DNA of 64,000 nt, taken from NCBI RefSeq assembly GCF_004799325.1, contig NZ_SSMD01000010.1, positions 1 through 64,000 of the forward strand, in the 5' to 3' direction. Each line of letters starts with the position of its first letter. Position 1 is the first letter of the stretch. Of this stretch, positions 1 to 64,000 are shown in pieces. The notes below the pieces were generated by a model. It saw only the letters and a program-made list of their open reading frames with translations. It made no database searches and was not told the DNA's origin. The translations under genes were made by a program, and so were the position numbers. The stretch comes from Thalassobius vesicularis. GTDB taxonomy: Bacteria; Pseudomonadota; Alphaproteobacteria; Rhodobacterales; Rhodobacteraceae.

Positions 1-151
1 CCTTCAGCCGGATCGCCTCTTCGACCGCAATCTCGTCGAACGGGTTCATCGACATCTTCACATTCGCGAGATCAACTCCGCTACCGTCCGCCTTAACGCG
101 AACCTTCACGTTGTAGTCAATCACACGCTTCACGGTGACCAGCACTTTCAT
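1..151 (-). CDS. etfB: Electron transfer flavoprotein beta subunit, N-terminal part (cut by window edge)
   Basis: EtfB is half of the FAD/AMP-binding heterodimer that carries electrons from acyl-CoA dehydrogenases to ETF:quinone oxidoreductase. Only the first 50 residues are in the window. They begin [20 protein letters not shown] and continue through [18 protein letters not shown], the conserved EtfB N-terminus. The ATG is at 149-151 on the minus strand, preceded by a GGAG-like site. It is the last visible gene of a leftward run (acyl-CoA synthetase, livGF, binding protein, livHM), 64 nt after livM. This suggests that the imported and CoA-activated substrate is oxidised by an ETF-linked dehydrogenase. 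Family identity is seen directly; the operon role is inferred. Confidence 0.9.
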
Positions 152-215
152 GAGCGTCTCCTAGTGTTCAAAAGTCAGGGGGCGGGTTGGCCTGATCCGG
201 CCAACCCTATGGAAA

Positions 216-1139
216 TCAGAAGGATTTCTTGAGGAACTCGCGCAGTTCGCCAACCACGCCGCGGCGGAAGGCCAGCACGCAAGCCACGAAGATCAGGCCC
301 AGCACCACCGGAACCCAGGCCGCCAGCGGGCCGGATGCCAGGTAGTTTTGCAGCGCGATGATGATGCCCGCGCCAACCGACGGACCCACGATCGTGCCCA
401 GGCCGCCCAGCAGGGTCATCAGCACCACCTCGCCCGACATGTGCCAATGCGCATCGGTGAGCGAGGCCAGCTGGAACACCACGGTCTTGGTGGACCCGGC
501 CAGACCGGCCAGGGTCGAGGACAGCACGAAGGCCAGCAGCTTGTACTTGTCGACGTCATAGCCCAGCGAGGTCGCACGCGCCTCGTTGTCGCGGATGGCC
601 GACAGAACCTGACCGAAGGGCGAGTTCACGGTGCGCGAGATCAGGAAATAGGCCAGGCCGAAGATCACCAGAACGAAGTAGTACATGTTCATGTCGTTCT
701 GCAGATCCACGATCCCCAGGGCGGTGCCGCGCGGCACGCCTTGCAGGCCGTTTTCACCGCCGGTGAAGGGCGCCGAGATGAACAGGAAGTACACCATCTG
801 CGCCATCGCCAGCGTGATCATGGCAAAGTAGATGCCCTGACGACGGATCGCGATCATGCCGATCAGCAGGCCCAGGATGCCCGCAGCGGCGGTGCCGGTC
901 AGGATGCCCAGCTCGGTCGGCAGGCCCCAGACCTTGAGCGCGTGGCCGGTGACATAGGCCGCCCCGCCAAAGAACGCGGCATGGCCAAAGGACAGCAGCC
1001 CGCCATAGCCCAGGATCAGGTTGAACGCGCTTGCGAACAGGGCGAAGCACAGCAGCTTCATCAGGAACACGGGGTAGATCACCAGCGGTGCTGTCAGCAG
1101 CAGGGCGATGGCGATCAGGTAGCCGATTTTGCTATTCAT
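216..1139 (-). CDS. livM: Branched-chain amino acid type ABC transporter permease (LivM family)
   Basis: Inner-membrane permease of a HAAT-family (Liv-type) ABC importer; 307 aa, the usual LivM size. It is hydrophobic throughout with about eight to nine membrane segments. The LivM-type stretches NLILGYGGLLSFGHAAFFGGAA (shown in part: GYGGLLSFGHAAFFGG) and EVVLMTLLGGLGTIVGPSVGAG are present; the latter is the EAA-like loop that contacts the ATPase. It follows livH with a 12-nt gap. Such systems import hydrophobic amino acids but also aromatic acids, amides or short acids, so the substrate is not fixed. The upstream acyl-CoA synthetase argues for a carboxylic acid. Confidence 0.92.
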   Translation of the reverse strand: MNSKIGYLIAIALLLTAPLVIYPVFLMKLLCFALFASAFNLILGYGGLLSFGHAAFFGGAAYVTGHALKVWGLPTELGILTGTAAAGILGLLIGMIAIRRQGIYFAMITLAMAQMVYFLFISAPFTGGENGLQGVPRGTALGIVDLQNDMNMYYFVLVIFGLAYFLISRTVNSPFGQVLSAIRDNEARATSLGYDVDKYKLLAFVLSSTLAGLAGSTKTVVFQLASLTDAHWHMSGEVVLMTLLGGLGTIVGPSVGAGIIIALQNYLASGPLAAWVPVVLGLIFVACVLAFRRGVVGELREFLKKSF

Positions 1140-1151
1140 GACGCGCTCCTA

Positions 1152-2042
1152 TCAGGCGGTTTTGCCGAACAGGCCGGCGGGTCGCAGGACCAGCACGATG
1201 GCCATCACGACGAAGATGACGGTAGAGGACGCCTCGGGCCAGAAGACCTTGGTCAGGCCCTCGATGACGCCCATGGCCAGACCGGTGACGACGGCACCCA
1301 TGATCGAGCCCATGCCGCCGATCACCACCACCGCGAACACCACGATGATCAGGTTCGAGCCCATCAGCGGGTTCACCTGGGTGATGGGCGCGGCCAGCAC
1401 ACCGGCGAAGGCAGCCAGCGCCACGCCGTAGCCATAGGCCAGCGTCGTCAGCAGCGGCACGTTCACGCCAAAGGCTTGCAGCAGGCGGGGGTTCTCGGTA
1501 CCGGCCCGCAGGTAGGCGCCGATCTTGGTTTTCTCGAACAGGAACCAGGTGGCCCCGCAGGCGATCAGCGCCGCAACCACGACCCAGCCGCGATACCAGG
1601 GCAGGAACATGAAGCCCAGGTTGACGCCGCCGGACAGTTCAGCCGGGGCGGAATACGGCATCCCGGAGGAGCCGAAGAGTTTCACGAAGGTGCCTTCGAT
1701 GACCAGCGCCAGACCAAAGGTCAGCAGCAGGCCGTACAGGTGGTCGACCCCGGCCAGACGGCGCAGCAGCAGACGTTCAAGGACAATGCCGAAGATGCCG
1801 ACAATGATGGGGGCGAAAATCAGGGCGCCCCAGTAACCGATGCCCAGCCATTTGGTCAGGCCCAGCGTCGCAAAGGCCCCCAGCATGTACAGCGCGCCAT
1901 GCGCAAAGTTCACGATGTTCAGCAGGCCGAAAATCACCGCCAGCCCAAGGGAGAGGACCGCGTAGAAGGCACCGTTGATCAAGCCGAGCAACAGCTGCCC
2001 GAAAAGCACTTGGGGCGGAAAGCCCAGCAGATCTGTCAGCAT
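1152..2042 (-). CDS. livH: Branched-chain amino acid type ABC transporter permease (LivH family)
   Basis: Second permease of the Liv-type importer, 296 aa. The N-terminal GLINGAFYAVLSLGLAVIFG and LLNIVNFAHGALYMLGAF stretches are the LivH signature, and VVVIGGMGSIMGAVVTGLAM is the EAA-type ATPase-docking loop. About eight membrane segments are visible. It lies 88 nt downstream of the binding-protein gene and 12 nt upstream of livM, and pairs with LivM to form the heterodimeric channel. Identity is firm; substrate unknown. Confidence 0.92.
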   Translation of the reverse strand: MLTDLLGFPPQVLFGQLLLGLINGAFYAVLSLGLAVIFGLLNIVNFAHGALYMLGAFATLGLTKWLGIGYWGALIFAPIIVGIFGIVLERLLLRRLAGVDHLYGLLLTFGLALVIEGTFVKLFGSSGMPYSAPAELSGGVNLGFMFLPWYRGWVVVAALIACGATWFLFEKTKIGAYLRAGTENPRLLQAFGVNVPLLTTLAYGYGVALAAFAGVLAAPITQVNPLMGSNLIIVVFAVVVIGGMGSIMGAVVTGLAMGVIEGLTKVFWPEASSTVIFVVMAIVLVLRPAGLFGKTA

Positions 2043-2130
2043 GTTCAGAATTTCCTGAATAGAGGGATTGTGCAGGACAAGGGGGGACCCGCCAGGCGCG
2101 CATCACTTCGCCTGGCGGACCCGTCTCGCC

Positions 2131-3336
2131 TTACTTCGTCGGGCAGGTGCTTTCGGAAAGGGGACCGAAAGCCTCTTCGCCGGGAATGGTGCGGAGGATC
2201 TTCAGGATGTCCCATTCACCGGTCGATTCCGACGGGGCCTTGACCTCGGCGAGATACATGTCGTGCACCATGCGGCCGTCGGTACGCAGCACGCCGTTCT
2301 TGGCGAACATGTCCTGGACGGGCATTTCACGCATCTTGGCCAGAACGGTGTCGGTGTCGTCCGAACCGGTGGCTTCGATGGCTTTCAGGTAGTGCAGAAC
2401 AGACGAGTAGGTGCCAGCCTGAACGCCCGTGGGCATCTTGCCGGTCTTCTCGTAGAACTTCTGCGACCATGCGCGGGTCTCGTCGTCCATGTCCCAGTAG
2501 AAGGACACGGTCATCTGCAGGCCCTGGGCCACTTCCTGGCCGATCGACTTGACGTTGGGCAGGAACACCAGCAGGCCGGCGATCTTCTGACCAGCGGCAA
2601 CGACGCCGAATTCATGCGCGGCCTTGATGGCGTTCACGGTGTCGGCGCCAGCGTTGGCCAGACCGATGATCTTCGCGCCCGATGCCTGCGCCTGCAGGAT
2701 GAAGGACGAGAAATCCGAGGCCGGGAACGGGTGCTTGGCAGCGCCCACGACCTTGCCGCCTGCGGCTTCGACGACTTTCGAGACGTCGTTCTGCAGGGCT
2801 TCGCCAAAGGCGTAATCAGCGGTCAGGAAGTACCAGCTGTCGCCGCCTTCCTTCACGATGGCCGAACCGGTGCCGACAGCCAGCGCGCGGGTGTTGTAGG
2901 TCCAGTGCAGGCCGGTGGGGATGCAGGCGTCGTTGGTCAGCGGCGAGGATGCCGCGCCCGAAACCAGCGCAAGCTTGTTCTGCTGCTTGGCCACTTCGAA
3001 GACGGCCATTGCGACCGAGGTGGTCACCAGTTCCGCGAAGGCGTCGACGCCCTCGGTGTCGCCCCATTCGCGCGCTTTGTTGGCGGCGATGTCGGCCTTG
3101 TTCTGGTGGTCTGCGACGACGATCTCGATCGGCGCACCGGCGACTTTGCCGCCGAATTCGTCAACGGCCATCTGGGCTGCAACGGCGGCACCTTCGCCGG
3201 CGATGTCCGAGTAGGTGGCCGACAGGTCGGTCAGAACGCCGATCTTGACGACGCCGCCGCTGATTTCAGCCGAGGCGGCCGAGGCCAGCATGGCCAGGGC
3301 GGATGCGCTGGCGGCGAGGGATTTGAGCAGTTTCAT
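2131..3336 (-). CDS. Liv-type ABC transporter periplasmic substrate-binding protein
   Basis: 401-aa type I periplasmic binding protein (Peripla_BP_6 family). A Sec signal peptide is clear: MKLLKSLAASASALAMLASA with cleavage after SAASA. The mature start, EISGGVVKIGVLTDLSATYSDIAGEGA, has the family's ligand-loop pattern. The start codon is supported by a GGAGGAG site 7 nt upstream on the minus strand. It sits between the ATPases and the permeases of the same transporter. The sequence resembles binding proteins for aromatic or aliphatic carboxylates as much as those for leucine, so I do not assign a ligand. It would deliver substrate to LivHM in the periplasm. Confidence 0.9.
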   Translation of the reverse strand: MKLLKSLAASASALAMLASAASAEISGGVVKIGVLTDLSATYSDIAGEGAAVAAQMAVDEFGGKVAGAPIEIVVADHQNKADIAANKAREWGDTEGVDAFAELVTTSVAMAVFEVAKQQNKLALVSGAASSPLTNDACIPTGLHWTYNTRALAVGTGSAIVKEGGDSWYFLTADYAFGEALQNDVSKVVEAAGGKVVGAAKHPFPASDFSSFILQAQASGAKIIGLANAGADTVNAIKAAHEFGVVAAGQKIAGLLVFLPNVKSIGQEVAQGLQMTVSFYWDMDDETRAWSQKFYEKTGKMPTGVQAGTYSSVLHYLKAIEATGSDDTDTVLAKMREMPVQDMFAKNGVLRTDGRMVHDMYLAEVKAPSESTGEWDILKILRTIPGEEAFGPLSESTCPTK

Positions 3337-3363
3337 GAAGTCTCCTCCGAGGGGTTAGTCAAA

Positions 3364-4125
3364 TTAGACGCTGAGATATTCGTCAAAGACGTGCTGCTTG
3401 GATTCCAGCTCGTCCTTGTGAATGGTTGCCACGATGTGACCGTGGTCCATGATGAAATGGCGGTCCGCCAGCGGCGCCGCGAAGCGGAAGTTTTGTTCAA
3501 CCAGAACAATGGTATAGCCACGTTCCTTGAGCTTGATCAGCACCTCGCCCAGCTTGTCGTTGATCACGGGGGCCAGGCCCTCGGTGATCTCGTCCAGCAG
3601 CAGGACGTTGGCGCCGGTGCGCAGGATGCGGGCCATCGCCAGCATCTGCTGTTCACCACCCGACAGGCGGGTGCCCATGGATTTGCGGCGCTCGGCCAGG
3701 TTGGGGAACATGTCGTAGATTTCTTCGACCGACATGCCGCCCGGGGCGACGTTCGGCGGCAGCATCAGGTTTTCCTCGACGTTCAGCGACGAGAAGATGC
3801 CGCGTTCCTCGGGGCAGTAGCCAACACCCAGATGGGCGATCTTGTGCGGCTGGGCCTTGATGATTTCCTCGCCCTTCAGCACGATCGAGCCGGTGCGGTG
3901 CCCGATCAGCCCCATCACCGCGCGCAAGGTCGTGGTGCGCCCCGAGCCGTTGCGGCCCAGCAGCGTGACCAGTTCACCTTGGTAGACGGTCATGTCGATG
4001 CCGTGCAGCGCGTGGCTTTCGCCGTAAAAGGCGTGCAGGTCCTGGATACGCAGTTCCTCGATATGTTCGGACAGGTGGCGCCCGCCGATCTCGTGGTTCT
4101 GGTGGTCTTCGGCGTCGATGATCAT
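3364..4125 (-). CDS. livF: Liv-type ABC transporter ATP-binding protein (LivF family)
   Basis: ATPase subunit of the importer. I place the start at the ATG at 4125 (MIIDAEDHQN), overlapping the livG stop as ATGA, giving 253 aa. A longer in-frame start at 4233 would read through livG sequence and is not family-like. Visible motifs: a Walker A GRNGSGRTT in which the usual lysine of GxGKT is arginine (GSGRTT), signature RLSGGEQQMLAMARIL, and Walker B VLLLDEITEGLAP. The Lys-to-Arg change in the P-loop is unusual for LivF and could lower ATP hydrolysis or be a family variant. The partner LivG keeps a normal Walker A. Confidence 0.9.
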   Translation of the reverse strand: MIIDAEDHQNHEIGGRHLSEHIEELRIQDLHAFYGESHALHGIDMTVYQGELVTLLGRNGSGRTTTLRAVMGLIGHRTGSIVLKGEEIIKAQPHKIAHLGVGYCPEERGIFSSLNVEENLMLPPNVAPGGMSVEEIYDMFPNLAERRKSMGTRLSGGEQQMLAMARILRTGANVLLLDEITEGLAPVINDKLGEVLIKLKERGYTIVLVEQNFRFAAPLADRHFIMDHGHIVATIHKDELESKQHVFDEYLSV

Positions 4126-4892
4126 GCGGCTTTCCCCATGTAGGCTTCTTTCACGCGCGGATCGGCGGACACGGTGGCGTAGTCGCCCTCGGTCAGGATC
4201 GCGCCGCGTTGCAGGACGGTGATGGTGTCGCAAAGGGTGGAAACGACGCCCAGGTTATGTTCGACCATCAGGATGGTGCGCCCGGCGGAGACTTTGCGGA
4301 TCAGCTGGGTGATCAGCTCGACATCTTCGCGGCCCATGCCCTGGGTGGGTTCGTCCAGCAGCATCAGTTCGGGTTCCATCGCCAGGGTGGTGGCGATTTC
4401 CAGCGCGCGCTTGCGGCCATAGGACATGTCGGCGACCACCACATCGGCGAAGCGTTCCAGCCCGACCGAGGTCAGCAACTCCTCGGCGCGGGCGTTCAGC
4501 GCGTTCAGCGTCTTGACCGAGCGCCAGAAGTGGAACGAGGTGCCCAGCTCGCGCTGCAGCGCCACGCGGACGTTTTCGCGGGCGGTCATGTGCGGGAACA
4601 CGGCCGAAATCTGGAACGAGCGGATCACGCCCATGCGGGCGATCTCGGCGGATTTCGCGCTGGTGATGTCGCGCCCGTTAAAGGTGATCTTGCCGCGGGT
4701 CGGTTGCAGGAACTTGGTCAGCAGGTTGAACACGGTGGTCTTACCGGCGCCGTTCGGGCCGATCAGCGCGTGGATCTGGTGACGCTTGACGTTCAGGTTG
4801 ACATCATCAACGGCGGTGAAACCCTTGAATTCCTTGGTCAAACCCTGGGTTTGCAGAATGTACTGGCCTTTATCGCTCATCTCTTGAGGCAT
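4122..4892 (-). CDS. livG: Liv-type ABC transporter ATP-binding protein (LivG family)
   Basis: 256-aa ATPase of the Liv-type importer; an alternative start at 4880 (MSDKGQ) would trim four residues. Walker A GPNGAGKTT, LivG-specific FNLLTKFLQPTRGKITFNGR, switch MVEHNLG and Walker B MLLLDEPTQGMG are intact. The signature region reads DMSYGRKRALEIATTLA, the degenerate LSGGQ-like form typical of LivG. It overlaps livF by 4 nt and lies about 60 nt after the acyl-CoA synthetase stop. Confidence 0.92.
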   Translation of the reverse strand: MPQEMSDKGQYILQTQGLTKEFKGFTAVDDVNLNVKRHQIHALIGPNGAGKTTVFNLLTKFLQPTRGKITFNGRDITSAKSAEIARMGVIRSFQISAVFPHMTARENVRVALQRELGTSFHFWRSVKTLNALNARAEELLTSVGLERFADVVVADMSYGRKRALEIATTLAMEPELMLLDEPTQGMGREDVELITQLIRKVSAGRTILMVEHNLGVVSTLCDTITVLQRGAILTEGDYATVSADPRVKEAYMGKAA

Positions 4893-4955
4893 CCATTTGG
4901 GTGCAGAGGGGCCGTGGCCGTGCGGACACGGACCCTCTGACGTTTCGGGAAGGGC

Positions 4956-6590
4956 TCAGGCGGTCAGGGCCCGGGCGCGGTCGCGCAGCACGAATTTCTG
5001 CACCTTGCCGGTCGAGGTCTTGGGCAGCTCGCCAAAGACGATGGTCTTGGGCGCCTTGAAGTGCGCCATGTTCTGGCGGCAGAAGGCGATCAGATCCTTG
5101 GCCGAGATCTCTTGGCCCGGCTTCAGCTCGACGAAGGCGCAGGGGGTTTCGCCCCATTTCTCGTCCGGTTTGGCGACCACGGCGGCCTCCATCACGGCGG
5201 GGTGCTTGTAGAGGACGTCCTCGACCTCGACCGACGAGATATTCTCGCCACCCGAGATGATGATGTCCTTCGAGCGGTCCTTCAGTTCGACATACCCATC
5301 GGGGTGCATCACGCCCAGGTCACCCGAGGCGAACCAGCCGCCGTTGAACGATTTCTCGGTCGAGGTCGGGTTCTTCAGGTAGCCCTTCATGACGTTGTTG
5401 CCGCGCATGAAGATCTCGCCCATCGTCACGCCGTCATGCGGCACTTCTTCGAGCGTGTCGGGGTTGGCGACCATCAGGCCGGACAGGGCCACGTTCTTGA
5501 CGCCCTGGCGGGCCTTCAGCTTGGCCTTTTGCGCGCCGTCCAGATCGTTCCACTCGCCTTTCCAGGCGCAGACGACCGAGGGGCCGTAGGTTTCGGTCAG
5601 GCCGTAAACGTGGGTCACTTCGATGCCCATCGATTCCATGTTGGCAATGACGGCCGCGGGCGGAGAGGCACCGGCGGTCATGACCTTCACTTCGTGGCTG
5701 AAATCCTTCAGCTCGTCGGGGGCGTGGGCCAGCATGTTCAGAACGATGGGCGCGCCGCAGAAATGGGTGACTTTCTCGTCGCGGATCAGCTGGTAGATGG
5801 GTTCGGCACGCACGGCGCGCAGGCAGACGCAGACGCCGGCATTGGCGGCAATCGCCCAGGGGAAGCACCAGCCGTTGCAGTGGAACATCGGCAGGGTCCA
5901 CAGGTAACGCGAGTGATGCGCCATGCCCCAGGTCACGATGTTCGACAGCGCGTTCAGATGCGCGCCGCGGTGGTGATAGACGACGCCCTTGGGGTCGCCC
6001 GTGGTGCCCGAGGTGTAGTTCAGGCTGATCGCGTCCCATTCATTGGCGGGCAGGATCGGGGTGAAATCGGCGTCGCCTTCGGCCAGCAGCTCGTCATAGG
6101 TGATGTGACCGACGCGGTGCGCGCCTTCGAACGTGTCGTCGATGATGTCGATCACCAGCATGTCGCGGCGGCCCGAGATCTTGACGGCGCGGTCCACCAC
6201 ATCGGCAAATTTCGGGTCGACCATCACGGCCTTGGCCTCGGCGTGGGACAGGATGAAGGCGATCGCCTCGGCGTCCAGACGGGTGTTGATCGTGTTCAGC
6301 ACGGCGCCGCACATGGGCACGCTGAAATGGGCCTCGAACATCTCGGGGATGTTGGCGGCGATCACGGAAACGGTGTCGTCCTTGCCGATGCCGCGCTTGG
6401 ACAGGGCCGAGGCGACACGCACCATGCGGTCATAGGTTTCACCCCAGTTGCGGCGGATGTCACCGTAAACCACGGCCAGCTGATCGGGGTAGATCGCGGC
6501 GGTGCGCTCGGCGAAGGAAAGCGGCGTAAGGGCGACGTAGTTCGCGGCGGTCTGATCCAGCGCGGATTCGTAAATACTGATATGAGACAT
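4956..6590 (-). CDS. AMP-forming acyl-CoA synthetase (fatty-acid / methylmercaptopropionate-CoA ligase type)
   Basis: 544-aa ANL-superfamily ligase that activates a carboxylic acid to its CoA thioester through an acyl-adenylate. The ATP-binding loop YTSGTTGDPKG lies at about residues 192-202 and the C-terminal PKTSTGKVQKF carries the catalytic lysine near 529. I chose the ATG at 6590 (MSHISIYESALDQ). A longer in-frame reading to 6902 adds 104 low-quality residues that overlap the divergent kinase. The sequence resembles the medium-chain/DmdB-like ligases common in marine Rhodobacterales, but substrate cannot be read from sequence. It heads the operon with livGF, binding protein, livHM and etfB, suggesting import, activation and oxidation of one acid. 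Confidence 0.88.
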   Translation of the reverse strand: MSHISIYESALDQTAANYVALTPLSFAERTAAIYPDQLAVVYGDIRRNWGETYDRMVRVASALSKRGIGKDDTVSVIAANIPEMFEAHFSVPMCGAVLNTINTRLDAEAIAFILSHAEAKAVMVDPKFADVVDRAVKISGRRDMLVIDIIDDTFEGAHRVGHITYDELLAEGDADFTPILPANEWDAISLNYTSGTTGDPKGVVYHHRGAHLNALSNIVTWGMAHHSRYLWTLPMFHCNGWCFPWAIAANAGVCVCLRAVRAEPIYQLIRDEKVTHFCGAPIVLNMLAHAPDELKDFSHEVKVMTAGASPPAAVIANMESMGIEVTHVYGLTETYGPSVVCAWKGEWNDLDGAQKAKLKARQGVKNVALSGLMVANPDTLEEVPHDGVTMGEIFMRGNNVMKGYLKNPTSTEKSFNGGWFASGDLGVMHPDGYVELKDRSKDIIISGGENISSVEVEDVLYKHPAVMEAAVVAKPDEKWGETPCAFVELKPGQEISAKDLIAFCRQNMAHFKAPKTIVFGELPKTSTGKVQKFVLRDRARALTA

Positions 6591-6783
6591 GTATCCCTCT
6601 CCCTTCAGTGCGCACCGGACCTCTCCTTGATCCGGCTTGGTGGGGCGGGATGTACACATGGGTTTCTTGCGGAATTGCGCGCCAATTGTATTCAATTGTG
6701 ACGCGGCGGCATTTGGGCTTGGGTTTTTCCACAGGTTGCATGATCCTGACGCCGAACCCCGAACGAGCCCGGAGCGCGAACCC
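6591..6783. promoter_or_regulatory. Divergent promoter region between acyl-CoA synthetase and hybrid kinase
   Basis: 193 nt between the divergent starts at 6590 and 6784. It contains the likely ribosome-binding site GGAG (6771-6774), nine bases before the kinase GTG. I see no strong palindrome and none of the GGTCGTACGACC motif found in the PQQ locus to the right. The stretch can be read as coding back to 6637 in the kinase frame, but that extension looks non-domain and low quality. Confidence 0.45.
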
Positions 6784-8742
6784 GTGTCTGAGGACCTCAA
6801 ACCGACCCAGTACGCCCAGCACATCCTGGAAGGGCTGGCCCACCTGGACCAGGGCATCACCATCTTTGACCAGAACCTGAAGCTGGTCGTCTGGAACCGC
6901 AAGTTCCTGGAGGTTTACGGCTATCCGCCCAGCCTGGCCTATCAGGGGGCAGATTTCGCCTCGTTCATCGAATTCAACGCGCGCGCGGGCGATTACGGGC
7001 CGGGTGACGCGCAGGCGCAGGTGGCTGAGCGGGTCGACACCGCCCGCCGGTTCGAAAAGCACCGCTTTGAACGCGTGCGCGCCGATGGCCGCGTGATCGA
7101 GGTGGTCGGCACCCCCCTGCCCAACGGCGGATTTGTGGCCACTTATACCGACATCACCGAAAAGGTGCGCCAGCAGGAAGTGCTGGAAACGCTGGTGCGC
7201 ACCCGCACGCAGGAACTGCGCCTGAGCGAGGAACGCCTGTCGCTGATCGCCGACGAGGTGCCCGCAGGCATCGCCCATGTCGATAAGGACATGAACATCC
7301 TGTACGCCAACAAACGCTTTGCACGGGCCTATAAGAAGACCCCGGCGGATGTGATCGGGCTGAACACGTCGGACGTGCTTTATGCCAAGACGCTGGAGGA
7401 AAGCGCGCGCTTTTTCGAGCAAGCCCGGCGCGGCGCGCTGGTGGATTTCGAAATGCGGCTGGAGCTGCCGGGCGGGCGATTCAAGGACGTCCGCACCCTG
7501 CTGCGCCCCGGCAAACCCGCCAGCGGAGAGGTCGCCGATTTCTACCTGGTATCGATTGACGTCACCCGCCGCAAGTCCACCATGTCGGCGCTGATGCGCT
7601 CGCAAAAAATGGACGCGCTGGGCCGAATGGCCAGCGGTATTTCGCACGATTTCAACAACTTGCTGACGATCATCCTGGGCAATATCGTGCCGCTGTCCGA
7701 ACAGCTGACCGATGCCGACCTGGTCGAGGAATTCCTGATCCCGGCGATCTCGGCGGCGCGGCGCGGGTCGTCCCTGACCAAGCGGCTGCTGACGCTGGCG
7801 CGGCGCGAACAGGTCGATCCCGTGCCCACCCAGATCGGCGAGGCGATCTCGGAAATCGGCGCTCTGGTGCAAAGCTCGATCCCCTCCTCGCTCAAGGTGG
7901 AACTGCGCCAGCAGGACGATCTGCCGATGGCGATGGTGGACCGCTCGCAACTGGAAATGGCGATCCTGAACCTGGCGCTGAACGCGCGCGACGCGACGCA
8001 GGGCACCGGCAAGATCACCATCGACACCTCGGCCCCGGACCTGTCACAGGAAGAGGCGGAACTGTTCCGTATCACCGCCGGCCGCTATGTCCGCATCCGG
8101 TTTTCCGACGACGGCTGCGGCATGGCCCCGTCGCTGGTGGAGAAGATTTTCGAGCCGTTCTTTACCTCGAAGGCCGCGGGCTCTGGCTCGGGTCTGGGCC
8201 TGTCGATGGTCTACGGTTTCGTACAGCAATCGAACGGCGCGATCTGCGTGGACAGCGCGCCGGGCAAGGGCACGACATTCACCATCCTGCTGCCCGAGGT
8301 CTGCCCGATGGATCTGGCCGCCGTCGACGCGCGCCCTGCCCCGAAAACCGCTGCCCCGCCCCAGCAATATCAGGACGGATCGACCGGCCAGATCGTGCTG
8401 CTGGTCGAGGACGACGCCGATGTCCGCCGCACCATCCGGCGCAAGATTGCGGGGCTTGGCTTTCCCATCGTCGAGGCAGGCGATGCCGACGAGGCGATGA
8501 TGCTGCTGGAGCAGTTGCGCGACGTGGGCTACGTGGTCTCGGACGTGGACATGCCCGGCCCGCGAAACGGGTTCGATCTGGCGCGCACGGTGCGCCGGCT
8601 GACCCCCGAAATCCGCATGGTCCTGATGAGCGGCCAGAACGTCCAGACCCCGGCGGACTTGTCCTCGGTCCCGTTTTTGCGCAAGCCCTTTTCCGAAGCA
8701 GAGCTGAGCCAGCACCTGCGGGTCGGCGAACCCCAAACCTGA
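6784..8742 (+). CDS. PAS-domain hybrid sensor histidine kinase with C-terminal receiver
   Basis: About 652 aa from a GTG start at 6784 ([12 protein letters not shown]), chosen because GGAG lies 9 nt upstream and the first PAS domain begins directly after it; an ATG at 6637 is possible but adds junk-like sequence. Order: PAS_7-type domain (about 10-120), second PAS (about 145-265), H-box [14 protein letters not shown] with His288, ATPase with N-box [10 protein letters not shown] and [10 protein letters not shown], then a receiver (about 535-650) with Asp587 in VVSDVDMPG. No membrane segment is seen, so it is probably cytosolic. It is followed 24 nt later by a response regulator, its probable partner. 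Signal unknown; location beside pqq suggests, but does not prove, a role in alcohol oxidation. Confidence 0.9.
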
Positions 8743-8766
8743 CCAGCCCCTTTAGGATGAATTCAA

Positions 8767-9486
8767 GTGACGAAGACCCTGATCTACCTGCTCGAGGATG
8801 ACCCGGACATTTCGCGTCTGATCATCCGGACGCTCAGCCAGCAAGGCATGGAGGTCGTCAGCTTCCGCCGCCTGGCCGAGTTCGAGCGCGAGGTGCGCCG
8901 CACCGTGCCCGACCTGTGCCTGATCGACCTGAGCCTGCCGGATGGCGACGGGCTGTCGGTGGTGCGGGATTCGGCGCTGCCGCCCTCGGTGCCGCGGGTG
9001 ATCGTGACCGGGCGCGGCAACATCACCGACCGCATCGTCGGGCTGGAGGTGGGCGCCGACGACTACATCGTCAAACCGTTCGAGCCGCGCGAACTGGTCG
9101 CCCGCATCCGCGCCCTGCTGCGGCGCACCCGGCTGAACCAGCAGGTCGAGGCCACGCCGGGCCAGCCGATCATGCGTTTCGGCCCGTGGCGGGCGGATTT
9201 CGACGGCTGTACCCTGACCCATGACGACGGCGAGGTGGCGCAGCTGAGTTCCGCCGAGGCAAGCCTGCTGCTGGCCTTTGTCAACGCGCCGGGCCGGGTG
9301 CTGAGCCGCTCGCAGCTGCTGGACGCAACGACCGGGCGCGCGGATGAGCCGTTCGACCGCTCGATGGATGCGCGCATCAGCCGGCTGCGCAAAAAGCTGC
9401 GCGACAGCACCAAGCAGCCCACGGTGATCCGCACGGTTTACGGCGCGGGCTACGTGTTCGCGCTGTCCGTCACGCTGGAAAAATGA
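8767..9486 (+). CDS. OmpR/PhoB-family response regulator
   Basis: 239 aa: N-terminal receiver (phospho-acceptor Asp54 in LCLIDLSLPDGDG, conserved Lys in YIVKPFEPRELVARI) followed by a winged-helix DNA-binding domain ending SRLRKKLRDS ... IRTVYGAGYVF, typical of OmpR/PhoB. The start is a GTG at 8767 with AGGA ten bases upstream. It lies 24 nt after the hybrid kinase and is probably its output. The stop at 9486 directly abuts the convergent pqqE stop at 9487, with no intergenic base. Target genes are not evident from sequence. Confidence 0.92.
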   Translation: MTKTLIYLLEDDPDISRLIIRTLSQQGMEVVSFRRLAEFEREVRRTVPDLCLIDLSLPDGDGLSVVRDSALPPSVPRVIVTGRGNITDRIVGLEVGADDYIVKPFEPRELVARIRALLRRTRLNQQVEATPGQPIMRFGPWRADFDGCTLTHDDGEVAQLSSAEASLLLAFVNAPGRVLSRSQLLDATTGRADEPFDRSMDARISRLRKKLRDSTKQPTVIRTVYGAGYVFALSVTLEK

Positions 9487-10563
9487 TCACCGCCGATAGG
9501 TGAACCCGTCCTGCGGCGCGGCCATCGCGTCCTCCAGCATCTGCGCGACGCGGGCGTGATCGGGGGATTTGCGGCACACGGGGTCCATCTTGGCGGCATC
9601 CCCGGCGATCATCAGCGCCTGACAGCGACAGCCGCCAAAATCGATCTCCTTGCGCTCGCAGCTGCGACAGGTGTCGGGCATCCAGTCGTCGCCGCGATAG
9701 GCGTTGAAGGACGGGCTATCGTACCAGATCTCGGCCAGCGGTTTGTCGGTGATCTTCTCGAAGGTCAGGTGCGGGATCATCTGGGCCGAGTGACACGGCA
9801 GCACCGTCCCATCGGGCGCGATATTCAGCCCAGCCGAGCCCCATCCCCCCATGCAAGCCTTTGGATAATCGGCGTAATAGTCCGGCGGCACGAAGTCGAA
9901 GGCCATCACGCCCTTCAGCCGCTCGGCGGCCTCGGCGACCTTGCGTTTGGTCGTCTCGGTCTGTTCGCGGGTGGGTAACAGCATACCCCGGTTCTGCGTC
10001 GCCCAGCCGTGGAATTGCACGCAGGCGACTTCCATCCGGCGGGCGCCCAGTTCGACGGCCATCTCGATCGTGCGGTCCAGATCGTCAAGGTTATGGCGGT
10101 GCATGACGGCGTTCAGGGTCAACGGAATGCCGCGTTGTTTCAGCTCTTCGGCGACCATCAGCTTGCGGGCAAAGCCGCCCTTGTAGCCGCCGATCCAGTC
10201 GGCCAGTTCGGCGGTGGTGCCCTGCATGGACAGCTGCACATGGTCCAGCCCGGCGGCCTCTAGCGCGTCCAGACGGCGCGGGGTAAGGCCGATGCCGCTG
10301 GTGATCAGGTTGGTATACAGCCCCGCGTCATGGGCGGCTTGCGTCAGCTCGACCAGATCGGGACGCGAGGCGGGCTCGCCCCCGCTCAGATGCACCTGCA
10401 ACACCCCCATTTCCGCCGCCTGCCGAAAGGCGATGGCCCATGTTTCCGTGTCCAACTCGGCGTCTTTTTTCAGCAAATCCAGCGGGTTGGAGCAATAGGG
10501 ACAGGCCAGCGGACAGCGATGCGTCAGCTCGGCCAGCATGGCGACGGGGGGCGGGGGGCTCAT
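9487..10563 (-). CDS. pqqE: PqqE, radical SAM enzyme of PQQ synthesis
   Basis: 358-aa radical SAM/SPASM protein that forms the carbon-carbon crosslink between the conserved Glu and Tyr of PqqA while PqqD presents the peptide. The SAM cluster CPLACPYC has Cys17, Cys21 and Cys24. The auxiliary clusters are supplied by the C-terminal [32 protein letters not shown] and DPVC segments. Length is normal (about 360-380). It overlaps pqqD by 4 nt (ATGA). Order on the minus strand is A-B-C-D-E; no pqqF protease gene is in the window. Confidence 0.96.
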
Positions 10564-10847
10564 GGGTGGACCCTCAGGAAGATGCGGGCGCGCAGACCCT
10601 GAAGGAAGCGTTGCACGTCGCCCGCGATCTGGTCGCGCGGGGCGTTGTAGGTCTGCGCCAAGTCAGTGACGATCTCGTCCAAGCTGTTGACCCCGTTGAC
10701 GCGGGTCAGGATCGCCTCGCCCACCATGTCCAGCGCCACGGCCTTTTCGGGGGCCAGCAGGACGGTCTGGTCGCGCAGCTTGTCCCGCATCAGGCGCACG
10801 CCGCGCGGCAGGTAGGGGCGCTCATGGGGGGCGATGTGCAGGCTCAT
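10560..10847 (-). CDS. pqqD: PqqD, PqqA peptide chaperone
   Basis: 95 aa from the ATG at 10847 ([20 protein letters not shown]). A longer in-frame reading back to 10934 overlaps pqqC and adds Gly/Arg-rich sequence foreign to the family. It contains the RiPP-recognition-element core [18 protein letters not shown] and the C-terminal helix [14 protein letters not shown]. PqqD binds PqqA and hands it to PqqE. It overlaps both pqqC and pqqE by 4 nt, which implies translational coupling. Confidence 0.94.
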
Positions 10848-11572
10848 GCCATCCCCTCGCCCGGTTGCCACGCGCCCGGCGGGATGCGGCCCGGTTCCAC
10901 GTAAGCGCCCCACAGCGCGTCCAGTTGCGCCCACAGCACGTTGGTTTTAAAGATCAGCGCTTCGCAGGCCATGTCCTCTTTTTCCGGGGTGTCGGCGTGG
11001 TCCAGCACCCATTTCAAGCCAAAGGCCACGTCCTTGGGGGCCTCGGTCAGGCGTTTGCGGAAATAGGACAGCGACTCGGTGTTGGCGAAGTCGTAATGCT
11101 CCAGCAGCCCCTCGATCCGGCGTTCGTGGATCTTCGGTGCAAAGAGTTCCGTCAGCGAGGACGCGACCGCCTGCAACAAGGGCCGTTCGCGCACGTATGT
11201 CACATAGGCGTCGACGGCGAATTGCGTGGCGGGCAGCACGCCGCGCCCCGAGGCGACGTAATCGGGGTCCAGACCCACCGCCTCGGCCAGTTTCAGCCAG
11301 CGCCGGATGCCGCCGCCTTCCGACACGCCGCCATCGTGATCCTCGATCCGCGAGCGCCATTCGCGCCGCATCGCCGGGTCATAGACGCGCGACATGAAGG
11401 CCGCGTCCTTCATCGGGATCGCCGCCTGATAGGCCCAGCGGTTGATGACCCAGGCGCGCACCTCGTCCGGGGTGCATTCCCCCCCATGCAGGCGGTGATG
11501 GAACGGGTGTTTGTCGTGGTAACGCTCGGCGCCGATGGCGCGCAGGCGGGCCTCCAGGGTTTCGCGGCTCAT
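10844..11572 (-). CDS. pqqC: PqqC, pyrroloquinoline-quinone synthase
   Basis: 242 aa, slightly under the usual 250. PqqC is the cofactor-free oxidase that carries out the last ring closure and oxidation to PQQ. Family stretches are clear: [14 protein letters not shown] (start of the helical bundle with active-site His), [26 protein letters not shown] and [22 protein letters not shown]. It overlaps pqqB and pqqD by 4 nt each. Confidence 0.96.
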
Positions 11573-12456
11573 ATCTCGGTCTCCTGTCCGTCTGCCGCGA
11601 CCTGCCAGCCGTTCCCGGTGACAAACGCCCGCTGGGCGCTGTCCGGTTGCCAGATCGGATTGGTATTGTTGATATGGATGAAGGTCTTGGCGGCCTTCAG
11701 CCCGGCCAGTCGCGCGATCGAGCCATCCGGCCCGCTGATCGGGATATGTCCCATCCGCCGCCCGGTTTTGACGCCGGTGCCGGTGCGGATCATCTCGTCA
11801 TCATCCCAGAGCGTGCCGTCAAAAAACAACGCATCGGCATCGGCAATCTGCCCCAGCAGCTTGTCGGTGACAGTGGCGCAGCCGGGGATGTAATAGGCGG
11901 TTTTGCGGCCGTCCTGCAGGCGAACGCCAACGGTCTGTTCGCCCTCCAGATCGGTCTGGACCTGCGCGCCCTCCATGAACAGGGGCACCTTGCCGGGCAC
12001 GGCAAACAGGGTCGCGCTGAGGCCCGGCAACAGGTCGAACGGTGTCTCCAGCGCAATCGTCACACGCGGGACGACCTGACGGTTCACCGCGTCGAAAATG
12101 CGGTTGCCGGCCAGCACCTGCTGGATCTCATGCGTGGCGAAAATCGTGAACGGCGTCTGTTCGCGCAAGCTCAGCAGCCCCGCGATATGATCGATGTCGC
12201 CATTCGTCAGAAGGACCGAGCCCACGGGCGTATCCCGCAGGGCAGTGGGATGCATCCGTGGGCTGGCCATCATCTGTTGGCGAATGTCGGGCGAGGCGTT
12301 CAACACAGCCCATGAACGCCCGTCCAATGACACCGCCAAAGAGGATTGCCCAGACGCCGGGATACGCCCGGCGCGGGCATCGTTGCAATTGGCACAGCCG
12401 CAATTCCACTGCGGCAGGCCCCCACCGGCCGCGGCACCCAGGACAAGAAACTTCAT
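11569..12456 (-). CDS. pqqB: PqqB, metallo-beta-lactamase-fold hydroxylase of PQQ synthesis
   Basis: 295 aa, normal length. The N-terminus MKFLVLGAAAGGGLPQWNCG and the zinc-knuckle NCGCANCNDARAG are diagnostic, as is the metal-binding TNGDIDHIAGLL. PqqB hydroxylates the tyrosine part of the crosslinked Glu-Tyr intermediate. It begins 30 nt after the pqqA stop and overlaps pqqC by 4 nt. Confidence 0.96.
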   Translation of the reverse strand: MKFLVLGAAAGGGLPQWNCGCANCNDARAGRIPASGQSSLAVSLDGRSWAVLNASPDIRQQMMASPRMHPTALRDTPVGSVLLTNGDIDHIAGLLSLREQTPFTIFATHEIQQVLAGNRIFDAVNRQVVPRVTIALETPFDLLPGLSATLFAVPGKVPLFMEGAQVQTDLEGEQTVGVRLQDGRKTAYYIPGCATVTDKLLGQIADADALFFDGTLWDDDEMIRTGTGVKTGRRMGHIPISGPDGSIARLAGLKAAKTFIHINNTNPIWQPDSAQRAFVTGNGWQVAADGQETEI

Positions 12457-12486
12457 GGCTCTGGCTCCGCTTTCAGTGGGTCGGGA

Positions 12487-12597
12487 TCAGAACAGGTCGG
12501 GCTCGTGGCCGCGGCCACCTTCGTCCTGCGAGGGCGCGTACATGTTGATTTCCATGCCGCAGTTCACGTCTTTGATCTTGGGTGCAGTCCAGGCCAT
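12487..12597 (-). CDS. pqqA: PqqA, PQQ precursor peptide
   Basis: A 36-residue peptide, MAWTAPKIKDVNCGMEINMY followed by APSQDEGGRGHEPDLF. Glu16 and Tyr20 in the EINMY motif are the two residues fused to make PQQ. It has a strong ribosome-binding site (GGAGGAAA) just upstream on the minus strand. It is longer than the classic 23-24 aa PqqA, with a C-terminal tail as in several Rhodobacterales. It is the first gene of the pqq operon, next to a copy of the TTTGGTCGTAAGAC motif. Confidence 0.95.
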   Translation of the reverse strand: MAWTAPKIKDVNCGMEINMYAPSQDEGGRGHEPDLF

Positions 12598-12742
12598 TTG
12601 GTTTCCTCCACATACTGGATTTCTGTGAGGTCAGCCTACGCCGGGGGGGCATGGGCCGAAATGCTCCTTTGGTCGTAAGACGGGGCGGGTTAAGACCAAT
12701 GTCGCATAGTCGGGACCCCGGATTTGGCACAGCTTTCGGCCC
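12598..12742. promoter_or_regulatory. Divergent pqqA / nosR-like promoter with an inverted repeat
   Basis: The gap holds CCTTTGGTCGTAAGAC (12666-12681) and a reverse copy TTAAGACCAA (12690-12699). These form TTGGTCnTAA...TTAnGACCAA with arms at 12669-12678 and 12690-12699. This matches the palindrome repeated in the other promoters of the PQQ/xox region (GGTCGTACGACC with CTTTGG flank). It is placed to control both the pqq operon and the divergent gene at 12743. The repeat is seen; binding by the LuxR-type regulator encoded at 29452 is inferred. Confidence 0.6.
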
Positions 12743-14800
12743 ATGCGGACCCTTTTGCTGACCCTTTTCCTGTTGTGTTCCGGCCTGCCCGCGCAGGCCC
12801 GTCTGGCGCGCGAGGCGCTGGCCGAACTGGTGCTGCCGCCCTATTCTCTGGGCGAGCCGCTGAACGATAAGGGTGTATATTCGCTGCTGAATTCCGGCGG
12901 GGCCGAGGCGGGCTACGTGTTCGAGACCGAACCGCTGGCCCCCCTGCCCGGCTTTTCCGGCGCACCGATCAACATGCTGGTCGTGCTGGATACCGAGGGC
13001 AAATTCCTCGACGTCCGCCTGATCGACCATAACGAGCCGATCTTTGTCTCGGGCCTTGGCGAAGCGCCCCTGAACCAGTTCCTGGAGCAGTATCGCGGCC
13101 TCTCTATCGCCTCGTCGATCGTGGTGGGCACGCCCTATGGCGGCGCGGCGCATGGGTCGTCACTGGTCTATCTGGACGGGGTGACGAAGGCGACCGCCAG
13201 CGTGCGCATCGCGCATGAATCCATCATGGGCGCCGCGCTGGCCGTCGCGCGCGAGAAAATGCAGGGGCTGAACCTGTCGCCCCCCGCCTATCCCGATCCG
13301 TCGGTGGACGAGGCGCTGACATGGGCCGATCTGGTCGCCCAGGGCATCGCAACGCATCATGTCGTCAGCAACGCGCAGGTCGACGCGGCCTTTGCCGGCA
13401 CCCTGTGGGAGGATGACGACGCCGAGGCCCGCGAAGACCCAAACGCCCCCTATCTGGACCTCTGGATCGTGGATATCGGCCCCAAATCCGTCGCCCACGC
13501 CGTGCTGGACGCGCGCGGAATGCGCGAGTTGGAGGGGTTCCTGACCATCTCGACCAATGACGAGCCGATCCTAGTGATCGAGACCGCCCGCCACGGCCTT
13601 GTCGGCCCCGATTTCGTGCGCAACACCGCCCCCGACTGGCTGAGCGCGCAGCAAAACGGCCTGCCCATCGCGCTGCGCGATTCAGATCTGCTGATCTCTC
13701 TGCGCCCCGAGGTGCCCGAGGGGGCGACCCTGATCCTGCGCACCGACCGGCGGCTGGGGTTCGACCCGGCCACAGCGTGGGAGTTGCACGTCGCCGCCAC
13801 CCGCGAACACGGGATGTTCCAGCCCGAAACCGGCTCGGCCACCCTGACCGTCCCCGTCACCCCGACCGAGCGCTTTTTTACCCGCCCCGAAGCGCAGCGC
13901 GCTGCCCCACCATGGGCGGAAGCGTTGCGCCACCGCGCCCCCGACCTGATCGTGCTGGGCGTGTTCCTGACCGCCCTGCTGGCTGCGCTGCTGCTACGCC
14001 AATCCGCCTTGGCCGCGCGTCATGTGCTGACACCCGTCCGGCTCAGCATACTGGCCTTCGTCATCGGTTTCGTCGGCTGGTGGGGTCAGGGGCAACTGTC
14101 CATTGTCACGGTGCTGGCGACCCTGCGCACCGCAACCGAGGGCGGCTCCTTCGCCTTCCTGCTCTACGATCCGTTTTCCCTGCTGATCTGGGCCGCCGGC
14201 GGGATCGGGTTTTTCCTGTGGGGCCGTGGCCTGTTCTGCGGCTGGCTGTGCCCCTTCGGCGCGATGCAAGAGTTCGCCCACCATCTGGGCCGCCTGCTGC
14301 GCCTGCCCGTGCTAGAGCCCTCCGCCCGCTGGGATACCCGCCTGAAACGCGTGAAATACGTACTGCTGGCCGGGATGATCGCCACAGCCCTGCTGGCCCC
14401 CGACCGCATCGACCAAGTGGCCGAGCTGGAGCCCTTCAAGACCGCCGTCACCACGTTCTTTATCCGCGAGTGGTACTACGTCGCCTACGCGGCGGGCTGG
14501 CTGGTGCTGGGCATGATGACCTTCAAAGGGTTCTGCCGCTATGTCTGCCCGCTAGGCGCGGTCATGGCGATCGGCGGGCTGCTGCGCGGCCGCGACTGGA
14601 TCGCCCGGCGGCGCGAATGCGGCTCTCCCTGCCAACTGTGCCGCGTCAAATGCAATTACCGCGCCATCACCCCTAAGGGAGACATCCAGTATTCCGAGTG
14701 TTTCCAATGCCTTGATTGCGTCTCCATCCATGACGACACGCGCCGCTGCGTGCCACTGATCCTGGCCGCGCGCCGCGAAACCCGGAGGGCCGCCGAATGA
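12743..14800 (+). CDS. NosR/NirI-like membrane flavo-iron-sulfur protein
   Basis: 685 aa. A Sec signal peptide (MRTLLLTLFLLCSGLPAQA) leads into a periplasmic FMN-binding domain (about 60-175). In it, TKATAS (148-153) matches the threonine flavinylation motif, with Thr151 the expected FMN attachment site. About five to six membrane helices follow. Cytosolic cysteine motifs are FCGWLCPFGA and CRYVCPLGA, then a two-cluster ferredoxin tail (CGSPCQLCRVKC, CFQCLDC). This is the NosR/NirI layout, which moves electrons across the membrane to periplasmic partners. No nosZ or nir gene is near. Instead it faces pqqA and is followed, with a 4-nt overlap, by apbE, whose product would attach the FMN. A role in the PQQ/xox respiratory chain is inferred. 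Confidence 0.85.
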   Translation: MRTLLLTLFLLCSGLPAQARLAREALAELVLPPYSLGEPLNDKGVYSLLNSGGAEAGYVFETEPLAPLPGFSGAPINMLVVLDTEGKFLDVRLIDHNEPIFVSGLGEAPLNQFLEQYRGLSIASSIVVGTPYGGAAHGSSLVYLDGVTKATASVRIAHESIMGAALAVAREKMQGLNLSPPAYPDPSVDEALTWADLVAQGIATHHVVSNAQVDAAFAGTLWEDDDAEAREDPNAPYLDLWIVDIGPKSVAHAVLDARGMRELEGFLTISTNDEPILVIETARHGLVGPDFVRNTAPDWLSAQQNGLPIALRDSDLLISLRPEVPEGATLILRTDRRLGFDPATAWELHVAATREHGMFQPETGSATLTVPVTPTERFFTRPEAQRAAPPWAEALRHRAPDLIVLGVFLTALLAALLLRQSALAARHVLTPVRLSILAFVIGFVGWWGQGQLSIVTVLATLRTATEGGSFAFLLYDPFSLLIWAAGGIGFFLWGRGLFCGWLCPFGAMQEFAHHLGRLLRLPVLEPSARWDTRLKRVKYVLLAGMIATALLAPDRIDQVAELEPFKTAVTTFFIREWYYVAYAAGWLVLGMMTFKGFCRYVCPLGAVMAIGGLLRGRDWIARRRECGSPCQLCRVKCNYRAITPKGDIQYSECFQCLDCVSIHDDTRRCVPLILAARRETRRAAE

Positions 14801-15666
14801 ACCGCCGCCGTTTCCTGGCCATTTCGGCCGCCGCCCTGGCCCTGCCCGCCCGCGCCGATCCCATCCACTGGACGGGCCGCGCATTGGGGGCCGAGGCCGC
14901 GCTGACCCTGCACGCCACCAACGCGCAAGCGCAGGCCGCGATCACAGCTGTCCAAACCGAATTGTCCCATATCGAGGCGCTCTTCAGCCTCTACGATCCC
15001 ACCTCGCTCCTGTCGCAGCTGAATGCAGCGGGTCGCCTATCCGACCCCCACCCCGACCTGCTGGACCTGCTGCGCCACGCCAACGACGCCCATCGCTGGA
15101 CCGCAGGCGTGTTTGACCCAACCGTTCAACCGCTGTGGCAGGCCCTCGCCACGGGTGGGGATACCCAAGCCGCACAACGGCTGATCGGCTGGGACCGCGT
15201 CAGGATCTGCGAGCACGAAATCACCCTCGCCCCCGGCCAAGCCCTGACCCTGAACGGCATCGCACAGGGCTACGCCACCGACCGCATCGCTGCGCGTCTG
15301 CGCGCGCTGGGCCTACATCGGGTGCTGGTCAATATCGGTGAATTCGCCGCCCTCGGAGGCCCCTGGCGCCTGGGCATCGCGGACCCCTCGCAAGGTCTGA
15401 TCGCCACACGCACACTACACGACCGCGCCATCGCCACTTCCTCGGCCCTTGCCACGCAGGTCGGAGGACGCAGCCACCTGCTGGGACCGAACGCGCCACT
15501 CTGGTCCACCGTCAGCGTAGAAGCCAACAGCGCCACGTTGGCCGATGCGCTCTCGACAGGGTTCTCACTGATGAACGAAGCCTACATCCGCACGACACTG
15601 GCGCTGCTGCCTGAGCAGGTCTCGGTGCTTTTGGTCGATGAACACGGCGAACGGCGGATGATCTGA
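14797..15666 (+). CDS. apbE: FAD:protein FMN transferase (ApbE/NosX family)
   Basis: 289 aa. ApbE transfers FMN from FAD to a Thr/Ser in target proteins in the periplasm. The N-terminus MNRRRFLAISAAALALPARA looks like a twin-arginine or Sec signal. Family marks: ALTLNGIAQGYATDRIAARL, the glycine-rich VLVNIGEFAALGGPW and the C-terminal VSVEANSATLADALSTG (metal/FAD-binding). The ATG overlaps the NosR-like stop (ATGA at 14797), so the two proteins are probably coupled and the NosR-like FMN domain is the likely substrate. Confidence 0.92.
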   Translation: MNRRRFLAISAAALALPARADPIHWTGRALGAEAALTLHATNAQAQAAITAVQTELSHIEALFSLYDPTSLLSQLNAAGRLSDPHPDLLDLLRHANDAHRWTAGVFDPTVQPLWQALATGGDTQAAQRLIGWDRVRICEHEITLAPGQALTLNGIAQGYATDRIAARLRALGLHRVLVNIGEFAALGGPWRLGIADPSQGLIATRTLHDRAIATSSALATQVGGRSHLLGPNAPLWSTVSVEANSATLADALSTGFSLMNEAYIRTTLALLPEQVSVLLVDEHGERRMI

Positions 15667-15701
15667 CCTCAAGCGCCCGGCAAACGGTCAGGTCTGGCCG
15701 T

Positions 15702-15801
15702 GAGTATTTGCATCAGAAAGAAGCAGGGTGCCGTCCTTTTTCTTACCGCGCGCGGGCGGAGAAGGACGCCGCATTTCGGCTTCTTTCTGACCAAAATACT
15801 C
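15702..15801. repeat. Long imperfect inverted repeat between apbE and coxM
   Basis: Two 23-nt arms (15702-15724 and 15779-15801) are reverse complements at 20 of 23 positions; the three mismatches are adjacent. The core TCAGAAAGAAGC / GCTTCTTTCTGA pairs perfectly, as does GAGTATTT / AAATACTC. Inside, CGTCCTT...AAGGACG and CCGC...GCGG can extend the hairpin toward its centre. The element sits between convergent genes. It may act as a bidirectional terminator or be a dispersed intergenic repeat of this lineage; other copies would have to be sought in the genome. Confidence 0.6.
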
Positions 15802-15824
15802 AAATCCGACAGCAACAAAGAAGT

Positions 15825-15850
15825 GGGGCGCCCGGATGACCGAGCGCCCC
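15825..15850 (-). terminator. Hairpin downstream of coxM
   Basis: GGGGCGC (15825-15831) pairs with GCGCCCC (15844-15850) around a 12-nt loop, about 23 nt past the coxM stop. On the minus strand the hairpin is followed by ACTTCTTT, a weak T-rich run. Probable terminator of the cox operon. Confidence 0.5.
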
Positions 15851-15872
15851 TAGTCACGGGTATTTCAGTGCC

Positions 15873-16658
15873 TTAACCGCAGGCTGCGACGGCGCGTTTG
15901 GTCAGGACCTTTACCAGATGTGCGCGATAGGCGCCCGAGCCGTGCACGTCGCCGATCATGTCGTCGCCCGAGAGCGACAGGCCTTCGATCGCGGCGGGCG
16001 AGAAGTTGGCGGAGAGCGCCGCTTCGGCCTCGGCCCAGCGGAACACGCCGTCATTGCCGGCACCGGTGACGGCCACGCGCACGCCATCGGCGTATTTGGC
16101 CACGAACACGCCAGCCATCGCAAAGCGCGAGGCGGGTTGTTCGAACTTCTGGTAGTTGGCCGCCTGCGGGACGGGGAAGCGGATCGCGGTGATGATCTCG
16201 CCCTCCTCCAGAGCGGTGGCGAACATGCCTTGGAAGTAGTCGTCAGCCGCGATTTCACGCGCGTTGGTCACGACCGTGGCCCCCGAGGCCAGCACCGCCG
16301 ACGGGTAGCAGGCCGCCGGGTCGTTGTTGGCGACCGAGCCGCCGATGGTGCCACGGTTGCGCACTGCCGGATCGCCGATACCGCCAGCCAGGGCTGCCAG
16401 CGCCGGGTAGGCCCCGGCCTGCGCTGCTACCGCCGCATGGGACGTGGCGCCGCCAATGGTGACGGTGCCGCCTGCTGCGTTCACACCGATCATCTCGGCG
16501 ATGCCCGACAGGCTGACCAGCGTTTCCGGCGAGGCCAGGCGCTGTTTCATGGTGGGCAGCAGGGTTTGGCCGCCCCCCAGCGCCTGCGCGCCTTCGTCCT
16601 TCAGGGCGGCCACAGCTTCGGCCACGGTGGAGGGTTTCACGAACTCGAAGTTGTACAT
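15873..16658 (-). CDS. coxM: FAD-binding medium subunit of form II CO-dehydrogenase-like molybdoenzyme
   Basis: 261-aa FAD subunit of the xanthine-oxidase/CODH family, slightly under the 280-290 aa usual size. FAD-binding stretches are QALGGGQTLLPTMKQRL and RGTIGGSVANNDPAACYPS (TIGGxxAnxDP pattern). It passes electrons from the [2Fe-2S] clusters of CoxS to the quinone pool or another acceptor. It is the last gene of the run coxG-S-L-M, 13 nt after coxL. Confidence 0.9.
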   Translation of the reverse strand: MYNFEFVKPSTVAEAVAALKDEGAQALGGGQTLLPTMKQRLASPETLVSLSGIAEMIGVNAAGGTVTIGGATSHAAVAAQAGAYPALAALAGGIGDPAVRNRGTIGGSVANNDPAACYPSAVLASGATVVTNAREIAADDYFQGMFATALEEGEIITAIRFPVPQAANYQKFEQPASRFAMAGVFVAKYADGVRVAVTGAGNDGVFRWAEAEAALSANFSPAAIEGLSLSGDDMIGDVHGSGAYRAHLVKVLTKRAVAACG

Positions 16659-16671
16659 CTCTCTCTCCTTC

Positions 16672-19041
<2,370 letters not shown>

Positions 19042-19066
19042 GTTCTTTCCTCCCTGGAAATGTTTG

Positions 19067-19549
19067 TTATTCAGCCGCGATGGCGCCCACGTCCTGACCG
19101 GACGCCGCCATGATCGCCTTGACGATGTTGTGGTACCCGGTGCAGCGGCAGATGTTGCCCTCCAGGTAATGCCGGATCTCGGCTTCGGTCGGCTTGGGGT
19201 TTTCCTTCAGCAGCGCGGTCGCCGACATCACCATGCCCGGCGTGCAGAACCCGCACTGAAGCCCGTGGTGATCCTGGAACGCCTGCTGGATGGTGTTCAG
19301 CGTGCCGTCCGGGGCGGCCTGCCCCTCGATGGTGGAAACCTGCGCACCGTCCGCTTCGGCGGCCAGCATGGTGCAGGATTTCACGGCCTGGCCGTTCACA
19401 TGCACGACGCAGGCGCCGCACTGGCTGGTGTCACAGCCGACATGGGTGCCGGTCAATCCCAGCGTGTCGCGCAGGAAATTGACCAGAAGCGTGCGCCCCT
19501 CGGCCTCGCCCGAACGGGTCTTCCCGTTCACGGTCATGGTAATCTTCAT
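19067..19549 (-). CDS. coxS: [2Fe-2S] small subunit of form II CO-dehydrogenase-like enzyme
   Basis: 160-aa iron-sulfur subunit. The plant-type cluster ligands are Cys39, Cys44, Cys47 and Cys59 ([10 protein letters not shown] ... SC). The second cluster uses Cys99, Cys102, Cys134 and Cys136 (CGFCTPGM and NICRCTGY). It carries electrons from the molybdenum centre of CoxL to the FAD in CoxM. It is 25 nt upstream of coxL, with coxG 30 nt further upstream. Confidence 0.94.
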
Positions 19550-19579
19550 TATTATGTCCTCCCATAGACTAATCTGATT

Positions 19580-20125
19580 TCAGCGCGAGAAGAGGCGTTT
19601 CAGCAAGCCTTTCTTCGGCGCATCGTCGGTTTTATTTGCGTCCGGCTCCTCAACCGGGGCTTCTTCGGACGCCGACACATCCGCCTCGGCCTCGACAGCG
19701 GCCTGGAACCGGGCGAAGAAATCGTCGGCCATTTTCTTGGCGAAGCTGTCGATGATCCGGCTGCCCAGCTGGGCCAGTTTGCCGCCCACCTTGGCGTCTA
19801 CCTCATAGGTCAGAGTAGTGCCCGCGCCCGAGTCGGCAAGCTGAACCTTGGCCTCGCCCTTGGCGAAACCGGCAGCACCGCCCTTGCCCTCGCCCGACAA
19901 GGTCAGGCTTTGGCCTTCGACGATGTCGGACAGGCTGACCGTGCCCTTGAACGTGGCCTTCACCGGGCCGACCTTTTGCACGACCGTCGCCTCGAACCCA
20001 TCCTCGGCCGAGCCCGCCATCTCTTGGCAGCCGGGAACGCAGTCCTTCAGCACGTCCGCCGACAGCAGGGCCGCCCAGACGGCAGCGCGCGGTGCGGCGA
20101 TTTCCCGAGTGTCCTTCAGTTCCAT
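19580..20125 (-). CDS. coxG: CoxG-like SRPBCC-domain protein
   Basis: 181 aa. Residues 1-150 form a CoxG/SRPBCC domain: MELKDTREIAAPRAAVWAAL, LKDCVPGCQEM, then the GEGKGGAAGFAKGEAKV and SRIIDSFAKKMADDFFARF stretches typical of CO dehydrogenase subunit G. An acidic linker and a short basic tail (KKGLLKRLFSR) follow; such a tail may bind the membrane, as proposed for CoxG in recruiting CODH. First gene of the cox run. A TAAGACCAAAGG motif copy lies about 60 nt upstream. Confidence 0.87.
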   Translation of the reverse strand: MELKDTREIAAPRAAVWAALLSADVLKDCVPGCQEMAGSAEDGFEATVVQKVGPVKATFKGTVSLSDIVEGQSLTLSGEGKGGAAGFAKGEAKVQLADSGAGTTLTYEVDAKVGGKLAQLGSRIIDSFAKKMADDFFARFQAAVEAEADVSASEEAPVEEPDANKTDDAPKKGLLKRLFSR

Positions 20126-20198
20126 TGCTGTACTCCTGTTGGGCCTGCCAAAATTAGGCAGGAAATTGCAGAACGGCGCTATAAGACCAAAGGCGTAG
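20126..20198. promoter_or_regulatory. Candidate regulatory site before coxG
   Basis: TAAGACCAAAGGCGTAGTC (20182-20200) is, on the minus strand, GACTACGCCTTTGGTCTTA. This carries the CTTTGGTC half-site shared with the pqqA, 21897, 26716, 27264 and xoxF promoter gaps. It lies between the xoxJ stop and the coxG start, suitably placed to drive the cox run. Seen in sequence; function inferred. Confidence 0.45.
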
Positions 20199-21104
20199 TC
20201 AGCGCAGTTCCGGGGGGGTGAAGCTCAGGCCGTAGCTGGCGAAAATCGCTTCCAGACGGCCGTCCTGAATGGCGGCTGCAATGGCGTCGTCCACGGCATA
20301 AGACAGCGCCTTATAGGAGAAATGCGTGGCCACGCCGACCGTCCATTTGCCCTTGGCAAAGCCGGGCAGCGGCGGGGTGTGCAGGGCCATCGCGTCGGTC
20401 AGGCCGAATTCCAGCTGGGCGCGGGTGCCCATTGCTGCCTTCGTCTCGCCCCGGCCCATCGCGGCCATCGCCTGCTGCATGTTGGCATAGCGGTTCACGT
20501 TGCCCGCCAGCGCGCCGCCCGGAAACGAGGACAGGTAGAAATCCGAGATCGAGTCATTCTCGACCGCCACCTTGTCGAAGCGGAAATAGGCCGGGACGGG
20601 CTTTTCATCCGGCTCGGGATAGGCGTCCTTGCGATAGGCGATCGCGATTTCCTCGACATGGTAGGTGCCGGTAAAGGTGACCTGCTCGATCCGGCAGGCA
20701 AAATCGCTGTCATAGGGCACGTGCAGCATCACGTTGGCGACCGCCCCGCTGACCACCGGCCCCTTCCAGATCCAGTTGCGCAGGTCGGCGTCCAGCGTCT
20801 CGCCCGCGCCAACCAGGGTAAAACGCGCCTCGACGCCCAGATCGGCCGCGATCAGCCGGGCAATGTCGATATCGACCCCGCGCGGCTTGCCGGCCTCCTC
20901 CCAGGACCAGGGGGCGAAATCCTCGTAGGCGGCAAAGGTGATGTAGCCGCGCTCTTGGATGGCATCCAGATCCGCGCCGACGATATCGCGGCTGGCGTTC
21001 TGGGGTTTGGGTTGGGGCACATAGCCTTCGCATCGGGCCAGAGCGGGCTCAGCCAGGAGGGAGAAGCTCAGAACAAGTCCGAGGGAAAGCGATGCTTTGA
21101 CCAT
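20199..21104 (-). CDS. xoxJ: XoxJ/MoxJ-like periplasmic binding protein associated with quinoprotein dehydrogenase
   Basis: 301-aa solute-binding-type protein (SBP_bac_3 fold) with a Sec signal (MVKASLSLGLVLSFSLLAEP). I use the ATG at 21104, which has AGGA nine bases upstream; a TTG at 21113 would add three residues. The sequence RCEGYVPQPKPQN ... ITFAAYEDFAPWSWEEAG ... ADLRNWIWKGPVVSGAVANV matches MoxJ/XoxJ proteins. These bind methanol dehydrogenase rather than a small ligand and are thought to help activate it. It lies 19 nt after the cytochrome gene and forms a two-gene unit with it. The partner xoxF is 6.4 kb away, separated from it by the PQQ-linked ABC system, Sel1 and cytochrome genes. 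Confidence 0.88.
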   Translation of the reverse strand: MVKASLSLGLVLSFSLLAEPALARCEGYVPQPKPQNASRDIVGADLDAIQERGYITFAAYEDFAPWSWEEAGKPRGVDIDIARLIAADLGVEARFTLVGAGETLDADLRNWIWKGPVVSGAVANVMLHVPYDSDFACRIEQVTFTGTYHVEEIAIAYRKDAYPEPDEKPVPAYFRFDKVAVENDSISDFYLSSFPGGALAGNVNRYANMQQAMAAMGRGETKAAMGTRAQLEFGLTDAMALHTPPLPGFAKGKWTVGVATHFSYKALSYAVDDAIAAAIQDGRLEAIFASYGLSFTPPELR

Positions 21105-21123
21105 GTGCCCCAATCCTTTCCGC

Positions 21124-21801
21124 TCAGTGCGCCGCGGAAAGTCCGATCGTCAGCGCCTCGGCGGCGCCCTGATAATTCGGCGTGTCGCCGGAAATCAGAT
21201 GTGCCGCGCGATACGCCACGCTGTCAGCCAGAGGCGCGCCCGAGGCGGTCTCGATCTTGTCTGCGATGCCCTGCAACTCGGTGACCAGCGCGTCGCGGTC
21301 GCCCTCGCCCCCGGTGGCCATCGCGGCCAGCTGATCGCGGATTTCACCCAGACGGGCCGAGTAATCGTCCAGCTCGCCGTCATCGGGGCGGGTCTCGATA
21401 TAGGTGCGGATGGCCCAGGCGGCTTTCTGGCCCAGCAACTCGCCAAAGGCCGGCATCTTGGTGATCCCGTTCTGGGTATAGCCGGTCTGGAACCGCTCGA
21501 CGAACCACATGTCGCCGTCCTCGTTGGCCTCCAGATAGCGCAGGTCGGGGGCCAGACCGCCCGACACCGCACCCAGCCCGTGGCAACGCGCGCAGTTCTG
21601 GTTATAGCCCGAGCTGCCGATATCCACAGCCGCCTGCCAGACTTCGGGGCCCTGGCCGCGATAGGGGTTTTCCTCCAGCCAGTCCTCGCCCACTTCGGGC
21701 AGGGCATCGGTGTCGACAGGCTGCGGCGCGACATCACCATGGGCCAGCGCCATCGACGCGGCGGTCAGCAATCCAAGGGCGGTCAAAGCGGTGCGTTTCA
21801 T
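21124..21801 (-). CDS. Periplasmic cytochrome c of the PedF / CycB (c550/c553i) type
   Basis: 225 aa with a signal peptide (MKRTALTALGLLTAASMALA). One haem-binding motif CARCH (Cys70, Cys73, His74) and a downstream Met in GITKMPAFGE as likely sixth ligand. After the cytochrome fold comes a helical C-terminal extension (about 140-225). It resembles the cytochrome c550 found beside PQQ alcohol dehydrogenases (PedF) and CycB next to xoxF in Paracoccus. It probably takes electrons from XoxF. Upstream of xoxJ in the same unit; divergent from the PQQ-linked ABC operon. Confidence 0.86.
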   Translation of the reverse strand: MKRTALTALGLLTAASMALAHGDVAPQPVDTDALPEVGEDWLEENPYRGQGPEVWQAAVDIGSSGYNQNCARCHGLGAVSGGLAPDLRYLEANEDGDMWFVERFQTGYTQNGITKMPAFGELLGQKAAWAIRTYIETRPDDGELDDYSARLGEIRDQLAAMATGGEGDRDALVTELQGIADKIETASGAPLADSVAYRAAHLISGDTPNYQGAAEALTIGLSAAH

Positions 21802-21962
21802 TCTCGGGTCCTCCCGTTGAGTGGCTTTTACCGGGTCTTAAACCGCCTTGATCCGACAGGGATATTCGACCTTCGTTCAACTTCGGCCGGATTCCCGACT
21901 TTGGTCTAATGGCAGCGGGGTGCACCCTGCCCGTACCTTCGTCGCACTACGGGAGGACACTC
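21802..21962. promoter_or_regulatory. Divergent promoter with GACTTTGGTCTAAT motif
   Basis: 161 nt between the cytochrome gene and the PQQ-linked ABC operon. GACTTTGGTCTAAT (21897-21910) matches the half-site of the locus-wide palindrome. A looser GGGTCTTAAACC lies near 21834. GGGAGGAC (about 21950) is the ribosome-binding site for the gene at 21963. Confidence 0.5.
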
Positions 21963-23126
21963 ATGCGACGACTGGTTCTGACAGCTGGCGTTCTGGCGCT
22001 TTCGGCATTTTCGGCCGCCGCCGATGTCGCCGTGCGCGTGACCTACCTGCGCCACGAACAGATCCGCCCCCCCGTGCTGTCGAACCTGGACGAGGTGCCG
22101 GCCGACCTTGGCGTCGCAGGGGCCGAGCTGGCGATCAACGACAGCCGCACCACCGGAAAATTCCTGGGCCATACCTACGATCTTACGCTGGTGTCCGTCC
22201 CGCCCGAGGGCGATTTGATCGCCGCCGCCCGCACCGCGCTGGGCGAGACGCGCCTTGTGGTGCTGGACATGCCGGGGGCCGAGATGCTGGCCGTCGCCGA
22301 CCTGCCCGAGGCCGCCGGCGCGCTGCTGTTCAACGCCACACAGGCCGATCCGGCCCTGCGCGAACAGGACTGCCGCGCCAACCTGCTGCACACCCTGCCC
22401 GACCAGGACATGCGCGCCGATGCGCTGATGCAATTCGTGGCCGCCCGCCGCTGGACCGACCTTGCGCTGATCGAAGGCACCCATCCGGGCGATCAGGCCT
22501 GGGCGCAGGCGCTGCGCGACAGTGCCCGCAAGTTCGGCCTGAAGATCGGTGCCGAGAAAACCTGGGCCTTTGACGCCGACATGCGCCGCAATGCCTCGCA
22601 AGAGGTGCCGCTGTTCACGCAATCCTTGGGCAAATACGACCTGCTGCTGGTCGCGGACGAGCTGGGCGATTTCGCCCGCTACATCCCGTTCAACACGTGG
22701 CTCGCCCGGCCTGTTGCGGGCTCGGTCTCGCTGGTGCCGGTCGCCTGGAACCGCGTGATGGAGCAATGGGGCGCCGTGCAGATGCAGGACCGGTTCCGCG
22801 CCCTCGCCGCCCGCGACATGCTCCCCGAGGATTACGCCTCCTGGGCCGCCATCCGCGCCCTGTCCGAGGCCGCCACCCGCACCTCCAGCGCCGATCCCGC
22901 CACTCTGCGCGCCTATATCCTGTCCGACGCGTTCGAACTGGCCGCCTTCAAGGGCCGCCCGCTGTCCTTCCGCCCGTGGAACGGCCAGTTGCGCCAGCCC
23001 ATCGCGCTGGTCAGCGGCGAGGCCGTCGTCGCGCAAGCGCCCCTCGAAGGCTTCCTGCACCAGCGCAACGAGCTGGACACGCTGGGCCGCGACCTACCCG
23101 AAACCCGATGCGAGGCTTTCCAATGA
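21963..23126 (+). CDS. PQQ-associated ABC transporter periplasmic binding-like protein
   Basis: 387 aa from the ATG at 21963 (MRRLVLTAGVLALSAFSAAA), which follows a GGGAGGAC site; a longer frame from 21909 is unlikely. It has a Sec signal and a type I periplasmic-binding-protein fold without the usual amino-acid-binding signature. It matches the family of binding-like proteins found only in PQQ-dependent alcohol-dehydrogenase loci. It heads a tight operon with a beta-propeller, a small periplasmic protein, an ATPase and an ABC-2 permease. ABC-2 permeases normally export, so a binding protein here is odd. Ligand unknown. Confidence 0.83.
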   Translation: MRRLVLTAGVLALSAFSAAADVAVRVTYLRHEQIRPPVLSNLDEVPADLGVAGAELAINDSRTTGKFLGHTYDLTLVSVPPEGDLIAAARTALGETRLVVLDMPGAEMLAVADLPEAAGALLFNATQADPALREQDCRANLLHTLPDQDMRADALMQFVAARRWTDLALIEGTHPGDQAWAQALRDSARKFGLKIGAEKTWAFDADMRRNASQEVPLFTQSLGKYDLLLVADELGDFARYIPFNTWLARPVAGSVSLVPVAWNRVMEQWGAVQMQDRFRALAARDMLPEDYASWAAIRALSEAATRTSSADPATLRAYILSDAFELAAFKGRPLSFRPWNGQLRQPIALVSGEAVVAQAPLEGFLHQRNELDTLGRDLPETRCEAFQ

Positions 23127-24073
23127 AACTGCTGCTGCCCCTGTTGCTGCTGCCCTGTGCGGCAATGGCCGAGGAAATCTGGGTCACCAACGAAAAGGAC
23201 AACACGATCAGCGTGATCGACGTCGCCACGCTGTCCGTGACCCGCACGATCGAGACCGGAGAGCGCCCGCGCGGCATCACCTTCAGCCACGATTACAGCC
23301 GCGTCTATATCTGCGCCTCGGACAGCGACACCGTGCAGGTGATGGACCCGGAAACCGGGCAGATCCTGCACAACCTGCCCTCGGGCGAAGACCCCGAGCA
23401 ATTCGTGCTGCACCCCGATGACCGGCACCTCTACATAGCCAACGAAAACGACGCGATCACCACCGTCGTGGATACCGAAACCCGCACCGTGATCGCCCAG
23501 ATCGACGTCGGGATAGAACCCGAGGGCATGGCCGTTTCCCCCGATGGCCAGATGGTCATCACCACCTCGGAAACCACCAACATGGCGCATTGGATCGATA
23601 CCGAGACGCGCCAGATCATCGCCAACACGCTGGTCGACGCCCGCCCGCGCCACGCCGAATTCGCCGCCCACGGGGCCGAGCTGTGGGTCAGCGCCGAAAT
23701 CGGCGGCACGGTCAGCGTTTTTGACACTGGCTCCAAGGCCGAAAAGGCCAAGATCGGCTTTGCCATCAAGGGCGTGCACCCCGACCGCATCCAGCCCGTG
23801 GGGTTCGAGTTCACCGATGACGAACAGACCGCCTTTGTCGCGCTCGGCCCGTCGAACCACGTCGCCGTGGTCAACGCCCAGACCTATGAGGTCGAGGAGT
23901 ACATCCTTGTCGGCCGCCGCGTCTGGCACATGGCCTTCAACAGCGACAAAAGCCTGCTGTTCACCACCAACGGCGTTTCCGGCGATGTCACCGTCATCGA
24001 CGTGGCCAGCCGCAAACCCCTGAAAACCATCAAGGTCGGCCGCTTCCCCTGGGGCGCGGCCCTGCGCCCCTGA
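23123..24073 (+). CDS. PQQ-associated YVTN-type beta-propeller periplasmic protein
   Basis: 316 aa from the ATG at 23123, overlapping the preceding stop by 4 nt. Signal peptide MKLLLPLLLLPCAAMA. The mature protein is made of YVTN-like blades, for example IWVTNEKDNTISVIDVATLS and LYIANENDAITTVVDTETR, about seven repeats. It belongs to the beta-propeller family confined to PQQ-dependent catabolism loci. A scaffold or binding role in the periplasm is likely; no catalytic residues are evident. Confidence 0.85.
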   Translation: MKLLLPLLLLPCAAMAEEIWVTNEKDNTISVIDVATLSVTRTIETGERPRGITFSHDYSRVYICASDSDTVQVMDPETGQILHNLPSGEDPEQFVLHPDDRHLYIANENDAITTVVDTETRTVIAQIDVGIEPEGMAVSPDGQMVITTSETTNMAHWIDTETRQIIANTLVDARPRHAEFAAHGAELWVSAEIGGTVSVFDTGSKAEKAKIGFAIKGVHPDRIQPVGFEFTDDEQTAFVALGPSNHVAVVNAQTYEVEEYILVGRRVWHMAFNSDKSLLFTTNGVSGDVTVIDVASRKPLKTIKVGRFPWGAALRP

Positions 24074-24084
24074 AAGGAGGCACC

Positions 24085-24513
24085 ATGAAACCCCTGCTGA
24101 TCGCCCTTCTGCTGGCCTCCCCCGCATTGGCCGACGATGACACGCCGAAATTCGGCATGGCGGGCCTCTTGTCGTCAAAGAATAAGCAAGACCTGCCCCC
24201 CATCACCCTGTCCGCCGGCGAACCCCTCGCCGCCGCCCCGTGGGAGCTGACATCCGGCACCTATTACGAGTTTGAAATCCAGTCCGACGGCAGCCAGGAA
24301 CTGGCCCTGATCGGCCCCGAATTCTTCCGCGCGATCTGGATCGACGAGATCGTCGTGCAGGGGCTGGAGATCCGCCCGCTGGGGCTGGATTCACTGGAAT
24401 TTGACGAGGCGGGCGAGATGGAGATCGGGTTCATCGCTATCAAACCCGGCAGCTACACCCTGCGCGTTCCCGGCGCGGGCGATCTGCAAACCCTGCAGAT
24501 CACCATCCGATGA
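24085..24513 (+). CDS. Small periplasmic protein of the PQQ-linked ABC operon, function unknown
   Basis: 142 aa with signal peptide MKPLLIALLLASPALA. The mature protein is acidic and predicted mostly beta strand (YYEFEIQSDGSQELALIGPE, SYTLRVPGAGDLQTLQITIR), reminiscent of a cupredoxin-like sandwich. It has no histidine or cysteine and so cannot bind copper in the usual way. It follows an AAAGGAGG site 12 nt after the beta-propeller and overlaps the ATPase gene by 4 nt, so it is surely part of the operon. I do not recognise a function. Confidence 0.75.
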   Translation: MKPLLIALLLASPALADDDTPKFGMAGLLSSKNKQDLPPITLSAGEPLAAAPWELTSGTYYEFEIQSDGSQELALIGPEFFRAIWIDEIVVQGLEIRPLGLDSLEFDEAGEMEIGFIAIKPGSYTLRVPGAGDLQTLQITIR

Positions 24514-25229
24514 CCGGCCTTTCCGTCCACGACCTGCGGTTCAACTACGGCCCGAAACAGGCGCTGGACGGGGTCTCCTTCGACATCGCTCCGGGCGCGT
24601 TCTGCGCCCTGCTTGGCCCCAATGGCGCGGGCAAATCCACGCTGATGGCGCTGCTGACGCGCCTGTTCACCACGCGCCACGGCACGATCCGCGTCGCCGG
24701 TCACGATCTGGCCCGCGATCCCCGCCTTGCGCTGGCCCGGATCGGAGTCGTCTTCCAGCAAACCACGCTGGATCTGGACCTGTCGGTCTATCGCAACCTG
24801 TCGTATTTCGCCGCCCTTCACGGCATTTCCGGCCGCGAGGCGCATACCCGCATCATGGAGGCGCTGGACCGCCTCGGCATGGCCGAACGCGCTCATGAAA
24901 CCGCCCGCGATCTGAACGGCGGCCACCGGCGCCGGGCCGAGATTGCCCGCTGCCTGATCCACCGCCCCTCGGTCCTGTTGCTGGACGAACCCACCGTCGG
25001 GCTGGACGCCGCCGCCCGCCGCACCATCACCGACCACGTCCACGATCTGGCCCGCGATACCGGCCTGACCGTCCTCTGGGCCACGCATCTGAGTGACGAG
25101 GTCCGCGACACCGACCGCCTGATCGTTCTGCATCAGGGCCGCGTTCTGGCCGACGGCCTTGCCGGCCCCCTGCGCGGCCCGCACCCCTTGGCCGACTACT
25201 TCCTGTCGCTGACAGGGGCCCCCGCATGA
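24510..25229 (+). CDS. PQQ-associated ABC transporter ATP-binding protein
   Basis: 239 aa. Walker A GPNGAGKST, Walker B VLLLDEPTVGLD and switch HLSDEVRDTD are intact. The signature region reads LNGGHRRRAEIARCL, an LNGG variant of LSGG. The sequence fits the ATPase family tied to PQQ-dependent alcohol dehydrogenases. It drives the ABC-2 permease encoded next (4-nt overlap). Confidence 0.88.
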   Translation: MTGLSVHDLRFNYGPKQALDGVSFDIAPGAFCALLGPNGAGKSTLMALLTRLFTTRHGTIRVAGHDLARDPRLALARIGVVFQQTTLDLDLSVYRNLSYFAALHGISGREAHTRIMEALDRLGMAERAHETARDLNGGHRRRAEIARCLIHRPSVLLLDEPTVGLDAAARRTITDHVHDLARDTGLTVLWATHLSDEVRDTDRLIVLHQGRVLADGLAGPLRGPHPLADYFLSLTGAPA

Positions 25230-26014
25230 GCTGGCTCATCGCCCTACACGCCATCGTCCTGCGCGAGGCGCTGCGCTTTACCCGGCAACGCGGCCGCTTC
25301 ATCGCCGCCCTCGTCCGCCCCTTGGTCTGGCTGATCGTCTTCGCCGCCGGGTTCCGCGCCGCCCTGGGCCTGTCGATCACCCCGCCGTACGAGACCTACA
25401 TCACCTACGACATCTACATCGTCCCCGGCCTGTGCGGCATGATCGTGCTGTTCAACGGGATGCAAAGCTCCCTCTCGCTGGTCTATGACCGCGAAATGGG
25501 CTCGATGCGCCTGCTGCTGACCAGTCCCCTGCCGCGCTGGTGGCTGCTGGTGTGCCGCCTGATCGCCTCGACCGTGATTTCGGCGCTGCAAGTTTACACC
25601 TTCCTCGGCATCGCCGCCGTTTACGGCATCACCTTCCCGCCGCTGGGCTATGTCGCCGTCCTGCCCGCCCTGCTGATCGCCGGGCTGATGCTGGGCGCGC
25701 TGGGGCTGGCACTGTCTTCGACCATCTCGCAGCTGGAAAACTTCGCCGGTGTCATGAACTTCGTCATCTTCCCGATGTTCTTCCTGTCCTCGGCCCTCTA
25801 CCCACTGTGGAAAATGGCCGAAAGCTCGGAGCTGCTGCACGACATCTGCGCCGTGAACCCCTTCACCCACGCGGTCGAGATGATCCGCTTCGCCCTCTAC
25901 GCCCAGGCCAACCTGCCCGCCCTCGGCTGGACCCTGCTGGCCGGGGTGATCCTGCTCGCGCTGGCACTCTGGGGCTACGATCCGGCGCGGGGCTTGCTGC
26001 GCCGCAAGGGCTAG
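25226..26014 (+). CDS. PQQ-associated ABC-2 type permease
   Basis: 262 aa with about six membrane helices and the ABC-2 core GMQSSLSLVYDREMGSMRLLLTSPLPRWWLL (in part: YDREMGSMRLLLTSPLPRWW). Such permeases export lipids, polysaccharides or drugs. The family is the one linked to PQQ alcohol-oxidation loci (PedC-like). It ends the operon; a perfect GGTCGTACGACC palindrome follows 7 nt after the stop. Confidence 0.87.
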   Translation: MSWLIALHAIVLREALRFTRQRGRFIAALVRPLVWLIVFAAGFRAALGLSITPPYETYITYDIYIVPGLCGMIVLFNGMQSSLSLVYDREMGSMRLLLTSPLPRWWLLVCRLIASTVISALQVYTFLGIAAVYGITFPPLGYVAVLPALLIAGLMLGALGLALSSTISQLENFAGVMNFVIFPMFFLSSALYPLWKMAESSELLHDICAVNPFTHAVEMIRFALYAQANLPALGWTLLAGVILLALALWGYDPARGLLRRKG

Positions 26015-26020
26015 CACCAA

Positions 26021-26032
26021 GGTCGTACGACC
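26021..26032. promoter_or_regulatory. Perfect GGTCGTACGACC palindrome before the Sel1 gene
   Basis: A 12-bp perfect palindrome, with CCAA on its left, centred about 64 nt before the ATG at 26090. An identical 12-mer occurs at 27421-27432 before xoxF. Likely operator; regulator inferred. Confidence 0.6.
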
Positions 26033-26089
26033 ACTGCGCGCTTAGCCCACGCCCCCACCTGCGCTACACTCGCAGCAGGAGGCCCCTTT

Positions 26090-26626
26090 ATGAAACACGT
26101 CATGATCGCCGCCCTGTTGCTGGCCACCCCCGCCCTTGCCACCGATGACGACCCGGGCGGAGAGCTGAACCCGCTCGAATCCGGCTTTGGCCGCGTCATG
26201 CGCAATGTCGAGGAGGGCAAGCTCGACATGACCACCTGCGCCACCGGCTATTACATCACCAAATCCGGCCGGCACGAGCTGGCCCGCAAACTGTTCGAGG
26301 CCTGCGCCAATGCCGGCTATTCCGCCGCGATGACGTGGATGAGCCAGCTCGACAACAACGGGCTGGGGGGCGAGTACAACCCCGATGCCTCGGCCGACTG
26401 GGACCGCCGCGCCGCTGAAACCGGCGATCCGGTGGGCAAGTTCAACTACGGGCTGGACCTGATGCGCGGTCACGGCGTTGCCCAGAACGAGGCACTTGGC
26501 CGCCAGCTGGTCGACCAGGCCGCCGCCGAGGGGCTGGACATCGCCCAACGCCTGCAAGGTGCCGACTATGATCTGGACGAGGTCACTCCGGACGCCGACA
26601 ACTGGAAATATGCACCGATGTTCTGA
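26090..26626 (+). CDS. Periplasmic Sel1-repeat protein
   Basis: 178 aa with signal peptide (MKHVMIAALLLATPALA) and two to three Sel1-like repeats (HELARKLFEACANAGYSAAM, AETGDPVGKFNYGLDLMRGH). Sel1 repeats are alpha-solenoids used for protein contacts. An AGGAGG site precedes the ATG at 26090. It has its own palindromic operator and stands between the ABC operon and the cytochrome/xoxF genes. It probably helps assemble or protect a periplasmic component of the alcohol-oxidation system; inference only. Confidence 0.8.
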   Translation: MKHVMIAALLLATPALATDDDPGGELNPLESGFGRVMRNVEEGKLDMTTCATGYYITKSGRHELARKLFEACANAGYSAAMTWMSQLDNNGLGGEYNPDASADWDRRAAETGDPVGKFNYGLDLMRGHGVAQNEALGRQLVDQAAAEGLDIAQRLQGADYDLDEVTPDADNWKYAPMF

Positions 26627-26636
26627 GGGAGGCGAA

Positions 26637-26683
26637 CAAGAATTTTTCAAAAATTCTTGTCCAAATTCTTTCAAAGAATTTGG
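26637..26683. repeat. Two adjacent perfect 23-nt palindromes
   Basis: The first (26637-26659) has 11-nt arms CAAGAATTTTT / AAAAATTCTTG about a single C. The second (26661-26683) has arms CCAAATTCTTT / AAAGAATTTGG about a single C. One T separates them. They lie 11 nt after the Sel1 stop. The AT-rich stems stand out from the GC-rich surroundings. They may terminate transcription or be a dispersed repeat of the lineage; a single-base loop means the hairpins would open at the tip. Confidence 0.7.
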
Positions 26684-26714
26684 CGCTGCCAATCCGAACG
26701 ATCCGCCCCGTCTA

Positions 26715-26740
26715 CGACTTTGGTCGTACGACTAAAGTCG
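26715..26740. promoter_or_regulatory. 26-bp near-perfect operator palindrome before cytochrome c gene
   Basis: The two halves, CGACTTTGGTCGT and ACGACTAAAGTCG, are reverse complements except at one position. This is the longest and best version of the motif shared by the PQQ/xox promoters. It is centred about 105 nt before the cytochrome ATG at 26832. An AT-rich stretch (26748-26780) between may hold the promoter. Confidence 0.65.
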
Positions 26741-26831
26741 CATCTAAGTTACTGCTTTTATTGATCTTTATCAAGAAATACACATCTTGAAAAGGGGTAA
26801 TGTCGCGTCATCCCAAACCCCGGAGGACCTG

Positions 26832-27242
26832 ATGAAACACACCCTTATCGCCCTGAGCCTGGCTCTGGCCCCGCTGCCCGCCCTTGCCAATGACGCCACC
26901 TTCGAGGCCGTCAAGGTCGAGGCCGGAGAGAAGCTCTTTGCCGCTGAATGCCGCCGTTGCCACGCCACCGACGCCAGCCACGACAGCTATGGCCCGCCGC
27001 TGGAAAACGTGATCGACCGCGCCGCTGGCAGCTACCCGGATTACCCGTACTCGACCGCGCTCAGCGCCTCGGGGATCGTCTGGACCGAGGCCGCCCTGCG
27101 CGCATGGATGGAGGATAACCGCGGCTTCATGCCCGGCACCAAGATGCGCCATGTCGGCATCACCGACACCACCGTGCAGAACTTCATCCTGGCGTACCTG
27201 CGCTCGGTCACCACGCGGGATGGAAAGGCCGTTCAGGACTGA
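26832..27242 (+). CDS. Small periplasmic class I cytochrome c
   Basis: 136 aa from the ATG at 26832 (MKHTLIALSLALAPLPALAN), which has CGGAGGA at a normal distance; a start at 26787 would put sequence before the signal peptide. Haem motif CRRCH (Cys40, Cys43, His44) and Met candidates in GFMPGTKM. It is small for XoxG/cytochrome cL (about 170-190). It sits directly before xoxF, with operator palindromes on both sides. Likely electron acceptor or relay for XoxF; the PedF-like cytochrome at 21124 is a second candidate. Confidence 0.85.
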   Translation: MKHTLIALSLALAPLPALANDATFEAVKVEAGEKLFAAECRRCHATDASHDSYGPPLENVIDRAAGSYPDYPYSTALSASGIVWTEAALRAWMEDNRGFMPGTKMRHVGITDTTVQNFILAYLRSVTTRDGKAVQD

Positions 27243-27539
27243 TCCGGCCCGCCGGCCGGGGGGCGACTTTGGGCGTAGACGCAGCGCCTGTCACCCCCCG
27301 TGCCAACTTTGCGTATCACATTAACTATGCATCGCTACCAACTGTTTTAATTTATACTTTCACGAAAAACATCGACACCCCAACCACCCATTCATCTGAT
27401 CGCCTCCGACCGATTTCAAGGGTCGTACGACCTTTGTGCAATTTCGTCCAAACCGCCGCCTCCAAATAATGCCACCAGCCGCAGCACCGTCCGTGCGGAA
27501 GGCACTCTGGCTAGGATAACACCCCAAGGGAGGAAACCG
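27243..27539. promoter_or_regulatory. xoxF promoter region with two motif copies
   Basis: 297 nt without a gene. It holds CGACTTTGGGCGTAGACG (27264-27281), an imperfect half-palindrome. It also holds a perfect GGTCGTACGACC (27421-27432) flanked by CAAG and TTTG, about 110 nt before the xoxF ATG. Between them is an AT-rich block (about 27305-27375) suited to a promoter or long leader. GGGAGGAAAC (27529-27538) is the xoxF ribosome-binding site. An in-frame stretch from 27269 shows no domain and I do not call it a gene. Confidence 0.6.
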
Positions 27540-29303
27540 ATGAACCGGTTCATTATGGCGGTCGCCGCAAGCTTTCTGGCAGCAACCACTGCCGTCGCTG
27601 GCGTCACCGAAGACGATCTGAACAACGACCAGACCATCACCAGTCAGGTGGTGACGAACGGGATGGGCCGTGCCCTGCAGCGCTACAGCCCGCTGGACAT
27701 CATCAACAAGCAAAACGTGAAGAACCTGGTCCCGACCTGGGCCTTCAGCCTGGGCGGCGAAAAGCAGCGCGGCCAGGAAACCCAGCCGCTGGTCTATGAT
27801 GGCGTGATGTATGTCACCGGCTCGTATTCGCGCCTCTACGCGATCGACGTGAACTCGGGCAAAGAGCTGTGGCAGTACGACGCCCGCCTGCCCGAAGGCA
27901 TCCTGCCCTGCTGTGACGTGATCAACCGTGGTGCGGCGATCTATGGCGACAACATCTATTTCGGCACGCTGGACGCGCGCATCGTCGCGCTGAACCTGAA
28001 GACCGGCGATGTGGTCTGGAAGGAAAAGATCGCCGACTACAAGGCGGGCTATTCCTACACCGCTGCCCCGCTGATCGTGAACGGGCTGGTGGTCACCGGC
28101 AACTCGGGCGGCGAGTTTGGCATCGTCGGCGAAGTGCAGGCACGCAACGCCGAAACCGGCGAACTGGTCTGGACCCGTCCCGTGATCGAAGGCCACATGG
28201 GCACGCTGAACGGCAAGGAATCCACCATGACCGGCACGCTGAACGCGACCTGGCCGGGCGACATGTGGAAAACCGGCGGTGGTGCGACCTGGCTGGGCGG
28301 CTCGTATGACGCCGATACCGACACGCTGGTCTTTGGCGCCGGCAACCCTGCGCCGTGGAACAGCCACCTGCGCAACGCCGGCACCCCGACCGAAGGCAAC
28401 GCCGGCGACAACCTCTATGCCGCCAGCCGTCTGGGCATCGACCCGCATACCGGCGAGATCAAGTGGCACTTCCAGACCACCCCGCGCGAAGGCTGGGACT
28501 ATGACGGCGTGAACGAGGTCGTGGCCTATGTCGACCGCGCCGGCAACAAGCGTTTCGCCACCGCCGACCGCAACGGCTTTTTCTACGTTCTGAACCGCGA
28601 AGACGGCAAATTCGTCTCGGCCAAGCCCTTCGTCAAGGATATCTCCTGGGCTTCGGGCATCGACGACACCGGCCGCCCGATCTTTGTCGAGGAAAACCGC
28701 CCCGGTAACCCGGCAGGTTCGGCCGATGGCAAGAAAGGCGAGGTGATCTTTGCTTCGCCCTCCTTCCTGGGTGGCAAGAACTGGATGCCGATGGCGTTCA
28801 GCCAGAAGACCGGCAACTTCTACGTGCCCTCGAACGAATGGGGCATGGACATCTGGAACGAGCCGATCACCTACAAGAAGGGCGCCGCCTATCTGGGCGC
28901 GGGCTTCACCATCAAGCCGAACTACGAGGACCACATCGGCAGCCTGAAGGCAATCGACCCCGACACCGGCGAGTGGAAGTGGGAATTCAAGAACGAAGCC
29001 CCCCTCTGGGGCGGCGTGATGACCACCGCGGGCGGTCTGGTGTTCTTTGGTACCCCCGAGGGTGAATTCATCGCCCTGGACGACGAAACCGGCGAGAAAC
29101 TGTGGTCGTTCCAGACCGGCTCGGGCATCGTGGGCCAGCCCATCACCTGGGAAAAGGACGGCGAGCAGTACGTCTCGGTCGTGTCCGGCTGGGGTGGCGC
29201 GGTTCCGCTGTGGGGCGGCGAAGTGGCCAAAAAGGTCAACTACCTGAACCAGGGCGGCACCGTCTGGACCTTCAAGGTTCCGCGCCAGCTGGCCCAGAAC
29301 TAA
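27540..29303 (+). CDS. xoxF: XoxF-type lanthanide-dependent PQQ methanol/alcohol dehydrogenase
   Basis: 587-aa periplasmic quinoprotein with signal peptide ([20 protein letters not shown]) and an eight-bladed propeller. Catalytic Asp320 lies in GWDYDGVNE, and Asp322, two residues on, is the extra Asp that marks lanthanide-binding XoxF (MxaF has Ala there). Other metal ligands by family comparison are Glu192 (GGEFG) and Asn269 (GAGNP). The vicinal disulfide Cys124-Cys125 (LPCCD) near PQQ is present. It oxidises methanol or other short alcohols and passes electrons to cytochrome c. No mxaI/mxaF is in the window. It is preceded by operator palindromes and followed by a clear terminator. Confidence 0.95.
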
Positions 29304-29330
29304 CGGCCTGACCCACCTGTAAAAACCCAG

Positions 29331-29360
29331 CGCGCGCCCTGTCCGGGGCGCGCGTTTCCC
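29331..29360 (+). terminator. Terminator after xoxF
   Basis: CGCGCGCCC (29331-29339) pairs with GGGCGCGCG (29346-29354) over a 6-nt loop, then TTTCCC. It lies 28 nt after the xoxF stop and separates it from the regulator genes. Confidence 0.75.
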
Positions 29361-29362
29361 TG

Positions 29363-29377
29363 TATACGACCTTTAGG
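29363..29377. promoter_or_regulatory. Motif half-site before the LuxR-type regulator gene
   Basis: TATACGACCTTTAGG resembles the right half of GGTCGTACGACCTTTG before xoxF (27421). It lies about 75 nt before the regulator start at 29452, so the regulator could control its own gene. The match is partial. Confidence 0.4.
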
Positions 29378-29451
29378 CAAGTAGATGTGCGCCGGTGTGT
29401 TTGTTAGCCTTTTTCCAACGAAACGACACCCGTATCGCAAGGCATCGGATC

Positions 29452-30138
29452 ATGAACAGCAGAGTGTATTCAGAGGGAATGAAGCTGGGCTCGGCCCTGA
29501 TCGTGGACGATCACCCGCTGTTCTGTGACGCCCTGTCGATGACGCTGCGCTCCTCGGCGGGGATCACCGACATCCACACCGCCGCCACGCTGGAGCAGGC
29601 GCTGACCTTCGTCCAGCAGGGCGGCAAGCCCGACGTCGTGGTGCTGGACCTGAACCTGCCCGACGTGAACGGGCTGGACGGCCTGGTGCGGATGCGCAAC
29701 GTGACGCAAGCGCCGATCGTCGTGGTCTCGTCGATGGCTGACAACCGCGTCATCACCGGCGTCATCCATGCAGGCGCCAACGGCTTCGTGCCCAAGCATT
29801 CCCAGCGAGAGGTCTTCCAGGCCGCCTTTGACGTGCTGCGCAACGGCGGCATCTTCATCCCGGCGGGCTACATGCTGCTGGACCGCGAAAGCGCGCCCAG
29901 CCAGGCCGACACGCTGGAACGCCTCGCCTCGCTGACCAACCAGCAGGCGCGCATCCTGCAACTGATCTGCGAAGGCAAGCTGAACAAACAGATCGCCTAT
30001 GACCTGTCGATTGCCGAAACCACCGTTAAGGCGCATGTGACCGCGATCATGCGCAAGCTGGGCGTGCAAAGCCGCACACAGGCCGTTCTGATCGCGAAAG
30101 AGGCGAGCTTCACCAACGTATTGCAAGACCGCGCCTGA
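29452..30138 (+). CDS. LuxR/NarL-family response regulator (FlhR/ErbR-like)
   Basis: 228 aa from the ATG at 29452 (MNSRVYSEGMKLG), with AAGG nine bases upstream; starts at 29395 or 29479 are possible. Receiver domain with Asp66 (VVVLDLNLPDVNG) and a C-terminal LuxR helix-turn-helix (LTNQQARILQLICEGKLNKQ ... TTVKAHVTAIMRKLGV). It stands directly after xoxF and before a FIST protein and a hybrid kinase. In Paracoccus FlhR and in Pseudomonas ErbR/AgmR, relatives control C1/ethanol oxidation genes. It is the leading candidate to bind the palindromes in this locus. The equivalence to FlhR/ErbR is by context and family, not proof. Confidence 0.87.
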   Translation: MNSRVYSEGMKLGSALIVDDHPLFCDALSMTLRSSAGITDIHTAATLEQALTFVQQGGKPDVVVLDLNLPDVNGLDGLVRMRNVTQAPIVVVSSMADNRVITGVIHAGANGFVPKHSQREVFQAAFDVLRNGGIFIPAGYMLLDRESAPSQADTLERLASLTNQQARILQLICEGKLNKQIAYDLSIAETTVKAHVTAIMRKLGVQSRTQAVLIAKEASFTNVLQDRA

Positions 30139-30180
30139 GGCGCATACCTTCATCGTCAGGGAACTGTGGGAGGAGACCTG

Positions 30181-31350
30181 ATGGATATGACCCGCCACCT
30201 TACGGGGGCGTTTCCTGGCGCGTCCGATATCGTGCGCACGGCGTTCGCCGATGTGCACTCGGATCATGCCCTGGCCGACCTTGCCACTGCCCTGAACCCG
30301 GCCGATCTGGATCTCGTGATCCTGTTCGTCTCGCCGCAGGCCGATATCCACACGCTGGCCGTTCGCGCCTTCTCGGCCTTTGCGCCGGCCCGCGTTGTCG
30401 GCTGCACCACGGCCGGAGAGCTGTGCTCCGAAGGCTACGCCGAGGGGCGCATCGTCGCCATCGGCCTGCCGCGTGGGCATTTCTGCACCCGCACCCTGCT
30501 GATCGAGGATCTGGACGCCTACGACCCGCAGGACCTGATTGGCGATCTGATCCGCAACCGCAACGACACGGCCCGCGAAACCCCCGACTGGCACTCGGAA
30601 TGCGCCATGCTGCTGGTCGACGGGCTGACCATGCACGAAGACGCCCTGACCGCCGACCTGTCGATGGGCGTCGGCCCTGTGCCGCTGTTCGGCGGCTCGG
30701 CCGGGGATGGCGACCGCTTTCAGGAAACCTGGGTCATTCAGGACGGCATCGCCCACCGCAACGCCGCTGTCGTCGTGCAGATGCGCACCGATTGCCGGAT
30801 CGAGGTGTTCAACACCGACCACCTGCGCCCGACCGAGGCGCGCATGGTCGTCACCGGCGCCGACCCCGCCCGCCGCATCGTGCATGAAATCAACGCCGAG
30901 CCCGCCGCGCTGGAATACGCGCGCCTGCTGGGCAAGGATCCCGGCCAGCTGACCACCTTCACCTTCGCCGCCCACCCGGTCGTCGTGCGCATCGGCGGCC
31001 AGCACCACGTCCGCTCGATCCAGCGGATGGAGCCGAACGGCGATCTGGTGTTCTTCTCGGCCATCGACGAAGGCGTGGTGCTGACGCTGGCCGAATCCAC
31101 CGACATGGTCGCGCATCTGGAAAACCAGCTGGGCCGCTTGAACCGCCACGGCAAGCCCGACGCCGTGATCGCCTTCGACTGCATCTTCCGCCGGATGGAG
31201 GCCGAGCAGCAGCAACTGGCCGGCCAGCTGTCCAACCTCCTGTCGCAGCACAACGTCGTGGGCCTGTCCACCTATGGCGAGCAGATCAACGCCCGCCACG
31301 TCAACCAAACCCTGACGGGCGTCGCCATCTATCCGCCGGAAGGGGTCTGA
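30181..31350 (+). CDS. FIST-domain sensory protein (NosP-like)
   Basis: 389 aa from the ATG at 30181 (MDMTRHLTGAFPG), which has GGAGGAG five bases upstream; a GTG at 30166 lies within that site. N-terminal FIST_N (about 40-220: VVGCTTAGELCSEGYAEG, LFGGSAGDG) and C-terminal FIST_C (about 230-370: LVFFSAIDEGVVLTLAES, CIFRRMEAEQQ, VVGLSTYGEQ). FIST proteins of the NosP type bind haem, sense NO and modulate a partner histidine kinase. Here the next gene, one base after its stop, is a PAS hybrid kinase, the same pairing as NosP/NahK beside the Pseudomonas ethanol-oxidation genes. Haem binding here is not shown. Confidence 0.87.
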   Translation: MDMTRHLTGAFPGASDIVRTAFADVHSDHALADLATALNPADLDLVILFVSPQADIHTLAVRAFSAFAPARVVGCTTAGELCSEGYAEGRIVAIGLPRGHFCTRTLLIEDLDAYDPQDLIGDLIRNRNDTARETPDWHSECAMLLVDGLTMHEDALTADLSMGVGPVPLFGGSAGDGDRFQETWVIQDGIAHRNAAVVVQMRTDCRIEVFNTDHLRPTEARMVVTGADPARRIVHEINAEPAALEYARLLGKDPGQLTTFTFAAHPVVVRIGGQHHVRSIQRMEPNGDLVFFSAIDEGVVLTLAESTDMVAHLENQLGRLNRHGKPDAVIAFDCIFRRMEAEQQQLAGQLSNLLSQHNVVGLSTYGEQINARHVNQTLTGVAIYPPEGV

Positions 31351-31351
31351 G

Positions 31352-33586
31352 ATGCTCAGCGGCCTGATCAACACCTCGGACAGCCTGGAACGCCAGAACG
31401 AAAAGCTGCGCAAGGTGGTCACCACTCTGATGCGCCGGGTGGAACAGGACACCGACAGTTCCGGCGCCGCCTACGCCCAGTTCCAGCGCGCCGTGATGCT
31501 AGAGGACGAGGTCCGCGCCCGCACCCGCGATCTGGAACGCGCGCTGGACCTGCTCAACGACTCCAACGCCAAGCTGGCCATCGCCAACCAGGAAACCGAG
31601 GCCGCCCGCGCCGACCTCGCCAACGCCATCGAGACCGTGCAAGAGGGGTTCGCCCTGTTCAACGCCGACGAGGTGATGGTCATGTGCAATAGCCGCTTCG
31701 GCATGCATATGGGCGACATCCGCGAACAGCTCAAACCCGGAATGCGTTTTCGCGAATACGTGCGCATCGTGTCCCGCTCGCGGTTTCTCTCGCTGCCCCC
31801 GTCGGAAACCCCCGAGCAATGGGAATCCCGCCGGATGGAGCGGCACAAGGACAGCTCGGTCATCTTCAACGTCCGCCTGACCGGCAAGCGCTGGATTCAG
31901 GTCAGCGAACACCGCACGCCCTCGGGCGGTACCGTGATCCTGCAAACCGACGTCACCGACATCGTGCGTCTGGAACGGCAGGAACGCGAGCGCCTGATCG
32001 ACGACCAGGCCCGCCTGATCCGCGCCACGCTGGAGCACCTTAAACAGGGCGTGTGCATCTTCGACAGCTTCGGCCGTCTGGTCGGCTGGAACCACCGCGT
32101 GCCCGAACTGCTGTCGGTGCAGGTGAAACGCTTCCACCTTGGCAGCACCTTCGCGGCCATGAGCACCCATATCCGCACCGCCTACACCCTGTCCGACGGC
32201 ATCACGCTGGACCAGATCATCGCATGGGCCGACGGCCGCATCGACCGCGCCCCCCTGTCGTTCGAGATGCAGCGCGGGATGGACATGGTGCTGGCCGTGT
32301 TCATGCAGGAAATGCCCGACAAGGGCTTTGTGATCTCCTTCACCGACATCACCGCCGAACGCATGGCCATCCGCGCCATGACCGAGACCAAGGAATCGCT
32401 GGAACACCGCGTCTTTGAACGCACGCTGGAGCTGGAGGACGCCCTGTCCGAGGCCGAGCGCGCCAACGCCTCCAAGTCCCGCTTCGTCGCCGCCGCCTCG
32501 CATGACCTGCTGCAGCCGTTGTCGGCCGCGAAACTCTACCTCGCCTCGCTGGAAAACGAGTGCCAAGCCGAGCTGGAGCCGCGCCGGATGCTGCAAAAGG
32601 CGTCCTCGGCGCTGCAATCGGTGGAAAACATCCTCGGCGCGCTGCTGGACATCTCGAAACTCGATTCCGGGCTGGCCAACACCCATATCTCGACCGTCGA
32701 TCTGGGCACCCTGCTGCGTCAGCTCGAGGTCGAAACCCGCCCACAGGCCGCCGCCAAGGGGCTGGATTTCCGCGTCGTGCACACCCATGCGCGCGTGTCC
32801 ACGGATGCCACCTATCTGCAACGCATCCTGCAAAACCTGATCTCGAACGCGGTGCGCTATACCGCGCAGGGCAAGGTTCTGGTCGGCCTGCGCCACCTGC
32901 CCGGCAAGGTCCGGGTCGAGGTCTGGGACACCGGCCCCGGCATCCCCGAGGACGAACAGGACACCATCTTTGGCGAGTTCCAGCGCCTCAACGCCACCGC
33001 CAGCGCCGCCGACGGCATGGGGCTGGGTCTGGCCATCGTCGACCGCGCCTGCGCCCTGCTGCAACACCCGCTGCACCTGCGTTCCGAAGTGGGGCGCGGC
33101 ACCGTGTTTTCCGTGGAACTGCCCCGCGCCAAGACGCAACCGATCCCGGTGCACAGCCCGGTGTTCCGCTCGTCCCAGGCGCTGAACGATTTCACCAACC
33201 TGGCCGTGCTGCTGGTCGAAAACGACGACGAGCTGCGCAACGCCCTGACCATCACGATGGAACAATGGGGCGTCGACGTGCTGACCTGCAAATCCTGCCA
33301 AGAGGCGCTGGACCTGCTGGCCGAGATCGAGATGACCCCCGACATCATCGTCGCCGATTACCAACTGGATGACGGGCTGGACGGGTTGGACGCCATCCGC
33401 CGCCTGCGCGGCGTCTGCGGCAACATCCCGGCCTGCATCATCTCGGCCAACCGCTCGACCGAGCTGGTGCAGGATTGCGCCCGCGCCAGCCTGCCGTTGA
33501 TCTACAAACCGATCGAGCCCGCGCATCTGCGCGACTTCCTGCGCCGCCCGCGCTCGATCCCGATTGACGCGCCGCGCCGGGCCTAG
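31352..33586 (+). CDS. PAS hybrid histidine kinase with receiver (FlhS / ErcS'-NahK-like)
   Basis: 744 aa. An N-terminal coiled coil (about 10-95) is followed by two PAS_7-type domains (AIETVQEGFALFNADEVMVM and LEHLKQGVCIFDSFGRLVGW). Next come an H-box AAASHDLLQPLSAAKLYLAS with His384, an ATPase (NLISNAVRYTAQGKV, GMGLGLAIVDRA) and a receiver with Asp669 (IIVADYQLDDGLDG). No membrane helix, so cytosolic. This is the layout of the HptB-feeding hybrid kinases such as NahK/ErcS'. It directly follows the FIST gene, which probably supplies the signal. The stop overlaps the convergent RND gene by 4 nt. Confidence 0.9.
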   Translation: MLSGLINTSDSLERQNEKLRKVVTTLMRRVEQDTDSSGAAYAQFQRAVMLEDEVRARTRDLERALDLLNDSNAKLAIANQETEAARADLANAIETVQEGFALFNADEVMVMCNSRFGMHMGDIREQLKPGMRFREYVRIVSRSRFLSLPPSETPEQWESRRMERHKDSSVIFNVRLTGKRWIQVSEHRTPSGGTVILQTDVTDIVRLERQERERLIDDQARLIRATLEHLKQGVCIFDSFGRLVGWNHRVPELLSVQVKRFHLGSTFAAMSTHIRTAYTLSDGITLDQIIAWADGRIDRAPLSFEMQRGMDMVLAVFMQEMPDKGFVISFTDITAERMAIRAMTETKESLEHRVFERTLELEDALSEAERANASKSRFVAAASHDLLQPLSAAKLYLASLENECQAELEPRRMLQKASSALQSVENILGALLDISKLDSGLANTHISTVDLGTLLRQLEVETRPQAAAKGLDFRVVHTHARVSTDATYLQRILQNLISNAVRYTAQGKVLVGLRHLPGKVRVEVWDTGPGIPEDEQDTIFGEFQRLNATASAADGMGLGLAIVDRACALLQHPLHLRSEVGRGTVFSVELPRAKTQPIPVHSPVFRSSQALNDFTNLAVLLVENDDELRNALTITMEQWGVDVLTCKSCQEALDLLAEIEMTPDIIVADYQLDDGLDGLDAIRRLRGVCGNIPACIISANRSTELVQDCARASLPLIYKPIEPAHLRDFLRRPRSIPIDAPRRA

Positions 33587-36500
33587 ATCTTTTTGCGGCG
33601 GCCGAAAATCCGCACGATCAGCGCAAAGAACAGCGGCACGAACAGGATGCCCAGGAAGGTGCCCGTCAGCGTCCCGCCCAGCACGCCCGTGCCCACGGCC
33701 TGACGCCCGCCCGACCCCGCGCCGGTGGACACCACCAGCGGCACCACGCCCAGCGTGAACGCCATCGAGGTCATGATGATCGGCCGGAACCGCTGCAACG
33801 CCGCCGCCTTGATCGCCTCGAACAGGCTTTCGCCCTGCTCGTATCGTTCGCGGGCGAATTCCACGATCAGGATCGCGTTCTTGCCGGTCAGGCCGATCAC
33901 CGTCAGCAGGCCGACCTGGAAGAACACGCCGTTCTCGAACCCCAGGAAATACGCGGCCCCCAGCGTGCCCAGCACCCCGATCGGCATCGCCAGGATCACC
34001 GAGAACGGGATCGCCCAGCTTTCGTACAGCGCCGCCAAGCACAGGAAGATCGCCGCCAGCGACATCGCGTACAGCATCGGCGCCTGCCCGCCCGAGGCGC
34101 GCTCCTCCAGCGACAGCCCCGTCCAGGCCACCGCGTAGCCGGGTGGCAGCTGCGCCACCAGCCGCTCCATCTCGGCCATCGCCTCGCCCGAGGACACGCC
34201 CGCCGCCGGGCTGCCCTGGATCTGCATCGCCGGCACGCCGTTGTAGCGGATCAGCCCCTGCGGGCCGAACTGCCAGCGCGTCGTGGCAAAGTTGGAAAAC
34301 GGCACCAGCCCGCCCGAGGCATTGCGCACCCGCCATTTCGACAGGTCCGACGGGGTCGCGCGCGCATCCGCCTCGCCCTGCACGTAGACGCGCTTGATCC
34401 GGCCGTTGTCGTTGAAATCATTGACATAAGAGCCCGCCCAGACGATGGACAGCAGGTTGCCCACGTCCGACGGCGACACCCCCATCGCGCCCGCTGCACG
34501 CCAGTCGATGTCGATGGCGAATTGCGCGGCATCCTCCAGCCCCGACGGCCGGGCCGAGGCGATCAGCGGGCTTTGCGCCGCCATCCCCAGCAGCTGGTTG
34601 CGCGCGGCCAGCAATTGCTCGTGGCTCTGGCCCGCCTGCGCCTGCAGGTAAAAGTCAAAGCCCGACAGGTTGCCCAGGCTGGGCACCGGCGGCGGCACGA
34701 TCGGAAAGACCAGCGCGTCGCGGATCGCACTCAGCGCGCCATAGGCCCGCCCGGCAATCGCCTGCACCCCCTGATCGGGGCGCGTGCGCTCGGACCAGTC
34801 CTTCATCCGCACGAAGGCCAGACCGACGTTCTGCCCCTGCCCCATGAACGAGAACCCGACCACGCCGAACATCGCCTTCACGTTGTCCTTTTCCGTCTCA
34901 AGGAAGTGGTTTTCCACCTTCTTCACGGTCTCCAGCGTGCGTTCCGCCGTGGCCCCGGTCGGCCCCTGGATCAGCGCGATCAGCGTGCCCTGATCCTCGT
35001 TCGGCAGGAACCCGGTGGGCGTGTTCTGGAACAGCCAGACCACCCCGCCGCCCAAGGCCGCGTAGATCACCAGCACCCGCAGCGGACGGCGGATGATATA
35101 GCCCACCGTCGCGCCATAGCCCTTGGTCAGCCCGCCGAAGCCGCGGTTGAACCACGCCCCCGGCCCGCGGCGCGAGGGCACGTGCTTCGGCTTCAGCATC
35201 GTCGCGCACAGTGCCGGCGTCAGCGTCAGCGCCACCAGCACCGACAGCGCCATCGCCGAGACGATGGTGATCGAGAACTGCCGGTAAATCACCCCGGTCG
35301 AGCCGCCAAAGAACGCCATCGGCACGAACACCGCCGACAGCACCAGCGCGATACCGATCAGCGCGCCGGTGATCTGGCCCATCGACTTGCGCGTCGCTTC
35401 GCGCGGGGACAGGCCCTCTTCTTCCATGATGCGTTCGACGTTTTCGACGACCACGATGGCGTCATCCACCAGCAGGCCAATCGCCAGCACCATCGCCAGC
35501 ATGGTCAGCGTGTTGATGCTGAACCCGGCCAGCGACAGGATGCCGAACGTACCCAGAATGACCACAGGCACCGCCAGCGTCGGGATCAGCGTCGCGCGGA
35601 TGTTCTGCATGAACAGCAGCATCACCAGGAACACCAGCCCGATCGCCTCGAACAGGGTTTTCTGGACTTCCTCGATCGAGATTTTCACGAAGGGCGTCGT
35701 GTCATACGGGATCGTGTAGCTGACCCCCTCGGGGAAGAAGGCCGAGAACGCCTCGATCCGTTCCTTCACCCGCTCTGCCGTGTCCAGCGCGTTGGCGTCG
35801 CCCGCCAGTTGCAGCGCCATGCCTGCCGCCGGTTTGCCGTTGAACCGGGCGATAGTCGTGTAGTTTTCCGCCCCGATTTCCACCCGCGCCACGTCCTGCA
35901 ACAGCACCAGCCCGCCATCGGTGGCCGAGCGTACGACGATCTTGCGGAAATCCTCGGGCGTGGACAGCAGCGATTGCGCGGTGATCGTGGCGTTCAGCTG
36001 TTGCCCCGCCACCGCTGGCAGCGCCCCGAACGAGCCAGCCGAGATCTGCGCGTTCTGCGCCGACACCGCCGACACCACGTCCGAGGGCGTCAGCTGGAAC
36101 GCCGCCAGCTTGGACGGGTCCAGCCAGATCCGCATCGCGTATTTCGCGCCGAACACCTGCACGCCGCCGATGCCCTCGATCCGGCTGAATTCATCCACCA
36201 GCGTGCTGGTCATGTAATCCGACAGGTCGGTCTGCTCCAGCCGCCCGTCTTCGGATGTCAGCGCGATCACCATAAAGAACGACGCGCTGGATTTCTGGAC
36301 CTGCACGCCCAGCCGCTGCACGGCCTCGGGCAGCTGGTTGGTGGCTTGCGTCACCTTGTTCTGCACCTGCACCTGCGCGACATCCGCGTCCGTGCCCGTC
36401 TCGAACGTCAGCGTCAGGCTGGACCGCCCGTCCGAGGTCGAGCTGGACGACATGTACCGCATCCCGTCGATGCCGGTCATCTGCTGCTCGATCACCTGCG

Positions 36501-36684
36501 TCACGGTGTTCGCCACCGTATCCGCCGACGCGCCCGGGTACGTCGCCGACACCCGCACCGAGGGCGGCGCGATCTCGGGGTATTGCGCGACCGGCAGACT
36601 GAAGATCGACAACAAACCGATCCCCATGATCAGGATCGAGATCACCCAGGCGAAAACCGGCCTGTCGATAAAGAAACGTGCCAT
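33583..36684 (-). CDS. RND efflux pump inner-membrane transporter (HAE1/AcrB family)
   Basis: 1033-aa proton-driven multidrug exporter of the AcrB/MexB type. The N-terminus MARFFIDRPVFAWVISILIM and PVAQYPEIAPPSVRVSATYP are canonical. The proton-relay Asp pair is in GLLVDDAIVVVENVERIMEE, and the C-terminal FFQVGLLTVIGLTGKNAILI and RFRPIIMTSMAFTLGVVPL are intact. Full length. Works with the adaptor encoded 16 nt upstream; no outer-membrane channel gene is nearby, so a TolC from elsewhere is expected. Confidence 0.95.
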   Translation of the reverse strand: MARFFIDRPVFAWVISILIMGIGLLSIFSLPVAQYPEIAPPSVRVSATYPGASADTVANTVTQVIEQQMTGIDGMRYMSSSSTSDGRSSLTLTFETGTDADVAQVQVQNKVTQATNQLPEAVQRLGVQVQKSSASFFMVIALTSEDGRLEQTDLSDYMTSTLVDEFSRIEGIGGVQVFGAKYAMRIWLDPSKLAAFQLTPSDVVSAVSAQNAQISAGSFGALPAVAGQQLNATITAQSLLSTPEDFRKIVVRSATDGGLVLLQDVARVEIGAENYTTIARFNGKPAAGMALQLAGDANALDTAERVKERIEAFSAFFPEGVSYTIPYDTTPFVKISIEEVQKTLFEAIGLVFLVMLLFMQNIRATLIPTLAVPVVILGTFGILSLAGFSINTLTMLAMVLAIGLLVDDAIVVVENVERIMEEEGLSPREATRKSMGQITGALIGIALVLSAVFVPMAFFGGSTGVIYRQFSITIVSAMALSVLVALTLTPALCATMLKPKHVPSRRGPGAWFNRGFGGLTKGYGATVGYIIRRPLRVLVIYAALGGGVVWLFQNTPTGFLPNEDQGTLIALIQGPTGATAERTLETVKKVENHFLETEKDNVKAMFGVVGFSFMGQGQNVGLAFVRMKDWSERTRPDQGVQAIAGRAYGALSAIRDALVFPIVPPPVPSLGNLSGFDFYLQAQAGQSHEQLLAARNQLLGMAAQSPLIASARPSGLEDAAQFAIDIDWRAAGAMGVSPSDVGNLLSIVWAGSYVNDFNDNGRIKRVYVQGEADARATPSDLSKWRVRNASGGLVPFSNFATTRWQFGPQGLIRYNGVPAMQIQGSPAAGVSSGEAMAEMERLVAQLPPGYAVAWTGLSLEERASGGQAPMLYAMSLAAIFLCLAALYESWAIPFSVILAMPIGVLGTLGAAYFLGFENGVFFQVGLLTVIGLTGKNAILIVEFARERYEQGESLFEAIKAAALQRFRPIIMTSMAFTLGVVPLVVSTGAGSGGRQAVGTGVLGGTLTGTFLGILFVPLFFALIVRIFGRRKKI

Positions 36685-36700
36685 GAACTGCCCCCGCCGC

Positions 36701-37831
36701 TCAGTTGCCAGCAGCCGCGGGCGCGGCGCGTTCTTCGGCCACGACCTGCGCGCCGACCTGGATTTTCTGAAGGCCCTCGACGATCACCTTGTCGCCCGCC
36801 TGCACGCCACCGGACACCACCCAGAACGCCCCCTGATCGCGCACGATCTCCAGCTCGCGCTGCTCAACCTTGCTGTCCGCGCCCACGATCATCGCCACGG
36901 GCCGGCCGCGCCGGTCCCGGCTGACGCCCTCTTGCGGCACCAACAGCGCGCCCGGAACATGGCCCTCGGGCAATTCGACCTGCACATACATGCCCGGCAG
37001 CAGGAAATGCTCGGGGTTGGCAAAGGTCAGCCGCAGCAGGATCGTGCCGGTCTGCTCGTCGACATGCGGTTCCGCCGCCGACAGGGTGCCGGACTGTTCG
37101 AACACCGTGCCGTCAGCCAGCACCAGCTTGACCACCTGCGCGTTGCGATCAACCACGCCCCCCGCGCGGCGCCATTTCAGGATCTCGGTCGCCGATTGCG
37201 TCACGTCCACATAGATCGGGTCCAGCTTGCGGATCACCGTCAGCGCCGTCGCCTGCCCCGAGGTCACAAGCGCGCCCTCGGACACCTCGCTCAGCCCGGT
37301 GACACCCGCGATGGGGGCGGTGATCGTCGTGCGCTCCAGATCAATGCGGGCCGACAGCAGGTTGGCCTCGGCCACCTTCACCGCCGCCGCCGCCACATCC
37401 TTGGCCGCCAGCGCATCATCCAGCGCCTGTTGCGCCGCAACGCCCCGCTGGCGCAATTCCTCTTGCCGTTTCGCCTCGCGTTCGGCCTGCGCCAATGACG
37501 CCTGCGCCTGCGCGACCGAGGCTTCGGCCGCCGCCATCTTCACCTCGTAGCTGGCCGGGTCGATCCGGTACATCGGCTCTCCGGCGGCCACGGCCTTACC
37601 CTCGTCAAAGATCTGCTGCGTGATGATCCCGCTCACCTGCGGCCGCACCTCGGCCACGCGCGAGGCGGCAACCCGCCCCGGCAGTCGCACCGTCAGCGTC
37701 ACGTCCTGCGGCGCCAGCGTCACCACCGTCACGGTTTGCGGCGGGCGCGCCTGCTGGGCCTCAACAGACACCGGCAAGATCAAAGCCGCAGCAACAACAA
37801 GGGGAAGGAACGGATGAAAAAAGGCTCGCAT
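36701..37831 (-). CDS. RND efflux periplasmic adaptor (AcrA family)
   Basis: 376 aa from the ATG at 37831 (MRAFFHPFLPLVVAAALILP); an in-frame extension to 38092 runs antisense through the TetR gene and is rejected. Signal peptide ends near SVEA. The order is half-lipoyl motif (RVAEVRPQVSGIITQQIFDEGKAV in part: EVRPQVSGIITQQIF), coiled hairpin (about 90-160), second lipoyl half and beta barrel. No lipobox cysteine is seen. It links the RND transporter to the outer-membrane channel. Confidence 0.92.
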   Translation of the reverse strand: MRAFFHPFLPLVVAAALILPVSVEAQQARPPQTVTVVTLAPQDVTLTVRLPGRVAASRVAEVRPQVSGIITQQIFDEGKAVAAGEPMYRIDPASYEVKMAAAEASVAQAQASLAQAEREAKRQEELRQRGVAAQQALDDALAAKDVAAAAVKVAEANLLSARIDLERTTITAPIAGVTGLSEVSEGALVTSGQATALTVIRKLDPIYVDVTQSATEILKWRRAGGVVDRNAQVVKLVLADGTVFEQSGTLSAAEPHVDEQTGTILLRLTFANPEHFLLPGMYVQVELPEGHVPGALLVPQEGVSRDRRGRPVAMIVGADSKVEQRELEIVRDQGAFWVVSGGVQAGDKVIVEGLQKIQVGAQVVAEERAAPAAAGN

Positions 37832-37896
37832 GGGCGACTCCGGCAAATGATCGCCGCCGTAGCGACGGATGTCTTGATCTGGATTAAAGAAACCAG

Positions 37897-37913
37897 TTAG
37901 TTTTGTAAAGTAA
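37897..37913. promoter_or_regulatory. Candidate TetR operator between RND operon and its regulator
   Basis: TTAGTTTTGTAAAGTAA is a 17-bp imperfect palindrome (TTA[G/C]TTT-tgt-AAAGTAA) in the 125-nt divergent gap. The location and AT-rich contrast fit an operator for the TetR protein at 37957. Confidence 0.45.
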
Positions 37914-37956
37914 GCAAGTAAGTCAAACCCGCCCCACGCTTCGGAAAGCCTAACGC

Positions 37957-38613
37957 ATGAGCACAGACACTCCGCCGAAAAAACCTGCCCGCCGCGGTCG
38001 CCCCGTCCAGATCGCGCCCGAGGATCGCACCCGGCTTGTGCTCGAGGCGACGATGGCGCTGCTGGAACAGGTGCCCCTGCACAACGTGACAATGGCGCAG
38101 GTAGCGCGCGCGTCGGGCATGTCCAAACGGACGCTCTATGAAATGTTTGCCGACCGCGATGCGCTGCTGTCGGCCACGATCGCGCGGATCATCAGCCAGA
38201 TCTATCCGCCCCTCCCCCCCGAGGCGCGCGACCTGCCGCTGGCCGACCGTCTGGCCCTGCTGCTGGGCGGCAGCCCGCAGCGCCAGTTCACCGCCCACTC
38301 GCGAGAGCTGCTGCGCGCCATCATCGCCGGGGCGCGCGAATTTCCCGCGCTGGCCCGGCGCACGAATACCGAAGGGTTCCACAACCTGACCCGCCTTGTG
38401 GCCGAACAGCTCGACGCCGCCCGAACTGCCGGGGACATCGCCCTGCCGCCCGACCAGATCACCGCCGCCGCCGAGCTGCTGGTCGCCATGAGCGGCGAGA
38501 ACGTGATGCTCTACCTGTTAGACCCGGATTTGCCGCTGCCGACGCCCGCCGCGTTCACCGCGCGTCAGGCGATGGCGATCCGGCTGTTTCTGGACGGTGT
38601 GCGCCCCCGCTAA
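37957..38613 (+). CDS. TetR/AcrR-family regulator of the RND pump
   Basis: 218 aa. N-terminal helix-turn-helix (MTMAQVARASGMSKRTLYEMFADRDALL in part: ASGMSKRTLYEMFADRDALL at about 50-72) with an Arg/Lys-rich N-terminal arm; the rest is the variable ligand domain. Divergent from the RND operon, so probably its repressor. Confidence 0.88.
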   Translation: MSTDTPPKKPARRGRPVQIAPEDRTRLVLEATMALLEQVPLHNVTMAQVARASGMSKRTLYEMFADRDALLSATIARIISQIYPPLPPEARDLPLADRLALLLGGSPQRQFTAHSRELLRAIIAGAREFPALARRTNTEGFHNLTRLVAEQLDAARTAGDIALPPDQITAAAELLVAMSGENVMLYLLDPDLPLPTPAAFTARQAMAIRLFLDGVRPR

Positions 38614-38664
38614 GGCGCGATTGGCGTTGTACAAAAAACGCCGGGAATCATACGAAAACCCGGG

Positions 38665-39540
38665 TTAACGGGATGTGACACCGCCGTCTTCGGTGTAGCC
38701 TCCGAAGCGCGTGATGCGGTCCTCGTAGCTGGAAACCTTGTCGGCGGCCCCCGCGCTGCGGGCCGTCATCGCGGCCAAGATCAGCTCGACCGCCAGAAAG
38801 GCGCTGTTCAGCGAGGGCAGCAGCTGCGGCCCCGCCATCGGCAGCTGGATCACCTTCCACGCGTTTCGAGCGATGGGCGAATTGTAGCTGTCAGTCACCG
38901 CCAACACCCGCGCGCCACAGTCCTGCGCGACTTGGCAGGCGCGCACCACCTCGGCCGAGTAATGCTCGTAAGTGATTGCAATCACGATATCTTCTGGGCC
39001 GGTGGCGCACATCTGATCCAGGATCGCACCGGGGACCGAGGGCACCTCTTGGAAGTTTTCGAACGCCATGCCGCCGACATAGGACAGGTAATGCGCGATC
39101 GAATAACAGCTGCGCACGCCCACCACGTAGATCCGGCGCGCGGTCAGCAGCGGCTCGATACAGGCGTCCAGCCCGGCGATGCTTTCGGGGGCGGTGACCA
39201 TGTTCATGTTTTCACGGCTGGCACTGATCACCTCGGCGTAGATGTCCGCCTCGGACCGATCCCGCAACGCCCGCGCCCGCGACCCGTAACTCGCCCCCGT
39301 CCGCTGAACGATCTGCTGCACCTCGGCCCGGAACGCATCGAAGCCGCCATAGCCCAATTCACGCACCAGCCGCGTCACCAGGTTCGAGTCCACATCGGCC
39401 AATTGAGCCAGCCCTCGAATCGAATTGAAGGCGACTTGATGCAGGTTGTCCTGAATCCACTGCGCGAATTGCGCCAGCTTTGGCGGCGCGCTTTGCGTCA
39501 GGCCGCGCAGATTGGCGCGAATTTTTTCTTCTCTTTTCAT
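38665..39540 (-). CDS. RpiR/MurR-family transcriptional regulator with SIS domain
   Basis: 291 aa from the ATG at 39540 (MKREEKIRANLRGL); a longer frame to 39603 has no support. N-terminal RpiR helix-turn-helix (VAFNSIRGLAQLADVDSNLV, about 35-60) and a C-terminal sugar-isomerase (SIS) fold (IYVVGVRSCYSIAHYLSYVG, DIVIAITYEHYSAEVVRACQ). Divergent from the TRAP operon, with palindromes in the gap. In this setting RpiR proteins often control catabolic operons for amino compounds or sugar acids. The effector is probably the imported substrate or its keto product. Confidence 0.87.
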   Translation of the reverse strand: MKREEKIRANLRGLTQSAPPKLAQFAQWIQDNLHQVAFNSIRGLAQLADVDSNLVTRLVRELGYGGFDAFRAEVQQIVQRTGASYGSRARALRDRSEADIYAEVISASRENMNMVTAPESIAGLDACIEPLLTARRIYVVGVRSCYSIAHYLSYVGGMAFENFQEVPSVPGAILDQMCATGPEDIVIAITYEHYSAEVVRACQVAQDCGARVLAVTDSYNSPIARNAWKVIQLPMAGPQLLPSLNSAFLAVELILAAMTARSAGAADKVSSYEDRITRFGGYTEDGGVTSR

Positions 39541-39683
39541 GGGGCTACATAAGTCTGGCGTGTGCTTTGGGTAATGTAGCAGTGATTTCTGAAATCGCCA
39601 CAAAAATCATTTGATTTATCTTTTGCGTCAAAATAAATCATTTGCATCACGAGGGACGACCTCAGATTTCAGGGAGAGACATC
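39541..39683. promoter_or_regulatory. RpiR / TRAP operon divergent promoter with repeated AAATCATTTG
   Basis: 143 nt. AAATCATTTG occurs at 39604-39613 and 39635-39644, 31 bp apart (about three helical turns). The first copy is part of the perfect palindrome AAATCATTTGATTT (39604-39617), and GATTTCTGAAATC (39584-39596) is a second palindrome. This looks like a multi-site operator for the RpiR protein. GGGAGAG (39672-39678) is the ribosome-binding site of the TAXI gene. Confidence 0.6.
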
Positions 39684-40646
39684 ATGAAATTCACCAAGAC
39701 CTGGCTGGCCGCCGGGATCATCGCCGTCACCGCACCGATGGCGCAGGCGGACACGTTCATCTCGATCGGCACCGGCGGCGTGACCGGCGTGTACTACCCC
39801 ACCGGCGGCGCGATTTGCCGGATGATGGCCAAGTCCCGCAAGGAAACCGGCATCCGTTGCGCGGTCGAATCCACCGGTGGTTCGGTCTACAACATCAACG
39901 CCGTCCGTTCGGGCGAGCTGGAATTCGGCGTCGCCCAGTCCGACTGGCAGTTCCACGCCGTCAACGGCACCTCGAAATTCGAAGAACAGGGTGCCTTCCC
40001 GGAACTGCGCGCCGTCTTCTCGATCCACCCCGAGCCCTTCACCGTGGTCGCCCGCGCTGATGCCGGCGTGAAGAACTTCGAAGACCTGAAAGGCAAGCGC
40101 GTCAACGTCGGCAACCCCGGCTCCGGCCAGCGCGGCACGATGGAAGTGCTGATGGAGGCCCTGGGCTGGACCATGGGTGACTTCGCTGTCGCGTCGGAGC
40201 TGCAAGCCGCCGAGCAAAGCCAGGCGCTGTGCGACAACAACATCGACGCAATGGTCTACACCGTGGGTCACCCGTCGGGCTCGATCCAGGAAGCCACCAC
40301 CGCCTGTGACGCCGTTCTGGTCAACGTGACCGGTGCCGCCGTGGACAAGCTGGTCGCCGACAACCCGTTCTACCGCACCGCCACCATCCCCGGCGGCATG
40401 TATCGCGGCAATGACGCGGACACCCAGACCTTTGGTGTGGGCGCAACGCTGGTGACTTCGGCCAACGTGCCGGATGACGTGGTCTATAACCTTGTCAAAG
40501 CAGTGTTTTCGGACATCGACCAGTTCCGCGGCCTGCACCCGGCCTTCGCCAACCTGGACCCCGCGCAGATGGTCAAGGACGGCCTGTCCGCCCCGCTGCA
40601 TCCGGGCGCCGAGAAGTACTACCGCGAAGCCGGCCTGATCAAGTGA
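39684..40646 (+). CDS. TAXI-family TRAP transporter solute-binding protein
   Basis: 320 aa from the ATG at 39684 ([20 protein letters not shown]) after a GGGAGAG site; signal peptide cleaved after AQA. TAXI features: [44 protein letters not shown] and [19 protein letters not shown]. It captures substrate in the periplasm for the fused TRAP permease. A terminator-like hairpin follows, so it may be made in excess over the permease. Ligand not readable; amino acids such as glutamate are known for some TAXI proteins. Confidence 0.93.
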
Positions 40647-40681
40647 TCGGACACCGGCGGGACCTGTCCTTGCCGGTATCC

Positions 40682-40716
40682 AGGGCCGCCTGACGCATCG
40701 GGCGGCCCTTTGTTTT
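40682..40716 (+). terminator. Hairpin between TAXI gene and TRAP permease
   Basis: AGGGCCGCC (40682-40690) pairs with GGCGGCCCT (40701-40709) over 10 nt, then TTGTTTT. Probably a partial terminator that lowers permease expression relative to the binding protein, common in TRAP operons. Confidence 0.7.
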
Positions 40717-40741
40717 CCAGTTCCATCGCCGGGAGGGGCAG

Positions 40742-43375
40742 ATGAGCGCGAACAAAAACGCCGAAGGGCGCGAATTCACCGACGAAGAGCTTCAGGACCT
40801 GGTCGCCAGCACCGATACCGGGGGCCGCGCACCGACCAACCGGACCGTGGCGCTGCTGATTTCCGTTCTGGCCTTTGCCTGGTCTCTGTTCCAATTGTGG
40901 ATCGCGCAGCCGCAGCTGTGGTTTGCCGAATACCTGCCGGTGATGAACTCGTCCCAGACGCGACCGGTTCACCTGAGCTTTGCGCTGATCCTGGCGTTCC
41001 TTGCGTACCCTGCGCTGAAATCCTCGCCCCGCGACCGCATTCCGGTGCTGGACTGGGTGATGGGCCTCGCCGCCGCTGGCTGCGCCTTCTACATCTTCGC
41101 CTTCTCGCGCGAGCTGTCCGACACCGCCCGTTCCGGCCTGCCGACACAGACGCAGATCATCGTCGGCGTCATCGGCATCGTCCTTCTGCTCGAGGCGTCG
41201 CGCCGCGCGCTGGGTCCGGCGCTGACCGTGGTCGGCTCGATCTTCCTTTTGTACGCCTACATGGGCACCGGCTGGCTGATCCCCGAGATCATCTCGCATT
41301 CCGGCCTGTCGCTGACCTCGATCGTCAACGCGCAATGGCTGGATACCTCGGGCGTATTCGGCATCCCGCTGGGTGTCTCCACCGCCTTCGTGTTCCTGTT
41401 CGTGCTGTTCGGCGCGCTGCTGGACAAGGCCGGGGCCGGCAACTATTTCATCCAATTGGCTTTTGCCGGTCTGGGTGCGCTGCGTGGCGGGCCTGCCAAG
41501 GCGGCCGTGGTCGGCTCGGCCATGACCGGCCTGATCTCGGGCTCGTCCATCGCCAACGTGGTCACCACCGGCACCTTCACCATCCCGCTGATGAAGCGCG
41601 TGGGCTTTTCCAGCGAAAAGGCGGGCGCGGTCGAGGTTGCATCGTCCGTCAACGGCCAGATCATGCCGCCGGTGATGGGGGCTGCGGCCTTCCTCATGGT
41701 GGAATTCGTCGGCATTTCTTATGTCGAGGTCATCAAGCACGCCTTCATCCCCGCCGTGATCAGCTATATCGCGCTGGTCTATATCGTGCACCTTGAGGCG
41801 CTGAAGAACGACATGCCCGCCCTGGGCAAGGCCGCCAATCTGGGCCGGATGTTCCTGAAAATCGCCATCGGTTTCGTCGTCACCGGCACCGCCTTTACCG
41901 CGCTGGTCTACGGCGTGCAGGGGCTGCAGGCGGCTGCGCCGTCGATCTCGGGTCCGGTGATCCTGATCGCGATCCTAGCTGCTTACGTGGCCTGCGTGAA
42001 ACTCGCCGCCTCCAAGGATGACCTGGAGCTGGACGACCCCAACGCTCGCACCTTCCACCTGCCCACCGTGGGCCAGGTGTTCCCGACCGGCCTGCATTAC
42101 CTGCTGCCGATCCTGGTGCTGGTCTGGTTCCTGATGATCGAGATGCAATCCCCCGCCAAATCGGCCTTCTACGCCGTCGCGGTGATGCTGGTGATCATCC
42201 TGACCCAACGCCCGCTGAAGGCGCTGTTCCGCTCGCAGGACATGGTCGCGGCCTTCCGCGCTGGTGTCGGCGATCTGACCCAAGGCATGATCGACGGCGC
42301 GCGCAACATGATCGGTATCGGTGTGGCCACGGCCGCCGCCGGGATCATCGTTGCCACCGTGACCAAGACCCCGATCGGCACCGAACTGGCGGGCCTGGTC
42401 GAGCTTCTGGCCGGCGGCAACCTGTTCATCATGCTGGTGCTGGTGGCGGTGTTCTCGCTGATCCTGGGCATGGGTCTGCCGACCACGGCGAACTACATCG
42501 TGGTGTCGTCGCTGATGGCCTCTGTCGTGGTCACGCTGGGCGCGCAAGAGGGGCTGATCGTGCCCCTGATCGCCGCACACCTGTTCGTGTTCTACTTCGG
42601 CATCATGGCCGATGTGACCCCGCCCGTCGGCCTGGCCTCTTTCGCCGCCGCCGCCGTGTCGGGGGGCGATCCGATCCGCACCGGCTTTACCGCCTTCTTC
42701 TACTCGATGCGCACGGCGGCCCTGCCCTTCCTGTTCATCTACAACCCGACGCTGATCCTGTATGGCGTCGATCTGGGCACCTTCCCGGGCATCCTGCACG
42801 CGGTCTTTGTGTTCTGCGTGGCGACCGTGGCGATGCTGCTGTTCGCCGCCGCGACGCAGGGCTATTTCCTGGCCCGCTCGCATAAATGGGAAAGTGCGGC
42901 ACTGCTGCTGGTGGCCTTCACGCTGTTCGTGCCGGGTTTCTGGCTGGACCGCATCCAACCCCGGTTCATCGAGCAACCCGCAATCCAGCTGGCCCAGGCG
43001 TTCGACGAGGCCGCACCGGGTGACTCGGTCCGCTTCGTGGTCTCGGGGCCGTCCTTCGCCGATGGCACTCCGCGCCAGCTGACCGTCCTGCACCACATCG
43101 CCGAGACCGATCCCGCACAGGGTCGGGCCGAGGCGGCGGGCCTGATCCTGCTGCCCGAGGGCGACCAGATGTTCCTGGACGAACCGATGTTCAACACGCC
43201 GTTCCAGGAGAAGTTGTCGTCCTTCGACTTCTACGCCGATGACCGGGTCGAGGTGATCAGCCTGCTGTCCCCCAACCACCGGATGCCAAAGCAGATCTTC
43301 TACATCCCCGCCCTGTTGCTGCTGGGCCTCGTGGTGATGCTGCAGCGTCGCCGCCAGACCAAACCCGCCTTCTGA
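40742..43375 (+). CDS. TRAP transporter fused permease (DctQM-type, TAXI-associated)
   Basis: 877 aa. The N-terminal small-subunit-like part (about 50-200) is fused to the large DctM-type part. DctM signatures include GLISGSSIANVVTTGTFTIP, LILGMGLPTTANYIVVSSLM and FFGIMADVTPPVGLASFAAA (written in pieces of the protein). About 18 to 20 membrane helices, then a soluble C-terminal region (about 755-850) and a last helix. An SD GGGAGGGG precedes the ATG. Imports the TAXI-bound solute with sodium or proton. Confidence 0.94.
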   Translation: MSANKNAEGREFTDEELQDLVASTDTGGRAPTNRTVALLISVLAFAWSLFQLWIAQPQLWFAEYLPVMNSSQTRPVHLSFALILAFLAYPALKSSPRDRIPVLDWVMGLAAAGCAFYIFAFSRELSDTARSGLPTQTQIIVGVIGIVLLLEASRRALGPALTVVGSIFLLYAYMGTGWLIPEIISHSGLSLTSIVNAQWLDTSGVFGIPLGVSTAFVFLFVLFGALLDKAGAGNYFIQLAFAGLGALRGGPAKAAVVGSAMTGLISGSSIANVVTTGTFTIPLMKRVGFSSEKAGAVEVASSVNGQIMPPVMGAAAFLMVEFVGISYVEVIKHAFIPAVISYIALVYIVHLEALKNDMPALGKAANLGRMFLKIAIGFVVTGTAFTALVYGVQGLQAAAPSISGPVILIAILAAYVACVKLAASKDDLELDDPNARTFHLPTVGQVFPTGLHYLLPILVLVWFLMIEMQSPAKSAFYAVAVMLVIILTQRPLKALFRSQDMVAAFRAGVGDLTQGMIDGARNMIGIGVATAAAGIIVATVTKTPIGTELAGLVELLAGGNLFIMLVLVAVFSLILGMGLPTTANYIVVSSLMASVVVTLGAQEGLIVPLIAAHLFVFYFGIMADVTPPVGLASFAAAAVSGGDPIRTGFTAFFYSMRTAALPFLFIYNPTLILYGVDLGTFPGILHAVFVFCVATVAMLLFAAATQGYFLARSHKWESAALLLVAFTLFVPGFWLDRIQPRFIEQPAIQLAQAFDEAAPGDSVRFVVSGPSFADGTPRQLTVLHHIAETDPAQGRAEAAGLILLPEGDQMFLDEPMFNTPFQEKLSSFDFYADDRVEVISLLSPNHRMPKQIFYIPALLLLGLVVMLQRRRQTKPAF

Positions 43376-43386
43376 GGAGACGCGCC

Positions 43387-43812
43387 ATGTCCAAGACCAT
43401 CCTCCTGACTGTCGATCTGAACCGCAGCGCCGAAAACGCCGCCGCCCTGCAGGCCGCGCTGGACCTGCTGGGCCCCAACGGCACGCTGCATGTCGTGTCC
43501 GTCCTGCCCGATTTCGGGATGTCGCAGGTCAGCGGCTTCTTCAAGCAGGGCTTTGAAAAGGACGCGCTGGACGATTTCGGCCAGCGTCTGGCCGACTGGG
43601 TCCGCGAGGCCGTCCCCGAGGCGACCGATGTGCACCCGCACGTCCTGCACGGCACCATCTATGACGAAATCCTGCGCGCCGCCGACAAGCTGGCGGTGGA
43701 CGTGATCGTCATCGGCTCTCATCGCCCCGAGTTGAAGGACTACCTTCTCGGCCCGAACGCGGCGCGCGTCGTGCGCCATGCAAAGCAATCCGTCTACGTC
43801 GTCAGGACCTGA
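43387..43812 (+). CDS. Universal stress protein (UspA/TeaD type)
   Basis: 141 aa. UspA fold with the ATP-binding pattern GSHRPELKDYLLGPNAARVV near the C-terminus and start MSKTILLTVDLNRSAENAAA. A UspA gene directly after a TRAP permease recalls TeaD, which binds the TeaABC transporter and modulates it with ATP. It follows the permease by 11 nt. A transport-regulating role is inferred. Confidence 0.9.
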   Translation: MSKTILLTVDLNRSAENAAALQAALDLLGPNGTLHVVSVLPDFGMSQVSGFFKQGFEKDALDDFGQRLADWVREAVPEATDVHPHVLHGTIYDEILRAADKLAVDVIVIGSHRPELKDYLLGPNAARVVRHAKQSVYVVRT

Positions 43813-43816
43813 ACCC

Positions 43817-45145
43817 ATGACCAACCACATCTTTGGCCGCTCTACCAAGGGCAGCCTGCCCGTCGCCACCGCCGGTGATGGCTGTTACCTCATCGACGCC
43901 ACCGGCAAGCGGTATCTGGACGGATCGGGCGGCGCGGCCGTGTCCTGCCTGGGCCATTCCAACGCCGCCGTGCGTGCCGCCCTGCATGACCAGCTGGATC
44001 GCGTGGCCTTTGCCCATACCGGCTTCTTCACCTCGGACCCGGCCGAGCAATTGGCCGACACTCTGGTCGCCCATGCCCCCGAAGGGATCGAGCGGGTCTA
44101 CCTCGTCTCCGGCGGCTCTGAGGCGGTCGAGGCGTCACTGAAACTGGCCCGCCAGTATTTCCTGGAAATCGGCCAACCCCAGCGCCACCGCGTCATCGCC
44201 CGCCGTCAAAGCTATCACGGCAACACGCTGGGCGCGCTGGCCACCGGCGGCAACGAATGGCGCCGTGCGCAATTCGCGCCGATGCTGGTGGAAACCACCC
44301 ATATCTCGCCCTGCTACGAATACCGTGACCGGGCCGAGGATGAGAGCGTCGAAGCCTATGGCCTGCGCGTCGCGGACGAGCTGGAGGCGGAAATCCAGCG
44401 CCTTGGCCCGGACTCGGTGATGGCTTTCGTGGCCGAACCCGTCGTCGGCGCCACCGCCGGTGCCGTGCCTGCCGTGCCGGGCTATCTGAAGCGCATCCGC
44501 GAGATTTGCGACCGCCACGGCGTGTTGCTGATCCTGGACGAGGTGATGTGCGGCATGGGCCGGACCGGCCACCTGTTCGCCTGCCAAGAGGACGGCGTCG
44601 CCCCCGACATGATCACCATCGCCAAGGGGCTGGGCGCCGGCTACCAGCCGATCGGCGCGCTGCTGGTGCAGGGGCGGATTTATGACGCGATCGCCAAGGG
44701 CTCGGGCTTTTTCCAGCACGGCCACACCTATATGGGCCACGCGATGGCCGCCGCCGCCGCCAACGCGGTGCTGGGCGAAATCCTGAACCGCGATCTGCTG
44801 ACCCGCGTGCGCGAACAAGGCGCAAAGCTGGACGCCAAACTGCGCTCCTCGTTGGGGCAGCACCCGCATGTCGGCGACATCCGTGGCCGCGGCCTGTTCC
44901 GCGGGGTCGAACTGGTGGCGGATCGCACCACCAAGGAACCCTTCGATCCGGCCCGCAAGCTGAACGCCCGGATCAAGGCCGAAGCCTTTGCCAACGGGCT
45001 GATCTGCTACCCGATGGGCGGCACCATCGACGGGCAGCGCGGCGATCACGTGCTGTTGGCCCCCCCGTTCATCATCGAGGACAGCCAGATCGACGATCTG
45101 GTCTCGATCCTGACCCACGCCATCGACACGGCGCTCGCAGCATGA
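43817..45145 (+). CDS. Class III (omega) aminotransferase
   Basis: 442 aa from the ATG at 43817 (MTNHIFGRSTKGSLPVATAG), 4 nt after the UspA stop. PLP-binding Lys270 in TIAKGLGAGYQPIGA; metal/phosphate segments ILDEVMCGMGRTGHLF and GHTYMGHAMAAAAANAVL are family-typical. It moves the amino group from an amine or a non-alpha amino acid to a keto acid. Because the next gene (4-nt overlap) is a beta-keto-acid cleavage enzyme, the natural substrate could be a beta-amino acid imported by the TRAP system. Inference from context. Confidence 0.9.
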   Translation: MTNHIFGRSTKGSLPVATAGDGCYLIDATGKRYLDGSGGAAVSCLGHSNAAVRAALHDQLDRVAFAHTGFFTSDPAEQLADTLVAHAPEGIERVYLVSGGSEAVEASLKLARQYFLEIGQPQRHRVIARRQSYHGNTLGALATGGNEWRRAQFAPMLVETTHISPCYEYRDRAEDESVEAYGLRVADELEAEIQRLGPDSVMAFVAEPVVGATAGAVPAVPGYLKRIREICDRHGVLLILDEVMCGMGRTGHLFACQEDGVAPDMITIAKGLGAGYQPIGALLVQGRIYDAIAKGSGFFQHGHTYMGHAMAAAAANAVLGEILNRDLLTRVREQGAKLDAKLRSSLGQHPHVGDIRGRGLFRGVELVADRTTKEPFDPARKLNARIKAEAFANGLICYPMGGTIDGQRGDHVLLAPPFIIEDSQIDDLVSILTHAIDTALAA

Positions 45146-45936
45146 GACCCCTGCCCCAGATCATGGTCGCGCCCAACGGCGCGCGCCTGACCCGCAAGGA
45201 CCACCCCGCCGTCCCCGTGACCATCCCCGAGATCGTCGCCTGCACCCGCGATTGCGCCGCCGAAGGGGCGGACGGGCTGCACGCCCATGTCCGCGACGCG
45301 GCCCAGCATCACGTGCTGGACGCCGGTCTGTACGCCGAGCTGATCGCCGAGATCGAAACCGTCCTGCCCGGTTTCTACATGCAGATCACGACCGAGGCGG
45401 TGGGCCATTACTCCCCCGAACAGCAGCGCGAGCTGGTCTATGCGCTGCGCCCCGCCGCAGCCTCGATCGCACTGCGCGAGATCACGCAGGATCAGGGCAA
45501 CGCCGTCACCGCGCAGTTCTTTCACGACTGTCAGGACATGGGCGTCGGCGTCCAGCACATCCTGTACGACACCTCGGATGTCGAGCATCTGGCCCGTCTG
45601 GTCGACAGCGGCGTGATCCCCTCGGACAACCTGATGGCGCTGATCGTGCTGGGCCGCTACGCACCCGGCCAGAAATCCACCCCGGCGGATCTGGGCGCCC
45701 CTGCCTCGGCCCTGCTGCGGCACCTGCCCGAAACCGACTGGGCGGTCTGCGCATTTGGCGCGGAAGAGACCGCCTGCCTGATGGCGGCACGGAATTTGGG
45801 GGGCAAATCCCGAATAGGGTTTGAAAACAATCGTCTTAACGGCGATTTTACATGTGCGCCCGACAATGCCTCGCGGGTGGCCGAGCTGGTTCGCGCCATC
45901 AACGGGGCCACATCCCGAACGGAGCCTGTCGAATGA
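45142..45936 (+). CDS. BKACE-family beta-keto acid cleavage enzyme
   Basis: 264-aa TIM-barrel zinc enzyme, related to 3-keto-5-aminohexanoate cleavage enzyme (Kce). Family reaction: beta-keto acid plus acetyl-CoA gives acetoacetate plus a new acyl-CoA. Zinc ligands His47 and His49 (LHAHVRD) and Glu228 (RIGFENN) are visible; Arg224 matches the catalytic arginine. The residue after Glu228 is Asn229, where family members usually have Asp, a possible catalytic change. At 264 aa it is on the short side. It lies between an aminotransferase and an FMN glutamate-synthase-like gene, overlapping each by 4 nt. Confidence 0.85.
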   Translation: MRPLPQIMVAPNGARLTRKDHPAVPVTIPEIVACTRDCAAEGADGLHAHVRDAAQHHVLDAGLYAELIAEIETVLPGFYMQITTEAVGHYSPEQQRELVYALRPAAASIALREITQDQGNAVTAQFFHDCQDMGVGVQHILYDTSDVEHLARLVDSGVIPSDNLMALIVLGRYAPGQKSTPADLGAPASALLRHLPETDWAVCAFGAEETACLMAARNLGGKSRIGFENNRLNGDFTCAPDNASRVAELVRAINGATSRTEPVE

Positions 45937-47546
45937 TCATGCCCATCCTGCGTTTCACCCCCTTGGCACTCTGTGCGCTGGCCGCACTGGGGTCGCTGAT
46001 CGGCTTGATATGGACGGACTGGCTGCTGCCGACCTTCGTGATCAGCGCGGGTCTGACCGCGTTGGGCATCCGCGACCTGATCCAGACCAAGCACGCGGTG
46101 CTGCGCAACTACCCGATTCTGGGCCACTTGCGCTATTTCTTCGAGATGATCCGCCCCGAGATCCGCCAATACCTGCTGGAAGCGGACGAGGACGAGGTGC
46201 CCTTCTCTCGCGAGGCGCGCGACATCGTTTACCAGCGCGCCAAGAACGTCGAGGACAAGCGCCCCTTCGGCACGAAAAAGCGCGTCAACGACAGTGGTTA
46301 CCAGTGGATCACCCACTCGATCCGGCCGCGCAAGATCACCGACAACGACTTTCGCGTGCTGATCGGCGGGCCCGATTGCCGCAAGCCCTACAACGCCTCG
46401 ATCTACAACATCTCGGCCATGAGCTTTGGCGCGCTGTCCGCCAACGCCATTCTCGCGCTGAACAAGGGCGCAAAGATGGGTGGCTTTGCCCATGACACCG
46501 GCGAGGGCGGGATCAGCCGCTACCACAAGGAAGGTGGCGGTGATCTGATCTATGAAATCGGCTCGGGCTATTTCGGCTGCCGCAACGACGAAGGGCAGTT
46601 CGACCCGGCGCGCTTTGCCGAAACGGCGTCACTGGATCAGGTCAAGATGATCGAGCTGAAGCTGAGCCAGGGCGCCAAACCCGGTCAGGGCGGCGTGCTG
46701 CCCGCCGCCAAGATTACCCCCGAGATCGCCGAGGCGCGGCATATCCCGATGGGGCAGGACTGCATCTCGCCGCCCTCGCACAGCGCGTTTGAAACGCCGA
46801 TCGAGATGATGGAATTCATCGGCCAGCTGCGCGAATTGTCCGGCGGCAAACCCGTCGGCTTCAAGCTGTGCATCGGCCACCGCCGCGAATTCATGTGCAT
46901 CGTCCGCGCCATGCTGGAAACCGGCATCACCCCGGATTTCATCGTGATCGACGGCAAAGAAGGCGGCACCGGCGCCGCGCCGCTGGAATTCGCCAACCAC
47001 ATGGGCATGCCGCTGGTCGAGGGGCTGACCTTTGCCCACAACACCCTGCGCGGCGTCGGCCTGCGCGACCGCATCCGCATCGGCGCCTCGGGCAAGCTGG
47101 TGACCTCGTTCGACATCGCCCGCACGCTGGCGCTGGGGGCGGACTGGGCCAACTCGGCGCGCGGCTTCATGTTCTCGATCGGGTGCATTCAGGCGCAGGC
47201 CTGCCACACCAACCACTGCCCCACCGGCGTGGCCACCCAGGACAAGCAGCGCCAGCGCGCGCTGGTGGTGCCGGACAAGGCGCAGCGCGTGCTGAACTTC
47301 CACCGCAACACGCTGAAGGCACTGGGCGACATGACCGGGGCCGCCGGCCTGACCCACCCGCTGCAATTCCTGCCCCACCACCTGCTGATGCGCGAAAACG
47401 ACCGCGACATGGTCACCGGGGACGAGGTCTATCCCTACATGCCCGAAGGCTTCCTGCTGCGCGAAGATGACGACCGTTTCGGGTATCTGACCCGCTGGCG
47501 TCGCTCCTCCTCGGCCAGTTTCTTTCCGTTCGACAACGGCGTCTGA
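45933..47546 (+). CDS. Membrane-anchored FMN-binding glutamate-synthase-like protein
   Basis: 537 aa from the ATG at 45933 (MIMPILRFTPLALCALAALG), overlapping the BKACE stop. Two N-terminal membrane helices (about 8-55) precede a GltS-type FMN TIM barrel: SMSFGALSANAILALNKGAK, DGKEGGTGAAPLEFANHMGM and the Fe-S/FMN-proximal CIQAQACHTNHCPTG. It lacks the glutaminase domain of GltB. Relatives act with separate amidotransferases (for example in methylamine pathways) or are of unknown role. Here it may supply or regenerate an amino donor or oxidise an amine; unproven. Confidence 0.87.
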   Translation: MIMPILRFTPLALCALAALGSLIGLIWTDWLLPTFVISAGLTALGIRDLIQTKHAVLRNYPILGHLRYFFEMIRPEIRQYLLEADEDEVPFSREARDIVYQRAKNVEDKRPFGTKKRVNDSGYQWITHSIRPRKITDNDFRVLIGGPDCRKPYNASIYNISAMSFGALSANAILALNKGAKMGGFAHDTGEGGISRYHKEGGGDLIYEIGSGYFGCRNDEGQFDPARFAETASLDQVKMIELKLSQGAKPGQGGVLPAAKITPEIAEARHIPMGQDCISPPSHSAFETPIEMMEFIGQLRELSGGKPVGFKLCIGHRREFMCIVRAMLETGITPDFIVIDGKEGGTGAAPLEFANHMGMPLVEGLTFAHNTLRGVGLRDRIRIGASGKLVTSFDIARTLALGADWANSARGFMFSIGCIQAQACHTNHCPTGVATQDKQRQRALVVPDKAQRVLNFHRNTLKALGDMTGAAGLTHPLQFLPHHLLMRENDRDMVTGDEVYPYMPEGFLLREDDDRFGYLTRWRRSSSASFFPFDNGV

Positions 47547-47550
47547 AATC

Positions 47551-47583
47551 ACGGCCCGCCCCTACCGGAGCGGGCCGTTTCTT
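47551..47583 (+). terminator. Terminator after the TRAP/BKACE operon
   Basis: ACGGCCCGC (47551-47559) pairs with GCGGGCCGT (47570-47578) over a 10-nt loop, then TTCTTT. It directly follows the operon's last stop. Confidence 0.8.
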
Positions 47584-47596
47584 TGCGGATTGCGAT

Positions 47597-47616
47597 TTAA
47601 TCAATCGTATGATTAA
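47597..47616. promoter_or_regulatory. CecR-type operator palindrome
   Basis: TTAATCA (47597-47603) and TGATTAA (47610-47616) are perfect inverted repeats around ATCGTA. The site ends 8 nt before the regulator ATG at 47625, so bound regulator would block its own operon. Confidence 0.65.
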
Positions 47617-47624
47617 CTCGCCAC

Positions 47625-48272
47625 ATGACACACCCCGACTCCCCCCCAGAAGGCGCGCAAAAGGCGTTGATCGACGCCGGGCTAAAGCTGTTTGGCACGC
47701 ATGGCTACGACGGCACCTCGACCCGCGCGATCGCGGCCGAGGCGGGGGTGAACATCGCCCTGATTGCCTATCATTTTGGTGGCAAGGACGGGTTGCGCCA
47801 GGCCTGCGCCCGCGAGGTCGCCCGCCGCATCCGCAACGCGACCGAGACCGCCAACATCCCGCCCGACCTGACCGCCGCACAGGCGCAGGCACGGCTGGAA
47901 ACCGTCCTGCGCGGCATCGTCGCCTTCCTGTGCGGCGCGCCGGGGTCGGAACACGCCGTCCGCTTCATGCTCAGCGAAGTGACGAAGGGCGGCCCCGTCA
48001 TGGACGAGGTCTATGAGGCGTTTCTGGAGCCGAAACACCGGCAGCTTTCCGCCCTCTTTGCCATCGCCAGCGGCCAGCCCCCCGAAAGCGACGCGGTCAA
48101 GCTGACCGTGTTCTCGCTGCTGGGCCAGATCGCCTATTTCCGGCTGGCAGCCCCCCTTGTCAGTCGCCGTATGGGCTGGCCCGGACTGGGCCCAGAGCAG
48201 GCACAAGCCATTGAAAACATGGCCCTGACCAACCTGCGCCGCCTTCTTTCGCACCAAGGACCAACGTCATGA
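47625..48272 (+). CDS. TetR-family regulator with CerR/CecR C-terminal domain
   Basis: 215 aa. N-terminal HTH (TRAIAAEAGVNIALIAYHFGGKDGLRQA in part: AGVNIALIAYHFGGKDGL) and the DUF1956-type ligand domain of CecR/YbiH. First gene of an operon with a HlyD-like protein, an ABC ATPase and an ABC-2 permease, the same set as E. coli cecR-ybhGFSR. The palindrome just upstream suggests autoregulation. In E. coli the system affects drug sensitivity. Confidence 0.88.
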   Translation: MTHPDSPPEGAQKALIDAGLKLFGTHGYDGTSTRAIAAEAGVNIALIAYHFGGKDGLRQACAREVARRIRNATETANIPPDLTAAQAQARLETVLRGIVAFLCGAPGSEHAVRFMLSEVTKGGPVMDEVYEAFLEPKHRQLSALFAIASGQPPESDAVKLTVFSLLGQIAYFRLAAPLVSRRMGWPGLGPEQAQAIENMALTNLRRLLSHQGPTS

Positions 48273-49207
48273 TCTGCTCGCTTCCGATCCTGTCCACGCT
48301 GCTGGCCAGCTGCGCAGCGCCCCTGCCCTTTGCCACCGGCTATGTCGAAGGCGAATACGTCCTGGTCGCCCCGATCGAGGCCAGCGAGCTGCAATCCCTG
48401 CCCGTCACCCGTGGCGACCGGGTGGAAAAAGGCGCCCTGCTGGCCCGCATGGATCACCGCGCCGCGCAGATCGCGCTGGATCAGGCCGAGGCCGCGCTGG
48501 CGCAGGCCCGCGCCAACCGCGCCGACCTTCTGGAGGGCAAACGCCCCGAGGAAATCACCGTGATCGAGGCCACGCTCGCCTCGGCCCGCGCCAAGGCCGA
48601 CGAGGCGCAGCACACCGCCGACCGCTACACCCGTCTGGCCGAAACCGGCGCTGCCACGCAGGCGCAGCGTGACGATGCCGTGACCGCCAGCAAGGTCGCC
48701 GCGGCGCAAGTGCGCGAGATCGAGGCCAACCTCGCCGTCGCCCGCTTGCCCGCCCGCCCGCAAGCCATCGCCGCCGCCGAGGCCGCCGTGCAGGTCGCCC
48801 AATCCGCCCGCGACCGCACCGCGTGGCTGCTGGAAAAACGCGACCTCTACGCCCCCGACACCGGCACCGTCACCGACATTCTGCGCAAGGTCGGAGAGAT
48901 TGGCGGCCCAAGTGCTCCGATCCTGGAAATGCTGCCGGATGGTGCTGTGAAACTGCGTCTCTACGTCCCCGAAACGCAGATCGCGCGGCTGCGCGTCGGC
49001 GATCTGCTGAGCGTCCAATGCGATGCCTGCGGCGACGGCCAATCGGCCAAGGTCACATACGTTGCGGACGCGCCCGAATTCACCCCGCCGGTGATCTACT
49101 CGGTCGAGAACCGCCAGAAACTGGTCTACCTGATCGAGGCCCGCCCCCAATCCGGCGCCACGGCCCTGAAACCCGGCCAGATCGTCAATGTCGAGCTGGC
49201 GGAATGA
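48269..49207 (+). CDS. HlyD-family membrane fusion protein (YbhG-like)
   Basis: 312 aa. The N-terminus carries a lipobox-like LASC (Cys15), so it may be a lipoprotein; the E. coli relative is usually described as anchored by a signal helix. Lipoyl half (VAPIEASELQSLPVTRGDRVEKGALLAR in part: ELQSLPVTRGDRVEKGALL), a long coiled coil (about 70-185), second lipoyl half (LYAPDTGTVTDILRKVGEIG). Bridges the ABC permease to an outer-membrane channel. Overlaps the regulator and ATPase genes by 4 nt. Confidence 0.88.
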   Translation: MICSLPILSTLLASCAAPLPFATGYVEGEYVLVAPIEASELQSLPVTRGDRVEKGALLARMDHRAAQIALDQAEAALAQARANRADLLEGKRPEEITVIEATLASARAKADEAQHTADRYTRLAETGAATQAQRDDAVTASKVAAAQVREIEANLAVARLPARPQAIAAAEAAVQVAQSARDRTAWLLEKRDLYAPDTGTVTDILRKVGEIGGPSAPILEMLPDGAVKLRLYVPETQIARLRVGDLLSVQCDACGDGQSAKVTYVADAPEFTPPVIYSVENRQKLVYLIEARPQSGATALKPGQIVNVELAE

Positions 49208-50130
49208 GTGCCGCCCCCGCCATCGACGTGCGCGGACTGGTCAAGTCCTTCGGCGGGCGCCGCGTCGTCGATGACGTGTCTCTGACCGTCGCCAAGGGCG
49301 AGATTTCGGGCTTTCTGGGCCCCAACGGCTCGGGCAAGACCACGACGATCCGCCTGATGTGCGGCCTGCTGACCCCCGACGCCGGCGAGGGCCAGGTGCT
49401 GGGCATGGACATCCGCCAGCAGGGCCACCTGATCAAGCGCGAGGTCGGCTACATGACCCAGCGCTTTTCCTTCTACGAAGACCTGACGATCGAGGAAAAC
49501 CTGGCCTTCGTCGCGGGCCTTTATGGCCTGTCTCCGGCGCGCCAGCATGTCCGCGACACGCTGGCCGATCTGGGCCTGACCGCGCGGCGGCAGCAACTGG
49601 CGGGTTCGCTGTCGGGGGGCTGGAAGCAGCGTCTGGCGCTGGCCGCCTGCATCATGCACAAACCCCGCCTGCTGCTGCTGGACGAGCCCACCGCCGGGGT
49701 CGATCCCAAGGCCCGGCGCGAGTTCTGGGACGAAATCCACGCCCGCGCCCATGACGGGCTGACCGTGCTGGTCTCGACCCACTACATGGACGAGGCCGAG
49801 CGTTGCCACCGCATCAACTATATCGCCTACGGCAAGCTGGTCGCCGCCGGCACCGTCGCCCAAGTGGTCAAGGGCGCGGGCCTGACCACGCTGGTGCTGG
49901 AGGGCCCGCAAACCCCCGCCGCCGCCCGCGCCCTGCGCGGAATGCCCGGCGTCGATCAGATCGCGCCTTTCGGCAATACGCTGCATGTGGTGGGGCGCGA
50001 TGGTGCGGCGCTGGACCGCTCGGCGCGGCAGGTCGCGCAACAGACCGGCTGCGCGCTGCGCCCGTCAGAAACCAGCCTTGAGGATGTATTCATCCATTTC
50101 ATGGGCGAAGCGCGGGACAATATGGCATGA
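49204..50130 (+). CDS. ABC exporter ATP-binding protein (YbhF-like)
   Basis: 308 aa from the ATG at 49204 (MSAAPAIDVRGLVKSFGGRR), overlapping the HlyD stop. Walker A GPNGSGKTT, signature SLSGGWKQRLALAAC, Walker B LLLLDEPTAGVD and switch STHYMDEAERC are intact. It has a single ATPase domain, while E. coli YbhF has two, so it should work as a homodimer. Confidence 0.91.
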   Translation: MSAAPAIDVRGLVKSFGGRRVVDDVSLTVAKGEISGFLGPNGSGKTTTIRLMCGLLTPDAGEGQVLGMDIRQQGHLIKREVGYMTQRFSFYEDLTIEENLAFVAGLYGLSPARQHVRDTLADLGLTARRQQLAGSLSGGWKQRLALAACIMHKPRLLLLDEPTAGVDPKARREFWDEIHARAHDGLTVLVSTHYMDEAERCHRINYIAYGKLVAAGTVAQVVKGAGLTTLVLEGPQTPAAARALRGMPGVDQIAPFGNTLHVVGRDGAALDRSARQVAQQTGCALRPSETSLEDVFIHFMGEARDNMA

Positions 50131-51263
50131 CACGCTGGTTTTCACTTACCCGATTGCTGACCCTGCTGCGCAAGGAGATGATCCAGATGCGCCGCGACCG
50201 GATCACCTTTGCGATGATGCTGGGGGTGCCGCTGATGCAGCTGATGCTGTTCGGTTTCGCCATCAACACCGACCCCAAGGGGCTGCCCTCGGCGCTGGTC
50301 GCGCCCACGCAGGACCGGTTCAGCCGCGCCATCGTCTCGGCGCTGGAGCTGACGGGCTACTATCGTTTCACCTCGGCCGGGGTGTCCGCCGCCGAGGCCG
50401 AGGCGCTGCTGGCGCGCGGCGACGTGTCCTTCGTGGTGACCGTGCCCTCGGATTTCGGGCGCCGGGTGCTGCGCGGCGACGCGCCCACCCTGCTGATCGA
50501 GGCGGACGCCACCGACCCCTCGGTCGCCTCGGGCGCGATTTCCACGCTGTCGACCGTCGCCGCCCAGGCGCTGCAACGCGAATTGGGCACCCAGGCCGAG
50601 GCCGCCGCCCAGGCCGCGCAATCCCTGCAAGTCGTCGTGCACCGCCGCTACAACCCCGAGGGCATCACCCAATACAACATCGTCCCCGGCCTGCTGGGCG
50701 TGATCCTGCAGCTGACAATGGTGATGATGACCGCGATGGCCCTGACCCGCGAGATCGAGCGCGGAACCATGGAAAACCTGCTCTCCATGCCCGCCACCCC
50801 GCTCGAGATCATGCTGGGCAAACTGCTGCCCTACGTCGCCGTCAGCGCCGTGCAGGTGCTGGTCGTGCTGGGCGCCGCGCAGGTGGTGTTCGGCGTGCCC
50901 TTCGTCGGCAGCCTGCACCTGTTGCTGGGCGGCATCCTGCTGTTCGTGCTGGCGCTTCTGGTGCTGGGCTACCTGATCTCGACGGTCGCGCGCACGCAGA
51001 TGCAGGCGATGCAGCTGACGTTCTTCTTCTTCCTGCCGTCGCTGTTGATCTCGGGTTTCATGTTCCCCTATCGCGGCATGCCCGGCTGGGCGCAGATATT
51101 GGGCGAGGTCTTCCCCCTCACCCATTTCCTGCGCTTCATCCGCGCCGTGATGCTGAAAGGCGCCGGGATCGAGGCCGTCTCGGGCAGTCTGCTCGCATTG
51201 GTGCTGACGGTGCTGGTGCTGTCGCTGATCGCGCTTCTGCGCTTCCGCCGGACGCTGGATTAA
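50127..51263 (+). CDS. ABC-2 type exporter permease (YbhS/YbhR-like)
   Basis: 378 aa. N-terminal helix with KEMIQMRRDRITFAMMLGVP, a large periplasmic domain (about 50-175), then five helices with MTAMALTREIERGTMENLLS, the ABC-2 coupling motif. E. coli has two permeases (YbhS, YbhR); only one is present here, so a homodimer is likely. Ends the cecR-ybhGFS-like operon; its stop overlaps the convergent IclR gene by 4 nt. Confidence 0.9.
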   Translation: MTRWFSLTRLLTLLRKEMIQMRRDRITFAMMLGVPLMQLMLFGFAINTDPKGLPSALVAPTQDRFSRAIVSALELTGYYRFTSAGVSAAEAEALLARGDVSFVVTVPSDFGRRVLRGDAPTLLIEADATDPSVASGAISTLSTVAAQALQRELGTQAEAAAQAAQSLQVVVHRRYNPEGITQYNIVPGLLGVILQLTMVMMTAMALTREIERGTMENLLSMPATPLEIMLGKLLPYVAVSAVQVLVVLGAAQVVFGVPFVGSLHLLLGGILLFVLALLVLGYLISTVARTQMQAMQLTFFFFLPSLLISGFMFPYRGMPGWAQILGEVFPLTHFLRFIRAVMLKGAGIEAVSGSLLALVLTVLVLSLIALLRFRRTLD

Positions 51264-51940
51264 CCGGCCAGCACGGCGTTCAACTCCTGCGCCGCCTCGC
51301 GCAACAGGGCCGAGGCGCGCGGGACGTCCAGATCCTCCATCGCGACCACGCCAAGCGAGCATTCCATCGCCCGCCCGCCCTGCCGGAACGGCCGCAACGG
51401 GCAGGCCACGCCCACGGCTCCCTTCTGCAAGGCCCCACGCGTGACGCTGACCCCCTCGGCCCGCGCCGCGCGCACGTCTTCGCTGTCGTCAGGGCGCGCA
51501 CGCCGTCCGGCCAGAATGGCGATGCCCGCCGCCCCCCGCTCCAACGGATGACGGCTGCCGACGCGATAGCCCACGCGCAGCAGACTGGTCTCAGGCTCGG
51601 CCACGACCAGCGCCACGCAGTCCTCGCCCTCGGCCATCGACAGGAACGCGGTGGCCCCGGTCTGCGCTGCCAGCTCGGCCAGACGCGCCTGCACCGTCGC
51701 GCGGAATTGCGGCACGAACGCCCCCTCCAGCCGCAGCACCCCGGCCCCCAGCATCAGCCGCCCGCCAGACTGGCGCGAGACCAGCCCGTGCCCCTCCAGT
51801 GTGGTCACAATGCGGTAAGCGATGGCGCGGTCCACCTCCAGCGCGGCGGCCAAGTCGGCGACACTCATGCCGTCCTCAGCCCCTCCGATCAGGAACAATG
51901 CGCGCAGCCCCCGGTCCAGCGTTTGCAATGCAGCCATCAT
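51260..51940 (-). CDS. IclR-family transcriptional regulator
   Basis: About 226 aa from the Met at 51940 (MMAALQTLDRGLRALFLIGG); an ATG at 51958 would add six residues. N-terminal winged helix (MSVADLAAALEVDRAIAYRIVTTLEGHGLV in part: ALEVDRAIAYRIVTTLEGHG) and a C-terminal effector domain (GATAFLSMAEGEDCVALVVA). Divergent from the fused P450 gene, so likely its regulator and perhaps of the whole catabolic island. Effector unknown. Confidence 0.87.
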   Translation of the reverse strand: MMAALQTLDRGLRALFLIGGAEDGMSVADLAAALEVDRAIAYRIVTTLEGHGLVSRQSGGRLMLGAGVLRLEGAFVPQFRATVQARLAELAAQTGATAFLSMAEGEDCVALVVAEPETSLLRVGYRVGSRHPLERGAAGIAILAGRRARPDDSEDVRAARAEGVSVTRGALQKGAVGVACPLRPFRQGGRAMECSLGVVAMEDLDVPRASALLREAAQELNAVLAG

Positions 51941-51958
51941 GCCCCCTTTGCCCGCCAC

Positions 51959-52039
51959 GCTTGACGCATGGGCAGGAATTAACGTATTTTTATCTTTAAT
52001 GCATCATAGTGTGCGATAAAAGTAAATAATGAGGATTCC
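51959..52039. promoter_or_regulatory. IclR / P450 divergent promoter
   Basis: An AT-rich 81-nt gap with TTTTATC...GATAAAA arms about 20 nt apart (near 51988 and 52014), a possible IclR operator. GAGGA (52031-52035) is the ribosome-binding site of the P450 gene. Confidence 0.4.
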
Positions 52040-54334
52040 ATGCCCTCCGACTGCCCGATCCACAGCGACATGCGTTCCCCCACCGGCTGCCCGATCTCGG
52101 CCCGCGCCGCTGGGTTCAACCCGTTCAGCGGCGCCTATCAGCAAGATCCCGGCGACGCGCTGGACTGGGCGCGGCGGGACGAGCCGGTGTTCTATGCGCC
52201 GGAACTGGGCTATTGGGTCGTCACCCGGTACGAGGACGTGAAGGCGATTTTCCGCGACAACATCCTGTTCTCGCCCGCCATCGCGCTGGAAAAAATCACC
52301 CCCGCCGGCCCCGAGGCGATGGCCATCCTGCAACGCTACGGTTTCGCCATGCAGCGCACGATGGTGAACGAGGACGAGCCCGACCACATGGCCCGCCGCC
52401 GCCTGCTGCTGGACGATTTCCTGCCCGAAAACCTGGCCAAGCACGAACCCGCCCTGCGTGCGCTGACCCGGCAATACATGGATCGTTTCATTGATCGGGG
52501 CCACGCCGATCTGGTCGCCGACATCTTCTACGAAATCCCGCTGACCGTGGCGCTGCATTTCCTGGGCGTCCCCGAAGACGGCGCCGCCGAATTGCGCGAA
52601 TTCGCCGTGGCGCACACCCTGAACACCTGGGGCCGTCCGACGCCCGAGGAACAGCTGAAAATCTCGGAGAACGTGGGCCGCTTCTGGCAGACCGCGAACC
52701 GCATTCTGGACGGCATGATCGCCAATCCGGATGGCGAGGGCTGGATGTACGAAACCGTCCGCCAGCACAACAAACACCCCGAGATCGTCACCGAAAGCTA
52801 CATGCGCTCGATGATGATGGCGATTTTGGCAGCCGCGCACGAGACGACCTCGAACGCCACCGCCAACGCCTTCTGGACCCTTTTGAACAACCGCGACGCA
52901 TGGGAGGAGCTGTGCGAAAACCCCGCTCTGATCCCCTCGGCGGTCGAGGAATGCCTGCGCGTCGCCGGCTCGATCGTGGCGTGGCGGCGCATCGCGACGC
53001 GGGCGACCACGGTGGGCGGCGTCGACATCCCCGAGGGCGGCAAGCTTCTGATCGTGCAGGCCAGCGCCAACAAGGACGCGCAGCATTGGGAAAACGCCGA
53101 CAGCTTTGATATCTATCGCGAAAATGCGGTCGAGCACCTGACCTTCGGCTATGGCGCACATCAATGCATGGGCAAGAATATCGGCCGGATGGAGATGCGG
53201 ATCTTCCTCGAGGAATTCACCCGCCGCCTGCCCCACATGCGCCTTGTCTCCGGCCAGACCTTTCGGAACCTGCCCAACGTGTCCTTCCGCGGCCCCGAAA
53301 AGCTACTGGTCGAGTGGGACCCGGCACAGAACCCCGAACGCGCCGATCCGGCGATCCTCTCGCAGGGCCTAAGCTTTGAAATCGGGGCGCCTGTGCGCGA
53401 CAACATCCTGCGCCGCGTCACCGTCAGCGCGATCACGGCCGACAGCGAGGGGGTCAAGCGTTTCACCCTGTCCGACCCACGCGGGCGCGCCCTGCCGCCG
53501 TTCAGCCCCGGCGCGCATATCGATCTGGTCTCGGGCGGGTTCCGCCGCAAATACTCGCTCTGCGGTCGTCCCGGTGCGGATTACGAAATCGCCATCCTGC
53601 GCGAGGCTGAAGGGCGCGGCGGCTCGGCCCATTTCCATGACGCGCTCAAAGTGGGCGACAGCGTGCAGATCGCCGGACCGCGCAATCACTTCCGGCTGGA
53701 CGAAAGCGCCGGCCACTACGTCCTGATCGCGGGCGGCATCGGCATCACCCCGATCCTGGCGATGGCTGACCAGCTGAAATCGCTGGGCAAACCCTACGTG
53801 CTGCATGTCTGCGCCCGCACCCGCGCCCATGTGCCGATGCTGACCCGCCTGACCGACCACATGGACGCGCTGCGCCTTCACCTCTCCGATCAGGGCAGTC
53901 GTCTGGATCTGGCCAGCCTGACCATCGAACCCGGCACGCTGGTCTATGCTTGCGGCCCCGAGCGGTTGCTGGCCGCGCTGGACGCCCGCGCCTCCACCTG
54001 GCCCGAGGGCGCGCTGCATTACGAGTATTTCTCGGCCGCCGCCGGGATGCTGGACCCCGAAAAGGAACACGCCTTCACCGCCGAGCTGCGCGACAGCGGC
54101 CTGAGCGTCGAAGTGCGCGCCGACCAGACCCTATACGATGCCCTGCGCGCGGCGGGCGTCGACATCTCCGAAGACTGCGGCGAGGGCCTGTGCGGCACCT
54201 GCGAGGCGCGCGTACTGGAGGGCGAGATCGACCACCGCGACCGCGTGTTGACCCAGTCCGAACGGGCGGGCGGCGATCGCATCATGACCTGCTGCTCGCG
54301 CGCCAAAGGCAGCCGCATCGCGCTATCGCTTTGA
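52040..54334 (+). CDS. Self-sufficient cytochrome P450 fused to FMN/[2Fe-2S] reductase (CYP116B-like)
   Basis: 764 aa. P450 domain (about 1-430): I-helix AAAHETTSN, ExxR in VEECLRVAG, and haem loop FGYGAHQCMG with Cys376. It is fused to a phthalate-dioxygenase-reductase-type module: FMN/NADH domain (about 450-660, RKYSLCGRP and GGIGITPILAMADQL), then a plant-type ferredoxin (about 670-764) with Cys713, Cys718, Cys721 (CGEGLCGTC) and a Cys at 751/752. This is the class VII layout of P450RhF/CYP116B. It takes electrons from NAD(P)H to hydroxylate a hydrophobic substrate. It leads the catabolic island next to an IclR gene. Confidence 0.95.
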   Translation: MPSDCPIHSDMRSPTGCPISARAAGFNPFSGAYQQDPGDALDWARRDEPVFYAPELGYWVVTRYEDVKAIFRDNILFSPAIALEKITPAGPEAMAILQRYGFAMQRTMVNEDEPDHMARRRLLLDDFLPENLAKHEPALRALTRQYMDRFIDRGHADLVADIFYEIPLTVALHFLGVPEDGAAELREFAVAHTLNTWGRPTPEEQLKISENVGRFWQTANRILDGMIANPDGEGWMYETVRQHNKHPEIVTESYMRSMMMAILAAAHETTSNATANAFWTLLNNRDAWEELCENPALIPSAVEECLRVAGSIVAWRRIATRATTVGGVDIPEGGKLLIVQASANKDAQHWENADSFDIYRENAVEHLTFGYGAHQCMGKNIGRMEMRIFLEEFTRRLPHMRLVSGQTFRNLPNVSFRGPEKLLVEWDPAQNPERADPAILSQGLSFEIGAPVRDNILRRVTVSAITADSEGVKRFTLSDPRGRALPPFSPGAHIDLVSGGFRRKYSLCGRPGADYEIAILREAEGRGGSAHFHDALKVGDSVQIAGPRNHFRLDESAGHYVLIAGGIGITPILAMADQLKSLGKPYVLHVCARTRAHVPMLTRLTDHMDALRLHLSDQGSRLDLASLTIEPGTLVYACGPERLLAALDARASTWPEGALHYEYFSAAAGMLDPEKEHAFTAELRDSGLSVEVRADQTLYDALRAAGVDISEDCGEGLCGTCEARVLEGEIDHRDRVLTQSERAGGDRIMTCCSRAKGSRIALSL

Positions 54335-54338
54335 CCTA

Positions 54339-54367
54339 TGCGCCGGTCCGGATCACGGATCGGCGCA
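54339..54367 (+). terminator. Hairpin after the P450 gene
   Basis: TGCGCCG-G-TCCG (54339-54350) pairs with CGGA-T-CGGCGCA (54356-54367) over a 5-nt loop, one mismatch. There is no T-run after it, so termination is probable but not certain. The remaining gap to 54520 is AT-rich and may hold the promoter of the next operon; AATTATCTTG (54462-54471) also occurs at 63820. Confidence 0.5.
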
Positions 54368-54520
54368 AGACTCCCCGCTAAATACAGGCTAAAATCACGC
54401 CCAACCGGCCCGCGCAAATGACGCCGCGTCCGGGGTCAGAAAATTTCCCCCGCGCCAAATTAATTATCTTGATTACTATTATCATGCTATCTAAACTCGC
54501 CACAAATGGGAGGAGATACC

Positions 54521-55381
54521 ATGATTGATCCAGACGCGCTCTTGGCGCGCCAATTCGCGCCGATCGAGCACAGCTATGACACCCGCGACGTGATCCTGTA
54601 CGCGTTGGGGCTGGGCCTGGGCACCGATCCGCTGAACCCCGCACATCTGCGCGCCACCTACGAACGCGCCGAGGGCTTTGGCGCCCTGCCCGCGATGGTC
54701 AACGTGCTGGCCTATCCCGGCTTCTGGGCGATGGAGCCTGACACAGGCATCACCTGGCAGAAACTGCTGCACGGCGAACAGTCGCTGACCTTGCACGCCC
54801 CCCTGCCCGCCAAGGGAACGTTGATCGGCCAGACCCGCATCACCGGGCTGGTGGACAAGGGCGAAGGCAAGGGCGCGCTGATCTATTCAGAGCGCACGCT
54901 GACCGACAAGGCCACCGGCACCCTGATTGCCACCGTCGCCGGCACCACCTTTGCCCGCGCCGACGGCGGCTTTGGCGGCGCGTCGGGGCCGACGAAGCCC
55001 GTGCACACCCTGCCTGACCGCGCCCCCGACTGCCATTTCGACCACCAGACCCCCGAGGGTGCGGCGCTGATCTACCGTCTGTCCGGCGATTACAACCCGC
55101 TGCACGCCGACCCCGCCATCGCCACGCAGGCTGGCTTTACCCGTCCGATCCTGCACGGCCTGTGCTCGCTGGGTGTGGCGTCGTGGTCGATCACACAGGC
55201 GCTGGCCGATGGCCGCTCCGAGGCGCTGACCCATCTGCAGCTGCGCTTCACCTCGCCCGTCTACCCCGGCGAAACCATCCGCACCGAGATGTGGCAGGAC
55301 GGGGCCGACGTGTCCTTCCGCGCCCGCGTGCTGGAACGCGATGTCGTCGTATTGAACAACGGACTGGCCCGCCTGGGCTGA
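54521..55381 (+). CDS. MaoC-family enoyl-CoA hydratase 2
   Basis: 286 aa from the ATG at 54521 (MIDPDALLARQFAPIEHSYD) after a GGGAGGAG site. Double hot-dog fold; the catalytic motif is in SGDYNPLHADPAIATQAGFT followed by RPILHGLCSLGVAS, the Asp/His pair of hydratase 2 as in HSD17B4. It hydrates trans-2-enoyl-CoA to (R)-3-hydroxyacyl-CoA. It opens the run with DUF35, thiolase, SDR and CoA-transferase genes. Bulky substrates (steroid or terpenoid side chains, branched acids) are usual for this family. Confidence 0.9.
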   Translation: MIDPDALLARQFAPIEHSYDTRDVILYALGLGLGTDPLNPAHLRATYERAEGFGALPAMVNVLAYPGFWAMEPDTGITWQKLLHGEQSLTLHAPLPAKGTLIGQTRITGLVDKGEGKGALIYSERTLTDKATGTLIATVAGTTFARADGGFGGASGPTKPVHTLPDRAPDCHFDHQTPEGAALIYRLSGDYNPLHADPAIATQAGFTRPILHGLCSLGVASWSITQALADGRSEALTHLQLRFTSPVYPGETIRTEMWQDGADVSFRARVLERDVVVLNNGLARLG

Positions 55382-55403
55382 TTTCTGCAAGGATTTCCAT
55401 AAG

Positions 55404-55814
55404 ATGAGCCAAAAACTTCAACCAACCGTCTACCCCGAGACGCGGTTCTACTGGGATGGCGCCAAGGCCGGCAAACTGATGCTGCAACGCTGCACGCCCT
55501 GCGACCGCGCCTATTTCCCGCCGCGCCCGTTCTGCCCGGAATGCGGCTCGCGCGATGTGACCGTTGTGCAGGCGTCGGGTCGCGCCACGCTGCATTCCTA
55601 CGTGATCAACCACATGCCCGCGCCGGGCTACGAGCCGCCCTTCACCGTCGCCGCCGTCACGCTAGAGGAAGGCCCCCGCATGATGACCAACATCGTCGAT
55701 TGCCCCGCCGATCCGGCCGCGCTGACCCTGGACATGCCGCTGGAAGTGACGTTTGAAACCCGCGGAGACATGGCCGTCCCGGTCTTCCGCCCCGCGAAAG
55801 GGGGTGCCGCATGA
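55404..55814 (+). CDS. DUF35 Zn-ribbon/OB-fold protein, thiolase partner
   Basis: 136 aa. Zinc ribbon with Cys30, Cys33, Cys44 and Cys47 (RCTPCDRAYFPPRPFCPECG), then an OB-fold (TLHSYVINHMPAPGYEPPFT). DUF35 proteins bind SCP2-type thiolases and acyl-CoA, as in steroid side-chain cleavage. It overlaps the thiolase gene by 4 nt, so the two probably form a complex. Confidence 0.91.
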   Translation: MSQKLQPTVYPETRFYWDGAKAGKLMLQRCTPCDRAYFPPRPFCPECGSRDVTVVQASGRATLHSYVINHMPAPGYEPPFTVAAVTLEEGPRMMTNIVDCPADPAALTLDMPLEVTFETRGDMAVPVFRPAKGGAA

Positions 55815-56956
55815 GCCGCGCAGAAATCGCCATCGTCGGAGCCGCCGAAACCACCCAGATGGGCAAGGTCCCGCATCTCAGCCAGACCGGCCTGCACGCC
55901 GATGCGGCCCTGAACGCGCTGGCCGATTGCGGCCTGACGGTCAAGGACATCGACGGCATCGCCACCGGCGGCCACGACGCCGCCGAGATCGCGCAGTACC
56001 TTGGCATCACGCCGACCTGGCTGGACGGCACCTCGGTCGGGGGCTGTTCGTTCATCGCCCATGTCCGCCACGCGGCGGCGGCGATCAAGGCGGGCCTGTG
56101 CACCACCGTCCTGATCACCCACGGCGAAAGCGGCCGGTCCAACCTGCGCAACCATCGCCCGATCTTCCCGTCGCAGCACCAGCAGGATTTCGAGTCGATC
56201 TACGGCGCGCTGTTCCCGCCCTCGCGGTTCACCCTGCCGGTGATGCGCAAGATGAAGGATGACGGGCTGACGCTGGAACAGATCGCCTCGGTCGCGGTGG
56301 TTCAGCGCGAATGGGCGGCCTTTCACCCCCGCGCCACGGCCCGCGATCCGCTGACCGTCGATGACGTGCTCTCGGCCAAGATGATCGCTTGGCCCTTCAC
56401 CAAGCTGATGTGCTGCCTGGTGTCGGACGGCGGCGGTGCCCTGATCCTGACCAGCGCCGAGCGCGCCAAGGATTTCCCGACCAAGCCCGTCTACCTGCGC
56501 GGCATGGGCGGCGAAAGCGCCGAAGGCCCGATGGTCTCCCAGATGGAGGATTTCACCACCTCGCGCGCCTTCCGCGTCTCGGGCAAGAAAGCCTTTGACG
56601 CCGCGGGCATCACCCATTCGGACGTAGATCACCTGATGATCTACGACGCCTTCGCGCATCTGCCGATCTACGGCCTCGAAGACCTCGGCTTCGTCAAGAA
56701 GGGCGAAGGCGGTGCCTTCATCGCCGAAGGCCACACCCGTCCCGGCGGCAAGCTGCCGCTGAACACCAATGGTGGCGGTCTCAGCTACATGCACTCGGGC
56801 ATGTACGGCATGTACGCCCTGCAAGAGGGCGTGCGCCAGATGCGCGGCGTGTCCCCGGCGCAGGTCAAGGACGCGAAACTGTCGGTCGTGCATGGCGTCG
56901 GCGGCATGTTCTCGGCCTCGGCCACGGCCGTTCTGACGTCGGAGGACCGCTGGTGA
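55811..56956 (+). CDS. SCP2-type thiolase / acetyl-CoA acetyltransferase
   Basis: 381 aa. Nucleophile candidate Cys79 in TSVGGCSFIAHVRHA and C-terminal HGVGGMFSASATAVL. The sequence belongs to the SCPx/lipid-transfer thiolase branch that works with DUF35 partners and handles bulky 3-ketoacyl-CoA or retro-aldol substrates. Overlaps DUF35 and SDR genes by 4 nt each. Whether it is a thiolase or aldolase cannot be read with certainty. Confidence 0.87.
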   Translation: MSRAEIAIVGAAETTQMGKVPHLSQTGLHADAALNALADCGLTVKDIDGIATGGHDAAEIAQYLGITPTWLDGTSVGGCSFIAHVRHAAAAIKAGLCTTVLITHGESGRSNLRNHRPIFPSQHQQDFESIYGALFPPSRFTLPVMRKMKDDGLTLEQIASVAVVQREWAAFHPRATARDPLTVDDVLSAKMIAWPFTKLMCCLVSDGGGALILTSAERAKDFPTKPVYLRGMGGESAEGPMVSQMEDFTTSRAFRVSGKKAFDAAGITHSDVDHLMIYDAFAHLPIYGLEDLGFVKKGEGGAFIAEGHTRPGGKLPLNTNGGGLSYMHSGMYGMYALQEGVRQMRGVSPAQVKDAKLSVVHGVGGMFSASATAVLTSEDRW

Positions 56957-57738
56957 GCTTCGCAGGAAAAACCGTCTGCGTCTCGGGCGGGACCAGTGGC
57001 ATCAACCTTGGCATCGCCCGGCATTTCGCCTCGCAGGGGGCGCGGGTCTTCGTGTTCTCGCGCTCGGCCGACAAGGTCGACGCCGCCGTGGCCGCGCTGC
57101 AATCGCTGGGGGCCGAGGCCGCCGGCACCGCCGCCGACGTGCGCGACGCCACCGCGATCGAGGCCGCCATCGCCGCCTGTGTCGACCGCTTCGGCCCCAT
57201 CGACATCCTCGTGTCCGGCGCTGCGGGCAATTTCGTGGCCCGCGCCGCCGACATCTCCTCGAACGGGTTCCGCGCCGTGCTCGAGATCGACCTCTTGGGC
57301 ACCCACCACGTCATGCGCGCCGCCTGGCCGCATCTGCGCAAACCGGGCGCGTCGGTCATCAACATCTCGGCCGGTCAGGCCAGCGTGGCGATGATCGGTC
57401 AGGCCCATGTCTGTGCCGCCAAGGCCGGGGTCGACATGTTGACCCGCACTTTGGCGTTGGAATGGGGGCCGTCGGGCGTGCGTGTGAACTCGGTCCTGCC
57501 CGGCCCCATCGGTGACACCGAGGGCGTCAAGCGCCTGATGCCGGACGAGGCGTCGCTGCAAAAGAAGCTCGCCTCGGTGCCGCTGCGTCGTATGGGCACC
57601 ACGCAAGATGTGGCTGCGCTCTGCGCCTTTCTGTGTTCCGATGCGGCCAGCTACATCACCGGCACGGTGATCCCGGTGGACGGGGGGGCGATCCTGAACC
57701 CCATGCCCACCCGGATGGAGGAGTTCATGAATGCCTGA
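56953..57738 (+). CDS. SDR enzyme resembling 2,4-dienoyl-CoA reductase (DECR2 type)
   Basis: 261 aa. Cofactor loop SGGTSGINLGIARHF and NAG-like SGAAGNFVARAADIS. The usual catalytic YxxxK is VCAAK, with Lys157 kept but Val153 in place of Tyr. This loss of Tyr together with ALEWGPSGVRVNSVLPGPIG is typical of 2,4-dienoyl-CoA reductases (DECR2), which reduce double bonds in unsaturated acyl-CoAs with NADPH. Overlaps the thiolase gene by 4 nt and the CoA-transferase gene by 8. Confidence 0.82.
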   Translation: MSFAGKTVCVSGGTSGINLGIARHFASQGARVFVFSRSADKVDAAVAALQSLGAEAAGTAADVRDATAIEAAIAACVDRFGPIDILVSGAAGNFVARAADISSNGFRAVLEIDLLGTHHVMRAAWPHLRKPGASVINISAGQASVAMIGQAHVCAAKAGVDMLTRTLALEWGPSGVRVNSVLPGPIGDTEGVKRLMPDEASLQKKLASVPLRRMGTTQDVAALCAFLCSDAASYITGTVIPVDGGAILNPMPTRMEEFMNA

Positions 57739-60193
57739 CACTGGTGCCCTGACGGGCCTTCGGGTCCTGGATCTGAGCGATGCGCGCGGCGTTCTGGCCG
57801 GGCGTATCCTGGCCCTGATGGGTGCCGATGTTCTGGCCGTGGAACCCCCGCAGGGCAGCGATGCCCGCCGCCAGCCCCCCTTTGACGAGGCCGGAGGCTC
57901 GCTCTACTGGGCCGCGCTGGGAACCGGCCGCCGCTCGCTTCTGCTGGACGCAGAGGGCGAGCGCGACCGCCTGAACCGCCTGATCGCCGCCGCCGATGTG
58001 GTGATCCAAAGCGGCAGCCCCGCCCGCGACGGGTTTCTGGACACCGACGCGCTGCTGGCGCTGAACCCGCGCGTCATCCACGCGCTGATCACCCCCTACG
58101 GGCTGACCGGCCCCAAGGCGCATTACGCCGACAGCGACCTGACGCTCTGGGCCTCGGGCGGGCCGCTGAAACCGACCGAAAGCCAGACCGGCATTCCCAC
58201 CCGCATGACCCTGCCGCAGGCCTATCACCACGCCGCCGCCGATGCCGTCTGCGGGATCATGGTCGCGCTCGAGGCACGCCGCCAGTCCGGCCGGGGCCAG
58301 CAAGTCGCCACCTCGGCGCAGGCGTCGGCCACGCAATCCACCCTGTCGCTTAGCATGGCGAAGGTGATCGGCCACCCCGACTACGTTTTCCGGGCCGAGG
58401 TCAAATCCAAGAAGAAACAGCTGGACCTGTCCGGCAGCGGCTCGCGTACGCAGCGGTCGAAATGGGCCTGCAAGGACGGGCTGATCGAGATGCACCTCGC
58501 CCTTGGCCCCGCCGCCGGGCGCTTTACCAACAACCTGTTCGCGCTGATGCATGCGCGCGGCGCCTGTTCCGATGAATTCGCCGCCTGGGATTGGGTGACC
58601 CTGCCCCCGCGCATCGAAAACGACGAGATCCCCGAAGAGAAGATGGAGGAGGCCCGCACCCAGGTCGCCGACTTCATCGCCCGCTTCACCAAGCGCGACG
58701 CGATCGAACTGGCGCTGGAACACCGCCTGATGCTGGCCCCGATCATGTCGGTGGCCGATCTGGCCGATAACCCCCACGCCTCTGCGCGCGCCTTTTTCCA
58801 GCAGGTCGGGGGGCTGTCGCTGCCCGGTCCGCTGGCGCAGGGGTTCGACACCGGATTTGTCACCCCTTGCCCTGCGCCCACTCCCGGCGAGGGCGGCGCC
58901 GAAGCCGAGGCCGAATGGCTTGCTTCGCGCGCCACCCCTTCCCCGTTCCTGCCCGAGGGCACGGAACCAACCCCGCTTCCCGCACGTCCCCTGTCGGGCC
59001 TGCGTGTACTGGATCTGTCCTGGGTCGTCGCGGGTCCGATGATCGGCCGCTGTCTGGCTGATTTCGGCGCTCAGATCATCCGTGTCGAAAGCTCCAAACG
59101 CCCCGAGGTCGCCCGCCTGACCGGCCCCTTCCCGGGCGGGGTGCGCGATCTGGACCGCTCGGGCCTTTATGAGAACTGCAACGCCGGCAAACGCGGCATT
59201 ACGCTGGACCTGGCCACCCCCGAAGGGCGCGAGATCGTCGCCCAACTGGCCGCCCGCGCCGATGTGCTGGTCGAAAGCTTTGCGCCCGGACAGATGGATC
59301 GCTGGGGGCTGGGATACGACGCCCTGTCGCGCGGCAATCCCGGTCTGGTCATGCTCTCTACCTCTTTGATGGGGCAGCGCGGGCCGTGGCACGGCTTGGC
59401 AGGCTTTGGCAATATCGGTGCAGCAATGTCCGGCATCCAGATGCTGGCCGGGCGCGAGGGCGCCGATCCCGTCGGCCCCTACGGCCCCTACACCGATTTC
59501 GTCGCCCCGCGCCTGGCCCTGCCGGTGCTGCTGGCCGCGCTTGAGGATCGCCGCAAGACCGGCGTTGGCCGCCATCTGGACGTCTCGCAGGCCGAGGCCG
59601 GGATGCAATTCATCGCCACCGCCTTTGCCGAGCATGCCGCAACCGGCCGCATCCCCGCGGCCCGCGGCAATCGCGATCCTCTGGCGGTGCCGAACAATTG
59701 CTATCCCTGCCGTGCCGCGCCCGGTGAAACCGCCTGGGTCGCGCTCAGCATCCCCGACGACACCGCCTGGGCCGCATTGCGCGATGTGACCGGCCTGCCC
59801 GCCCTGTCGGACCCCGCCCTGCGCACCCGCGCCGGCCGTCACGCCGACGAGGCGCGCATCGACGAGGCCCTCGCCACCTGGACCCGCGAAATGACCGCGA
59901 AAGAGGCCGAGGATCTGCTGCAAGACGCCGGGATCGCCGCCCATGTCGTGGCCGCGCCCGACGATCTGGCGCGCGATCCGCAACTGGCCGCCCTTGGGCA
60001 TTTCGCCTCGACCCCGCGCGCCGATGGCACCCCCGCCTGGCACGAGGCCTGCCGCTTCGTTCTGTCCGGCACGCCCGCGCTGACGGCCTTTGCCGCCCCG
60101 CATTTCGGCCGCGACTCCGACGCGATCCTGACCGAGCTGGGCCTGCCACCCGACCGCATCGCGCAGCTTCACGCAAACGGCATCCTGACATGA
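57731..60193 (+). CDS. Fused double CaiB/BaiF (class III) CoA-transferase
   Basis: 820 aa made of two CaiB/BaiF domains (about 1-400 and 415-820) joined by a linker. Each keeps the position of the catalytic Asp: Asp171 (AAADAVCGIMVAL) and Asp589 (YTDFVAPRLALPVL). CoA-transferases of this class move CoA from an acyl-CoA donor to a carboxylic acid; most are dimers of one domain, so this is a natural fusion. In steroid, terpenoid or hydroxy-acid routes they also act as racemases. Ends the MaoC-DUF35-thiolase-SDR run; a strong terminator follows. Confidence 0.9.
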   Translation: MPDTGALTGLRVLDLSDARGVLAGRILALMGADVLAVEPPQGSDARRQPPFDEAGGSLYWAALGTGRRSLLLDAEGERDRLNRLIAAADVVIQSGSPARDGFLDTDALLALNPRVIHALITPYGLTGPKAHYADSDLTLWASGGPLKPTESQTGIPTRMTLPQAYHHAAADAVCGIMVALEARRQSGRGQQVATSAQASATQSTLSLSMAKVIGHPDYVFRAEVKSKKKQLDLSGSGSRTQRSKWACKDGLIEMHLALGPAAGRFTNNLFALMHARGACSDEFAAWDWVTLPPRIENDEIPEEKMEEARTQVADFIARFTKRDAIELALEHRLMLAPIMSVADLADNPHASARAFFQQVGGLSLPGPLAQGFDTGFVTPCPAPTPGEGGAEAEAEWLASRATPSPFLPEGTEPTPLPARPLSGLRVLDLSWVVAGPMIGRCLADFGAQIIRVESSKRPEVARLTGPFPGGVRDLDRSGLYENCNAGKRGITLDLATPEGREIVAQLAARADVLVESFAPGQMDRWGLGYDALSRGNPGLVMLSTSLMGQRGPWHGLAGFGNIGAAMSGIQMLAGREGADPVGPYGPYTDFVAPRLALPVLLAALEDRRKTGVGRHLDVSQAEAGMQFIATAFAEHAATGRIPAARGNRDPLAVPNNCYPCRAAPGETAWVALSIPDDTAWAALRDVTGLPALSDPALRTRAGRHADEARIDEALATWTREMTAKEAEDLLQDAGIAAHVVAAPDDLARDPQLAALGHFASTPRADGTPAWHEACRFVLSGTPALTAFAAPHFGRDSDAILTELGLPPDRIAQLHANGILT

Positions 60194-60194
60194 A

Positions 60195-60220
60195 AAAAGC
60201 CCCGGTTTCCCGGGGCTTTT
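60195..60220. terminator. Bidirectional terminator between CoA-transferase and crotonase genes
   Basis: AAAAGCCCCGG (60195-60205) pairs with CCGGGGCTTTT (60210-60220) over a TTTC loop. A-rich left side and T-rich right side serve both convergent genes. Confidence 0.9.
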
Positions 60221-60223
60221 CCT

Positions 60224-61030
60224 TTAGCGGAAGTTGAACTTCGGTGGCTGTTTCTGCGTGAACCGCTCCAGCGCCTCCTGATGATAGCCGCTGGACAGGC
60301 AGATCGCCTGCGCCTGCGCCTCAAAGGTCAGCAGGGTTTCGGCGTCCTCCTCCATCGCGCGGCTGGCAATCTGCTTGGTCAGCGCAAACGCCGTGCGCGA
60401 GGCGTCGCACATCATGCCCGCCACCTGCCACGCGCGCTCCAGCAGCTGCGCATGGGGCACCACCTCCAGCGCGATCCCGATGCGCTGTGCTTCTTCGGCG
60501 TCCACGGTGCGGCCGGTATAGAACAGCTCTTTGGCGCGCTGCAGCCCGACCATCCGGGGCAGCGAGTAGAACAGCCCCCCGTCCGGCACAGCACCCACCT
60601 TGCAGAACGACGCGTTGAAGCTGGCCCGGTCCGAGGCCAGCACGATATCGCCCACCAGCGCCAGCCCCAGACCCGCGCCATAGGCCGGGCCATCAACGGC
60701 GCAGATCACCGGCACCGACAGCTCTCGCAGCATCCGCAGCCAGCCGTGCAGGTGGCGCATCCTGGGGGCGAAATCCTCGGCCCCGTGCACCAGACCGGCC
60801 TTGTGATTGGCCAGCATCCGCTTCAGATCGCCCCCCGCGCAGAACACCCCGTCCGAGCCGGTCAGGATCACCGCCCGCAGCTCGGTATCCGTCGCCAGCC
60901 CGCGCACGCAGGCATCCAGCGCCTGCTTCATCGCGTCCGACAGCGCGTTGCGGCTGTCGGGCTCGGTCATCTCGATCAGCGCGATCCCGTTCTTGCGCGT
61001 CACACGCAATGCTTTGGTTTCATTGGTCAT
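60224..61030 (-). CDS. Crotonase-family enoyl-CoA hydratase/isomerase
   Basis: 268 aa from the ATG at 61030 (MTNETKALRVTRKNGIALIE), overlapping the ligase stop as ATGA; a longer frame to 61111 is rejected. Oxyanion-hole FCAGGDLKRM and VDGPAYGAGLGLALVGDIVL are present. The active-site loop FCKVGAVPDGGLFYSLPRMVG has Asp150 (VPDGG), as in PaaG-like isomerases, and the usual first catalytic Glu of hydratases seems replaced. So isomerase or another crotonase reaction is as likely as simple hydration. Confidence 0.87.
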   Translation of the reverse strand: MTNETKALRVTRKNGIALIEMTEPDSRNALSDAMKQALDACVRGLATDTELRAVILTGSDGVFCAGGDLKRMLANHKAGLVHGAEDFAPRMRHLHGWLRMLRELSVPVICAVDGPAYGAGLGLALVGDIVLASDRASFNASFCKVGAVPDGGLFYSLPRMVGLQRAKELFYTGRTVDAEEAQRIGIALEVVPHAQLLERAWQVAGMMCDASRTAFALTKQIASRAMEEDAETLLTFEAQAQAICLSSGYHQEALERFTQKQPPKFNFR

Positions 61031-62603
61031 TTCCGAGCCTCCAGCAGGGTGCGCTTGATCGCGTTCTTGTCGATCTTGTTGGTGGGCGACAGCGGCAGCG
61101 CCTCGGGCCACACCGTGATCCCGCGCGGTGCCTTGTAGTGGCGATCAGATCGCGGCAATGCGCGATCAGCGCCTCGGCCGTCACCGACTGCCCCGGATGC
61201 AGCGCCACCACGGCATGCACCTCTTCGCCCCAATGCGGATGCGGCAGGCCCAGCACGGCGCATTGCGCCACCGCCGGGTGTTTGGACAAGGCGTTCTCGG
61301 TCTCGATCGGGTAAACGTTCTCGCCGCCCGAGATGATCATCTCCTTGGTGCGTCCGACCAGGAACAGATAGCCGTCCTCGTCCAGATAGCCCGCGTCGCC
61401 GGTGTGGTAGAACCCGCCGCGCATGGCGTGGGCGGTGTCCTCGGGGCGGTTCCAGTAGCCGTTCATCACCTGCGGCCCGCGCACGATGATCTCGCCCGAC
61501 TGGCCCATCGGCACCGGCTGGTCGTTCTCGTCCACGATGCGCAGATCGCAATAAATCGCCGGCTTTCCGACCGAGGCCAGTTTCACCAGCATCGGGCTGC
61601 CCGGCATGTGATCCGCCGGTGGCAGCACCGCCAGCACAGGGGACGTTTCCGTCATTCCGTAGCCCTGACAGAACGTGATGCCGGGGATCACGCGCAGCGC
61701 CCGTTCCATCAGCGTCACCGGCATCGGGGCCGCGCCATAGGTCAGGCACCGGATCGAGGAGAAATCGAAACGGCCAAACTCCGGGTGGTCCAAAATCATC
61801 CGCAGCATGGTCGGCACCAGAGTCATCGTGGTGATGCCCTGCGACTGGATCATCTCCATCGTCTCGTCGACCTCGAACTTCGACTGCACCACCATCGTCG
61901 CGCCATAGCACAGCGCGGTGTAGACGCGGCTGCCCGTGCCCAGATGGAACATCGGCCCCGACAGCAGCAGCACGTCGTCCTGCCGGAACCCATACAGATG
62001 ACCCGAGCCGGTGGCGTTCACCAGCAGGTTGGAATGCGACAGCATCACCCCCTTCGGCACCCCGGTCGTCCCCGAGGTGTAGAACAGGATCATCGTGTCA
62101 TCCGACTGACTGGCCCGGTCACGGAACGCGTCGTTCGGCACCGGCGGCATCGCCTCGATCACCGCGTCATAGGACATGGTCCCGGCTGGCAGATCGTCGC
62201 CCGGCGCGTCCCAATCGGCCAGAATCAAGTGCTTCAGCGAGGGGCACAGCTCCATCAGCGCCGCCGCCCGTTCGGTGAAATGGCGGTCCACGATCAGCAC
62301 CTCGGGGGTGCAATCGGCGATCACCTCGACCATTTCCGCTTCGGACAGGCGGAAGTTGATGGGGGCGGCAATCGCCCCGATCATGCACGGTGTAAAATAG
62401 GTCTCGACCAGCCAGTGAGAGTTCTGCCCCAGGTACGCCACCCGGTCGCCCACGCCCACGCCCAGCCCGATCAGCGCCTGCGCCATGCGGTGAACGCGGT
62501 CGTTGAACTGCGCCCAGCTGTAATCGCGCCCCTCGAAATGCAGCGCCTTTCGGTCGGGCGTGGCGGCCGCGTATTTGCGGATCAGATCCGGAAACTGGAT
62601 CAT
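61027..62603 (-). pseudogene. Acyl-CoA ligase with 1-nt frameshift near its C-terminus
   Basis: AMP-forming ligase from the ATG at 62603 (MIQFPDLIRKYAAATPDRKA), ATP loop FYTSGTTGVPKG at about 174-185. The frame stays good to about residue 487 (IAHCRDLIA). It then switches at 61139-61142 to another frame that reads HYKAPRGITVWPEALPLSPT and ends NKIDKNAIKRTLLEARK, the normal C-terminus with the catalytic Lys. The total of 1577 nt needs exactly one more base to be 526 codons, and the second frame ends in an ATGA overlap with the crotonase gene. So a base (a C in GCC-AC on the minus strand) is missing. Either a real inactivating deletion or a sequence error. Confidence 0.88.
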
Positions 62604-63751
62604 TTCGCCCCCCCGGTGACCGCGCGGCCGATGATCTCGCGCATGATTTCCCCGGTGCCGCCTGCGATCCGTCCCACGCGCGCATCCGCCCAGGCCCGTG
62701 CGACGGGATATTCCCACATGTAGCCGTAGCCGCCGAACATCTGCAGGCAGTCATCCAGGCATTTGCACAGCGTTTCCGAGGTCACCATCTTCGCCAGCGC
62801 CGCATCCACCGCGTCCAGCTTCTTCTCCAGGTGCATTTCCAGGCACTTGTCGGTGAAGACGCGCATGACCACGGCCTGCGCCTTGATCTCGGCCAGCTTG
62901 AAGCGCGTGTTCTGGAAATCCGCGATCGAGCGGCCAAACGCCTTGCGCTGGCTGGTGTGATCGACGGTCCATTCCAGCGCCGCCTCCAGCGCGGCACTCG
63001 CACGCACCGCCTGAATCAGACGTTCCTGCGGCAGCTGTTCCATCAGCTGGTAGAACCCGCGCCCTTCGGCACCCAGCAGGTTGCCCACCGGCACCCGCAC
63101 GTTGTCAAAGAACAGCTCGGCCGTGTCCTGCGCCTTCCAGCCGACCTTTTCCAGCAGCTTGCCCTTGGTGAACCCGGCGCGATCCGCCTCGACCAGGATC
63201 AGGCTGGTGCCTTTCGCGCCCTGCGACGGGTCGGTCTTGCAGGCCAGCACCAGGATGTCGCAATTGCCGCCATTGGTGATGAACACCTTCTGGCCGTTGA
63301 TGACGAACTCGTCACCGTCGCGCACGGCGGTCGTCTTGATTCCCTGCACGTCCGAGCCCGCCGCCGGTTCCGTCATGGCAATCGCGCCGATCACCTCGCC
63401 CGCGGCCATCTTGGGCAGCCATTTCGCCTTCAGCTCGTCCGAGCCGTAATGCAGGATATAAGGTGCCACGATATCCGAATGCAGCGAGAACCCCGGCCCC
63501 ATCGCCCCGGCGCGCGCCAGCTCCTCCATCACGATCATCGAGAACACGAAATCCGCGCCCGCACCGCCGTATTCCTCGGGCATGGCCGCACACAGCAGCC
63601 CGTTCTCCCCCGCCTTACGCCAGGCTTCGCGGCTGACACGGCCGTCTTTTTCCCACTCGGCATGGTAGGGGCTGATTTCCTTCTCCACGAATCGGCGAAC
63701 CATCTCGCGGAACATGTCATGTTCTTCGTTGAACAAAGTGCGTTCGAACAT
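62600..63751 (-). CDS. Acyl-CoA dehydrogenase
   Basis: 383 aa from the ATG at 63751 (MFERTLFNEEHDMFREMVRR) after a GGGAGGAG site; an extension to 63832 is not supported. FAD-binding AMTEPAAGSDVQGIKTTAVR and FITNGGNCDILVLA, C-terminal QMFGGYGYMWEYPVARAWAD. It makes the alpha-beta double bond in acyl-CoA and passes electrons to ETF. Overlaps the ligase gene by 4 nt; divergent from the SDR at 63885, with an operator palindrome between. Confidence 0.92.
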   Translation of the reverse strand: MFERTLFNEEHDMFREMVRRFVEKEISPYHAEWEKDGRVSREAWRKAGENGLLCAAMPEEYGGAGADFVFSMIVMEELARAGAMGPGFSLHSDIVAPYILHYGSDELKAKWLPKMAAGEVIGAIAMTEPAAGSDVQGIKTTAVRDGDEFVINGQKVFITNGGNCDILVLACKTDPSQGAKGTSLILVEADRAGFTKGKLLEKVGWKAQDTAELFFDNVRVPVGNLLGAEGRGFYQLMEQLPQERLIQAVRASAALEAALEWTVDHTSQRKAFGRSIADFQNTRFKLAEIKAQAVVMRVFTDKCLEMHLEKKLDAVDAALAKMVTSETLCKCLDDCLQMFGGYGYMWEYPVARAWADARVGRIAGGTGEIMREIIGRAVTGGAK

Positions 63752-63819
63752 CTGGGTTTTCTCCTCCCTCGCAATGGCGGCGGGCACCAGATCGCCCATC
63801 GCCGTTCTGTTCGCATCAT

Positions 63820-63850
63820 AATTATCTTGCAAACTGTCAGCAAGCTAATT
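63820..63850. promoter_or_regulatory. Operator-like inverted repeat between ACAD and SDR genes
   Basis: AATTATCTTGC (63820-63830) and GCAAGCTAATT (63840-63850) are reverse complements at 10 of 11 positions with a 9-nt spacer. Position in the divergent gap fits a regulator controlling both directions; the regulator is not in the window. Confidence 0.6.
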
Positions 63851-63884
63851 AAATAGGTTTCAACAATTCGGAGGGAGGACCAGC

Positions 63885-64000
63885 ATGCTGGACGGTAAAG
63901 TAGTAGTAGTCACCGGCGCAGGCCGTGGCATTGGGCGCGACATCGCGCTGATGATGGCAGCCAAGGGTGGCCGCGTCATCGTGAACGACCTGGGCGGCGC
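63885..64000 (+). CDS. SDR-family oxidoreductase, N-terminal part (cut by window edge)
   Basis: 39 residues from the ATG at 63885 after a GAGGGAGG site: [20 protein letters not shown] then [27 protein letters not shown] is the Rossmann cofactor loop of short-chain dehydrogenases, and VNDLGG is often seen in the hydroxyacyl-CoA-dehydrogenase type linked with MaoC hydratases. Substrate unknown from this fragment. Confidence 0.88.

Follow-up and report, generated by a model that had tools for sequence, protein, structure and literature searches.

The 64-kb stretch of DNA analysed here (the window; all coordinates are positions in it) encodes a response regulator, a FIST protein and a hybrid kinase whose genes stay together well beyond chance and are linked to genes for PedH, molybdenum (Mo) hydroxylases and C1 metabolism; a palindromic box is common to the genes of the surrounding island (Table 1). 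The trio probably acts as the local master switch for a regulon of PQQ alcohol oxidation, with an AgmR/ErbR-like regulator acting on the box, the kinase gated by the FIST protein and the input tied to alcohol or aldehyde turnover.

Table 1. Genes and boxes of the island, with the basis of each assignment
Feature	Position	Strand	Basis
PqqE	9487..10563	-	TIGR02109 over cut-off
PqqC	10844..11572	-	TIGR02111 over cut-off
PqqB	11569..12456	-	TIGR02108 over cut-off
pqqA precursor peptide	12487..12597	-	Translation, recognised by eye
Box between pqqA (-) and NosR-like gene (+)	12691..12706		Score 16.9; weaker neighbour 12662-12677
NosR-like polyferredoxin	12743..14800	+	449 of 1000 bits
ApbE family, FAD:protein FMN transferase	14797..15666	+	Pfam
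Mo-hydroxylase FAD subunit	15873..16658	-	NCBIfam, under every listed cut-off
Mo-hydroxylase large subunit, glyceraldehyde-DH/CO-DH-like	16672..19041	-	NCBIfam, under every listed cut-off
Mo-hydroxylase 2Fe-2S subunit	19067..19549	-	Translation by eye; homologues
Presumed CoxG-like protein by Mo enzyme	19580..20125	-	Conserved beside trios; no NCBIfam match
Box before CoxG-like/Mo-hydroxylase genes	20182..20197		Score 14.7
Periplasmic binding protein, SBP_bac_3	20199..21113	-	Pfam
PedF cytochrome c-550	21124..21801	-	TIGR04494 over cut-off
Box between pedF (-) and pedA1 (+)	21865..21880	+	Score 13.7
PedA1, ABC binding protein	21909..23126	+	TIGR03863 over cut-off
PedA2, PQQ-associated beta-propeller	23045..24073	+	TIGR03866 over cut-off
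PedB, ABC ATPase	24510..25229	+	ORF; Ruegeria homologue annotated ABC transporter ATP-binding protein
PedC, ABC permease	25226..26014	+	TIGR03861 over cut-off
Box before Sel1-like gene, overlapping last 3 bases of pedC	26012..26027		Score 20.2; exact pattern match
Sel1-like protein of ped island	26090..26626	+	Counterpart in Ruegeria annotated as sel1 repeat family protein; itself without Pfam match
Two overlapping boxes before cytochrome c gene	26713..26742		Scores 19.3, 13.6
c-type cytochrome	26829..27242	+	Pfam, NCBIfam
Box 114 bp before PedH	27426..27441	+	Score 19.9; among 3 exact genome matches
PedH/ExaF-type lanthanide-dependent PQQ alcohol dehydrogenase (predicted)	27540..29303	+	Comparison with solved structures; Asp residue
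Degenerate box before response regulator	29365..29380	+	Two mismatches; under matrix threshold
LuxR/NarL-type response regulator	29476..30138	+	Receiver and GerE by Pfam
FIST/FIST_C protein, NosP/GfdT-like	30166..31350	+	Pfam
PAS_7-HisKA-HATPase-REC hybrid kinase	31352..33586	+	Pfam; PAS_7 as two stretches

Pfam domains across 29476–33586 agree with an earlier note on this DNA, which had placed a LuxR regulator, a FIST protein and a PAS hybrid kinase side by side. The three genes share a strand, with gaps of 27 bases between regulator and FIST gene and 1 base between FIST gene and kinase, and the FIST match is the only one in the whole genome. The regulator scores 162 of 390 bits against the ErdR model of NCBIfam; the kinase reaches 383.3 bits, under the 400-bit cut-off, against near_NosP_CTERM (NF041832), the model for NahK/ErcS kinases near NosP. 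Phospho-sites of the usual kind, placed by eye, are present in the kinase (H384 and D669) and the regulator (D58). No membrane span was found in the kinase, whose hydrophobicity is too low for one (best 19-residue mean, 1.29).

We fetched 102 orthologue loci from the family of the window organism, taken as Rhodobacteraceae after its named relatives; some of the loci are cut off by a contig edge. In 99 of them the gene immediately after FIST is the kinase gene, in 94 the gene immediately before it is the regulator gene, and all three stand together in 94/102; a single locus has neither partner in the fetched stretch. The earlier note had named loss of the FIST gene from beside the kinase as grounds against its proposal, and this linkage is kept. 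Among the scored neighbours of the 102 loci, PedH occurs in 40 and the Mo large subunit in 28. Apart from the trio genes themselves, 28/102 loci show no scored neighbour, which we count against the regulon.

The link to PedH extends to whole genomes. In a sample of 295 genomes of the same family (294 genera), for which all p values ignore kinship and multiple testing, a FIST orthologue is present in every one of the 58 genomes with PedH and in 44 of the 237 others (hypergeometric p = 8e-34, kinship ignored), and in 41/58 PedH genomes the two genes are adjacent on the same strand. On the FIST tree, PedH and Mo neighbours interchange often, with 27 and 22 label changes.

The enzyme encoded next to the trio had been read as XoxF, and this assignment has to be corrected from a methanol-type to a lanthanide ethanol-type dehydrogenase. 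The protein scores 817.6 bits against 6zcv, a quinoprotein ethanol dehydrogenase that we take to be PedH, 669 against 1flg and 316–320 against XoxF-named chains, which rules out XoxF. It has the second Asp of WDYDG, which is also found in 6zcv (WDFDG) and is absent from 1flg (WDFSG); this extra Asp has a role in lanthanide use. Judged by these sequence comparisons, the enzyme is a PedH/ExaF-type lanthanide ethanol dehydrogenase. Its identity to the Sinorhizobium meliloti PQQ dehydrogenase encoded behind flhA, fghA and cytochrome genes is 34%.

The trio adjoins a PQQ alcohol-oxidation cluster, as had been proposed, and is also near a Mo-hydroxylase cluster. The likeness drawn in the earlier note to the Pseudomonas nosP/nahK/erbR set holds as well. 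In both PP_2663-PedS1-AgmR of P. putida and NosP-NahK/ErcS'-ErbR of P. aeruginosa, as described in the available part of a review, a FIST protein, a hybrid kinase and a LuxR regulator are found by PedA1A2BC and a PQQ alcohol dehydrogenase (PMC12997753). There the regulator governs ped and pqq, AgmR of P. putida activating the core ped genes together with the pqq operon. In the window a receiver–LuxR regulator lies in the ped island; the box precedes pqqA, PedH and ped genes, which this regulator may control. Compared with Pseudomonas ped/exa clusters, the window island has the Mo-hydroxylase and the NosR-like/ApbE pair in addition, and the 64-kb window yielded no iron alcohol dehydrogenase of the YiaY type. 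The available part of the same source gives PP_2683, AgmR and YiaY as required for ped activation in P. putida and does not name PedS1 among the activators (PMC12997753), a point that we count against the regulon.

The box, a palindrome close to TACGACC-WW-GGTCGTA, was captured in a matrix learned from PedH promoters of other genomes. With the window left out of training, the matrix finds seven sites in the 64 kb, all by pqq, Mo-hydroxylase, ped, cytochrome and PedH genes, and a second matrix seeded without the window returns the same seven. The exact pattern matches three times in the 3.79-Mb genome, each time in the window island. With one mismatch allowed, the genome holds 19 matches versus 24 for a control pattern, so that only the clustering, and no excess, is unusual. 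At its own promoter the regulator has just the degenerate box, and this too we count against the regulon.

Simple inverted-repeat counting gave a weak signal, and it was palindromic expectation-maximization (EM) that yielded the box. Coding stretches also gave palindromes of high likelihood under EM (183 and 179 against 253); as this likelihood is therefore no proof, we rely on a cross-promoter test with 604 mostly coding controls and on promoter-like controls. In this test, run with the matrix from PedH promoters without the window, 12 of 21 CoxG-like genes that start back to back with the regulator gene passed the 99% control level, as did 6 of 10 separate CoxG-like starts and, among regulator starts, 9/40 and 7/33. 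No operon-internal start passed (PedA2, 0/15; PedB, 0/30; PedC, 0/31; MoS, 0/30; MoL, 0/29; MoM, 0/27; PqqC and PqqE, 0/9 each), and other ORF starts, which come from greedy calls and include antisense shadows, passed in 5/258, 1/154 and 1/80 cases. Three start sets are too small to use (PedA1, 0/1; Sel1-like, 1/1; cytochrome, 1/1). Matches in 24 of 101 segments upstream of kinase genes we attribute to the codons for STYGE, a stretch of the FIST protein. In 34 non-divergent regulator promoters, and likewise in the 10 separate CoxG-like promoters, motif discovery failed to find the box.

Across genomes, we searched for the exact pattern in 80 of the 102 trio genomes, ordered by identity to the window, and in 80 trio-less genomes out of some 120 that have a Mo gene. 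It occurs in 47/80 of the former versus 15/80 of the latter, a comparison that is partly circular because the pattern was picked among ten tried on trio loci; a backwards control pattern, counted by hand, shows the opposite trend (29/80 and 41/80). In trio genomes 24 of 71 distinct matches lie away from PedH, FIST and Mo genes, which we count against the regulon; this count drew on Mo positions for just 7 genomes, and 3 of the 47 near matches rest on them alone. In trio-less genomes, none of 12 matches judged by eye, from the 8 of 15 matching genomes with a position listed, falls within 25 kb of a Mo gene. The box is a DNA element that predicts a regulon.

These observations suggest the following scheme. 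The AgmR/ErbR-like response regulator of the window would bind the box and so switch on pqq synthesis, PedH and the Mo-hydroxylase, the cytochrome c gene and pedF, the pedA1A2BC transporter and the NosR-like/ApbE pair. It would be phosphorylated by the hybrid kinase, either directly or by way of an Hpt; the kinase in turn would be gated by the FIST protein, its detachable sensor. We infer that the input is tied to alcohol or aldehyde turnover rather than to NO alone.

What the FIST protein senses bears on a question left open by a 2026 review of ped, namely whether the FIST–kinase pair of ped clusters senses NO instead of, or besides, alcohols. The window protein has NosP-like traits (FIST and FIST_C domains and a gene beside a histidine kinase) and scores 389.6 bits (E = 1.4e-116) against the NosP model (NCBIfam NF041558), under the curated 450-bit cut-off. 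On the FIST tree it falls in a clade of its own beside the NosP-containing clade. Candidate haem-binding residues (C80, H219, C339 and H378) are conserved in both clades, and the sequence therefore does not decide on haem. A PDB sequence search returned no relative (best E, 0.29), and no viral relatives were confirmed. A structure model built from seven sequences has a mean pLDDT of 67.6 and a largely poor C-terminal half; Foldseek with this model retrieved FBXO22 and cyanuric-acid-hydrolase-like folds at TM of about 0.3–0.5.

Paralogous trios stand by formaldehyde genes. Of 32 low-identity FIST rows, 18 were fetched, and 17 of these 18 loci have two or more genes of the set gfa, flhA, fghA, SoxYZ-like and MBL alongside; such trios also occur in S. 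meliloti (whose record has no annotated kinase gene), Mameliella and Salipiger. The C1-linked FIST proteins form a separate clade of 21 sequences (support 98), three named members having 37–42% identity to the window protein. Their promoters yielded other palindromes, and box sites in them are few (5, with 1 in shuffled sequence). By published gene order, AfdR-AfdT-AfdS, RfdR-RfdT-RfdS of Rhodobacter sphaeroides and FlhR-orf2-FlhS of Paracoccus denitrificans resemble the window trio in having a middle gene (AfdT, RfdT or orf2) between regulator and kinase (PMC4776306), an order that the paralogous trios match, and in their control of genes for a toxic aldehyde, which the window trio would share; they act on formaldehyde genes and differ in this from the window trio. 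An aldehyde-linked signal fits the gene contexts better than NO or haem. The comparison brings together two literatures, NosP/NahK (NO and biofilm) and AfdRTS/FlhR-orf2-FlhS (formaldehyde), which did not meet in any of the papers searched, and makes the FIST protein a concrete candidate for the sensor in a formaldehyde response.

The FIST protein may report an aldehyde, or an aldehyde-altered thiol or redox state, through C80 and C339 or haem, in a trio homologous to AfdRTS and FlhR-orf2-FlhS, a reading that we regard as a serious possibility, though short of an even chance. The formaldehyde-linked trios speak for it, as do the cysteines (of 148 FIST sequences, 99% have C80 and about 100% have C339) and the account, in the available part of the source, of AfdRS and RfdRS, which lack conserved cysteines and sense formaldehyde in a manner given there as unknown (PMC4776306). 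However, the NosP-containing clade keeps these cysteines just as well, aldehyde binding by FIST proteins was not seen in the literature searched, and an rfdT mutant of R. sphaeroides is described as unaffected in adhI (PMC4776306); the mutant also counts against the regulon.

NO or haem is a possible input to the trio, NO being conceivable in an organism with d1-haem (nirS-type) genes and an H-NOX. That the FIST protein is a true NosP, a haem-bound NO sensor which, acting through the kinase, raises or lowers the PedH regulon, nevertheless seems to us rather doubtful; this is the view of the earlier note with PedH in place of XoxF. The NosP E value, the near miss of the kinase at its model, the haem-ligand candidates held in common with the NosP-containing clade and the d1-haem (nirS-type) genes of the organism's own genome would suit it, and B. 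pseudomallei NosP is reported to inhibit its kinase, more so with NO (PMC12570481). Alone, nirS shows weak co-occurrence, at odds of 2.05 for FIST (p = 0.03) and of 2.53 for PedH (p = 0.015); 16/32 C1-type FIST cases have nirK or nirS (p = 0.007; all uncorrected). Yet nirK and nirS taken together are not linked to FIST overall (32/102 with, 53/193 without; odds 1.2, p = 0.50, kinship ignored), 39/58 PedH genomes have neither, and the genome of the window organism already has one H-NOX. The sub-cut-off score, the separate clade and the alcohol, aldehyde and C1 neighbours, as scored with queries that held no denitrification genes, likewise argue against a true NosP.

A broader proposal, which we consider unlikely but worth stating, is that NosP-type FIST proteins were ancestrally reporters of alcohol or aldehyde turnover (an aldehyde or thiol state, perhaps through C80/C339 or haem) and would be the missing sensor of AfdRS/FlhRS and of ped clusters, NO sensing in P. 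aeruginosa-like NosP being a later or side function.

Finally, it is very improbable that the neighbourhood is accidental and the trio runs biofilm or motility through Hpt/Rsm, with PedH regulated otherwise, as the P. aeruginosa NosP-NahK route through HptB and RsmA, with swarming as its suggested output (PMC12997753, available part), might imply, given the FIST–PedH co-occurrence (58/58) and adjacency (41/58), the DNA-binding regulator next to FIST in 94/102 loci and the common box. B. pseudomallei NosR-NosP-NosK resembles the window trio in pairing a FIST protein with a kinase that has no membrane spans, and differs in that its regulator has an HD-GYP output in place of the LuxR DNA-binding domain (PMC12570481, available part). 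In most same-phylum loci with a NosP over the cut-off, the regulator lies beyond the kinase on the opposite strand, in contrast to the single-strand trio of the window. In loci of other families, box sites number 9 against 2 shuffled.

Domain matches at 29476-33586 bear out the grouping proposed in the earlier note, in which a LuxR-type regulator, a FIST protein and a PAS hybrid kinase lie together. The three genes are separated by gaps of 27 and 1 bases, the regulator and the kinase carry the usual phospho-acceptor residues, and no membrane span was found in the kinase; this FIST gene is the single FIST match in the whole T. vesicularis genome. The dehydrogenase upstream, which had been called xoxF, is a different enzyme: among solved structures it scores best against quinoprotein ethanol dehydrogenases (818 and 669 bits), compared with 316-320 bits for chains named XoxF, and XoxF identity is thereby ruled out. 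It shares WD(Y/F)DG with 6zcv, which we take to be PedH of P. putida; 1flg, presumably a Ca enzyme, has WDFSG. Because homologues of PedC, PedB, PedA2, PedA1 and PedF lie farther upstream, followed by a Mo-hydroxylase and then by pqqA/B/C/E, a NosR-like gene and ApbE, the trio forms the end of a 24-kb alcohol-oxidation island. The Mo-hydroxylase set, scoring between the CO-dehydrogenase and glyceraldehyde-dehydrogenase models and under both cut-offs, is possibly an aldehyde oxidase of the island, and the NosR-like polyferredoxin (449/1000 bits against the NosR model) is possibly, with ApbE, an electron outlet for it.

Features of the island and of the region downstream of it
Feature	Position	Strand	Remarks
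NosR-like polyferredoxin, ApbE	12743-15666		adjoin pqqA, behind the same box
Mo-hydroxylase S-L-M genes, CoxG-like gene	15873-20125		CoxG-like gene at 19580-20125 (-)
Sel1-like gene	26090-26626	+	
PedH-type dehydrogenase	27540-29303	+	
LuxR-type response regulator	29476-30138	+	domain match
FIST protein	30166-31350	+	FIST/FIST_C domain matches
Hybrid kinase	31352-33586	+	PAS_7-HisKA-HATPase-REC domain matches
AcrB-like RND pump	33583-36684		tail to tail with the kinase gene
Adaptor-like protein	36701-38092		after the pump; named from reading the sequence
TetR-like gene	37957-38613		divergent; named from reading the sequence
NMT1_3 binding protein; apparent fused TRAP permease, UspA-like protein, aminotransferase	39642-45145		domain match for NMT1_3; others by eye

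The family was surveyed in 295 genomes from 294 genera: 102 carry FIST (at least 46% identity) and 58 carry a PedH-type enzyme (E up to 1e-200), and every one of these 58 also has FIST. In 41 genomes, the window included, FIST lies 0.85-2.8 kb downstream of the enzyme on the same strand. The synteny suggested earlier as a check holds, with the kinase following FIST in 99/102 fetched orthologue loci; the regulator precedes it in 94/102. PedH adjoins the trio in 40/102 loci and the Mo-hydroxylase large subunit in 28/102, both within the flank in none of the 102, and another 28/102 have no scored neighbour outside the trio. Large-subunit homologues are themselves common (223/295 genomes), so the signal is adjacency to the trio and not presence. 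Ruegeria sp. SCSIO 43209 has almost the window's gene order, with one additional hypothetical gene before the dehydrogenase. In P. pantotrophus and Paracoccus sp. TOH the trio stands behind an enzyme with WDFS, and it is thus not tied to lanthanide enzymes. Six orthologue loci that belong to neither a ped nor a Mo island (L089, L090, L096-L099) have in common, by eye, an apparent ABC binding protein of the oligopeptide type, some 2.9 kb upstream of FIST.

EM on PedH, CoxG-like and regulator promoters returned one palindrome near TACGACC-WW-GGTCGTA, the putative regulator box. Since likelihoods were high for coding controls too, and the palindrome was not returned from 34 non-divergent regulator promoters or 10 separate CoxG-like promoters, we used a cross-promoter test, with a matrix from PedH promoters excluding the window and the 99% level of 604 control segments as threshold. 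The threshold was exceeded by 32/34 PedH promoters (the training set), 12/21 divergent CoxG-like starts (the same gaps as the divergent regulators' 12/21), 6/10 separate CoxG-like starts, and regulator starts beside PedH (9/40) or elsewhere (7/33). Operon-internal starts gave 0 in all eight sets, and starts of other ORFs (5/258, 1/154, 1/80) stayed near the 1% set. Matches upstream of the hybrid kinase (24/101) are read as a false signal from the FIST codons for STYGE, box-like in many loci. The 64-kb window holds exactly seven sites over threshold, beside pqqA/NosR-like, CoxG-like, pedF/pedA1, Sel1-like, cytochrome c (two) and PedH. Leaving the window out when seeding the matrix recovered these seven again.

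The pattern TACGACCWWNGTNNNA, chosen out of ten tried on trio loci, has 17 window matches at up to two mismatches (100 shuffles: mean 3.84, maximum 9). All three exact matches in the genome fall in the window; at one mismatch the 19 genome-wide matches show no excess over the backwards control (24), and 7 of 18 distinct places fall at 12.66-27.44 kb of the window. Exact matches occur in 47/80 trio genomes versus 15/80 trio-less genomes with the Mo gene (Fisher 3e-7), and matches of the backwards control in 29/80 versus 41/80. Trio genomes hold 71 distinct exact matches, of which 47 have PedH, FIST or a Mo gene within 25 kb and 24 do not; an exact match lies 40-260 bp before PedH in 19 of 41 PedH genomes searched.

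Comparison thus gives good support to the island as a predicted alcohol-oxidation regulon, whose kinase is putatively FIST-gated; we judge the arrangement to be new and the kind of system already known. In an alignment of 148 FIST sequences, four residues are conserved in every group: C80 (99%), C339 (about 100%), H378 (about 100%) and H219 (95%). The tree resolves a C1 clade (21 sequences, support 98), a NosP-containing clade (20, 96) and the window's clade (107, 97), within which PedH and Mo neighbours swap repeatedly; its midpoint root does not fix their sister order. The C1 FIST proteins (34-43% identical to the window's) belong to a second, paralogous trio in C1 islands. The neighbours there are gfa and the genes for GSH-formaldehyde dehydrogenase, S-formylglutathione hydrolase and a SoxYZ/MBL quinoprotein relay, and 17/18 fetched loci have two or more of them; the C1-linked trio is also found in S. 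meliloti, Mameliella and Salipiger.

A 2016 review (PMC4776306) describes afdR-afdT-afdS, rfdR-rfdT-rfdS and flhR-orf2-flhS as formaldehyde-linked two-component systems, the role of the middle gene being given there as unknown, adhI as unaffected in an rfdT mutant, and AfdRS and RfdRS as without conserved cysteines. As these systems are set out there, the FIST gene occupies the position of the middle gene. From gene position, we infer that AfdT, RfdT and orf2 may be FIST proteins. A plasmid homologue carries the name 'GfdT', and PP_2663 is named both GfdT and 'nitric oxide-sensing protein'. A literature search, mostly at title level and with thin coverage of subscription journals, found no connection between NosP and AfdRTS, RfdRTS or FlhR-orf2-FlhS.

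FIST orthologues show no association with nirK and nirS jointly (32/102 versus 53/193, odds 1.21, p 0.50); for nirS by itself the association is weakly positive (FIST, p 0.03; PedH, p 0.015), and C1-type FIST is positive for the two jointly (16/32, p 0.007). Given these co-occurrences, and the d1-type genes and H-NOX present in the T. vesicularis genome, nitric oxide is a possible input to the trio.
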